Shown here: positions 1-36,095 of the stretch, one piece after another
Numbering within the stretch: the first letter of the stretch is position 1
Layout of the letters: each line of letters starts with the position of its first letter
Source: Falsiroseomonas oleicola
GTDB taxonomy: Bacteria; Pseudomonadota; Alphaproteobacteria; Acetobacterales; Acetobacteraceae
Assembly (NCBI RefSeq): GCF_019029495.1
Contig: NZ_JAERQM010000014.1
Coordinates: 1-36,095, forward strand
Reading direction: 5' to 3'
DNA length: 36,095 nucleotides
Position numbers and translations under genes: made by a program
Notes under the pieces: generated by a model
What the model saw: the letters and a program-made list of their open reading frames with translations, nothing else
What the model was told of the DNA's origin: nothing
Database searches by the model: none

Positions 1-19
1 GCCAGAAGAGATCGCCCAT
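1..19 (-). CDS. first codons of a putative IS5-family transposase (runs off the window)
   Basis: Only six codons are visible (M-G-D-L-F-W). They match the usual opening of DDE transposases of the IS5 family, IS427 group. The ATG at 19 has a GGAGG about 13 bases upstream, so the spacing is long. No catalytic residue is in view. The call rests on the short N-terminal signature and on its position, where a Mu-like gpP baseplate gene would otherwise be expected. Confidence 0.35.
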
Positions 20-97
20 CGTATGCCCCGCCTCCACAGGCAGGTTGACTCACAGATCAGGCCTTCCGCGCAACCCCTTTATGGGTCCTGAACTTAG
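1..97 (-). mobile_element. probable end of an IS5/IS427-type insertion sequence (partial)
   Basis: Read on the minus strand, an ATG at 19 preceded by GGAGG opens a frame that runs off the window and begins M-G-D-L-F-W. Many IS5-family (IS427-group) transposases of alphaproteobacteria begin this way. The non-coding stretch between about 97 and 20 would be the terminal region with its inverted repeat. A TTAG at 94-97 could be part of a TNA-type target duplication, but the other end is not in the window, so the exact boundary is inferred. Positions 98-254, between this end and the gpN half-gene, hold no gene I can support. Confidence 0.4.
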
Positions 98-254
98 TCT
101 GAATGTTCGAGAAGGGCCGAACCCGGCGGTTCGCCTCCCTCGGCGACTGGAAGCTGGGCACCACGCTCCGCTCAACTCGGCTTCGTCGTCCGGTCTCAGC
201 ACCAAGGCGCGTGCCTCTGCGGAGCGGCCCGTAGCCGAATTCGGAAGCTGAAAG

Positions 255-818
255 TTAAGCCACCAGCACCCGGAAGGTCCCGCCGATGAAGTTCGGATCC
301 GCGGCATCCGCCTGCAGGCTGACCTCATCCGCTCGGCCGATGTCTTCATACAGCCGGTAGGCATGCACCAAGGCCGGCAGCGGCTCCGACACGGTCACCG
401 TCCGCAGCCGCGCCAGATCGGCGGCACGGCGGGTCAGATCCTCTGCCACGGCAGCACGCAGGTCGCGCAGGGCCAGCGCCGTTGCATCCTCTCCCGCATC
501 GGCCGCCACCACCTCCTCCGCCGCCAGCAGCCCGCAGACCTGGTCACGCAGCGCCACGGCGGCCTCATAGGAAGGCGGGCTGGCCTCGGCGGTGGCGCGG
601 GCCAGGGATGCCAGCGCAGCCCGCCGGCAGAGCGCCGCAGCCGCCGCCTGGCCGGCCGCCTGCGCGACCCCCACCACATCCCCCGCCGTCGCCTCGGACG
701 GCTGTAGCGCCGCCAGAGGCGCCAGCAGCCGCATGGCATCGCCCGGGTCCGGCGACAGGCCGCGGATCGCCTCCGCCAGGTCCTGGCTGGCGGCGGCGAG
801 TTCCGCCAGCGTGCTCAC
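255..818 (-). CDS. phage DNA circularisation protein, C-terminal part (Mu gpN-like, split gene)
   Basis: This 187-aa alanine-rich protein starts with GTG at 818. Its start overlaps the stop of the upstream DNA_circ_N gene (GTGA, 815-818), so the two should be translationally coupled. In Mu-like phages gpN is normally one protein with an N-terminal DNA_circ_N domain and a helical C-terminal part. Here the second part appears to be a separate gene; its C-terminal half has a motif resembling the gpN C-terminus (a tyrosine-rich H-A-Y-R-L-Y-E-D segment, then N-F-I near the end). gpN is a tail/baseplate hub component. This assignment relies on position plus a weak motif; an unrelated tail protein is possible. 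It is the last recognisable tail gene before the insertion-sequence end. Confidence 0.55.
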   Translation of the reverse strand: MSTLAELAAASQDLAEAIRGLSPDPGDAMRLLAPLAALQPSEATAGDVVGVAQAAGQAAAAALCRRAALASLARATAEASPPSYEAAVALRDQVCGLLAAEEVVAADAGEDATALALRDLRAAVAEDLTRRAADLARLRTVTVSEPLPALVHAYRLYEDIGRADEVSLQADAADPNFIGGTFRVLVA

Positions 819-1576
819 AGGCGTGCCGCCAGGCTGGAGACCAGATCTGCCGCCCGGGCCGCCCCGCGCCGCGCCGCGGCCACGCCGTTCAGCGCCCGCG
901 CCGTGGTGGCATTGGCCGCCGTCACCGGCGCCAGCGCCTGGCGGTAGCCGGCGGCAAAGCGGCCAAAGCTGCGGTTCAGCCCCGGCGCCACCATGCCCAC
1001 CGCGTTCATCACAACCCTCGCATCCCCCATCAGCTGATTGGCCTGGGCGGTGTACTGGCCCAGCGTCTGCTGCACGCTGCGCACCACGGCCACCCCTTCG
1101 GTCAGCGCCGCGCCGGCGCGCTGCACAAAGCTGCCGGCGGCCTGTTCATCCAGCGCATCCGCCAGCGCCGCGATGCGCCCGCCGAAGTCCTCGATGACGT
1201 CGGGAAAGCGCCGGCTGCCATCCTCGACAAAGAGGAAGTGCAGCTCGACCACGCGGCCGAGGTCGTGGCGGATGCGGGTGTGGAACTCGACCAGGCTGAC
1301 CTTGAGCAGGCCAAGCGTCGGGTGCAGCAGCTCGCCCGGCTCCTCGGCCTCCGCCGCCTCGATCATCTCGAGCTCCAGCGCGGCGACATCATCGCCCACC
1401 CGAAAGCCGATCAGGCCGAGGCGGCGGGTGGCGCGGCCGGTGTCCTCGACCCAGACGGAATCCCGGAAGGGATATTCGTGGATCGTGGTGGCCCGCCCGA
1501 AGCTGCCCTCCATGTTCCAGACCTCGAAGGGCACACCGCGCCAGGCGGCCGGGCGATAGGGAAGGGTGCCGCTCAT
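815..1576 (-). CDS. phage DNA circularisation protein, N-terminal domain (Mu gpN-like)
   Basis: This 253-aa protein opens with W-R-G-V-P-F-E-V, followed by a segment on restoring the structure to E-Y-P-F-R-D-S-V-W-V-E-D, and then G-F-x-V-G-D-D. That is the typical start of the DNA_circ_N family found in Mu gpN, a tail hub/baseplate protein despite its family name. The usual protein is about 450 aa; this one stops after the N-terminal half and a helical region, and the rest appears in the next gene. It overlaps the tape-measure stop by 4 bases and the downstream gene by 4 bases, so it sits in one tight late operon. Confidence 0.85.
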   Translation of the reverse strand: MSGTLPYRPAAWRGVPFEVWNMEGSFGRATTIHEYPFRDSVWVEDTGRATRRLGLIGFRVGDDVAALELEMIEAAEAEEPGELLHPTLGLLKVSLVEFHTRIRHDLGRVVELHFLFVEDGSRRFPDVIEDFGGRIAALADALDEQAAGSFVQRAGAALTEGVAVVRSVQQTLGQYTAQANQLMGDARVVMNAVGMVAPGLNRSFGRFAAGYRQALAPVTAANATTARALNGVAAARRGAARAADLVSSLAARL

Positions 1577-3519
1577 GGTCCTGCCCCCATCCCCGGCCGT
1601 TCGATCCGCACGCCGTCATCCGTGCGGGTGCGGATGGTCGCCCCCTCGCTGCCCGGGCCGGCGAGCGTGACGCGGACATCCACCCCCTGGCGGCCCGTCT
1701 GCGGGGCCGGCGTGGCCGCAGCGGCGCCGGGCTCTGGCGCTGCCGCAGGGGCTGGCGCGCCGGGCGGCGCCAGCGCCTGCGCCACGCCGCGTTCCACCAC
1801 CCCCGAATCCAGCGATCGCCCGTTCTCCTGCACCGCCATGGCGGCGACCAGGCGCCGCAGCAGCCCGGCGTCCTGCACGTCGATTGTCTCGTTCGGCGCG
1901 ATACCCGTGGCCCGGGATACGGCGGCGATATAGGCGGCCGTGTTGTTCTCGCCCGGTGGCGCCCAGCGGGTCACCATGCGTGCCAGCGTATCGTCGCCAC
2001 GCCGGGCGTTGAGCTGCATCTGCCGCACCGATTGGGCGATACCCGCCTCCATGGTGGGATAGACGCCAAAGCGGCCATCCGAGGCCAAGCCGGGATTGGC
2101 CCCCTGCTGCGCCGGATGAAACATCAGGTTCAGCGGATTGTTGTTGCGGATGCCGCGGGGCTCGCTGGGATTCCCCGGGCGTGCGACCGGCGCCGGTAGG
2201 GACGGCGCCCAGCGCTGCCGGAAGAAGGTCCCGAGGCGCGCCTGGAGTGAGGGGATTCCGGCCGGGCGGGGCGCCGCCGGCGCCAGCTCCCGCCGCAGCG
2301 CCTCCGGATCGCGGCGCAGGCGCTCCAGCTCCTCCGCCGCTCCGGCATTCGTCGGCGATGGCCGCAGGATATAGGCGGCGGCGGCCACGGCGCCGGTGCC
2401 GCCCACACCCAGCAGCCGCAGCATCCACGGCGCCAGGCGGAAGGCGGTGATGCTGGTCAGCGTGGTGACGATGCGGGTCAGCGGACTCAGCACATGCGCC
2501 AGCAGGGCCACGCCCAGCAGCGTCGCGGCATTCTCCATGCCGCCCATCCAGCCGATGACGGTGGAGATGCCGGTGCCCACCGCATCCAGGCGCTCGCCCA
2601 GCCGCGTCAGCCCGCCGCCATCCACCCAGGCCGTGAAGCGCCTGGCCAGGTCCTCGACGATCGCGCTGAGGCGCGGCCCCTGGGAGATCAGCCAGTTCGA
2701 CAGCCGGTCCAGCAGCGGGATCAGCACCGGTGCCAGGCGGGCGGCCAGCGTGTTCACAAGCCCCTGACCCGCCAGGTTCAGCCGGATCTGCGCCAGTTCG
2801 AACTGACGCGCGGCCTCGGCGCCCTCCTCGGAGATGGCGCCCGCGCGGCGTGCCTCGCGCTCATATTCGCGCATGCCGGCGGCGCCCTGGCGCAGATAGG
2901 GCAGCAGCCCGGCCGGCAGGCGCAGGGCACCCATGACGCGGGCCTGAAGCCGGGGATCGGCGATGCGGGCGATGCCATCGGCCACCTCCGGCAGCACCTC
3001 GCTGGCCGTGCGGGCCTGGCCGCTGGCATCGCGCAGGTTGATGCCGAGCAGCCGGAAATACTGGACGGCGGTGTCGTCGCGCCCGCCGACGGCGTCGGAC
3101 AGGGCATCACCCATGCCCTCCAGCCCCTGCATCAGCTCCTCGGCCGAGGATCCCGCCAGTTGGACGGCGCCGCGCATGGCGAACAGCGCTGAGGCGGTGC
3201 TCTGCACCCGATAGGCGGTGCGGCCGAGCTGCGCGCCGACGCTGGCCCAGCTGCCAGCCAGGCGCAGCACGCCGGCGATCGACCCGGTCGCCGTCAGCAC
3301 GGACAGCGGCGGCACGATCATGGCGATGTTGCGCGCCGCAGCGCCGGCCATGCGCGACAGGCGGTCCATGCCCAGCGTCGATCGGCTGGCATTGCCGAGG
3401 CGGCTGATGCCGGCGGCCAGCCGCAGCGCGCCGCTGTTCATCTTGGCGAGCGGCGCCGACAGGCGGTCGACGGCGCCGATGGTGACGTTCAGCGCGCCGG
3501 CGGAGGTTGTCCCGGACAT
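1573..3519 (-). CDS. phage tail tape measure protein with an embedded peptidoglycan-hydrolase-like domain
   Basis: This 648-aa protein sets tail length and is ejected during DNA entry. The N-terminal part (about 1-60) has the A-V-D-R-L-S-A-P-L repeat-like start common to Mu/P2-type tape measures, followed by a hydrophobic stretch around 61-90. A long helical alanine-rich region follows. Around residues 454-575 lies a segment with R-G-I-R-N-N-N-P, G-R-F-G-V-Y, M-E-A-G-I and W-A-P-P-x-E-N-N-T motifs, typical of virion-associated lytic/structural domains (PRD1 P5-like/transglycosylase-associated) that open the peptidoglycan. It is shorter than many tape measures, implying a short tail. It lies just downstream of the tail-chaperone frameshift pair, the classical order. 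Confidence 0.88.
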   Translation of the reverse strand: MSGTTSAGALNVTIGAVDRLSAPLAKMNSGALRLAAGISRLGNASRSTLGMDRLSRMAGAAARNIAMIVPPLSVLTATGSIAGVLRLAGSWASVGAQLGRTAYRVQSTASALFAMRGAVQLAGSSAEELMQGLEGMGDALSDAVGGRDDTAVQYFRLLGINLRDASGQARTASEVLPEVADGIARIADPRLQARVMGALRLPAGLLPYLRQGAAGMREYEREARRAGAISEEGAEAARQFELAQIRLNLAGQGLVNTLAARLAPVLIPLLDRLSNWLISQGPRLSAIVEDLARRFTAWVDGGGLTRLGERLDAVGTGISTVIGWMGGMENAATLLGVALLAHVLSPLTRIVTTLTSITAFRLAPWMLRLLGVGGTGAVAAAAYILRPSPTNAGAAEELERLRRDPEALRRELAPAAPRPAGIPSLQARLGTFFRQRWAPSLPAPVARPGNPSEPRGIRNNNPLNLMFHPAQQGANPGLASDGRFGVYPTMEAGIAQSVRQMQLNARRGDDTLARMVTRWAPPGENNTAAYIAAVSRATGIAPNETIDVQDAGLLRRLVAAMAVQENGRSLDSGVVERGVAQALAPPGAPAPAAAPEPGAAAATPAPQTGRQGVDVRVTLAGPGSEGATIRTRTDDGVRIERPGMGAGP

Positions 3520-3520
3520 G

Positions 3521-3945
3521 TCAGTTCCTGCGGCCGAAGGCGGCGGCCTGGCGGTCCCACCAGAACATTTCCATCGGGGTCATCGCGGGGACGTCCCCCG
3601 GCCCGAAGCCGCAGGCGAGCGTCACCCGGGCGACGGCGCGACCCCAGCCGCCGGCGGGTCGCTCGGCAAAAAACGCGCGAAGTACCGGCTGGCCACCTCC
3701 AGCACCTTGGGCGAGAGCTTCGCGACCAGCTGGGGCGCGATGCCAGCGCTTTTCTGGATCAGATGCGAGGCCTGGGCGATCTCATTGCCCTGCTTTTGCG
3801 CCGCCATGATCATCTCGATGGTCAGCGGTTGCAGGGTGATCTCGGTCACCGTGGCGCCGTTGTATTCGACGGCCGGAAAGCGGATCACCCGCGGCGGGAT
3901 CTCCTCGATCACGTCCTCGCCGAGGTCGTCGTTCTGCGCGTCCAT
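3521..3945 (-). CDS. tail assembly chaperone, -1 frameshift product (gp41-gp41' fusion)
   Basis: Join of 3945-3667 with 3667-3521: 93 codons in frame 0, then 48 more after a -1 slip at T TTT TTG. The extension reads through the frame-0 stop and carries C-G-F-G-P-G-D and M-T-P-M-E-M-F-W-W-D-R, which resembles the small GpE-type/TAC domain (M-T-x-x-E-F-W/F-W). The extension has no independent start with a ribosome site and ends 2 bases before the tape measure ATG. Conserved frameshifting between these two genes is well established in dsDNA tailed phages. Here the slippery sequence and the long open -1 frame are directly visible. Confidence 0.8.
3622..3945 (-). CDS. tail assembly chaperone, unshifted product (Mu gp41-like)
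   Basis: This 107-aa protein starts at the ATG at 3945. AGGAGA sits 6-8 bases upstream, which favours this start over the longer frame to 3963. It contains the pattern V-T-E-I-T-L-Q-P-L-T-I-E-M, typical of the Mu gp41/P2 E family of tail assembly chaperones, which coat the tape measure before the tube polymerises. It lies between the tube and tape measure genes, as in nearly all long-tailed phages. A slippery heptamer near its 3' end (3667-3673) lets a fraction of ribosomes make a longer product (separate entry). Confidence 0.85.
   Translation of the reverse strand: MDAQNDDLGEDVIEEIPPRVIRFPAVEYNGATVTEITLQPLTIEMIMAAQKQGNEIAQASHLIQKSAGIAPQLVAKLSPKVLEVASRYFARFLPSDPPAAGVAPSPG
3667..3673 (-). promoter_or_regulatory. 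-1 ribosomal frameshift slippery heptamer T TTT TTG
   Basis: On the minus strand the bases read T TTT TTG exactly in the X XXY YYZ register: the T ends the Arg codon CGT, followed by TTT and TTG. It is about 45 bases before the frame-0 stop of the tail chaperone, and the -1 frame stays open to 3521. A GC-rich stretch follows that could form the stimulatory structure. Confidence 0.8.
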
Positions 3946-3946
3946 C

Positions 3947-4315
3947 TCAGCTCTCCTGCACATCCGGCCCCTCGAAGCGGACCTCGAAGGTGGCGTCGTC
4001 GGCGTTCACTTCCTGGGCGTTGACGCACCACATGCCGTTGCCGGTGATACGCTTGCCGCTGACCAGCTCGAGCGAGACGGAGACGCTCTCCATCGCCTCG
4101 AAATCCGCCACCCGGGTGCCGGCATTGTCGCGGATCTTGGCCTTGATGTAGGGCGCGACCGGCTTGACGCTGAAGCCATGCACGCCGTTCTGTCCGACCA
4201 TCGTCTCCTTGACGGAGCGGGCGGATTGCCAGCCGACGCTGTCGACCACGTCGTATTCGACGCCGTCGATATAGAGGTAGGAGGTGCCCGCCAGGGCCCC
4301 GGGTTGCAGCGCCAT
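3947..4315 (-). CDS. phage tail tube protein (Mu gpM-like)
   Basis: This 122-aa protein polymerises into the inner tube of the contractile tail. The G-x-x-Y-L-Y-I-D-G start, the middle V-x-P-Y-I-K-A-K-I-R-D and the C-terminal F-E-V-R-F-E-G-P match the Phage_tail_tube family of Mu-like phages in length and pattern. It lies directly downstream of the sheath gene and one base before the chaperone ATG, the standard sheath-tube-chaperone order. Confidence 0.88.
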   Translation of the reverse strand: MALQPGALAGTSYLYIDGVEYDVVDSVGWQSARSVKETMVGQNGVHGFSVKPVAPYIKAKIRDNAGTRVADFEAMESVSVSLELVSGKRITGNGMWCVNAQEVNADDATFEVRFEGPDVQES

Positions 4316-4316
4316 C

Positions 4317-5798
4317 TCAGTTCACCCCTTCGGATTTGCGGAACTGCACCAGGCCGGCGAATTGGCGGAACTGGTCGATCGGGATGATCGGCAGCAGGCC
4401 ATCGACGCGGCAGCGGTTGGAGGCATTGCGCTCGACGATCAGCTCGGCCGCGAAGTCCGCGTAGCCCTGCACCAGGCCCTCGGCCTCCATGCGCCGGTAC
4501 TCGCCCAAAATGCCGTCGCGGATCACGCCTGTGGTGACGATGCGCGCGCCAGGCCGGAAGCGCGTGCCCTCCGACGCCAGCTTGAAGCGCCCAAAGGTGC
4601 TGGTGACGTAGTTGCGCAGGCGGCGGATGGCGGCGGCCAGCAGATACAGCGTCTCCGGGTAGAGGTAGCTGTCATCGGGCGCGCCCTGCGGGTTCAGCCG
4701 GTAGGTGGTGACCAGCGTGTCGGTGATGACCCGCCCATCGGCGGCGACCGTGAAGGCGCCGAGGCCGTTGTTCAGCAGGATGTTGCGGTCGCCGATGCCC
4801 CAGCGCTTGTCGCGGGGCGGGGCCATGACATCCAGCACCAGGCCATGCAGCGGCAGGCCGGGATCGGCGCGGAGGCTGGTGGCGCAGGCGCCGGCCAGGT
4901 TGGCGGCCCAGATCCAGGGCGGGCTCGGCGAGCCATCGGCGGGCAGGCAGACCATGTGCGGGTCGTTGCGGCCCTGCCCGAAGGTGGTGCTGGCGCTCAG
5001 CGTGCCGCGAAAGCCGGTGAAGGCGCCGCCGTAGAGCATCTGGTCCCAGGACCAGCGGGCCGCCAGGTGGTCGCGCAGCGCGTTCAGACTCGCCGTGTCC
5101 GTATAGGGTATGGCGTAGACCTCGAAGTCGTCGTCGCCGATATTGGCCAGCGCGGCGGCCAGGTCGGGGTTGGTGGTGCCGCCGGACATGCCGGCGATGG
5201 TCACCACCAGGCCGGCCGGCGGCGCCTCGCCACCGGCGGAGCCCAGCAGGTTGCGGCCGAGGGCGATGTCGTTGCCGGCCAGGCCCTTGTTGCGGGCCGT
5301 GCAGGTGACCACGCCGGCGGCATTGGCGGCGGTCACCGGCAGGCTGGCATCGGCATTGATGGCGGCGACATAGGCCGCCGCGGCCGTGGTGGCGGTCATG
5401 GTGCTGGACAGGCCCACGGCGACGCGGCGGTCACCGATATAGGCGTAGTCCGTGCCATTGGCGGTCGGCGCGGTGCCGACCGTGAAGGTGCCGGTCGCGG
5501 CCACGCCGGCGCTGGCGTCAGCCAGCGGCAGGACATGCGCCTCGCCGCTCCGGTCGCGGCGGCGATAGGCCTCGGCCATCAGCGCCAGCATGGAGCCCCG
5601 GCCGGCGCGGCCGCGCAGCCAGTCCAGGCTTTCGAGCAGCGCCGGGACGCCGGGCGGCAGGTCGCCGGTGGAAAGCTGCTGGCCGAGGATCAGGCTGCGC
5701 AGCGCGCCGGCGGTGCCGGAATTGGCGCGCGAATTGTCCAGCTCGGCGAAGAACAGGGTCGAGCGGTTGCTCGCGGGGATCTCGCGGAAGCCCAGCAC
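4317..5798 (-). CDS. phage tail sheath protein (Mu gpL-like)
   Basis: This 493-aa protein forms the outer sheath whose contraction drives the tube through the cell envelope. I chose the GTG at 5798 because GGAGGTGA lies four bases upstream; the ATG at 5822 lacks such a site. The protein starts L-G-F-R-E-I-P-A-S-N-R, carries a middle segment with Y-A-Y-I-G and N-G-T-D, and ends with the conserved I-P-I-D-Q-F-R-Q-F-A-G-L-V-Q-F-R, as Mu-type sheaths do. Length is normal. A toxin-antitoxin unit is inserted just upstream, and its terminator (5837-5866) separates the units, so the sheath gene may rely on late read-through or anti-termination. Confidence 0.92.
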   Translation of the reverse strand: MLGFREIPASNRSTLFFAELDNSRANSGTAGALRSLILGQQLSTGDLPPGVPALLESLDWLRGRAGRGSMLALMAEAYRRRDRSGEAHVLPLADASAGVAATGTFTVGTAPTANGTDYAYIGDRRVAVGLSSTMTATTAAAAYVAAINADASLPVTAANAAGVVTCTARNKGLAGNDIALGRNLLGSAGGEAPPAGLVVTIAGMSGGTTNPDLAAALANIGDDDFEVYAIPYTDTASLNALRDHLAARWSWDQMLYGGAFTGFRGTLSASTTFGQGRNDPHMVCLPADGSPSPPWIWAANLAGACATSLRADPGLPLHGLVLDVMAPPRDKRWGIGDRNILLNNGLGAFTVAADGRVITDTLVTTYRLNPQGAPDDSYLYPETLYLLAAAIRRLRNYVTSTFGRFKLASEGTRFRPGARIVTTGVIRDGILGEYRRMEAEGLVQGYADFAAELIVERNASNRCRVDGLLPIIPIDQFRQFAGLVQFRKSEGVN

Positions 5799-5836
5799 GG
5801 GGTCACCTCCAGGGCGTTGCAAAGGGGGACGCAGAA

Positions 5837-5866
5837 AACCCGCCGGCAGCAGCGCTGCGGCGGGTT
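5837..5866 (-). terminator. intrinsic terminator after the toxin-antitoxin pair
   Basis: A 9-bp perfect stem (5837-5845 pairing with 5858-5866) with a 12-base loop. On the minus strand the stem is followed by TTTTC, giving a short U tract in the direction of the toxin-antitoxin transcript. It sits between the toxin stop (5966) and the sheath start (5798). Confidence 0.65.
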
Positions 5867-5965
5867 CTTGCGAGTGGGGCAGGGGACGAGGCGACGTCAG
5901 GGCCTATCCGGGCGGACAGCTGCGCAGGCTATGGAGCTTCGCACCTGTTGTCTCAGCGGACCGTG

Positions 5966-6253
5966 TCAGCCCTGCCTGGCCGGCGGCCATTGGCGGGCGG
6001 CGTGAAGCACGCGCAGCACCCGAACGGTATCGCCCGCCAGGTCGTAGATCAGGATGTAGTTCTGGTGCGCGACCAGTTCGCGAGTGCCCGTGACGCGGCC
6101 GGGCCGGCCCATCTGAGGACGATCAACCAGGCGCGCGGCCTTCTCCGAGAACAGTTCGTCGAGCGCGAGGGCGGCGGCAGGATTCTCCTGCGCGATGTGC
6201 GCACGGATGTCGCGCCGGTCCTGTGCGGCCGGACGCGTCCAAACCAGCTTCAC
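5966..6253 (-). CDS. RelE/ParE-family toxin
   Basis: This 95-aa protein has the family pattern: W-T-R-P-A-A-x-D-R-R-D-I near the start, a helical L-x-x-L-F-S-E-K-A-A-R-L-V-D-R-P segment, G-R-x-G-R-V-x-G-T-R-E-L-V, then N-Y-I-L-I-Y and V-L-R-V-L-H-A-A-R-Q-W-P. The C-terminal H-A-A-R-Q-x-P is typical of ParE-like gyrase-poisoning toxins, though the target cannot be read from sequence. Starts with GTG, overlapping the antitoxin stop (GTGA). As cargo inside the tail operon it probably stabilises the prophage or acts in abortive defence. Confidence 0.9.
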   Translation of the reverse strand: MKLVWTRPAAQDRRDIRAHIAQENPAAALALDELFSEKAARLVDRPQMGRPGRVTGTRELVAHQNYILIYDLAGDTVRVLRVLHAARQWPPARQG

Positions 6254-6540
6254 CCGACGGAGCCGGCCATCCTGCGCCGGGTTTCAGCACGCCATGCGGC
6301 GGCCTCCGCCTCGGCGTCCTCTGCCGAGATCAGATCCCCGGTATTGGCGGCCGCGATGCCCGCCTGAACCTCGCGGCGGAACCAGGCGTCGTGCTGCGCT
6401 GCCTCCTGCTGCTGCCGCACGAAGTCGCGCATATAGTCGCGCAGCAACTGCGCGCCTGTACGGTCTTTGGCTTTGGCGGCCTTGGAGAAGTCGGCCTTGA
6501 GTGCCTCGTCGACGCGAAAGGTGAAGGTGGCTTCGGTCAT
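6250..6540 (-). CDS. antitoxin, RelB/ribbon-helix-helix type
   Basis: This 96-aa protein starts at the ATG at 6540, where T-F-T-F-R-V-D-E-A-L-K begins; this is the usual RHH strand followed by K-A-D-F-S-K-A-A-K-A-K-D-R-T-G-A-Q-L-L. The N-terminal half should dimerise and bind the operator dyad just upstream. The C-terminal acidic and alanine-rich part (W-F-R-R-E-V-Q-A-G-I, then I-S-A-E-D-A-E-A-E) resembles toxin-wrapping tails of ParD/RelB antitoxins. It is first in the operon, coupled to the toxin. Confidence 0.88.
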   Translation of the reverse strand: MTEATFTFRVDEALKADFSKAAKAKDRTGAQLLRDYMRDFVRQQQEAAQHDAWFRREVQAGIAAANTGDLISAEDAEAEAAAWRAETRRRMAGSVG

Positions 6541-6554
6541 CGGCGCAACCCAAT

Positions 6555-6601
6555 GTGTTACGTGGCGCGTGCACCGTAGCACATCATGGGGAGGCTGTCA
6601 G
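6555..6601 (-). promoter_or_regulatory. toxin-antitoxin promoter and probable autoregulatory operator
   Basis: On the minus strand CTGACA (6596-6601) and TACGGT (6573-6578) are separated by 17 bases, a credible sigma-70-like promoter for the antitoxin at 6540. An imperfect dyad (6555-6562 against 6575-6582, 7 of 8 pairs) overlaps the -10 box, where an RHH antitoxin would bind. It starts right after the DUF2635 stop, so the cargo carries its own control. Confidence 0.5.
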
Positions 6602-6605
6602 GGAT

Positions 6606-6788
6606 TTACGCCCCGCTGGCTTCGCCGACAGATACGCCGGTCGCCGGAACCGTGGTCTCGATGACGTCGCCGTCGCGCAGGCGGCGCATCCAGTAGGCGT
6701 CGCGCGGCACTTCGCGGCCCTCGGCCGGCAGGTGGTCGCGCAGGATCGGGTCGGGGACCGACAGGCCCTCGGCGGGAATCACATACAT
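6606..6788 (-). CDS. DUF2635 family protein (Mu gp38-like)
   Basis: A 60-aa protein starting M-Y-V-I-P-A-E-G-L-S-V-P-D-P, then D-H-L-P-A-E-G-R-E-V and Y-W-M-R-R-L-x-D-G-D-V. These are the hallmarks of DUF2635, a small protein of unknown function encoded just before the sheath gene in Mu-like phages. The gene order holds here except for the inserted toxin-antitoxin pair. An Asp-Gly-Asp turn followed by an acidic/valine segment is normal for the family. Confidence 0.85.
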   Translation of the reverse strand: MYVIPAEGLSVPDPILRDHLPAEGREVPRDAYWMRRLRDGDVIETTVPATGVSVGEASGA

Positions 6789-6798
6789 CGGGGGGCTC

Positions 6799-7329
6799 CT
6801 ACGCCTGGCGGCGCGCGATGGGGCGGAAGGCGAGGCTGGTCTCCTCGCAGTCGGTGGGCGGGTGCGGCGTCTCGAAGACCTCGGTCCAGGCCATGTCGAA
6901 GGCGATCAGGGCCGAGCCGAGGGCGACCTCGCTGCTCTTTGTGTCGATGCCGAGCGTCGTCTTGACGCCGTCGATGCGTTCGATCCTGCGGTCGGGCGGC
7001 AGCAGCAGCTCGGCCGCGGTCATCACCACCTGGGTGATGGCGCCGGCCAGCTCCTCGAGCTCGGCCTCCAGCTCCATGCAGGCGCGGGACCGGGCATCCA
7101 GCCGCAGCTCGACGGCCAGGATGAAGGAGACGGTGTAGAAGGACCGGTGCGAGGTGCCGCCCGTGCGCTTCTTTTCCTCCTGCCAGCCATAGACCAGGGC
7201 GGCGGGAAGGTGGTCCTCCGACAGCGGCCAGGTGCGGGCACGGAAGACCCGATTGCGCAGCGCCGGGACGCGCTCCGCCAGCAGGGTGGCGACCGTGGTG
7301 CGGACGGCGCAGCGATGCTCGAGGGTCAT
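6799..7329 (-). CDS. tail completion/terminator protein (Mu gp37/DUF1834-like)
   Basis: This 176-aa protein lies between the head-tail joining gene and DUF2635, the position of Mu gp37/gpK-type tail terminators that cap the tube and join it to the head. Visible features are R-T-V-A-T-L-L near the N terminus, L-V-Y-G-W-Q-E, and a C-terminal F-D-M-A-W-T-E-V-F-E-T-P-H-P-P motif, which often ends minor tail proteins that fit the tube. ATGA overlap with the upstream gene (7326-7329). The exact family is inferred mostly from synteny. Confidence 0.65.
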   Translation of the reverse strand: MTLEHRCAVRTTVATLLAERVPALRNRVFRARTWPLSEDHLPAALVYGWQEEKKRTGGTSHRSFYTVSFILAVELRLDARSRACMELEAELEELAGAITQVVMTAAELLLPPDRRIERIDGVKTTLGIDTKSSEVALGSALIAFDMAWTEVFETPHPPTDCEETSLAFRPIARRQA

Positions 7330-7655
7330 TCGACGCGGCCCAGATGCAGCAGGATCCAGCCCTCGGAATCCGGCAGCGCCGCGCCGGTGACGTCATAGGT
7401 GACGTCGCGGATCAGCACCCGGTCGAGCGGCTTGGGGGCGTAGCCCGGCGGCAGCTCCGCCGCGCGGATCGACAGGGTGGAGCGGGCCACCAGAACGGGT
7501 GGCCCATCGCCCGGCCCGGGCACCTCGACCATGCCGGTGTCGAAGATCCCGGGCACCTCGAAGTCGGGCTCGAAGCGCGGGCCGTAGAGGATGGGCTCCG
7601 CCTCCTGAAAGGCGCGCATCACCGCCGCATCCAGCCGGGCGAAGTCGATCGCCAC
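7326..7655 (-). CDS. head-tail joining protein (lambda FII-like)
   Basis: A 109-aa protein downstream of the major capsid gene. It begins F-A-R-L-D-A-A-V-M-R-A-F and contains T-L-S-I-R-A-A-E-L-P, D-R-V-L-I-R-D-V-T-Y-D-V and L-P-D-S-E-G-W-I-L-L-H-L. This matches the small FII/attachment-type proteins that form the interface between portal and tail in phages with lambda-like heads. Coupled to the next gene by a 4-base overlap. The role follows mainly from size, fold-like pattern and position. Confidence 0.7.
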   Translation of the reverse strand: MAIDFARLDAAVMRAFQEAEPILYGPRFEPDFEVPGIFDTGMVEVPGPGDGPPVLVARSTLSIRAAELPPGYAPKPLDRVLIRDVTYDVTGAALPDSEGWILLHLGRVE

Positions 7656-7662
7656 GGCGGCC

Positions 7663-8694
7663 TCAGGCGCCCTTGCGCGCGCGCTGAAGCATCCCCGGCC
7701 GGGTGCAGATATGCAGCGGGTAGGAATAGGCCTCCATCGTGAACTCCGCGTTGCGGTCGCGGTCGATGATGGGCTGGATGTAGATCGGCTTGCCGGGGGT
7801 GTTCACCCAGTCGAAGCTTTCGCCCGGTGCGAGGGCACGCTCGAAGACGCCTGGCGCGCCGACGGGGAAGAACTTCGCCTTGTCGGACGCCACGGCGATG
7901 GTCGTGTTGTCGTCGGTACCGCGGTAGTTCATCCAGTCGATGCCGCCGAAAGGCATGGACTGGAAGGCGGTGCCGCCGCGCAGATCCACCGCGGCGTTCC
8001 AGTTGACGTAGGTCTGCACCACGTCCGGATGCGCCACCAGGTCATCCCAGAATTCATCGCCGACGATGGCCTGCACCCGGGTGCTCGGCGTCCAGGCGCC
8101 CTGGGCGGCGCGCATCATCTGCCGCACGACCTTCGCGCATTTCTTGCGCAGTGTGCCGCCGGTGCTGCTGCCGGTCAGGTCGAAGGCGACCTCCGCCGGC
8201 TGGGTCACGCCGAATTCGGCGAACCAGTTGAACAGGGTGGAGCCATCGGCATCCAGCAGGATGCCCTGCACCGCGCCGAGGCGATGCAGCTCCCAGGTCA
8301 CCTCCATGTTCATGGTCAGGCCGGTGGGGCCGGAGAGGCGGCGGGCGGCCTCGGTCTGAAGCTGCATCAGCACCGTCTCCTGGCCGAATTCGCGGATGTT
8401 CTGCAATTCGGCGGAGCGGATGGTGTCGGCATGCGCCAGGCGGGGCACCTCGAAGTAGCGCATCTTGCGCTTTTCGGTCGTGCGCTGCTTGAGCGGCGCG
8501 CCGCGGTCGGAGGTGGGGATGATGATGAGCTGGCCGTTGCGTTCCTCGACGGCGAGCGCCGTGGTGCGGATCGGCTTGTCCTCGAAGACGCCGAGACTGC
8601 CGAGGCCGGTCGGCGCATAGGGGTGGCGGTCGACATAGCTGGTCAGTTCCAGCGCCGAGAAGGCGTCGGTCCGGAACAGATTCATGATGGTCAT
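7663..8694 (-). CDS. major capsid protein (lambda gpE family)
   Basis: A 343-aa major capsid protein. It starts M-N-L-F-R-T-D-A-F-S-A-L-E-L-T and contains R-T-T-E-K-R-K-M-R-Y-F-E-V-P-R-L-A-H, which belongs to the Phage_cap_E family. It ends with a Y-I-Q-P-I-I-D-R-D-R-N-A-E-F segment and C-T-R-P-G-M-L. Length is typical (about 340 aa). ATG codons at 8694 and 8685 are both possible; neither has a strong ribosome site. About 100 bases without a gene precede it, downstream of the decoration gene. Confidence 0.93.
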   Translation of the reverse strand: MTIMNLFRTDAFSALELTSYVDRHPYAPTGLGSLGVFEDKPIRTTALAVEERNGQLIIIPTSDRGAPLKQRTTEKRKMRYFEVPRLAHADTIRSAELQNIREFGQETVLMQLQTEAARRLSGPTGLTMNMEVTWELHRLGAVQGILLDADGSTLFNWFAEFGVTQPAEVAFDLTGSSTGGTLRKKCAKVVRQMMRAAQGAWTPSTRVQAIVGDEFWDDLVAHPDVVQTYVNWNAAVDLRGGTAFQSMPFGGIDWMNYRGTDDNTTIAVASDKAKFFPVGAPGVFERALAPGESFDWVNTPGKPIYIQPIIDRDRNAEFTMEAYSYPLHICTRPGMLQRARKGA

Positions 8695-8793
8695 GGTGAG
8701 GGATTCCCGGCGTGGGACGGCCGCCGGCGCAGCGCGCCACGGGGAGCGGTCCGGAGGGGTTGGAAATCGCCCGCCGCAAGGCGAGCGCGTGGC

Positions 8794-9180
8794 TCAGCGG
8801 CCGATGATGAAGCTGGCGGCCAGGTCGGCGAGGCCGGCGGTGATGCCAGTGCTGTCGACCGTCTCGGCCCAGACCAGCTCGGAGGCATTCACCTCCGCCA
8901 GGCGGGCGATGATGGTGCATTTGCGCGAGGCGCCGGCCGGGATCAGCACCGGGTTGAACAGGATGGCGCGGGCCGTCTCGCTGCCGTCCGAGCCGACGTT
9001 GTCGTAGGGGACGTAGGAGCTGTCGGCGGTCAGCCGTGCGAGCACCAGGCCGCCTTGCAGCACCAGCTCGGTGCCGCCGGCGTTGTTGATGGTCACGACC
9101 TCCCGCGACAGGTGGCCATTGGCCTCGGAGATCAGGAAGGCGCCAGCATGGAAGCCTTCATTCAGGACGGGGCTGGGCAT
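8794..9180 (-). CDS. head decoration protein (lambda gpD-like)
   Basis: A 128-aa protein located between scaffold and capsid genes, as lambda gpD. The segment E-A-N-G-H-L-S-R-E-V-V-T-I, then A-R-A-I-L-F-N-P-V and a late A-S-F-I-I-G-R are characteristic of the head decoration family, which binds threefold sites of the expanded capsid and stabilises it. GAGGA sits seven bases upstream of the ATG. Confidence 0.85.
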   Translation of the reverse strand: MPSPVLNEGFHAGAFLISEANGHLSREVVTINNAGGTELVLQGGLVLARLTADSSYVPYDNVGSDGSETARAILFNPVLIPAGASRKCTIIARLAEVNASELVWAETVDSTGITAGLADLAASFIIGR

Positions 9181-9194
9181 CGGGGGGTCCTCGA

Positions 9195-9854
9195 CTACTT
9201 CCGGGCGATGCCGGCGCGCTGTGCGGCCGCGTCCCAGGAGCTGATGATGGCCTGGCGGCCGGAGGGGGCGGGCGCGGTGCCGGTGGGGCGCGGGCCGCCG
9301 AGGGCGGCCATGCGGTCGGACAGGCTCGGCTGGCCGGCGCCGGCGGCACTGCCCTCGCGCGGCAGGGACTTCAGGACGCCGATGGCGGCCTTGGCGGACA
9401 TGCCGGTGTCGAAGGCGAGGCTGCAGGCGGCGGCGACGCGGCCGGCGGCGTGCTTCGAGGTGAAGATGGCGCGGCAGCGGGCGCGCTCGGCCTTGGTGGC
9501 GGAGCGGGCGGCCTGGCGGGCGGCGGCGGAACCCTTCGGCTTGTCCTCCTCCTCCTCGTCATCCTCCTCCGCCTTCTCGTCGTCGTCGTCCTCCTCGGCG
9601 CGATCCTTGTCGTCGTCGCCGTCGTCGTCCTGGGCACGGTCCTTGTCGTCGTCGTCATCCTCCGCGGCGGAGGCGTCGCGGCGATCCTCGTCCTTGTCGT
9701 CGTCGCGCTCATCCTCCTCCGAACGCTTGCCGGAGGCGGTGACGGCGTCGGCGCCGATCAGATGGGCGAAGGGCAGCGCCTCGGCGGCCTGGCGCTTGCG
9801 GGGCTTGGCGGCGCGCGCGGGCGGCGCGCCCGCGGGCTTGCGGGAACGGGACAT
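9195..9854 (-). CDS. capsid scaffold-like protein with an acidic low-complexity centre
   Basis: A 219-aa protein starting at the ATG at 9854 with GAGG upstream. The N terminus is basic, the centre (about residues 45-105) is almost purely Asp, Glu, Lys and Arg, and the C-terminal part has R-C-R-A-I-F-T-S, A-A-G-R, S-L-A-F-D-T-G-M-S-A-K-A-A-I. This is the same short domain normally found at the C-terminal end of phage S49 head proteases, where it serves as the internal scaffold (lambda C/Nu3 arrangement). Here it is a separate gene, 34 bases after the protease. Role as scaffold is inferred from that domain and position. Confidence 0.7.
   Translation of the reverse strand: MSRSRKPAGAPPARAAKPRKRQAAEALPFAHLIGADAVTASGKRSEEDERDDDKDEDRRDASAAEDDDDDKDRAQDDDGDDDKDRAEEDDDDEKAEEDDEEEEDKPKGSAAARQAARSATKAERARCRAIFTSKHAAGRVAAACSLAFDTGMSAKAAIGVLKSLPREGSAAGAGQPSLSDRMAALGGPRPTGTAPAPSGRQAIISSWDAAAQRAGIARK
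9541..9720 (-). repeat. trinucleotide low-complexity tract encoding an acidic segment
   Basis: About 180 bases dominated by GAC/GAG/GAA triplets (tcc/gtc/ctc on the plus strand) encode D-D-D-K-D-R and E-E-D-D-D-E blocks in the scaffold-like protein. It contains near-repeats of D-D-D-x-D-D-D-K-D-R-A. Such tracts change length readily by slippage, so the copy number may vary between relatives. Confidence 0.85.
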
Positions 9855-9888
9855 CAGAACCTCGTCGGGGTGGAGTGGTGGGGCGGCG

Positions 9889-10770
9889 CTACAGGCTGCG
9901 GAACAGCGCGCCGAAAGCCTGGTCAGGCGATTGCACAGCATCCGCCAGGCCGGCCGTGACGCCGGCGGCGCCGAGGAAGGTCTCGGCCTTGGTGCCGTGA
10001 ATGGCGGAGGCCTTCAGGCGACGGTTGCGGGCGACGGTCTCCACGAAGAGCTCGCCCATCGTGTCGATATCCGACTGCATGCGGGCACGCGCCGCAGCCT
10101 CGAGCTTCTCGTAAGGGTTGCCCTCGGCCTTGTGGGCGCCGTAGCGGATCATCGTCACGGTGATGCCCGACTGGGATAGCGCCTCGGAGAAATCCACATG
10201 CATGCCGATGACGCCGATGGAGCCGGTGCCACCGGTGCGGGGCACGGTGATGCGGTCGCAGGCGCAGGCGATGGCATAGGCGGCCGAGAAGGCGTTCTCG
10301 TCGAGGATGGCCCAGAGCGGCTTTTGGCCGCGCAGGCTGTGGATGGTGTCCGCCAGGTCGAAACAGCCAGCGACCTCGCCGCCCGGGCTGTCGATCAGGA
10401 AGGCGATGGCCTGCACATCCGGATCGCGCAGCGCGGCCAGCAGGTTGAGGCGGATGCCGTCATAGCCGGTCATGCCGGAATAGGGGCGCAGCGTGCCGAG
10501 CTTTTGGACGAGGGTGCCGCTGACCTCGATCAGCGCGATGCCGCCGACGATGCGGTAGCCGTTGGTGTCGTCCTCGCGCGGGCCACGCTGCGCGGCGGCC
10601 TCGTCCTCGTCGAAGGCCTGCGGGCGCAGCGCGACCAGCTGTCCGGCGCTGAACAGGCGGGCGATGCCGAGCCGGTCCGCCAGCGCCGCCATCACCACCT
10701 CGGCCTTGGCCGGATGGATGGCGATGGGCGTGTTGAACAGGCGCTGCGCCAGGTGGGGGAAGCGGGTCAC
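9889..10770 (-). CDS. phage head maturation protease/minor capsid protein C, S49 (SppA) family
   Basis: A 293-aa serine protease of the S49 clan. It has the D-S-P-G-G-E-V motif at 127-133, the catalytic Ser162 in D-E-N-A-F-S-A-A-Y-A, and the catalytic Lys214 in R-Y-G-A-H-K-A-E-G-N-P-Y. It cuts scaffold and portal-region proteins during procapsid maturation in lambda-like heads. Starts with GTG at 10770, with GGAGAG five bases upstream. Ends right after the protease domain, so the scaffold part that is often fused lies in the next gene. Confidence 0.92.
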   Translation of the reverse strand: MTRFPHLAQRLFNTPIAIHPAKAEVVMAALADRLGIARLFSAGQLVALRPQAFDEDEAAAQRGPREDDTNGYRIVGGIALIEVSGTLVQKLGTLRPYSGMTGYDGIRLNLLAALRDPDVQAIAFLIDSPGGEVAGCFDLADTIHSLRGQKPLWAILDENAFSAAYAIACACDRITVPRTGGTGSIGVIGMHVDFSEALSQSGITVTMIRYGAHKAEGNPYEKLEAAARARMQSDIDTMGELFVETVARNRRLKASAIHGTKAETFLGAAGVTAGLADAVQSPDQAFGALFRSL

Positions 10771-10993
10771 GGGCTCTCCAAAGGCGCGAGGGGCAGCGGC
10801 GCATGCCGTCGAGCAGCGGCTCCGCGCAGGGGTTCGGGCCGATGGCCTGCGGAACAGCCGCGGTGGCTACTCACGGGAATAGCAGCGCTCCGGCACGGTT
10901 CGGTGACGAACCAGACGGTGGGCGCGTCCGTTCTCCTCCCTGTGGCGGCGCAAACATCGTCGCGCCGCCCGCAACACGGAGGAGGTGCCCAAG

Positions 10994-11173
10994 ATGACGA
11001 ATTCAGGTGGCGATCCGGCAGCCAATACCGACAACATCGCCAAGGAGCCGGAGAAGGCCGCGCATGTCGGCCGCATCGGCAGTCCGCATCAGCCGGGCGA
11101 GGGCAAGGTCACGCCCAGCGAGGCCAACTCGGGGAAGACAGGCCCCGGGTCCCAGGATCAGAAGAAGGCCTGA
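10994..11173 (+). CDS. small hydrophilic hypothetical protein on the opposite strand
   Basis: A 59-aa protein on the plus strand, opposite the late operon, filling the gap between portal and S49 protease genes. GGAGGAGGTG lies at 10978-10987, seven bases before the ATG. The protein is rich in Gly, Pro, Ser, Asn and Lys, has no hydrophobic segment and looks disordered (N-I-A-K-E-P-E-K-A-A-H-V-G-R-I-G-S). I do not recognise it. A hairpin (10944-10951 with 10962-10969) precedes it. It behaves like a moron gene with its own promoter, but no clear -35/-10 is visible. Confidence 0.6.
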   Translation: MTNSGGDPAANTDNIAKEPEKAAHVGRIGSPHQPGEGKVTPSEANSGKTGPGSQDQKKA

Positions 11174-11207
11174 CGGGTCGACGTAACGGCCGGCCAGGCT
11201 CAACCGT

Positions 11208-12833
11208 CTACTTCGCCTTCTCCGGCCTCTCCGCCGGTCGGTTCGGCGACCCCGCTGCCCAGGTCGGCAGCGGGATGCCGCGCTCCTGCATCATGCGGAT
11301 CTCCAGCGCCCGCTGATCCAGGTTCTCCTCAAAGTCCCGGCCCTGCTCGGCCGCCTCATCCTCCAGCGTGCCCAGCCCGGCCTCCATCCCCAGCACCGCG
11401 CCCTGGCGCTCCGCAACCGGGTCCACCCAGCCACGGGCCGGGCCGATCCAGCGGCAGCGGGCATAGGCCGTGCGCATCTCGGCGAAGGGCGGCGCGTTGC
11501 GGGGAAGGGGAGCCAGGCCGCGCTCCAGCACCTCCTCCAGGAAGGCGCCGTAGATCGGGTTGGCGAAGCCCATAGCGAACCAGTCCCGCCGCCGGATCGC
11601 CGTCTTCCACGCTTCCAGCATCGCCGCGCGGGCGCTGCTGTAATTCGTCTTGCTGTAGTCCCAGGTCAGCTGCTCGGCCGAGAGGCCCGTCGCGGCCGCC
11701 AGGGCGCGCAGCACGGCGGATTGGAAGGCCTCGAAGCCGCTGTTCGGGCGGGTGGCGCTCTGGCTTTTCAGGGTCTCGCCCGGGGCCAGGTGCGGCACCT
11801 TCACGCCGCCGATCATCAGCGGGTTGGCGGCGTGGTGCTCGCCGCGCAGCTGCTGATAGGCGCCGATCATCTCGTCGCCGGCGGTGGCCAGCGCCAGGTC
11901 CTCGCGATCGAGCGGGGATTCGATGACGGTGGCGAAGACCGTTTGCAGCAGCGCCTGCTGCAGCTCCGCCTGGTCGTAGCGGGACAGCATGCGCATCCGT
12001 GCCAGGATCGGCGTCAGGATGCCGGTGCCGCGGTGCTGGCCGGCACGCTCCCGGTCGAAATCGTGCACCACGATGGGGCGACCCCAGGGTGTTTCGCGCG
12101 GAAAGTAGTCCCAGTGCATGGAGGGCACCGCGGCGTAGACGTCGCCCTGATGCGCCTGGCGGATGTGGTAGCCGACCGCGGCGGCGGAGGCGCCATCCAG
12201 CTGCACGCCCCCGCGCAGGGTCAGCGTGTCCATCTGACCATAGGGGTTGGAGAGGCGGTCCGGGTCGATCAGCTGGACGGAGGTGCTGTAGCGCGCGCCG
12301 CCGGCGCCGACCCGCTCCGGCGTCCAGAGCAGGCAGGCCAGGCTGTCGCCGTCGATCACCTTGTGGCGCAGCGCCACCCAGAACATCTGGGTCAGGGTCT
12401 GATGCCGCTCCGCATCGCAATGTCGGCCGAGGTCGTCGGCGAACATGCGCCATTCGGCCTCGACCACGCGGCCGAAGTCATCGGCCCAGCTGGCATCGAA
12501 GCCGGGGGAGAAGCGTTCCAGCGCGCGGTAATCGGGCTTGGCGACCAGGCGGAACTGGCTGCCGATGGCGCTGTCGAGGATGCGGGTGACGCCGCCGGTC
12601 GCCCAGCCGTCATTGCGGATGAGGTCGCGGGAGCGGGCGACCATGCGGTCGCGGTCGTGGTTGATCTCGCCATCGGGCGAGCGCAGCCAGGGCTGCCAAG
12701 TGGCACTTTCCTGGCTGAACAGGTTCGCCGCGTCATAGGCGAAGGCGCCACCGATGCCACCCGGCACGCCGCTGGCCTGGGCGCGCAGGCGGCGAGCGCG
12801 CAGGACCTGGCCGGCGGAGCGGGCGCGTTTCAT
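11208..12833 (-). CDS. phage portal protein (lambda gpB family)
   Basis: A 541-aa portal subunit, the dodecameric ring through which DNA is packaged. It contains A-A-N-L-F-S-Q-E-S-A-T-W near the start, R-S-R-D-L-I-R-N-D-G-W-A-x-G, a W-D-Y-F-P-R-E-T segment, Q-R-G-T-G-I-L-T-P-I-L-like text and the diagnostic L-S-A-E-Q-L-T-W-D-Y-S-K-T-N-Y-S-S-A-R near residue 370-390, typical of lambda-type portals. Overlaps the gpW stop by four bases (ATGA). Length is normal. Confidence 0.93.
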   Translation of the reverse strand: MKRARSAGQVLRARRLRAQASGVPGGIGGAFAYDAANLFSQESATWQPWLRSPDGEINHDRDRMVARSRDLIRNDGWATGGVTRILDSAIGSQFRLVAKPDYRALERFSPGFDASWADDFGRVVEAEWRMFADDLGRHCDAERHQTLTQMFWVALRHKVIDGDSLACLLWTPERVGAGGARYSTSVQLIDPDRLSNPYGQMDTLTLRGGVQLDGASAAAVGYHIRQAHQGDVYAAVPSMHWDYFPRETPWGRPIVVHDFDRERAGQHRGTGILTPILARMRMLSRYDQAELQQALLQTVFATVIESPLDREDLALATAGDEMIGAYQQLRGEHHAANPLMIGGVKVPHLAPGETLKSQSATRPNSGFEAFQSAVLRALAAATGLSAEQLTWDYSKTNYSSARAAMLEAWKTAIRRRDWFAMGFANPIYGAFLEEVLERGLAPLPRNAPPFAEMRTAYARCRWIGPARGWVDPVAERQGAVLGMEAGLGTLEDEAAEQGRDFEENLDQRALEIRMMQERGIPLPTWAAGSPNRPAERPEKAK

Positions 12834-13090
12834 CGGAACACCACGTCGAGCGCCCGGCGGGGTTCGCCGAGGGCGGTGTTGATCTGGCGGATCAGGCCGC
12901 GGATGCGGGCCTCATCGGCGGCGGTGAAGGTGGCGGTGCGGGAGGAGAGGCCGCCGGCGGCGTAGCCGACCGAGACGGTCTTTTCGCCCATGGCGAGGTC
13001 GATCAGGGCCTGCTGGAGCTTGGCGCGGGTGGCCGTGAGGGCTTCACGCGTCATGCCCGCGAAGACGCCTTTGGTGATGGTCGCGGGCAC
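12830..13090 (-). CDS. head-tail connector gpW-like protein
   Basis: An 86-aa protein upstream of portal, as lambda W. It shows R-A-K-L-Q-Q-A-L-I-D-L-A-M-G-E-K-T-V-S-V-G-Y, then R-T-A-T-F-T-A-A-D and I-R-G-L-I-R-Q-I-N, matching the gpW family helix-hairpin-helix. It stops DNA leakage and provides the tail attachment site. Starts with GTG at 13090, with GAGGAA just upstream. Upstream, where terminase would normally end, lies the AraC/SDR insertion. Confidence 0.85.
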   Translation of the reverse strand: MPATITKGVFAGMTREALTATRAKLQQALIDLAMGEKTVSVGYAAGGLSSRTATFTAADEARIRGLIRQINTALGEPRRALDVVFR

Positions 13091-13146
13091 GGGTTCCTCG
13101 GTGTAGGTTCTGGCGTCGGCATCGCCAACCGGAGCGACTGATGTGG

Positions 13147-14061
13147 CTACCTTTGGTCCTGGCCGCCGTGATCTCGGGCGAAGCTGCCGGGTGAGCGGCC
13201 GATCCGTTTGCGAAAGGCGGTGCTGAAGGCACTCGCCGACTCATAGCCAATCTCGTCGGCGATCCGGTCGAGGGGCTTTGAGCCACGCGCCAGGGCGTCC
13301 TTCGCGATGGCCATGCGCCAGCGCGCCAGATATTCGAACGGCGCGCAGCCCACGGTTTCGCTGAAGCGCGCGGCAAAGGCCGACCGCGACATGCCGGCTA
13401 TCCTGGCGAGCTTGTCGACAGGCCATTTGGCCCGTACGTCCGAATGCACCGCGCGCATTGCCCGACCAATTGCCGGGTCCTGCATCCCGCGCAGCAAGCC
13501 GGTCGGTGCCCGCCCCCGGTCGACAATGCCCCAGCGAAGGGCTTCCACCAGGAGTACTTCCAGCATGCGCTGAAGGATCAGATCCTTCCCCGGAAAGTCC
13601 GCGGCGCATTCCTCCGACAGCAGCGCGATCAGGCGGCCGAACCGTGTCGCGTGGCCTTCCAACGCCGGGATACGAATGAGGTCCGGTAGCAGTGCCAGCA
13701 AGATGGGCGCATTGATCTGTTCGAAGGTGAAGCTGCCGCCCAGCGCGATGAATTCCGGCTCGCCCTCCTGCTCACCATGGCGCACCGCTTCATGCTGCGG
13801 CTCGGCGACGATGCAGGGAGAGCCAGGCTCGCTGTAGAGCGAGAAAGCGGGTGTTGTCGGCAACAACAGAAAGTCGCCCTGGTTGAGCCGCAGCGGAGCG
13901 CTGCCATCGAACGCGACCCATGCTTCTCCGAGAAGGACGATACAGAAGCCGGGCGCCGCATGCGCTTGGTAACGCGCGCCCCATCGCCCACGGCCGCTGA
14001 TGGGCTTGGATATGGCAGCGCTCGGCCGCAGCAGGGTGATGATGTCGGCGAGGGGATCCAT
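13147..14061 (-). CDS. AraC-family transcriptional regulator with cupin sensor domain
   Basis: A 304-aa regulator. The N-terminal half (about 10-190) is a cupin-type sensor (W-G-A-R-Y, then G-F-C-I-V-L-L-G-E-A-W and G-D-F-L-L-L-P). The C-terminal 100 residues hold two helix-turn-helix motifs (K-L-A-R-I-A-G-M-S-R-S-A-F and I-A-D-E-I-G-Y-E-S-A-S-A-F-S-T-A-F-R-K). It is divergent from the SDR gene and almost certainly controls it. This is a chromosomal-type gene, not a phage structural gene, so it is cargo placed between terminase and gpW. Confidence 0.93.
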   Translation of the reverse strand: MDPLADIITLLRPSAAISKPISGRGRWGARYQAHAAPGFCIVLLGEAWVAFDGSAPLRLNQGDFLLLPTTPAFSLYSEPGSPCIVAEPQHEAVRHGEQEGEPEFIALGGSFTFEQINAPILLALLPDLIRIPALEGHATRFGRLIALLSEECAADFPGKDLILQRMLEVLLVEALRWGIVDRGRAPTGLLRGMQDPAIGRAMRAVHSDVRAKWPVDKLARIAGMSRSAFAARFSETVGCAPFEYLARWRMAIAKDALARGSKPLDRIADEIGYESASAFSTAFRKRIGRSPGSFARDHGGQDQR

Positions 14062-14073
14062 GGATTGGACGAT

Positions 14074-14089
14074 CCATAAATAGTTATGG
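14074..14089. promoter_or_regulatory. operator-like dyad in the AraC/SDR divergent region
   Basis: CCATAA-ATAG-TTATGG is a perfect 6-bp inverted repeat with a 4-base spacer, 13 bases upstream of the AraC-type regulator ATG and inside an AT-rich stretch that should hold the divergent promoters. It is the natural binding-site candidate for the regulator. Confidence 0.5.
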
Positions 14090-14156
14090 AGCTTCCATTA
14101 TCGATCGTCTGCCCGTGGCTGTCTATCTCCGGGTCGGCACCACAAAGGAGACGGAC

Positions 14157-14903
14157 ATGGCTGGCACGATCCTCATCACAGGCACCTCATCGGGCTATGG
14201 CAAGGCAACCGCAGAGTTCTTTCTCGCCGGCGGCTGGGATGTCATCGCGACGATGAGAAGGCCGGACCCAACCCTGTTCGCCGAAAGCAGCCGGCTGCGG
14301 GTCATGCCGCTGGATGTGACGCGGGAGGACAGTATCGCTGAGCTGTTCAAGGCTGTCGGACCAATCGATGTGCTGGTCAACAACGCCGGACTGGGAGGTG
14401 TCGGAGCCTTCGAAGCGATGCCCATGCCGATGATCCGCAGCCTCATCGAAACCAACACCATCGGCGTCATGGCCATGTGCCAGGCCGTGATCCCACAGAT
14501 GCGCGAGCGCCGATCCGGGACGATCGTGAACGTGACGTCGAGCGTCACCCTCGGTTCCTTCCCGCTCGCCGCGCTCTATACGGGCACGAAGCAGGCGATC
14601 GAGGGATTTTCAGGCTCGCTTGCACATGAGCTCGATTATTTCGGCATTCGTGTGAAGCTTGTCGAGCCTGGCTACGCGCCGACCACGCGTTTTGGGGCGA
14701 ACGCCATGATCCCCGTCGAGCAGCTGCTTCCCGACGCGTACGCTGACTTCGCGCGACCGATCCTCAATGCCTTCGCTAAGCCCGCCATGACGACGAGAGA
14801 AGTTGAGGTCGCGGAAGCAATTTGGGATGCGGTCCACGACACGGCGCGACAGCTTCGATTCCCGGCAGGTCCGGACGCCGTTGCTCTCGCCCGGGGGCAT
14901 TGA
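14157..14903 (+). CDS. short-chain dehydrogenase/reductase (classical SDR)
   Basis: A 248-aa oxidoreductase beginning at the ATG at 14157 (AAGGAG seven bases upstream). Classical SDR signatures are all present: T-G-T-S-S-G-Y-G at 8-15 for NAD(P) binding, N-N-A-G at 75-78, Ser129 in V-T-S-S-V, and Tyr141/Lys145 in Y-T-G-T-K. Substrate cannot be told. Transcribed divergently from the AraC regulator, a pattern common for inducible SDRs in soil proteobacteria. It lies 36 bases from the terminase stop on the other strand, so the two units converge. Confidence 0.93.
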   Translation: MAGTILITGTSSGYGKATAEFFLAGGWDVIATMRRPDPTLFAESSRLRVMPLDVTREDSIAELFKAVGPIDVLVNNAGLGGVGAFEAMPMPMIRSLIETNTIGVMAMCQAVIPQMRERRSGTIVNVTSSVTLGSFPLAALYTGTKQAIEGFSGSLAHELDYFGIRVKLVEPGYAPTTRFGANAMIPVEQLLPDAYADFARPILNAFAKPAMTTREVEVAEAIWDAVHDTARQLRFPAGPDAVALARGH

Positions 14904-14939
14904 AGGGCCGCTACATGCGACGGCGCCCGCATTGCAGCG

Positions 14940-17096
14940 TCAGCTGACCCAGCGGCGACGCACGGTCTTGAACGAGGCGTCTGCAGGTGCCGTCGGTATG
15001 GCCGCGCGCCCTTGCCGTGGCGGCGTATCGACGGTGCTCGCCGGCCGCGGCGGAGCTGTGCCTTCGCCCTTCCTTGGCCCCACGTAGCCCACTGCCGCCA
15101 TATCCGCCCGCCGGTTCAGCTGCAGCCCGAAGTGCAGCAGCCCGCACAGCGCGCCATAGGCATAGACCCGGCAGTCCAGCGCCTCGTTCCGCCGCCCAGG
15201 GATCGGCTCCCACACCCGGTACCGGCTCACCCCGGACTTCACCGTGATCAGCCGCTCCGCCGTCAGCTGCTGGTACCAGCCGAGGTCCCGCGTCGCCGGC
15301 ACATGCATGAAGCCCGGCCCGGGCTCCTCCAGCGCCAGGCGGTTGCGAATCACGTCCTTCGCGCTGTTCACGCCCAGCATGATGGGCCGGTAGCTCGCCT
15401 TGTGCGCCGGTGTCGGCCGCTTGGTCGGCCAGACCGGGTTGCGTGCGCCCTTCTGCGCGCTCTCGCCCTTGATGCCCCAGATCTTCCGGCCCAGCCGCGC
15501 CTTGCAGAAGGCGTAGACCTTCTGGGTATGGTGTCCACCGGTGTCGATGCAGGCGGCCTCGATCGCGAAGGGCCGGCCGTCGTCGCGGTGAAAGCGCTGC
15601 AGCAGATAGGCGTCGACCTGGTCCCACAGCGCATCGCTGCCGGGATCGCCCTCGAAGACCTCATAGGCGATGGACCAGGATTCCTCGTGGTGGCCCCAGC
15701 CCACCAGCTCCAGCACCACGCAATCCTGCTGCACGTCGAGGCCTGCGGTCAGCACCGCCACGCCTTCCGGCACCACGCCCGGCCAGTTCTTCGCGCGGCG
15801 GATTAGCGCGTCCAGCGCCAGGGCCTTGCCGGTGTGCTGGCGGTAGGGCCTGGCCGCCTGGGTGTTCCACCAGACCTGGAGCTTCTCCTCATCGCCCTGT
15901 GCCGCCAGCCACTTCCCGGCGACATCGGCCGGCTTGTCGCGCTGCCAGGGCGAGTAGAGCTTCGAGGCCTGGAATCCCGCATGCTTATTCGGCACCGCCC
16001 AGGCGCCGCAGTGCTGGCAGGTGGCGCGGTAGACGGCGTAGCGCCGGCCGGCCCACCACTGCCAGGTGGCGTCGACCGCGGCCTCTGTGCCGCCCTGCTT
16101 CGGCAGGGCGCGCCAGCGAGCCTCATAGGCGTCCAGCGGCGCCTGGCGCTCGCCGCAGCAGGTGAAGGGCCGCGTCTGGTGCCAGCGGGCCGTGGTGAGC
16201 GCCCGGAGGCGATCGCCCTCGCTCCAGCCGGTGCCGCAGCACTCGCAGTAGATCCGTGCCGTCTCCGGCCGGTGCACCCCCTCCGGCTTGTCCCAATGGA
16301 CGTGCCGGAAGAAGTCGAGGAACTGGCGGTGGCCGCAATGCGGGCAGGCCAGGGAGGCGCGCCGCTGATCGCTGGCCGCCTCCGCCGCCTCGATGCGGCT
16401 GCTGCCTTCGACGGTCGGCGAGCAGGCGCGCAGGGACAGCCAGTTCAGGTCGAAGCTGGCGAGGCGCTCCTCGGCGATGTCGATCGGCTCGCCCTCGCGG
16501 GTGACGACGTATTTGTCGACCTCGTCGCAGAGCAGCACGCGGATCGGGCGGCGCGCCAGGTTGTCGGGCGAGCCGGCGCCGGCCAGCGCCAGGAAGCCGC
16601 CCGGGAAGCTTTTGAAGAGCAGCGTCTCCTCGGCATTGCGCGTCTTGGCGGAGCCGACCAGGTCGCGCAGCACCGGGGTGGCGCGCACCATCGGTGTGAT
16701 GCGCTCCTTGGAGAACTGCTCGGCCGCGGCCTCCTTCGGCTGGAGCAGGAGGATGGGGCAGGGGTCGAGATGGGCGAAGTAGCCGAAGACATTCTCCAGA
16801 AGCGCGGTCTTCATCAGCTGGGTGCAGACCATGGCGCTGATGGTGTGCACGCCCGGCTCGGTGACGGCGAGCATCGGCCCGCGCGCCACCTCGACGGTGG
16901 CGGTGCGCCAGCGGCCGGAGCGGGAGCCGGCGCCCTTGGCGAGGTGGCGGTAGCGGTCGGCCCATTCGGGCACGGAGATGCGCGGCGGCGGCGTCAGGCC
17001 GCGGCGCCAGGCACGTGCGAGGCGGTCAGTCGGGGTCGCCGGGTGCGGTGAAATCGGCTTCGGGCTCGCCGAGCTCCTCGAGCTGCTCGTGAACAT
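14940..17096 (-). CDS. terminase large subunit (lambda gpA-like)
   Basis: A packaging motor of up to 718 aa. It has an ATPase N-terminal half with the Walker-B-like V-L-L-C-D-E-V-D-K-Y near residue 187, and the C-terminal nuclease half with T-A-G-L-D-V-Q near 447 and I-D-T-G-G-H near 516. Between them are four cysteine pairs (C-P-H-C-G-H, C-E-C-C-G-T, C-C-G-E, C-Q-H-C-G-A), zinc-finger-like inserts seen in GpA terminases. The ATG at 17096 overlaps the small subunit by 71 bases and the first 30 residues look like read-through of the other frame, so the true start may be later. A basic proline-rich tail ends the protein. Confidence 0.92.
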   Translation of the reverse strand: MFTSSSRSSASPKPISPHPATPTDRLARAWRRGLTPPPRISVPEWADRYRHLAKGAGSRSGRWRTATVEVARGPMLAVTEPGVHTISAMVCTQLMKTALLENVFGYFAHLDPCPILLLQPKEAAAEQFSKERITPMVRATPVLRDLVGSAKTRNAEETLLFKSFPGGFLALAGAGSPDNLARRPIRVLLCDEVDKYVVTREGEPIDIAEERLASFDLNWLSLRACSPTVEGSSRIEAAEAASDQRRASLACPHCGHRQFLDFFRHVHWDKPEGVHRPETARIYCECCGTGWSEGDRLRALTTARWHQTRPFTCCGERQAPLDAYEARWRALPKQGGTEAAVDATWQWWAGRRYAVYRATCQHCGAWAVPNKHAGFQASKLYSPWQRDKPADVAGKWLAAQGDEEKLQVWWNTQAARPYRQHTGKALALDALIRRAKNWPGVVPEGVAVLTAGLDVQQDCVVLELVGWGHHEESWSIAYEVFEGDPGSDALWDQVDAYLLQRFHRDDGRPFAIEAACIDTGGHHTQKVYAFCKARLGRKIWGIKGESAQKGARNPVWPTKRPTPAHKASYRPIMLGVNSAKDVIRNRLALEEPGPGFMHVPATRDLGWYQQLTAERLITVKSGVSRYRVWEPIPGRRNEALDCRVYAYGALCGLLHFGLQLNRRADMAAVGYVGPRKGEGTAPPRPASTVDTPPRQGRAAIPTAPADASFKTVRRRWVS

Positions 17097-17727
17097 AGCG
17101 GGTCAGGGCCTCGGAGACGCGATCCGCCTCGAGGTTGAGGTCGGCGGCCAGCAGCGGCCCGACGCGGGCCGGCCAGTTCAGCCAGGCATCGCGCGCCGCG
17201 CGGGCGCTGTTGAAGAGGACCTGCTCGGCGAGCTCGATGTCGATGACGGCGCCGGCGGCCTTGCGGGCGGTGACCATGCCCTTGAGCGCGGCGGCGGCGG
17301 CTTTGACCTTTTCGGACTGCGCGAGCTCGGGCGCGTCGCCGGCGAGGACGCGGCGGGCGAAGGCGTCGAGGTCGAGGGATTCGCCCTCGGCGTCGGGCTC
17401 GGCGCGCCGCCGGCGGCGGAGGGCACCGCCCGTCGGCTGAGGCTCGAGCGCCTCCGCGGGTGCGGACAGTGCGGACAGGGGTGCGGACACTGCGGACAGG
17501 GTGTCCGCACCGCTGTCCGCACCCGTGTCCGCACCCGCCGCGGGGTGCCGGTTGCCATGCCGCCAGCCCGTGCCGACCAGCTCGGGATTTAGCTTCCCGC
17601 TCGACAGGGCATGGAGTTTGCCCTGTTCCACGGCGCGCCGCACCAGCCTGTCACTGCACCCTTCGCGCCGCGCGAACTCCCGGATGGAGATGCCATCCTG
17701 TGGGGGTGCGGACAGGGGTGCGGACAC
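17026..17727 (-). CDS. terminase small subunit (Nu1-like)
   Basis: A 233-aa DNA-recognition subunit. The N terminus carries a winged helix-turn-helix (I-S-I-R-E-F-A-R-R-E-G-C-S-D-R-L-V-R-R-A-V-E-Q-G-K) as in Nu1. The middle (about 60-90) is a repetitive A-D-T-G-A-D-S-G-A-D and S-A-P-L-S-A linker. The C-terminal half is helical and probably binds the large subunit. The GTG at 17727 is the only in-frame start before an upstream TGA. The DNA of the linker consists of TGCGGACA repeats (separate entry). Confidence 0.8.
   Translation of the reverse strand: MSAPLSAPPQDGISIREFARREGCSDRLVRRAVEQGKLHALSSGKLNPELVGTGWRHGNRHPAAGADTGADSGADTLSAVSAPLSALSAPAEALEPQPTGGALRRRRRAEPDAEGESLDLDAFARRVLAGDAPELAQSEKVKAAAAALKGMVTARKAAGAVIDIELAEQVLFNSARAARDAWLNWPARVGPLLAADLNLEADRVSEALTRYVHEQLEELGEPEADFTAPGDPD
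17461..17726. repeat. nine copies of TGCGGACA in and at the start of the small terminase gene
   Basis: Direct copies of TGCGGACA on the plus strand start at 17461, 17470, 17482, 17491, 17707 and 17719. Inverted copies (TGTCCGCA) start at 17502, 17514 and 17526. Spacing is 9 or 12 bases, in step with codons. The arrangement of four direct followed by three inverted copies is unlike a simple coding repeat. Small terminase binding sites often lie in or next to their own gene, so this is a candidate packaging site. Confidence 0.75.
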
Positions 17728-17776
17728 CTTTTTTCACCCATAGCTGGGGATGGATCGGGGTGCGAAGCTTCCCGTG

Positions 17777-17862
17777 CGGGGGGGTGGGGGCAGGAAGGAC
17801 CCAGACCGGGGGGGGTGGGGGCCAGCATGCGCGCCCCTCCTGCCCAGCCAGGTCCTTCCTGC
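17777..17862. repeat. G-tract direct repeats inside a 12-bp inverted repeat upstream of terminase
   Basis: The arms 17790-17801 and 17851-17862 are a perfect 12-bp inverted repeat. Two near-identical G tracts (7-8 G, T, 5 G) lie at 17778-17790 and 17808-17821, able to form G-quadruplexes on the plus strand. No gene covers this 220-base gap between the small terminase start and the 53-aa gene, so it is a likely cis-acting site (cos/pac or promoter region). Confidence 0.7.
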
Positions 17863-17948
17863 CGCCGATGCGCCGCATCCCCGTGCTGTCCCGCCCGTCG
17901 GGCCGCGCTCGCGGCCGCCATCGGCGGGGACGTGGGAGCGGCACAACC

Positions 17949-18110
17949 TCAGACCCGGGCGCGCTTGCCCTTGGTCGCGATGGAGCGGCGCGCCTCGGCG
18001 CGGTTGCGCGGCACGCGGCTGATGAGGATCTTCATCTCGGCCTCGTTCCTGGGCGCGGGCGTGGTGCGAAGGACGTGCTCGACCACGCGCTGCTTGAGCG
18101 TGAACATCAT
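17949..18110 (-). CDS. 53-aa basic hypothetical protein
   Basis: A short gene upstream of the terminase genes. ATG at 18110 (a second one at 18107) follows GAGGTC closely; stop TGA at 17949-17951. The protein (M-M-F-T-L-K-Q-R-V-V-E-H-V-L-R-T ... S-I-A-T-K-G-K-R-A-R-V) is basic at the C terminus and looks helical. I do not recognise it. Its place just before the terminase and its codon use fit a real late gene. Confidence 0.65.
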   Translation of the reverse strand: MMFTLKQRVVEHVLRTTPAPRNEAEMKILISRVPRNRAEARRSIATKGKRARV

Positions 18111-18141
18111 CTGACCTCGTGATGGCTGGGCTTGGTCCCGC

Positions 18142-18762
18142 CTACCGGCGCGCGGTGGCGAGGGCCTTGGCGAGCGCCTGGCGGAAGGCCGGCGTCATGG
18201 TGGCGCGGGCCACCTTGATCGCGCGGTCCCGGAAGCCGAAGCGCGGCTTGTAGCGGGCCTGGCCGATGAACAGCGCGAGCGGTTGCAGCGCGCCGCTGGC
18301 CAGGCGGCGGAAGAAGCCGCCGACACCGGATGGCGTCTTGCCGACGAAGACATCCTTGCGGCGTTGCAGCGCGGCGAGACCGCGGCGCGGGATGTTGCCG
18401 AAGGCGTTGCGCGCGATGGCCTTCGGCATGATCAGCGCCTGACCCTTGCCGGTGCCGCCATGCTTCGAGCGCTCCGGCTGGCGCGTGCCGCCGGTCTCCT
18501 GCAGCTGCAGGTACTCGGCCTGGCGGTCCTTCACGAAGACCCGCGCGACCAGGTTGTTCTTTCGGGCCGGCGTGACCGCGATGCCGTTGCGGGTGAAGGG
18601 CGTGGGCCTGTCGAAGATGCTTGGCAGCGCGCGGCGGTTCGCCACCGCGGCCGCCTGCGCCATATCGGTCAGCGCGCGCGCCGTGGCGAAGGGCACCTGG
18701 TTGCGCGCCAGGTCATCCAGTCGGCGCGTCAGCGGGTTGAAATTGGCATCGACGTGAATCAT
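18142..18762 (-). CDS. phage hypothetical protein, basic, possibly a morphogenesis protein
   Basis: A 206-aa protein starting at the ATG at 18762, where M-I-H-V-D-A-N-F begins; the longer reading to 18918 runs across the divergent plus-strand gene and is unlikely. It contains T-R-R-L-D-D-L-A-R-N-Q-V-P-F-A-T-A-R-A-L-T-D-M-A and many Arg/Lys residues, ending in a helical K-A-L-A-T-A-R-R. The opening resembles small phage proteins of the tail-completion/minor tail sort that act on virion assembly, but I cannot name a family with confidence. It ends 31 bases before the 53-aa gene. Confidence 0.6.
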   Translation of the reverse strand: MIHVDANFNPLTRRLDDLARNQVPFATARALTDMAQAAAVANRRALPSIFDRPTPFTRNGIAVTPARKNNLVARVFVKDRQAEYLQLQETGGTRQPERSKHGGTGKGQALIMPKAIARNAFGNIPRRGLAALQRRKDVFVGKTPSGVGGFFRRLASGALQPLALFIGQARYKPRFGFRDRAIKVARATMTPAFRQALAKALATARR

Positions 18763-18805
18763 CTTGGCGCCCGTTGCCCGGCCAATTCCTGGGGAGGAAC
18801 ATGGC

Positions 18806-19021
18806 ATGCCGTTGCAATCCCGTTGGGATGCTTCCCGCAACCTGATTCGCGACATGATTCTCGCGCTTCTCGCAAAGCCAGGCGAGGCAGCGGAGTTGCG
18901 CGAGCCGCTGCTGCGCACCGCAGAGCTCTACGCCGAGGATCCCCTGGTGCCGCAAGCTGAGCGCGACGAATGGATCCGACTGGCCCGCCGTCTGCAGAGG
19001 CCAGCCGACGGAACGGCGTGA
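18806..19021 (+). CDS. 71-aa hypothetical protein, opposite strand
   Basis: Starts at the ATG at 18806 with GGGGAGG eight bases before it. The protein is helical and charged (R-W-D-A-S-R-N-L-I-R-D-M-I-L-A-L-L-A-K-P-G-E-A-A-E-L, then Q-A-E-R-D-E-W-I-R-L-A-R-R-L). No family recognised. It is divergent from the 206-aa gene and converges with the next minus-strand gene (11 bases apart), so it interrupts the minus-strand run as a small inserted gene. Confidence 0.55.
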   Translation: MPLQSRWDASRNLIRDMILALLAKPGEAAELREPLLRTAELYAEDPLVPQAERDEWIRLARRLQRPADGTA

Positions 19022-19031
19022 TGCCCCTGTG

Positions 19032-19379
19032 CTACTGCACGGTCAGGGTGGTGTAGCCCTTGCGGCCCTTTTTGCCGGGGATGATCTGGCCGATCATCGC
19101 CCTGGTGATGACCACATTCTCGGTGGCCGGCGTGCTGGCGTGGGAGCTGCGCGTCAGCACGCGATTGCCGGCGATGACGCTTTCATGCGGCCCCATGGCG
19201 TGCAGCAGCGTGACCTTCAGCGCCTCGTTCTCCGCCGTCAGGCGATCGATCTCCGCCTTGTTCACCGCATAGGTGCCGGCATCGGCGACGACCTTCCGGT
19301 CGAGGATCTGCGGCCGCGTCACCGGCGGTGCGGCCGCGGTGGCCTTGGTGCGGGCGGTGGGCTTGGGCGTGCGAGCCAT
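19032..19379 (-). CDS. 115-aa hypothetical protein following the recombinase
   Basis: A basic N terminus with A/K/T repeats, a middle coiled-coil-like segment (N-K-A-E-I-D-R-L-T-A-E-N-E-A-L-K-V-T-L-L) and a C-terminal T-R-A-M-I-G-Q-I-I-P-G-K-K-G-R-K-G-Y. Its ATG shares one base with the recombinase TGA (TGATG), so it is co-translated with it. Its role may be linked to recombination, but nothing in the sequence proves it. Confidence 0.6.
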   Translation of the reverse strand: MARTPKPTARTKATAAAPPVTRPQILDRKVVADAGTYAVNKAEIDRLTAENEALKVTLLHAMGPHESVIAGNRVLTRSSHASTPATENVVITRAMIGQIIPGKKGRKGYTTLTVQ

Positions 19380-20095
19380 CAGCTGGTGTTCCTGTCGAGA
19401 ATGCGTTGCACCTGGGTGGGGTGCCAGACTTCGGCGCCGGCGGAGGTTTTCACCCCGCGCGCCATCAGGGCCGCGGCGATCTGCGGCAGACTGGTGCAGC
19501 CCGCCGCCTCCGCGGCGCGAATCATCGGCAGCACGCGGGCCGCATGCTCGGCGGCGAGATCCCGCCGCACGGCATTCGCGCGCCGTGCCTGCTCGGCGTC
19601 GCCGGCGACCAGGCGCGGGCTGCCGAGGCGAACGCCGCGCGCCCGCGCCGCCTGAAGCGCCGCCCGGGTTCGGGCGGAGATCATCTCGCGCTCATGCTCG
19701 GCGACGGCGGCCAGGATGTGGATGGTCAGCCGGTTGGCGTGCGGGTTGTCGCAGGCCACGAATTCGATGCCGCTCTCCATCAGGTTGCTGACGAAGGCGA
19801 CGTTGCGGGCCAGGCGGTCGAGCTTGGCGATGATCAGCGTGGCGCGGCGGGCGCGGCAGGCGACGATGGCGGCGGCGATCTGCGGCCGGTCGTTCTTCTT
19901 GCCGGACTCGATCTCGCGGAACACGTCGAGGATCCGGCCGCCCGCGGCCCGGACATGGCGCTCCACCGCCTCTTGCTGCGCCTCCAGGCCGAGGCCCGAG
20001 GCGCCCTGCTTGTCGGTGCTGACGCGGTAGTAGGCGACGAATCCCGGCAAGCCCGCTGCGGCGCCAGCGGCCTTCTTGAAGGGCTTCCGGGCCAT
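19379..20095 (-). CDS. serine recombinase (resolvase/invertase family)
   Basis: A 238-aa site-specific recombinase. The catalytic Ser26 sits in A-Y-Y-R-V-S-T-D-K-Q; the active-site arginine helix shows A-K-L-D-R-L-A-R-N, and the E-R-E-M-I-S-A-R-T long helix follows. The C-terminal 60 residues form a short DNA-binding region (S-L-P-Q-I-A-A-A-L-M-A-R-G-V-K-T). Length fits a small resolvase/invertase rather than a large serine integrase. It could resolve the element, invert a segment or serve as an atypical integrase; no target is proven. A palindrome lies 40 bases upstream. Confidence 0.9.
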   Translation of the reverse strand: MARKPFKKAAGAAAGLPGFVAYYRVSTDKQGASGLGLEAQQEAVERHVRAAGGRILDVFREIESGKKNDRPQIAAAIVACRARRATLIIAKLDRLARNVAFVSNLMESGIEFVACDNPHANRLTIHILAAVAEHEREMISARTRAALQAARARGVRLGSPRLVAGDAEQARRANAVRRDLAAEHAARVLPMIRAAEAAGCTSLPQIAAALMARGVKTSAGAEVWHPTQVQRILDRNTS

Positions 20096-20134
20096 GTTCC
20101 AGCAGGGGTGCGGGGTGGCGGGCCTTTACAGACC

Positions 20135-20148
20135 CAAACGGACGTTTG
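20135..20148. repeat. palindrome with 2-base centre upstream of the recombinase gene
   Basis: CAAACG-GA-CGTTTG is a perfect 6-bp inverted repeat with a GA centre, 40 bases before the recombinase ATG. Serine recombinases cut with a 2-base overlap inside such dyads, so this may be a crossover or operator site. A repressor site is equally possible. Confidence 0.4.
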
Positions 20149-20198
20149 ACGGGATGTTAAGGGGCCGCCGGCTTACGCGCAGCGCTGTCGGAAACGAC

Positions 20199-20230
20199 GA
20201 AGCCCCCGGACCGGGTGGGCCGAGGGCTTC
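20199..20230. terminator. hairpin downstream of the DUF6362-like gene
   Basis: An 11-bp stem with one mismatch (20199-20209 against 20220-20230) around a 10-base loop. No U tract follows on either strand, so it may be a weak terminator or another structure. The stretch 20096-20388 holds no gene besides this and the palindrome. Confidence 0.35.
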
Positions 20231-20388
20231 TGCGGGGTGGGCCGGCGACGAGTGGGGCGTGCCGGCCCTTTGCGGGCATCGTGGCGCTTCCGCTACCGCA
20301 GAAGCCACCATGTGATCAAGCGTAAAGTTACACAACATTCATTTTTGGCTTTCCCTGAGCGGGTGCTGTGGAAGGCTGACGGAGGCAG

Positions 20389-20937
20389 CTATTGAGGCTT
20401 ACCGTATTGCCGCGCCAAGCTATCCGGCCCCTCCCGCTCCTCCCGCCACACCCGCGCCCACTCCGCCCCGCCGCATTGCTGCGCGTACAGCGCCATCACG
20501 ATCCAGCTGATGCCCTCCGCGTGCCAACGCTGCACCGCCCGGTAGTCCCAGCCGAACATCGACCCGATCGACCGCCAGCTGTGCCGGTGCCGCCCCGTGA
20601 TCGGGCTGGTCAGCGCCCGCAGCAGCAGGATCCGCCGGTGGTTGATCCGGTCCTCCGGCACCAGCTTCATCCAGCCGAACGCCTCGTCCATGCGCGTCAC
20701 CTTCCGCGCGCTGGGCACCGGTGCCTTGATGGTGATGGGGCCGTAGCCATAGGCCTCCGCCGCATTCACCAGCACCTCCGGCCAGTTGCTGCGATAGCCG
20801 GCTGGAAGGCAGCCCCTGGAGGGGAGGGCCAGCAGCGTCGCCCCGGCCTCCTCCAGCCGGTACTGCACCACCTCGGCATCATAGATCGGCTCCTGCGGCC
20901 GGGCGGCCGCCAGGTGCTGGACGCGGGTCATGTTCAT
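20389..20937 (-). CDS. DUF6362-like phage protein with helix-turn-helix
   Basis: A 182-aa protein with V-V-Q-Y-R-L-E-E-A-G-A-T-L-L-A-L-P, then S-N-W-P-E-V-L-V-N-A-A-E-A-Y-G, R-M-D-E-A-F-G-W-M-K and a C-terminal W-R-S-I-G-S-M-F-G-W-D-Y-R-A-V-Q-R-W, a helix-turn-helix-like segment. This pattern matches the DUF6362 proteins common in alphaproteobacterial prophages, of unknown role, possibly late regulators. GGAGG lies six bases before the ATG at 20937. It lies between the recombinase and the RADAR genes. Confidence 0.7.
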   Translation of the reverse strand: MNMTRVQHLAAARPQEPIYDAEVVQYRLEEAGATLLALPSRGCLPAGYRSNWPEVLVNAAEAYGYGPITIKAPVPSARKVTRMDEAFGWMKLVPEDRINHRRILLLRALTSPITGRHRHSWRSIGSMFGWDYRAVQRWHAEGISWIVMALYAQQCGGAEWARVWREEREGPDSLARQYGKPQ

Positions 20938-21341
20938 TGGGCGCCTCCAAGCGCGCGCGGGCGCCGGCGGAGGGTCCGCGGCGCCGAATGTCAGAACGTG
21001 TGAGCGTGCCTGGTCAGTGGCGCCGCGCGATGGCGGGGCGCGGGCTTCCGCCGCCGGGGTGGCGGTGGCGCGTGGCTTTCCCAGGCTATCCGAAGACCTA
21101 CCCCAGAACCTGCCACGTGATCCACGGGCTTTCGGAGTCTCGTCGGGGTCGAAGAGGTGATGCAGGACGCCTCAAGGCGGCGGGCCCCCGCCCGGCGCTG
21201 GCAGGGGAAATATCACAGATCATGAAAGCAGAGGAGCGATCCTTAACATCCGATCGTAAAATCCGGGAAGCGCCAGCAACCGGCCCCGGCTGGACGGGCC
21301 AACGCATCCAGCCAACAAATAGAAACAATCGGCGAACGCTG
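20938..21341. other. intergenic region downstream of rdrB
   Basis: About 400 bases without a gene I can support. The first part (to about 21210) is GC-rich like the phage; from there to rdrB the composition drops, so the edge of the transferred RADAR block probably lies near 21200. No clear terminator, direct repeat or att-like sequence was recognised here. It also contains the promoter region of the DUF6362-like gene. Confidence 0.6.
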
Positions 21342-23864
21342 TTAAGTTCGTAGGGATATCGGGCGAAATCGGTACGCAGATCCATTCCGATTGAGTTTCT
21401 CTAAAATCGAAGTCGCCTCATTCGGCCCCACGGAAAACTTCCGACGCAACACATCATATATCGCCGCATACTCATTTTGAAGGTTAGTAGCAAAAATACC
21501 CGTATCATCACTTCCAACACAAATGGCCGGCACCGACGCAAAACCGTCGGCGGTCAGATTTAGCCACCGAAAGAGATGATGCTCGTCCAGCCGATCATAA
21601 GAACTGATACGGACATTACTAGTAGGAAGCACCTCAATGGCGATACTTGCATCGGCGAGATTACGCAGTACATTTGCTTGAAGTGTCGTCAACGCGGCCT
21701 CAGTGAGCCAATTTGTTCGAACTTCCATACGCTCATCTAAGCGATTGCCGCGGCGATGCCGCTCACGGTAAATAGAATATGCAAGCGGATGCAGCCTCGC
21801 AGCATCCCCGATCCGCTTCAGTTCCTGGCGCCTTGCGGGAGCATTTAGTCTGCCTGCTTTGTCGTCGGCAGCTGCAGCGATTTCGCCAACGTCGAGTCGG
21901 ATATCACTCCTCCGCTCGAGTTCAAGCACCTCGAGGATGTCAAGCTCGCGAAGCAACCACGCCTGATACAAACTTGCGGCCGAATATTCCGTCTCGTAGA
22001 TCCGGGAAGAAAGATGCGCAATCTGCGTCTGAAGACCTAGAGCTTCTGCAGCAGTCTCTGGACGTGCTGATAGACAAGCATGCGCATATACAAGGTTATC
22101 TAGATGTTCACCTGCAAAAATCATGATTTTCGGCCCGGCTCGGTCTCGCCAGAGGCTAGGATGAATGCCAAGCGCAGTCGCGTGGCCCATTCTGTCGCCT
22201 TTGCCCAACGAGAGGAAAGATTTCGCCTCGTCGCATGCCCGGACTCCCGAAACAAGGTGAACAAAGTCCTCGCCTACGTGGAAAGAAGAATGTTGAAAGC
22301 CATGGCGTCGAAGATACCTGAAAGTGGGCGCAAAGACTTCCGGAGGCGCATGAAGCTCGTTTGCCGCCGCATCGATTCCTCGCAAAATCTGCCGAACGAA
22401 TACGCTACGCTCAGCCGCCTGCCTGACGACCTGGGCCTGCTGCCTCAAGTCGGTCCTTAGCGCCATATTAAGCGCCTGAGGGACACGATCGCGCCCCCTG
22501 CGAGAAGGACGTTTAATGAAATGAACCACGAGGGCTAGCTCGGCATCTGGCCTGCCCGCAGTTGGACGCGAACAACCCGGACAACAAGCTCCTGTAAGGC
22601 AGCCCGGCGCTACACCGCGAAGACCGCGCGCAGCCGCCCGCTTGGGACAACCTCTAAACAAGAGATAGCCGTCAATGATGTGCGCTAGCAGCATCATAAG
22701 ATCTCTTATATCCTTTTTAGGGGCTAGCCGCCCCTCGAGATGCTTCAGCACGCGATGAGGCGGCGCTCCGTTAAGTTGCCTGAAGCGCGCTTCATACGCA
22801 CGCTCGAGATGCTCACGAACTCCAACAAAGGTGTATTTTTGAAACTGATCAAAACCCACTTCGTCAATTTGCTGAACTGAAATGCGAGAAATTTGCGTTT
22901 GAACAAGCATATTAAAATACAGAGCCAAGCCCAACTGAGTTTTCGGCCCGCCCGCCAAACGCAACCCCTGAAACCAGGAATATAGGAATGCGGCCTCGTC
23001 AATGATAGGTGATGATGGCGATCCCGGATGCATTCTTGAAATTGGCCTATAACTAAGAGGTAGTCCAACCGTATCGCTGCACCCATAGTCGGCGAGATCA
23101 GCATTCATGGTTGCCAAAATCGATGCCATTGCAATATCTGTCCGCCTCGCCCTTTTAAGGTCGCTTAAGATGGATGCTGTAATATGCCTTACTCTCCGAG
23201 CCGAACGCAGTCGCCGGTAAATTTCATAGGGAGTTAGCCCCAACTCTAGCTGATCGTAGAATTCACGCGTTGGCTCTCCTGATTTTTGTAGAGCTGCCTT
23301 GAGCTCTCGTAGATATATTTCAGGTGAACGCACCGCATCAGGCCATACAATATCAAGTTCGGTTGAGCCATTTAGATGCATGTGCATTTCGTTCAGGCCT
23401 TCGCGCTCGATAAGGTCCCGAATCTCCGGCTCACAGGTAGAAAGCAGAGCAGAGTCGCCAATCTCGGCTGTTAAATATGCCCTGGGATCAACTTGAAAAT
23501 CTGGCCCATCTCCTTCATCAACCAGAAAGGCGACTAAGACAGCTAGAGGCGAGATCATCGGCAGCAGCTCTTGCCAGTCCACCCACGCTTCGCTTCGAAC
23601 GTGGATTGTCTTCCCGGTTCGCTTAATGAACCGAAACGCCAACGCCGAAAGGATCGCCCACGGAAGTTCGTGTAGCTCCTCGACCTGCCCTAAGCGCTCA
23701 TCTAGATAGTTTTTGTAGAAATGGTCGGCTCTCCTTGTATCGGATCGCCTTTCAGCGACAAACAGACGCCTTCGAACGTCGCGCATAGAAGGGACTGATC
23801 CCTTGCACAACTCCTTAAGTCCGAACGAGTCTGAGAAAGCTCGACGGAAAATGAGCGCGCTCAT
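21342..23864 (-). CDS. rdrB: RdrB, adenosine deaminase subunit of a RADAR anti-phage system
   Basis: An 840-aa deaminase. In RADAR, RdrB forms a large hollow shell and, with RdrA, deaminates adenosine in RNA or nucleotides after infection, which arrests growth. All adenosine-deaminase signatures are visible: the metal-binding H161-M-H163 in M-H-M-H-L-N-G-S, H529-V-G-E532 with the catalytic Glu, R-M-G-H561, the T-S-N motif at 748-750, and D786-D787 in V-G-S-D-D-T-G-I-F followed by E-Y. The length is near 800 aa, far above the roughly 340 aa of housekeeping deaminases, because of long inserts, one with C406, C422, C427, C428 and C431. Starts 7 bases after the rdrA stop. AT-richer than the phage genes on either side, so acquired as cargo. 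Confidence 0.9.
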   Translation of the reverse strand: MSALIFRRAFSDSFGLKELCKGSVPSMRDVRRRLFVAERRSDTRRADHFYKNYLDERLGQVEELHELPWAILSALAFRFIKRTGKTIHVRSEAWVDWQELLPMISPLAVLVAFLVDEGDGPDFQVDPRAYLTAEIGDSALLSTCEPEIRDLIEREGLNEMHMHLNGSTELDIVWPDAVRSPEIYLRELKAALQKSGEPTREFYDQLELGLTPYEIYRRLRSARRVRHITASILSDLKRARRTDIAMASILATMNADLADYGCSDTVGLPLSYRPISRMHPGSPSSPIIDEAAFLYSWFQGLRLAGGPKTQLGLALYFNMLVQTQISRISVQQIDEVGFDQFQKYTFVGVREHLERAYEARFRQLNGAPPHRVLKHLEGRLAPKKDIRDLMMLLAHIIDGYLLFRGCPKRAAARGLRGVAPGCLTGACCPGCSRPTAGRPDAELALVVHFIKRPSRRGRDRVPQALNMALRTDLRQQAQVVRQAAERSVFVRQILRGIDAAANELHAPPEVFAPTFRYLRRHGFQHSSFHVGEDFVHLVSGVRACDEAKSFLSLGKGDRMGHATALGIHPSLWRDRAGPKIMIFAGEHLDNLVYAHACLSARPETAAEALGLQTQIAHLSSRIYETEYSAASLYQAWLLRELDILEVLELERRSDIRLDVGEIAAAADDKAGRLNAPARRQELKRIGDAARLHPLAYSIYRERHRRGNRLDERMEVRTNWLTEAALTTLQANVLRNLADASIAIEVLPTSNVRISSYDRLDEHHLFRWLNLTADGFASVPAICVGSDDTGIFATNLQNEYAAIYDVLRRKFSVGPNEATSILEKLNRNGSAYRFRPISLRT

Positions 23865-23871
23865 TTCTCGG

Positions 23872-26800
23872 CTAGCTCTGCGGGTCTACGTCGTTGCCGC
23901 TGATCCGCACTACGCGACGTCGAACGCCCGAGCGACCTAGCGCCGCAAGCGAAGTGCCGACACGGCCGTCTTGGTCGCTTTGGCCCTGAAGCTGAACGGT
24001 ATTAAGTGCGAAATAGAGGCCAGCGAAGACAGCGCTATTTTCGGCCTTTGGTGATCTAAGGTGAGTTTCCGCAAAAGACGCATCGCCATCCTGCCAAAAA
24101 GAATCTAATCGTGAAGCATAATGCTGGAAGATGCTGTCGTTGGGTTCTTGCGGCCTTGGCACTGCGACTTCCTGTGCCTCGTCTCTTGCAAGGAAATAGG
24201 CCCATAACGGACAAGAGAAAATGAGATCAAAGAACGCAAATTCAGGCGTTTCTAGAAACTCTGCCTTTCCCTCGGAACTGTATACTTCATCCAAAAGTCG
24301 CGCAAATACCGCCCCTGAGGTTACCGGGTTATTTGCAAGACTTCTCCGGGTGTCTATATTGGCTGCACGCAGTGCCTCGTATCCGACAGAATGAAGAAAG
24401 GCGATGACAGTTCGGTGCATAAGGACACCAAGGTATCTTGTTTTTCCGTGAGCCAGTTCGTCGCGCATATTTTGAAAGGAATACGTGAATCTCGTCCACA
24501 TTCGAGAGAGGGTCACAGGTGCCAGAGGGCGTAAAGCGCGGCGCGTGGCGTGCTCGTTCACCCAGTCCACGAGAATATCCTCAACACGCCATCCAGAATG
24601 CGAGGCAAATGGATCTCGATCCTTATCTGCACCAACCTCATCCTCATCATCGAAATCGGCGGGGTCTTCAGACCGTGTTTCGTGAGCTGCGACAGGCGTG
24701 GGATAGCTGCGGACCTGGGAAGAAGATTTTAATATCCTAGCTACTTGATTTAGTCGATCCGATGCAGGCGCAGAAATAACATCGATTAACTCGCCAACGG
24801 TACTTAGGAGGCGTAAAAATGAATAGTTGCCTGACTCTGCGGCTTGCCCACTAACAATTCGATGCATTGGAATTCTCGCCACCAAACCGGAGTTCCGGTC
24901 GAGCCGCTCGGCAAGATCTTCGACGCCGTTGATAAAATATACCTGGAATCCGGCTTCTTTTCCACGGCGCGAATCATAACCCCAGCCCGCTTTTAAAAGC
25001 GACGCATGGTAGCCCCTTAGCGGCGGCGATAATGTTGACAGAACCTGTGCTTGATCCGATTCCACGCGATCTTTAAGCCCCCGAAAAAGATCTCGAGGCA
25101 AAGCTTGTTTGCCATCGTATTCCAAGCCATAAAGCTCCTTAGTCGCAGCATTTCTCTCGCGCACCCGTGTTAATGGGACGCTGGCGCCGCTGAGTCGAAT
25201 TTGAGATATGGTACGACGGATTCCTTCGCGGCCACCTTCTGTAACTTCCCAGGCAGCTAAACGGCTCACGAATTGAAGGCTGCTCTCTACCGTGCCCGCC
25301 GCAAGGTGTGCAAATAAGCGAGGCATACCGTCCGATGCGGCAGCCATGATTTCGCCTCGATCTATTTTTTCTCTAATTACAGCAATTCGGAGCAGATAAT
25401 CCACAGAACGTCCGGGCGAAGCGCGAAATACGCCGTTCAATACAGCCGTCAGATAAAGCGCCACAAGATTTCTATTATCAGCATCAACCGCATCTGGATG
25501 CAGGCGAGCGAGGCTCGTCCACAGTTTGGACTGTGTAAGCCACTCCCCCAAAACCCCAATGATTGCATTGGGGGCGGAGTTACGAGTCTTTTCGATATCT
25601 AGCCCTACGCTCATTAACGCAGTCCAGGCAACGTGGCGAAGCGCGTTCTCCGCCGTACTAAATGCGTCGTTGCTCGGTTGGTTGTCGCCACAAACGTCTA
25701 CAGCCCCGGCTAATATTTGTAGTACGCTTCGGGTTGGCATCTGTAGCAATTGGCGACTCACGAGTTCCAGGTCAGGTTGATAACGGACACCGAGAACCCT
25801 GTCTGATAGCCTCTTGAGAAAAATGCGCAGGTGAATTGGTGAGTTCAATCGCTTTGCTGAAAGTTGAATTTCTCCAATTTCGTCATAATATGAAAGCGGC
25901 TTGAGATCAATTCGGTTTTCGGGTGGCGCCACTTTAACAAGGTACTGGTCCTGAAGAGCCTCGACCATTGAGCCAATTTTGCGAATCAACGATGTTCCAG
26001 GCTCAGCGACCTCCCGCATCTGCTCCGCTCGAAGAAATGCCTCTCCCATTTGGCCCCACTGCTGGCGACGAACGAGAAGCGCATAGAGATTAAGGTCACC
26101 TGATAGTATAATGCGAAGCTGTGGCGTGACGAGATACTTACGAAGTGCCTCAAGCACCGGCCAGCCCCGCTCGAACCAGGTATCCACGTCATCGATGGCT
26201 AGAACGAAGGCATTTACGTCCAAATATCGGGCGGCGGCCCGAACAAAATCGCGGAAACGCCGCTCAAAATCGTGCGCTGCCGATGCGTCTTCTAGACCAC
26301 GATCTAAGACGAAATCTGGGTCAAGCCAATCTTTTGTAGCATCGAGCCCCTCCCCAATGCCGTCGAGCAGAGACAGACCTTGGGCTAACTTTCTTAGCGC
26401 GCTTGCGACAATCACGTATTCATCGGAGCGCCCAGACCGACGCCGGCCATGTTCTGTCGCAATTCTTATACGGTCGATGACTACAATAACAATGTTTTGC
26501 TTTGTTTCAATCAGCGTCGGATCGATGAGGCCGAGGCTATAAAGTTGCGGAGGGGAAGAGTTGGCATTCGAATTACCGGTCAATAACTTCTGGTAGTCAC
26601 CGTGTTGAACCGTATTTAAGATGCTTGCTAGGAACGTTGTTTTTCCTTCTCCTCGGCGAGCAGAGACCAATATCGCGTCGTGGCGACGCCCACGCAGTAC
26701 GTTTAGTGTCAAGGGGCGATTGCCATCCTCGACTCCGTCCCTTGGCTCATCGATGGGGCGAGCCAGTGCACTCAACACTCTGGACCGGGCTTCGCGCTGA

Positions 26801-26880
26801 ATGAAACTCGGAGCTGCGGGCTCAACGCTAGGGTTTCCCACGAGGTCGAGATCGATGTGGATCGTGTCTACATCGCTCAA
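23872..26880 (-). CDS. rdrA: RdrA, P-loop ATPase subunit of a RADAR anti-phage system
   Basis: A 1002-aa ATPase. RdrA assembles into a ring that cooperates with RdrB and is needed for RNA editing or nucleotide deamination in the defence response. Walker A is A-R-R-G-E-G-K80-T-T (74-82), Walker B V-L-A-I-D230-D-V-D (226-233), and a sensor-like R-I-I-L-S-G-D-L-N follows at 256-264. The remainder is a long helical region with no domain I can name, normal for RdrA, whose C-terminal part is thought to contact RdrB. The start is TTG at 26880: AAGGAG lies seven bases upstream and the reading begins S-D-V-D-T-I-H-I-D-L-D. Composition is AT-richer than neighbours. No accessory gene such as a membrane SLATT protein is seen. 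Confidence 0.88.
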   Translation of the reverse strand: MSDVDTIHIDLDLVGNPSVEPAAPSFIQREARSRVLSALARPIDEPRDGVEDGNRPLTLNVLRGRRHDAILVSARRGEGKTTFLASILNTVQHGDYQKLLTGNSNANSSPPQLYSLGLIDPTLIETKQNIVIVVIDRIRIATEHGRRRSGRSDEYVIVASALRKLAQGLSLLDGIGEGLDATKDWLDPDFVLDRGLEDASAAHDFERRFRDFVRAAARYLDVNAFVLAIDDVDTWFERGWPVLEALRKYLVTPQLRIILSGDLNLYALLVRRQQWGQMGEAFLRAEQMREVAEPGTSLIRKIGSMVEALQDQYLVKVAPPENRIDLKPLSYYDEIGEIQLSAKRLNSPIHLRIFLKRLSDRVLGVRYQPDLELVSRQLLQMPTRSVLQILAGAVDVCGDNQPSNDAFSTAENALRHVAWTALMSVGLDIEKTRNSAPNAIIGVLGEWLTQSKLWTSLARLHPDAVDADNRNLVALYLTAVLNGVFRASPGRSVDYLLRIAVIREKIDRGEIMAAASDGMPRLFAHLAAGTVESSLQFVSRLAAWEVTEGGREGIRRTISQIRLSGASVPLTRVRERNAATKELYGLEYDGKQALPRDLFRGLKDRVESDQAQVLSTLSPPLRGYHASLLKAGWGYDSRRGKEAGFQVYFINGVEDLAERLDRNSGLVARIPMHRIVSGQAAESGNYSFLRLLSTVGELIDVISAPASDRLNQVARILKSSSQVRSYPTPVAAHETRSEDPADFDDEDEVGADKDRDPFASHSGWRVEDILVDWVNEHATRRALRPLAPVTLSRMWTRFTYSFQNMRDELAHGKTRYLGVLMHRTVIAFLHSVGYEALRAANIDTRRSLANNPVTSGAVFARLLDEVYSSEGKAEFLETPEFAFFDLIFSCPLWAYFLARDEAQEVAVPRPQEPNDSIFQHYASRLDSFWQDGDASFAETHLRSPKAENSAVFAGLYFALNTVQLQGQSDQDGRVGTSLAALGRSGVRRRVVRISGNDVDPQS

Positions 26881-27203
26881 AGTTCAGCTCCTTTTTGATC
26901 TGATCCGAAATAATACGCTAGTTGCCCATGTTGCGGTAGGCGCTTGGGAGAAAACGGTTCGCACACGTGCCGCATCAGCAATGTCGGCGTCGGAGTAGCA
27001 ATGCGGTCAGGGCGTAGAGGCCGCCACTAGTGTTTGGCGGCCATCAGCCTTCCATCGCGCGTTAGGCTAGTTCATGCTGGCACCGCAGTGCGAGCATGCG
27101 GCAGGATAAGGGCGCAGCCTAAGGCGCGCGAACGTCCTGGTCGGCGCGTCCTTGACATCCGCAGAGCCAGTTGCGCTCAGCCCCCAGGCTCCGTGCACAG
27201 CCG
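26881..27203. other. rdrA upstream region with candidate promoter and hairpin
   Basis: About 320 bases without a supportable gene. On the minus strand TATTAT (26910-26915 as ATAATA on plus) is a good -10 candidate for rdrA, but the -35 is weak. A 7-bp inverted repeat (27019-27025 with 27036-27042) around CACTAGTG may terminate transcription from the gene to the right. The GC shift between phage and RADAR composition lies in this stretch. Confidence 0.45.
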
Positions 27204-27887
27204 TCAGGAGCGCCGATTGCTGAGCCGGCTGCGTGTTGCTCTTCGCGCCTGGGGCGATACTTCACAACGCCCAAAGTAGTCATCCAGCGCGGTCTTCACG
27301 AGGCACGCGATGATCTCCCCCCGCGACTTCTCCGGCGTCGTCTCACCCCAGTAGAAGCTGACGTCGTCCTCCATTCGGTCGTCGAACACCGCCAGCAGCT
27401 GACCGATCACCGCCTGGCGGTCCAGATCCACCACGGAGCCGCGGCGGTAGCGTTCCATCCGCCGCTCCGTCTCCTGGTCAAAGCGATGTTCCACCGCCTC
27501 GGCGACCGGCTCCGGCGGTGCCGGGTCCGGCGGCTCCGGCAGCGGCAATTGCGTGGGCCAGGCGCCGGTCGGCGGGGCGGCGCTGGTGCCAGCCAACGGG
27601 CGCACCGCCTGGCTGCCGCGGCGCACCAGCAGTTCCAACGCCTCGGCATTCGTCAGGCCTGGGGCGTGGCGCAGCCGCCAAGCCTCCACCGTCTCAGTCA
27701 CCACGGCGTCGAGCACCGTCTCCAAGGCCGTTCCCGCCTGTCGGCGCAGGCCGAGGGCGACCAGTCGGCGGATGGCCTCGGCCTCCGTCCCGGCACCTGT
27801 CGCGTGCCGAAAGGCGGCGACCTCGGCCAGCATGCCCTCCTCGAAGGACAGGATTTTGCGGATCGGATAGGCGGCGGGACGGCCCAT
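27204..27887 (-). CDS. ribbon-helix-helix-like hypothetical protein
   Basis: A 227-aa protein. The first 50 residues (R-P-A-A-Y-P-I-R-K-I-L-S-F-E-E-G-M ... E-A-E-A-I-R-R-L-V-A-L-G-L) look like a ribbon-helix-helix DNA-binding domain, followed by a second helical repeat (A-L-E-L-L-V-R-R-G), a proline-rich linker and a C-terminal helical domain ending with K-T-A-L-D-D-Y-F-G. The ATG at 27887 has only a weak AAG-type site. A TTATATCA element touches its start region, and copies recur upstream, which suggests that it represses itself or binds the region as a replication or partition protein. Confidence 0.55.
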   Translation of the reverse strand: MGRPAAYPIRKILSFEEGMLAEVAAFRHATGAGTEAEAIRRLVALGLRRQAGTALETVLDAVVTETVEAWRLRHAPGLTNAEALELLVRRGSQAVRPLAGTSAAPPTGAWPTQLPLPEPPDPAPPEPVAEAVEHRFDQETERRMERYRRGSVVDLDRQAVIGQLLAVFDDRMEDDVSFYWGETTPEKSRGEIIACLVKTALDDYFGRCEVSPQARRATRSRLSNRRS

Positions 27888-28140
27888 TTCTTATATCATT
27901 CCCGGATTGGGCGGCATCAGACGCCCAAAAATGGTGTCGACTTATATCACAAACTCGGGCGAATGATGTACCGAATTCGACGTGGTGGCGGGCTTGCAGC
28001 GAGGATCATCAGGCCGGCTGGGGGGGAGGAGTAGGCCGAAAGTCCAGGTACTACCGTAATATGGTGGGAAGATTCCGAAGGGGAGGGGGGTTGCGCCCTG
28101 CGCCTTTGCGCCCTGAGTTTCTTATATCATTATTATATCA
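27887..28140. repeat. four TTATATCA elements upstream of the ribbon-helix-helix gene
   Basis: Exact copies of TTATATCA at 27891-27898, 27942-27949, 28122-28129 and 28133-28140. Two of them share the longer 14-base sequence TTTCTTATATCATT (27887-27900 and 28118-28131). In a GC-rich phage these AT-rich iterated words stand out, as operators or as replication iterons. Confidence 0.7.
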
Positions 28141-28180
28141 ATGATGTCGAAAACAAAAGGCGCAAAGGCGCAGGGCGCAA
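28091..28180. repeat. perfect 22-bp inverted repeat with AT-rich centre
   Basis: The arms 28091-28112 and 28159-28180 are exact reverse complements (22 of 22); each contains the words TTGCGCC, CTGCGCC and TTTGCGCC, so each arm is itself repetitive. The 46-base spacer is AT-rich and carries two TTATATCA elements and a small ATCATT/AATGAT dyad. Located between the primase-helicase-like gene and the ribbon-helix-helix gene, it looks like a replication origin or regulatory element. Confidence 0.8.
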
Positions 28181-28199
28181 GGGGGTTTCCCTTATTCTC

Positions 28200-30914
28200 T
28201 CACACCCCCCGTGTCCCCTTCAGGACCCCCTGCCGGGGCCCCTGATAGACCTCCCAGGCCTCCCGGCTCGGCTTGCCATCCACTTCCGCGCCAGAGGGCA
28301 GCCGCCGCGCCCAGCCGTGCTTCTCCAGCACCGCCACCACCTTCGCCGCGCTGTCCCGGTCCCGCAGGAAGGTCGGTCCCTCCCGGTACACCGTCTTCAG
28401 CGTGAACCGCTGGACGTGCTTGTCCTGGAGCCAGGCCAGCAGCACTTCCGCCGCCGTCAGGTCCTGGTTTGACTGGCCATTCTCGACCAGCCGCAGCGCC
28501 TCCTGCGCGTAGTGCCGCGCCAGCGTCGCCCCGGCCTCCATCATCGCCGCGCTGATGCCGATCGCATCCGCGTCCTCGAACACCGCCAGCACCGCCGCCA
28601 GCCGCGCCGCATGCTCCGCCAGCTTGCTGCCGAAGGGCCGGATCGCGTCGTACTCGGCCCCGGGCTTCAGCTTCACCTCCACCTCGTCGTGAAAGCGGAT
28701 CCAGGCCGCCCGCGCCTCCGGGTCCAGGTGCAGCCCGCGCGGCGTCAGCTCATTCTCCGCCTCGCCATGCGCCGCCGGCCGCCGCAGCACCGACAGCATC
28801 GTTCGGCTGTAGGCCTGCAAGGCCAGCTCCACTTCCACCGGCGTCTCACGCCACAGCCGCGAGCCCGCCGTGGTGGGCGGCACCACCACCAGGAAGCGCG
28901 CCAGCGTGCCGAGATCCGACAGGGTGCGGTCCGTCATCAACTGCTCGATCACACCGGGCTGCACCATGATGTGCACGCAGAGCCGCTTGCCCGGCATTCG
29001 GTGCGCCCCATCGCCTGACCGAAACCGGTTCAGCGTCGCGCCGTCCCACAGCAGGTTCAGCGTCGCGCCCGCCTTCATGCGATTCTCGTCGGACATCATG
29101 TGCCCGCCGATGATCTTCCCGCCCTCCGCCGTGAACATGCCGATGCTCGGCCGGCCCTTGTCGGCGAAGTAGCGCTCGATGCCCTCGACGGTCAGGTTGT
29201 CCGCCAGGATGATCGGCAGCATCGGCGGCTGCGGCGGGTCGCCCAGTTGTTCCAGCGCCGTCTCCAGCCGGTCCCGGTCGCCGCGATTGGCCTTGTCCTT
29301 CAGCGCCGCCTCCTTCGCCGCGCCATAGGCTTCCATCCCCAGCGCATAGGTGAGCTTCTCGCTGCGGTACTCCTCCGCCAGCTCCGCCTCCCATTGCCGC
29401 ACCGGCGCCACCGCCAGTTCATCCACTGCGCTCTTGCGCTCGCCGGACATCGCCGTGCTGATGCAAAACAGGCTGACCGGCTTGGTGCTGCCCATCGGCA
29501 GCACGACGTTGACGTGCTGCTGCACCGCCAGCGAGGCGGCGGCGATGACGGACTGCGCGCACATCGCCACCGGCGCCTGGGTGCGCCACTGGATGGCCTC
29601 GACCGCGTCGCGCATCGTCGCCGGCAGGCAGGTCAGCGGGAATTCCAGCGGTGGCCGGGTGTCACGCCGCAGTGGCAGGGGCTCCTCATTCGGCAGGGGG
29701 ATGTGGTCCGGCACCAGGCGGCCGGCGCGGTCCCAGATCTGCTCGAAATAATCCTCGCGCCCATCCGCCAGGCGCTCGGCGCCGGCGCCCAACGCCCAGC
29801 CGATCAGCGCCTCACGCATCTCGTCGAAGTTGAAGCCGGCGCGTTTCAGCGCGGAGCCCAGCGCCTGGTCGCGCTGTTCCCGCCGCTGGCCGGCGAGCTT
29901 GCTGAAGTCGCCGTCGACCAGCCGCTGCAATGACGGACTGTGCGGGGCGATGGCGCGGATGCGGTCCCAGATGCCCAGCGGCGGCCGCCAGTCCGGCGTG
30001 GCGTCGACCAGCCGCAGCAGCTCCTCTCCATCGCCACCGGCGTCCAGCCATTGCTCGGCATCGCCCTTCTCCGGCAGGCCGGGCAGGTGGACGATTCGGA
30101 TGCGCGCGGCGACGCCATGCAGGGCGCTGGCCACCAGCTCCGCATGGGCGGCGCCGGGCTTGTCGTTGTCCGGCAGGATGACGACGTCGCGGCCCTCGAA
30201 CCAGGGGGTCAAGCTGTCCTGCCATTTGCCGGCGCCCATCGGGTTGCAGGTGGCCGGGCCGATCGCGGCCGCGACCAGCAGGTCGGCGGCCTTCTCGCCC
30301 TCCGTCACGAAGACCAGGCCGGCAGCATGCGCCATATCCGGCAGGCGGTAGGGCACGAAGTCGATGCCAGAGACGCCGGGTGTCCAGCCGCCGGCGCCGT
30401 TGGCACGCTCCTGCCGATAGGTCTTGTTCGCGGGGTCGCCACCGGGGTGGAAGCGCAGCACGCGCATCACCGGGCGGCCATCCGCCTGCCGATAGACCCA
30501 TTCGGCCACCGGCTTGCCAAGCTTCGGCGCAGGCTTGTCGGTGCGGATCGGCGCCGCGGAGGGCTTCAGCCGGGGGGCGGGGCCATCGGCATGCGTCGGG
30601 GCGGGGATGCCGCCATCGACATGCTGGCGCAGCCATTCGATGGCCGCGCCATTCACGAGACCGGTCTCGCGCCGGATCAGATCCAGCACGCCACCGCCCT
30701 GCTTCGCCTCATGGTCGTAGAAGGTGCCGCGCTCCGGCCCGCCGACATTCACCGCCAGGCTGCCATGCCGACCAAAGCGCAGCTGGTCACGCTTCGACAG
30801 CGCCTTGTTCGGCTCCCCCAGCAGCTGCCGCGCCACTTCCCGGATGTGGGCCTTGAAGTCGATGTCGCCGCGCTCGCCGCGCCGCCCCCTGCCGGTTTGG
30901 GTGCGATCGCTCAT
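28200..30914 (-). CDS. Toprim/DUF3987 primase-helicase-like replication protein
   Basis: A 904-aa protein that starts at the ATG at 30914 with GGAG six bases upstream. The N-terminal half has F-Y-D-H-E-A-K-Q-G-G-G, the Toprim motif F-V-T-E-G-E-K-A-A-D near residue 203 and V-I-L-P-D-N-D-K-P-G near 243, as in phage primases. The C-terminal half is DUF3987 (YfjI-like) with M-S-G-E-R-K-S-A-V near 490, a P-loop-like motif. Such fusions probably prime and unwind phage DNA at replication start. It is the central early gene, in line behind cro and the CII-like gene. Confidence 0.82.
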   Translation of the reverse strand: MSDRTQTGRGRRGERGDIDFKAHIREVARQLLGEPNKALSKRDQLRFGRHGSLAVNVGGPERGTFYDHEAKQGGGVLDLIRRETGLVNGAAIEWLRQHVDGGIPAPTHADGPAPRLKPSAAPIRTDKPAPKLGKPVAEWVYRQADGRPVMRVLRFHPGGDPANKTYRQERANGAGGWTPGVSGIDFVPYRLPDMAHAAGLVFVTEGEKAADLLVAAAIGPATCNPMGAGKWQDSLTPWFEGRDVVILPDNDKPGAAHAELVASALHGVAARIRIVHLPGLPEKGDAEQWLDAGGDGEELLRLVDATPDWRPPLGIWDRIRAIAPHSPSLQRLVDGDFSKLAGQRREQRDQALGSALKRAGFNFDEMREALIGWALGAGAERLADGREDYFEQIWDRAGRLVPDHIPLPNEEPLPLRRDTRPPLEFPLTCLPATMRDAVEAIQWRTQAPVAMCAQSVIAAASLAVQQHVNVVLPMGSTKPVSLFCISTAMSGERKSAVDELAVAPVRQWEAELAEEYRSEKLTYALGMEAYGAAKEAALKDKANRGDRDRLETALEQLGDPPQPPMLPIILADNLTVEGIERYFADKGRPSIGMFTAEGGKIIGGHMMSDENRMKAGATLNLLWDGATLNRFRSGDGAHRMPGKRLCVHIMVQPGVIEQLMTDRTLSDLGTLARFLVVVPPTTAGSRLWRETPVEVELALQAYSRTMLSVLRRPAAHGEAENELTPRGLHLDPEARAAWIRFHDEVEVKLKPGAEYDAIRPFGSKLAEHAARLAAVLAVFEDADAIGISAAMMEAGATLARHYAQEALRLVENGQSNQDLTAAEVLLAWLQDKHVQRFTLKTVYREGPTFLRDRDSAAKVVAVLEKHGWARRLPSGAEVDGKPSREAWEVYQGPRQGVLKGTRGV

Positions 30915-31008
30915 GGCAGTCTCCGAGGTGTTCGAGCCAGGCAAGAGACACGCGAGCGCAGGCGGCCCGCGCGTAAGGTGGTAGGGCGAGAGAGCGGGTC
31001 AGGCCGGC

Positions 31009-31572
31009 TCATCGTCGCCCCCTGCGTGGGGACAAGCGCCCGCCGCCATCCCCGCCCAGCGGGCGACGGTCGGCGGGCGCTCCCTCACCCTTCACCGCGG
31101 GGGCGGCGGGCGAGCTGACAGCGGCTTCTGCCGCAACGGTGACGCGCGCGAGCTTTGCGGCCAGGCGCATGGCCACCGCGCCAATCGCGTCGGCCTCGGC
31201 CTGGCTCATCTCGCCATCGGCCAGGGCCTCGCAGAGCGCGGCGGGCACCTCACCGGCGGCGCGCGCGAAGGCCGCGACCTCGGCCGCCAGGGTCGCGCCA
31301 TCACGCGCCCGCTCCGGAACCAGCCGATGGCCGGTCAGCCGTGCCTGTTCGACCGCGACGATGGGCTCGCCAGCGATGCGTTCGAGCTGTGTCACCACGT
31401 CGATTGGCGGGAAGGTGCCGAGGTCGTTCAGGTCATAGTAGCGCGCGAGCTGGGAGGTGGAGACGCGGACACAGGCCGAGGCCGCGACCAACCCGCCCAC
31501 CGCGCCGATCAGCCGTCGGAAGGCGGTTTTCAGCGCGCGGAGATCTTCCTCCACCGGTTGGGTGGCCGTCAT
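31009..31572 (-). CDS. phage regulatory protein, CII-like (Phage_CP76 type)
   Basis: A 187-aa protein (ATG at 31572; one at 31587 is also possible). The first 100 residues hold D-L-R-A-L-K-T-A-F-R-R-L-I, R-V-S-T-S-Q-L-A-R-Y-Y-D and I-D-V-V-T-Q-L-E-R, a pattern of phage CII-like regulators with a helix-turn-helix. The C-terminal tail is Ala/Pro/Gly-rich and looks disordered. The gene follows cro closely in the same early transcript, as CII does in lambda-like phages. Confidence 0.6.
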   Translation of the reverse strand: MTATQPVEEDLRALKTAFRRLIGAVGGLVAASACVRVSTSQLARYYDLNDLGTFPPIDVVTQLERIAGEPIVAVEQARLTGHRLVPERARDGATLAAEVAAFARAAGEVPAALCEALADGEMSQAEADAIGAVAMRLAAKLARVTVAAEAAVSSPAAPAVKGEGAPADRRPLGGDGGGRLSPRRGRR

Positions 31573-31654
31573 CGCCGCGGCCCCCATCCGAACGGAACGG
31601 TTCCCGCTGCGCGGCCAGCGCGCGCGACGCAGAGTGGGGGCATGGAGAACCGCA

Positions 31655-31897
31655 TCAGCCTTGCCCCATCGCCGCCGGACGGCGCGGCACGCGCTGCACC
31701 GGCGGCGCCGCCTGGTAGAAATCCGCCGGCGAGACGGCGCCGCCCGTCACCGACATGATTCGGCGCATCACCGCGGCGCGCGGAATTCGCTGGCCATGCA
31801 GGTAGCGATGCACCGATCGGGCATCATGAAGGCCGAGCTCGCGGGCGAGTTCGGCGAGGGTCCATCCCCGGCCTTGCCGGAATTCTTCGAGCGTCAT
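31655..31897 (-). CDS. Cro-like repressor
   Basis: An 80-aa helix-turn-helix protein starting at the ATG at 31897. M-T-L-E-E-F-R-Q-G-R-G-W-T-L-A-E-L-A-R-E-L-G-L-H-D-A-R-S-V-H carries the motif (split here for length: the recognition helix is around H-D-A-R-S-V-H-R-Y-L). First gene of the minus-strand early operon and divergent from cI. No Shine-Dalgarno sequence is visible before it; the O1 operator lies 10 bases upstream. Confidence 0.75.
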   Translation of the reverse strand: MTLEEFRQGRGWTLAELARELGLHDARSVHRYLHGQRIPRAAVMRRIMSVTGGAVSPADFYQAAPPVQRVPRRPAAMGQG

Positions 31898-31907
31898 GGC
31901 CGCAGAA

Positions 31908-31980
31908 TGGCCACGATGGCCACAAACAGCAAGGCCATATTGGCTACAGACGGCCTCGCCGCTTCTGGCCATAATGGCCA
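31908..31980. promoter_or_regulatory. cro/cI operator region with three operators
   Basis: TGGCCA-N3-TGGCCA or close variants occur at 31908-31922, 31932-31946 (AGGCCA...TGGCTA) and 31966-31980, spaced 24 and 34 bases apart. The last one covers a good cI -10 box (CATAAT, 31970-31975) and ends one base before the cI ATG. CI bound there would block its own promoter, and O1/O2 would block the minus-strand early promoter. Confidence 0.8.
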
Positions 31981-31981
31981 G

Positions 31982-32665
31982 ATGACAAGCCGACTCCAGG
32001 AAGTCCTCGACATTCGGGGCATGAAAGCCGCTGATCTGGCTCGGCTGACCGAGACGCAGCCGAGCACCCTCAGCAAGCTGACCACAGGGAAGCGGCAACT
32101 GTCCCGGGACTGGGCGGTGAAGCTGGCGCCGCATCTCGGCGTGGATCCCATGGCGCTGCTGGCGGAGCCGGGCACGCCCGTGACCGGCGATGCGACGGAA
32201 AGCCTGCTGGTGCAGCCACGGCCGCCCAGCACCCGGCCAGTGCCGCCCGGCCATGTGCTGATCCGCGAATACCAGGCGGAGGCCGCGGCCGGTGAAGGCG
32301 GCGTCGTGATTCTGGACCATACCGCGCCCATCGTCGGCGAATGGGTCATGCCGCGCGATGCGCTGCCGCCGGAGCATCGCAGTTCCACCGTGGTGGTCAT
32401 GCGCGTGGTCGGCGACAGCATGGCGCCACTGCTGCGCCCGAACGAGCGGGTCATGGTGGATATCGGCCACAACTACGTCGGCGCCGACGGCACCTACTTG
32501 GCCTGGAATGGGCTGGTGCAGGTGTTCAAGCGGCTGCAGGTGCTGCCCGGCGCGCCGCCCATGGTGCGGTTTTCCAGCGAGAATCCGGCCTACGCGCCCT
32601 ATCAACTGCCGCTGGATGAGGTGCGGGTGCTGGGCCGGGTGCTGGGGAAGTGGACCTGGCTGTGA
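31982..32665 (+). CDS. CI-type repressor with S24 (LexA-like) self-cleavage domain
   Basis: A 227-aa lysogeny repressor. The N-terminal helix-turn-helix reads M-K-A-A-D-L-A-R-L-T-E-T-Q-P-S-T-L-S-K-L. The C-terminal domain has G-D-S146-M with the catalytic serine and Lys183 in Q-V-F-K, and an Ala-Gly pair at 103-104 is a plausible self-cleavage site, so SOS/RecA induction is expected. I chose the ATG at 31982, where homology starts; the longer frame from 31457 crosses the cro gene. No Shine-Dalgarno site precedes it, and the -10 box predicts a transcript start at the ATG, so the messenger may be leaderless, as lambda cI. Confidence 0.88.
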   Translation: MTSRLQEVLDIRGMKAADLARLTETQPSTLSKLTTGKRQLSRDWAVKLAPHLGVDPMALLAEPGTPVTGDATESLLVQPRPPSTRPVPPGHVLIREYQAEAAAGEGGVVILDHTAPIVGEWVMPRDALPPEHRSSTVVVMRVVGDSMAPLLRPNERVMVDIGHNYVGADGTYLAWNGLVQVFKRLQVLPGAPPMVRFSSENPAYAPYQLPLDEVRVLGRVLGKWTWL

Positions 32666-32673
32666 CACCGTTA

Positions 32674-32720
32674 TGGCCACAATGGCCTTGACGACCATCC
32701 ATTAGTGGCCAGACTGGCCC
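32674..32720. promoter_or_regulatory. second CI operator pair and promoter of the plus-strand operon
   Basis: TGGCCA-CAA-TGGCCT (32674-32688) and TGGCCA-GAC-TGGCCC (32706-32720) flank a TTGACG -35 box (32688-32693). The promoter would drive the plus-strand genes from 32743, so CI can switch off both early arms. Confidence 0.65.
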
Positions 32721-32742
32721 TTCTCTGTCCGAGGAGGAGCCT

Positions 32743-32970
32743 ATGTGCATGAACAGGAGTGGCCACGGCAGTCTCAGCCCGCGGTCACGTAACGACCAGC
32801 GGCGTGAGTTGGACCGCCACCTGATCGTCGACCGCAGCGGCGACCGGGTGCACCTTTCCCTGAACGGCGTGATCGAGATCCTGACCCCCGACGAGGCGAT
32901 CCGCCTCGGCCAGGCCATCGTCTCCGCCGGCCGCGTCGCCGCCACCAAGGGCGGCAGGGCGGGCACATGA
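32743..32970 (+). CDS. 75-aa early hypothetical protein
   Basis: First gene of a four-gene operon under the second CI operators. GAGGAGGAG lies just upstream of the ATG. The protein reads R-R-E-L-D-R-H-L-I-V-D-R-S-G-D-R-V-H-L-S-L-N-G-V, which looks like a small beta-rich domain, then an A-I-R-L-G-Q-A-I helix. No family recognised. Overlaps the next gene by four bases (ATGA). Confidence 0.65.
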   Translation: MCMNRSGHGSLSPRSRNDQRRELDRHLIVDRSGDRVHLSLNGVIEILTPDEAIRLGQAIVSAGRVAATKGGRAGT

Positions 32971-33335
32971 TCAGCGCCCGTCTGATCGCCACCATTCGCC
33001 TCGCCCGCGAAGCCAATCTGCGGCAGCCGCACCTGTTCCCCGCCGCGCTGGATGCCATCGGCGACCAGGTGGACCGATTCCTGGATCTGGAAGGCCCGCA
33101 GCTGGCGACGCTGCGCGAGGCGGGGAGGGTGATGGCCGGGCTGCTGAACCTCGCGGCCGCGCCCGGCGCGGATCGGCCGCTGCTGCTGGACCAGATCATG
33201 GCGCTCGCGCTTCAGCTTCAGCAGTTGGAGCGTGTGCTGCGCGTGCAGGTTCTGCCGCGCCACCACCTGCCGCAGCTGCTGCCCGGCCTGCTGCGCAACA
33301 CCCCGTTCACCGTCATTCAGGGAGGGCTGCGATGA
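32967..33335 (+). CDS. 122-aa early hypothetical protein, helical
   Basis: A helical, leucine-rich protein (L-I-A-T-I-R-L-A-R-E-A-N-L-R-Q-P, D-A-I-G-D-Q-V-D-R-F-L-D-L-E and M-A-L-A-L-Q-L-Q-Q-L-E-R-V-L). No catalytic motif or membrane segment is seen. Coupled by ATGA overlaps at both ends, so it is made together with its neighbours in the CI-controlled operon. Function unknown. Confidence 0.65.
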   Translation: MISARLIATIRLAREANLRQPHLFPAALDAIGDQVDRFLDLEGPQLATLREAGRVMAGLLNLAAAPGADRPLLLDQIMALALQLQQLERVLRVQVLPRHHLPQLLPGLLRNTPFTVIQGGLR

Positions 33336-33631
33336 GCAGGCCGAATCACGACATCACCGGCTGTACCGGCGAGGAAGGCACCTGCGGCCCGTGCACGGCG
33401 CGACGCGCCTTGATGGCGGCGCGCAGCGAGACGACGAATCTGATGATCTCCACGGTGGAGGTGCTGGACGCCGTGGTGCGGCCGACCAATGCGGATTACG
33501 TGCTGTTCTGCGCCCGCGTGCTGGAGCATCTCATTCGGCAGTCCCCCGGCGGGCTGGGCGGCGCGCGTGCCGCGATGTTCCTGGCCGAGCAGAATGCGAA
33601 ACTGCCGGAGGGGAGGCGCTTCGATGCCTGA
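33332..33631 (+). CDS. 99-aa early hypothetical protein with N-terminal cysteine cluster
   Basis: Starts M-S-R-P-N-H-D-I-T-G-C-T-G-E-E-G-T-C-G-P-C. The three cysteines (11, 18, 21) could form part of a metal-binding site, though a fourth ligand is not obvious. The rest is helical (V-E-V-L-D-A-V-V-R-P-T-N-A-D-Y-V). Not recognised. Same operon. Confidence 0.6.
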   Translation: MSRPNHDITGCTGEEGTCGPCTARRALMAARSETTNLMISTVEVLDAVVRPTNADYVLFCARVLEHLIRQSPGGLGGARAAMFLAEQNAKLPEGRRFDA

Positions 33632-33902
33632 TGCCGCAACGGATGTTCCCGAGGGCCCCGTGCCGCCGCCCATCGATCCCTGGGTGGGCATTGCGCGGGT
33701 GCAGCAGGAGGTTGGGCTCAGCCGATCCACCATCTATCGCCGCATGTCCGAGGGCGGCTTTCCGCGGCCGCGCGAGCTGGGCGGCGGCGTGGTGCGCTGG
33801 GTGCTGTCGGAGATCCATGCCTGGAAGGCTTCGCGGCCTGAGGCGCCGCCCGGTGGACACCCAGTGCAGGCCCGGCGCGGACGGCCGCCCAAGGCGCGGT
33901 AG
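33624..33902 (+). CDS. AlpA-family DNA-binding regulator or excisionase
   Basis: A 92-aa protein whose ATG at 33624 overlaps the previous stop by eight bases, after GGGGAGG. The centre reads V-G-L-S-R-S-T-I-Y-R-R-M-S-E-G-G-F-P-R-P, then W-V-L-S-E-I-H-A-W, which is the MerR-like winged helix of AlpA/phage excisionases. The C-terminal tail is basic (Q-A-R-R-G-R-P-P-K-A-R). AlpA proteins act near integrase genes as excisionase or activator; no integrase is in view, so it may lie outside the window. Confidence 0.8.
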   Translation: MPDAATDVPEGPVPPPIDPWVGIARVQQEVGLSRSTIYRRMSEGGFPRPRELGGGVVRWVLSEIHAWKASRPEAPPGGHPVQARRGRPPKAR

Positions 33903-33913
33903 CCGGCGCCCTT

Positions 33914-33942
33914 GACCCTGCCCGCGCGGATCGGGCAGGGTC
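33914..33942 (+). terminator. hairpin after the plus-strand early operon
   Basis: A perfect 11-bp GC-rich stem (33914-33924 with 33932-33942) with a 7-base loop, 12 bases after the AlpA-like stop. It lacks a U tract, so termination is probable but not certain. From here to 34164 no gene is supportable. Confidence 0.6.
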
Positions 33943-34164
33943 CGTCCCGGAGCCTGAGAAACTCCAAACCAAGGCGGTCCGCCCCGATACGGCGCTTCCA
34001 CGCACCGTTACTCCGGGGGGCGCATGTCCATGTCCGAAGGCGCCGGCTTGCCGGAAGCCCAAAGGCATGCGCGCCCATCCTTGGTTGGGTTCTCAGCCCC
34101 CGGAGCGCGTGCGCCCTGAGAAGCAAGGGTGCTCCGGCCATCGCTGACCAAGGAGCACTCCAGC

Positions 34165-34596
34165 ATGTCGATTGCCGATCGGGAGGGCACGGGCCTTCCA
34201 CAACCCGACCTCTTCACCCGCGCCATCCAGGGCCTGCCCCTTCCGATGAAGCACCCCGACGCGGCGGTGCTGATCATCTGCGAGGAATGGCACCGCCTTC
34301 AGTCGGAACAGGCGCGCCTCGAGCGCGTGAAGGCGGCAAGCAAGCGCGAGCGGCGCGCGCTGAAACATGCGAAGGCCGAGGTCGCCGAACGCCTCCTCAC
34401 CGCCGAGGACTTCGCCGCCGGCCTGATGGCGCATACGCCGGCCGGATGGCTGGCGAAGGCGAAGCTCGCCTTCGCCATCTCGGCGTGCCTGCCACCGGAA
34501 GAGACGCCGGAGAAGAGCGATTTCCCGCCGCCGGTGCTGATCGCGTGGTCGTTGGTGGAGGATTTGCGGCGGGGGTTGGGGGGGCAGAACGGTTAG
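34165..34596 (+). CDS. 143-aa hypothetical protein
   Basis: Starts at the ATG at 34165 with AAGGAG nine bases upstream. It has a helical, charged middle (E-E-W-H-R-L-Q-S-E-Q-A-R-L-E-R-V-K-A-A-S-K-R-E-R-R) that looks coiled-coil, and A-K-L-A-F-A-I-S-A-C-L-P-P-E toward the end. No family recognised and no clear phage role; it could mark host or island DNA beyond the prophage. Composition is GC-rich like the phage genes and unlike the next gene. Confidence 0.6.
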   Translation: MSIADREGTGLPQPDLFTRAIQGLPLPMKHPDAAVLIICEEWHRLQSEQARLERVKAASKRERRALKHAKAEVAERLLTAEDFAAGLMAHTPAGWLAKAKLAFAISACLPPEETPEKSDFPPPVLIAWSLVEDLRRGLGGQNG

Positions 34597-34629
34597 CACC
34601 GAGGACCACTTATGAACGGGCAGGAGAAA

Positions 34630-34658
34630 TTGCAAAATCATCACGATTTCGATATAGA
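34630..34658 (+). promoter_or_regulatory. candidate promoter for the DUF4062-TPR gene
   Basis: TTGCAA (34630-34635) and TATAGA (34653-34658) with an exact 17-base spacer. The predicted start falls at about 34665, the ATG itself, so the transcript may be leaderless; no Shine-Dalgarno site is visible. Confidence 0.45.
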
Positions 34659-34664
34659 GTTGGT

Positions 34665-36095
34665 ATGCCCTCGAAGATCTTCTTTTCGTCATGCTTCCAA
34701 GAGCCGAAGGGCACAAAGCTCGCCCTGCGGCAACGGGTCATTGATGGAATTAATCCAAAGAAGCGCATAACCGGCGAACGGGAAGATGTCGAGAATTTTC
34801 CAGTCTGGATGGCGGAAAGCTGGAAGATACTTGACCAAAACAATATGGTCCCCTTCATAGAGAAAGCGATGTTCTGTGTTGAGGGCGTCCGGACTTCGCA
34901 GACCTATGTTGCGGTCGCCCGCTCTAATTATGGCAGCAAAATCAAAATAGCAAACGGCGAAGATGTGCAAGTTTCCTATTTTGAGATGGAAATCTTCGAG
35001 GCAGCACTTTTGCAAAAGCCCATGAAAATCTTCATTCTGGAGGGCGAAGAGCTTACCGGACGATTGAAGTATGTTTTAGATTTGCTCGAGCCGGCCCTGC
35101 CAGGTCTAGACCGAACGCCGCGGAGTGAAGACTATATTTTTGCATGCCTACAGGAAATGCTCGAGGATCTTGAACAGCCGCGGCGCTCGCGCCGTCTTCG
35201 TCATCTTGTCGGTTCCGCCCCACGCTTTACTGACCAACTCATGGCAGACCGCCACTTTGAATATAACCCGATGGCTGCTGGCCCGCCGATCAGGTTCCTC
35301 AATGGATTGGGCGACCTCTCAGCCGCGCGCCCTAATGAAAGCTTAGTGAGCACTGTTCTCAAAGATGCACAGACAGAGCTGCGACATGATCGCAAGCTTT
35401 CTCTACTATGGATGGCTATCCGCGAATTGATGGGCGCGCCGCCTACCAAGGCGAACGATGAATTTGTCCCACTTTGGGAGCAAGCCCTGGCAGCATGGAG
35501 TTCAGCTGGCGCTTGGTATGGATTGCATGGCCATCCATATATGGGCTGCCTCGCCGCTCTTAGTTCGCTTAATTCAATCAAGGCAGAGCGATACGGATTT
35601 CCAGCTGGCCCCCATAGCGGATTCGCAAGTGAATACTACTCCATCTCAAAGCAGGCCCACCGGCCAAAATACCGCAAAGATGCGCTCGACATGGCCCTCA
35701 AGCATATCGAGGCTGAGGCTCTAAAAGGCGAGGCATCAGGAACATCGGGGTTGCGGGGAAGTATTTTGTACGCCCTTGGCGACAGGAAGAAGGCGATTGC
35801 CGACTTCCGACGGGCGCTGGAACTCAGGCGTTCTGTTGAGGGCGCCGATAGATCCGCAATCGGCGAATCTATGAGCGAGTTGGGCTTCGCCTTGGTTCGC
35901 TCACTAAAATTTAGAGAGGGCTTGTCTCTCTTGGAACAAGGCGTGGATCTGCTTCAAGCAGGCCCCGTCACCGGTTTTGTGGTCCGCGCCAAGCGGAAGC
36001 TAGCCCGGAAAATTCATCAGGGTTGGCGGACATGGTGCAAGCCGTTGAACGGCAATAGGATTCGGCTGCGACACCTGAACCCTGCCGTTTCCGGA
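34665..36095 (+). CDS. DUF4062-like/TPR protein, candidate defence effector (truncated by window end)
   Basis: An open frame of at least 477 codons running off the right edge. The first 125 residues read K-I-F-F-S-S-C-F-Q-E-P, then Y-V-A-V-A-R-S-N-Y-G-S-K, and V-S-Y-F-E-M-E-I-F-E-A-A-L-L-Q-K-P with M-K-I-F-I-L-E. This is the pattern of DUF4062, a TIR/deoxyribosyltransferase-like domain found at the N terminus of NTPase or repeat proteins in conflict systems. Around residues 365-395 a TPR-like repeat occurs (I-L-Y-A-L-G-D-R-K-K-A-I-A-D-F-R-R-A-L-E-L). The gene is AT-richer than its neighbours, like RADAR, so it was probably acquired separately. Defence is inferred from domain type and location; no catalytic residue can be assigned. 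Confidence 0.7.
   Translation, partial: MPSKIFFSSCFQEPKGTKLALRQRVIDGINPKKRITGEREDVENFPVWMAESWKILDQNNMVPFIEKAMFCVEGVRTSQTYVAVARSNYGSKIKIANGEDVQVSYFEMEIFEAALLQKPMKIFILEGEELTGRLKYVLDLLEPALPGLDRTPRSEDYIFACLQEMLEDLEQPRRSRRLRHLVGSAPRFTDQLMADRHFEYNPMAAGPPIRFLNGLGDLSAARPNESLVSTVLKDAQTELRHDRKLSLLWMAIRELMGAPPTKANDEFVPLWEQALAAWSSAGAWYGLHGHPYMGCLAALSSLNSIKAERYGFPAGPHSGFASEYYSISKQAHRPKYRKDALDMALKHIEAEALKGEASGTSGLRGSILYALGDRKKAIADFRRALELRRSVEGADRSAIGESMSELGFALVRSLKFREGLSLLEQGVDLLQAGPVTGFVVRAKRKLARKIHQGWRTWCKPLNGNRIRLRHLNPAVSG

Follow-up and report, generated by a model that had tools for sequence, protein, structure and literature searches.

The rdrA-rdrB Pair

The window, i.e., the whole stretch of DNA analyzed here, is the entire contig C6 (36,095 bases) of the 5.6-Mb Falsiroseomonas oleicola genome. 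Two long genes lie side by side on its minus strand: rdrB (21342..23864), encoding a RADAR adenosine deaminase of 840 aa, and rdrA (23872..26880), encoding a RADAR AAA+ ATPase of 1002 aa. Both ORFs are uninterrupted, and 7 bases separate them. On inspection, the rdrA start codon is TTG, with the Shine-Dalgarno sequence AAGGAG seven bases upstream. The GC content of the pair is 52.5%, versus 70.1% in the left flank and 66.5% in the right flank. Third-position GC (GC3) is 0.50 in both genes versus ~0.8–0.95 in most of the surrounding phage genes. The original prediction described two adjacent long genes seven bases apart, AT-richer than the phage genes on both sides and placed between DUF6362-like and replication genes. 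The coordinates and the composition are confirmed, and so is the placement: the DUF6362 gene lies on one side, and a gene for a 227-aa protein, then a DUF3987 primase/helicase gene, on the other.

The structure paper (PMC9994260) defines RADAR by adjacent rdrA and rdrB genes, each product being large, ~900 aa on average. The window's genes have this arrangement, being adjacent, on the same strand and of 1002 and 840 codons' product length, and the pair is kept in related loci. ORFs of at least 70 aa were clustered around 33 loci, namely the window and L003–L035, with L009 dropped as a duplicate of L032. rdrB was found in 33/33 and rdrA in 32/33, the exception (L022) beginning inside the region. 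No third RADAR gene emerged from this clustering; the next clusters reach at most 9 loci and include ORFs on the strand opposite to rdrA and rdrB as well as an ABC-transporter family. No RADAR accessory gene was recognized around the 33 loci.

Identity as RADAR

Profile searches match both proteins to RADAR models. PADLOC recognizes RdrB (E 1.8e-37) and, over residues 28–330 only, RdrA (E 5.6e-19). With NCBIfam, RdrB matches at E 1.1e-55 (189.5 bits, residues 477–828) and RdrA at E 1.6e-37 (129.4 bits, residues 22–391). These scores lie below the equivalog cut-offs of NF041744 and NF041743 (800 and 600 bits), which are annotation thresholds and narrower than RADAR as a kind. Because the scores are so far under the cut-offs, the trigger and the substrate could have shifted in this branch.

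Among known structures, too, the strong matches are RADAR chains. Using phmmer against the PDB, RdrB aligns with 8fnw_A over residues 30–837 (E 6.3e-101), and other deaminases appear only at E 0.0034 and above. RdrA aligns with 8fnt_B over residues 67–391 (E 3.3e-28), with a weak second stretch at 742–896. The fold of RdrB matches RADAR over most of its length, beyond the deaminase barrel, and RdrA has the helical C-terminal domain specific to RdrA proteins. The PADLOC CARF_ADA model matches RdrB only within residues 730–802, Cad1 chains align with RdrB from residue 142 onward, and Pfam yields no CARF family in RdrB at E 0.01. At E 0.001, neither protein has a PHROGs family, and a search of the viral structure library returned 0 matches.

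The catalytic residues are in place. The structure paper (PMC9994260) lists H152, H154, H498, H530 and E501 for E. coli RdrB, and G81-K82-T83, D221-D222, D253 and R377 for E. coli RdrA. The window's RdrB has zinc ligands H161, H163, H529 and H561 and catalytic E532 as counterparts. Its RdrA has Walker A G79-K80-T81, Walker B D230-D231, sensor 1 D262 and sensor 2 R384. H161, H163, H529, E532, H561 and D786 are identical in 32/32 aligned RdrB rows and D787 in 31/32; this alignment omits L027 (split gene) and L009 (the duplicate record). Across 29 rows, the RdrA motif residues are invariant apart from T81, which is Thr in 27 rows and Ser in 2; this alignment omits L009 again, as well as L020, L021, L022 and L026, where the gene is cut, split or absent. 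Thus, the seven RdrB residues and the intact RdrA P-loop that had been named from the sequence are all present. The profile check that had been proposed gave RADAR matches with the catalytic residues aligned and no best match to a metabolic deaminase. Sequence and fold comparisons alike group the two proteins with RADAR rather than with metabolic deaminases or other ATPases.

Prophage Surroundings

The pair is embedded in genes of a tailed phage; those given below with coordinates are on the minus strand. According to PHROGs, the structural genes encode a baseplate hub (815..1576), a tape measure protein (1573..3519), the sheath of a contractile tail (4317..5822), a major head protein (7663..8694), a head maturation protease (9889..10770) and a portal (11208..12833). 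Tail terminator, head closure, decoration and adaptor proteins are assigned as well. A terminase large subunit of the GpA type (14940..17096; Pfam and PHROGs) and a small subunit (17026..17727; PHROGs) follow. A serine recombinase of the DNA invertase family (19379..20095; PHROGs) belongs to the phage and lies outside the cassette described below. Downstream of that cassette is the DUF6362 phage protein (20389..20937; Pfam E 1e-16). On the other side, the 227-aa protein (27204..27887) has no Pfam family and a weak PHROG match (E 1e-4) to a transcriptional repressor. It is followed by the DUF3987 primase/helicase of phage replication (28200..30944; Pfam E 2.4e-89), a CII-like regulator (31009..31587; PHROGs) and an ORF (31655..32698) with a Pfam helix-turn-helix, HTH_31, at residues 268–319. 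The window holds no tRNA and no Rfam family at gathering score.

The Inserted Cassette and the Empty Site

rdrA and rdrB sit in a low-GC cassette of 6,048 bp (21220..27267), where a related phage has 83 bp. This relative, known only as a metagenomic contig, is IMG/VR UViG_3300037860_000065 (L083, L085). It lacks RADAR and is 93.6% identical over window positions 20411–21219 and 96.1% over 27268–34583. Farther to the left it is mosaic: 85% identical at 20128–20346, 74% at 19031–20041, and 95% at 18140–18736 and 15077–17815. Since so closely related a phage is without the cassette, we read the cassette as a recent insertion, that is, a recent gain by the phage as judged by sequence comparison. 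At the junction, the C-terminal residues of the 227-aa protein differ from those of the relative. The edges show no target-site duplication and share no 9-base direct repeat; one inverted 9-mer is present.

The CII-like and DUF6362 genes are 10,072 bases apart in the window versus 3,608–4,121 in four relatives (L082, L085, L124, L130), all four without RADAR. Of 120 genomes, 55 have a DUF6362 match; 10 stretches were taken from these, among them L124 and L130, and the other 8 have that match but match none of the other phage queries. The idea that the RADAR site is a standing hotspot for cargo is unsupported, the four relatives holding 3.6–4.1 kb in this interval. L082 has a different helicase-type gene (DUF927) there.

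The related phage also ties the window to an integration site. Contig C2 of this genome carries a tyrosine integrase close to that of the relative (97% in protein, 94% in DNA), with 422 residues, three integrase domains and one TGA counted in the matched DNA stretch. A tRNA-Ser(TGA) precedes the gene by ~130 bases, and the contig ends ~290 bases away from it. Integrase and window are on separate contigs, and we read this C2 end as the attL side of the window's prophage. The structural, terminase, CII-like and replication genes, with the integrase relative beside tRNA-Ser, bear out the prophage setting originally proposed. As a candidate attR, a 29-base match on C12 was rejected because it is part of another tRNA-Ser gene (GGA). 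C6 shares its final 97 bases with the ends of four other contigs and its initial 97 with the end of C3; neither match reveals which repeat breaks the assembly. The contig has no terminal overlap of 20–399 bases. A search of plasmids for the same phage, with window bases 12000–36095, gave a single 366-base match.

RADAR is not the only defense-like cargo of this phage line. The relative without RADAR carries, in the interval from its integrase to the first gene in common, a pair that PADLOC matches to OloA (E 9.3e-59) and OloB (E 7.7e-187) of Olokun, a listed defense system. In the window, the corresponding position is occupied by a low-GC gene truncated by the contig end. Its start resembles DUF4062 at 22.8 bits, short of the 24.7 cut-off; its end has a TPR_12 repeat match over the cut-off. 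PADLOC gave no match for this gene, and a role in defense is a guess. The relative's OloB found no match in the window's genome, in a search run without a positive control.

Relationship to Other RADAR Systems

A maximum-likelihood tree of 32 RdrB rows, rooted at the midpoint, pairs the window with Phyllobacterium leguminum (L005) as its sister, with 100/100 support. Both fall within a 12-row group (99/99); the 11 rows besides the window come from named alphaproteobacteria of the genera Phyllobacterium, Rhizobium, Agrobacterium, Aureimonas, Methylobacterium and Azospirillum; two of the rows are on Rhizobium plasmids. The E. coli branch (L014 and its kin) and the pVSAL840 branch, which has a member annotated as RADAR, are separate from this group. 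By sequence, then, the window's pair appears to be a complete RADAR system of a divergent clade.

P. leguminum L005 is the nearest relative found (RdrB 63%, RdrA 64% identical). Unlike the window, none of the 9 neighboring ORFs compared with Pfam matches a phage structural family, three of them having no match at all. The neighbors include a large serine recombinase, a transposase, and Fic, HEPN, ABC-3C-like and DUF3732 proteins. Its RADAR genes, at 57% GC, are near their own surroundings (54–56%), unlike the sharp GC contrast in the window. Identity to the rest of the alphaproteobacterial group is 38–50% for RdrB and 33–51% for RdrA. The Rhizobium pairs L031 and L032 share the clade and the gene order but are on large plasmids and are annotated as hypothetical proteins. 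That label was considered a sign of a missed clade; it is not special to the window's clade, because plasmid pairs of other branches share it, namely those of Pantoea (L033, of the E. coli branch) and Salmonella (L034). The pVSAL840 pair is annotated as RADAR.

The E. coli RADAR structures (PDB 8fnt, 8fnv, 8fnw; 8hr7–8hrc) resemble the window's pair in gene order, in fold over most of the length and in the named catalytic residues. They differ in that the window's pair is inside a tailed phage and shares ~30% (RdrB) and ~20% (RdrA) identity with row L014, which is called E. coli type because its RdrB matches 8fnw at 1,634 bits.

A search of 99 genomes detected RdrB in 3, one of them the window's own, and in 0 of 58 other genomes of the window's family.

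RADAR on Other Phages and Prophages

RADAR is reported almost never to occur on prophages. Among titles and the beginnings of abstracts in the open PMC literature, we found no report of RADAR in a particular prophage. Among 50,697 phage records, three RdrB queries (the window, L030 and the pVSAL840 type) gave no match at E 1e-5.

Scans of IMG/VR, with the E. coli-type RdrB among the queries, found five other contigs with an RdrB match; the scan with the pVSAL840-type RdrB found none. On L030, RADAR has a P-like helicase loader on one side and, on the other, an anti-repressor, after which come terminase, portal, protease and head genes. On L087, RecT/exonuclease genes flank it on one side and O-like/DnaB genes on the other. 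Both are like the window in having tailed-phage genes on both sides of the pair and replication genes nearby. They differ from it in belonging to other RADAR branches (RdrB 28% and 31% identical), in their phage genes and in the site. L088 and L089 have RADAR after a tail fiber gene, L089 also having a holin and an endolysin; because the pair is at or near the contig end, its location inside a prophage is uncertain. L090 has a 123-residue RdrB match at a contig edge. RADAR among phage genes on these contigs indicates that prophages carry it rarely but repeatedly, with more than one RADAR branch involved.

Proposed Function and Escape of the Carrier Phage

Two intact genes with RADAR folds keep all the catalytic residues that had been named, phage genes flank them, and a close relative has an empty site. 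From this, we propose that a temperate, contractile-tailed phage recently acquired a complete, divergent RADAR system as a cassette in its early region, where it likely shields the host against other phages. In the lysogen, RdrA would sense some sign of infection by another phage. RADAR is characterized by an RdrA heptamer on an RdrB dodecamer. By analogy with E. coli RADAR, a ring of RdrA would dock onto the RdrB shell and drive the deaminase to convert ATP and dATP to ITP and dITP. The spoiled nucleotide pool would abort the infection, and the prophage would thereby protect its host from competitors.

The structure paper (PMC9994260) describes the conversion of (d)ATP to (d)ITP by RdrB, upon which phage replication stops, and states that the signal starting RADAR is unknown. 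An earlier report proposed RNA editing, of which the structure paper saw little (PMC9994260). In E. coli, protection is described against T2, T4 and T6, against T5 for two of three systems and, in the case of the C. rodentium system, against T3 as well (PMC9994260). Because this range is narrow, self-triggering is less of a paradox, and a narrow trigger is the simplest reason why the carrier is not hit. The carrier phage would probably be spared through such a trigger or through weak expression of RADAR in its own lytic cycle. A related but rather unlikely scenario has the phage keep RADAR in its early region with a built-in escape, through self-immunity or a style of replication that RADAR does not sense. 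RADAR would then serve as a weapon against rivals or even retune the nucleotide pool of the phage's own lytic cycle.

The pair might instead be a silent passenger, intact, unexpressed in the lysogen and kept only because its gain is recent. The still-foreign GC3, the four relatives without RADAR, and the absence of a promoter of the scanned type in the 323 bp upstream of rdrA fit such a history. Two long stop-free ORFs, the preserved catalytic residues and gene order, the Shine-Dalgarno sequence at rdrA and the presence of RADAR on other prophages argue against it, and we hold it improbable.

We give still less credence to use of RADAR by the phage's own lytic programme, in which the pair, on the early-gene strand, may be read together with the helicase. 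The CII-like, helicase, 227-aa, RADAR and DUF6362 genes do share strand and order. Terminator-like sites are no more frequent than chance (6 found, 7.4 expected), with none above chance between these genes, and RADAR is near replication genes also in the two unrelated prophages L030 and L087. However, the closely related phage does without RADAR, and active RADAR halts phage replication in the tested cases (PMC9994260).

That an assembly join makes the pair only look phage-borne is very improbable. The abrupt GC step at both cassette edges and the contig ends at repeat breaks would suit a join, but the pair and its flanks are on a single contig. Moreover, the flanks continue the same phage in the order and orientation of one relative contig, and RdrB has one match in the genome. 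The probability of a metabolic adenosine/AMP deaminase adjoining an unrelated ATPase is close to nil, as length, fold and gene partner rule it out.

Significance

The locus presents a known system in a setting where it is reported as almost absent, with a naturally empty site for comparison. Surveys that use the NCBI RADAR models may undercount RADAR, since the window's clade scores far below their cut-offs. With a 5.5-kb RADAR pair inside a tailed phage and a related sequence that lacks it, phages with and without the cassette could be compared for what triggers RADAR and how a carrier escapes it. The prophage-borne RADAR system thus makes approachable the question of how a virus can carry an antiviral weapon.

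Accessory Genes and Repeats in the Prophage and Its Relatives

The closely related, RADAR-less phage of IMGVR_UViG_3300037860_000065 carries an Olokun-like OloA and OloB pair (L085:1438-4865), placed between the integrase and genes common to this relative and the window. The same place in the window is occupied by a low-GC gene (34665-36095, + strand), which is open at the contig end and combines a DUF4062-like N-terminus with a TPR stretch. The gene extends into a 97-base stretch that is also found at four other contig ends.

A divergent pair of genes, encoding an AraC-type regulator (cupin plus HTH) and a short-chain dehydrogenase, lies at window 13147-14903, flanked by the head-tail adaptor and terminase genes. 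Third-position GC is somewhat lower in these two genes, and they are likely cargo. In L082, another related phage that lacks RADAR, the interval separating the DUF6362 gene from the serine recombinase gene holds a flavodoxin-fold reductase together with a LysR regulator (L082:10615-12248). Close to the integrase of L082 lies an MT-A70 methyltransferase (L082:3139-3789).

Between the helicase gene and the 227-aa gene is a long inverted repeat (window 28091-28180), with a 24 bp stem and a folding energy of -60.9 kcal/mol as RNA. Repeats of TGATATAA are located inside its loop and also ahead of the 227-aa gene. The inverted repeat is present also in the IMG/VR relative (stretch L083).

RADAR Loci in Other Genomes

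RADAR pairs of other branches than the window's are found in two further IMG/VR contigs (L030:7055-12412 and L087:6487-11771), each with tailed-phage genes on either side and replication genes nearby. Among the other loci compared, rdrB is broken into several ORFs in Kluyvera (L027), as is rdrA in L021 and L026; these split loci are perhaps decayed.

In Phyllobacterium leguminum, a large serine recombinase (L005:9115-10815) immediately adjoins the RADAR pair, and Fic, HEPN, and ABC-3C-like genes surround both. These surroundings look like a mobile defence island.
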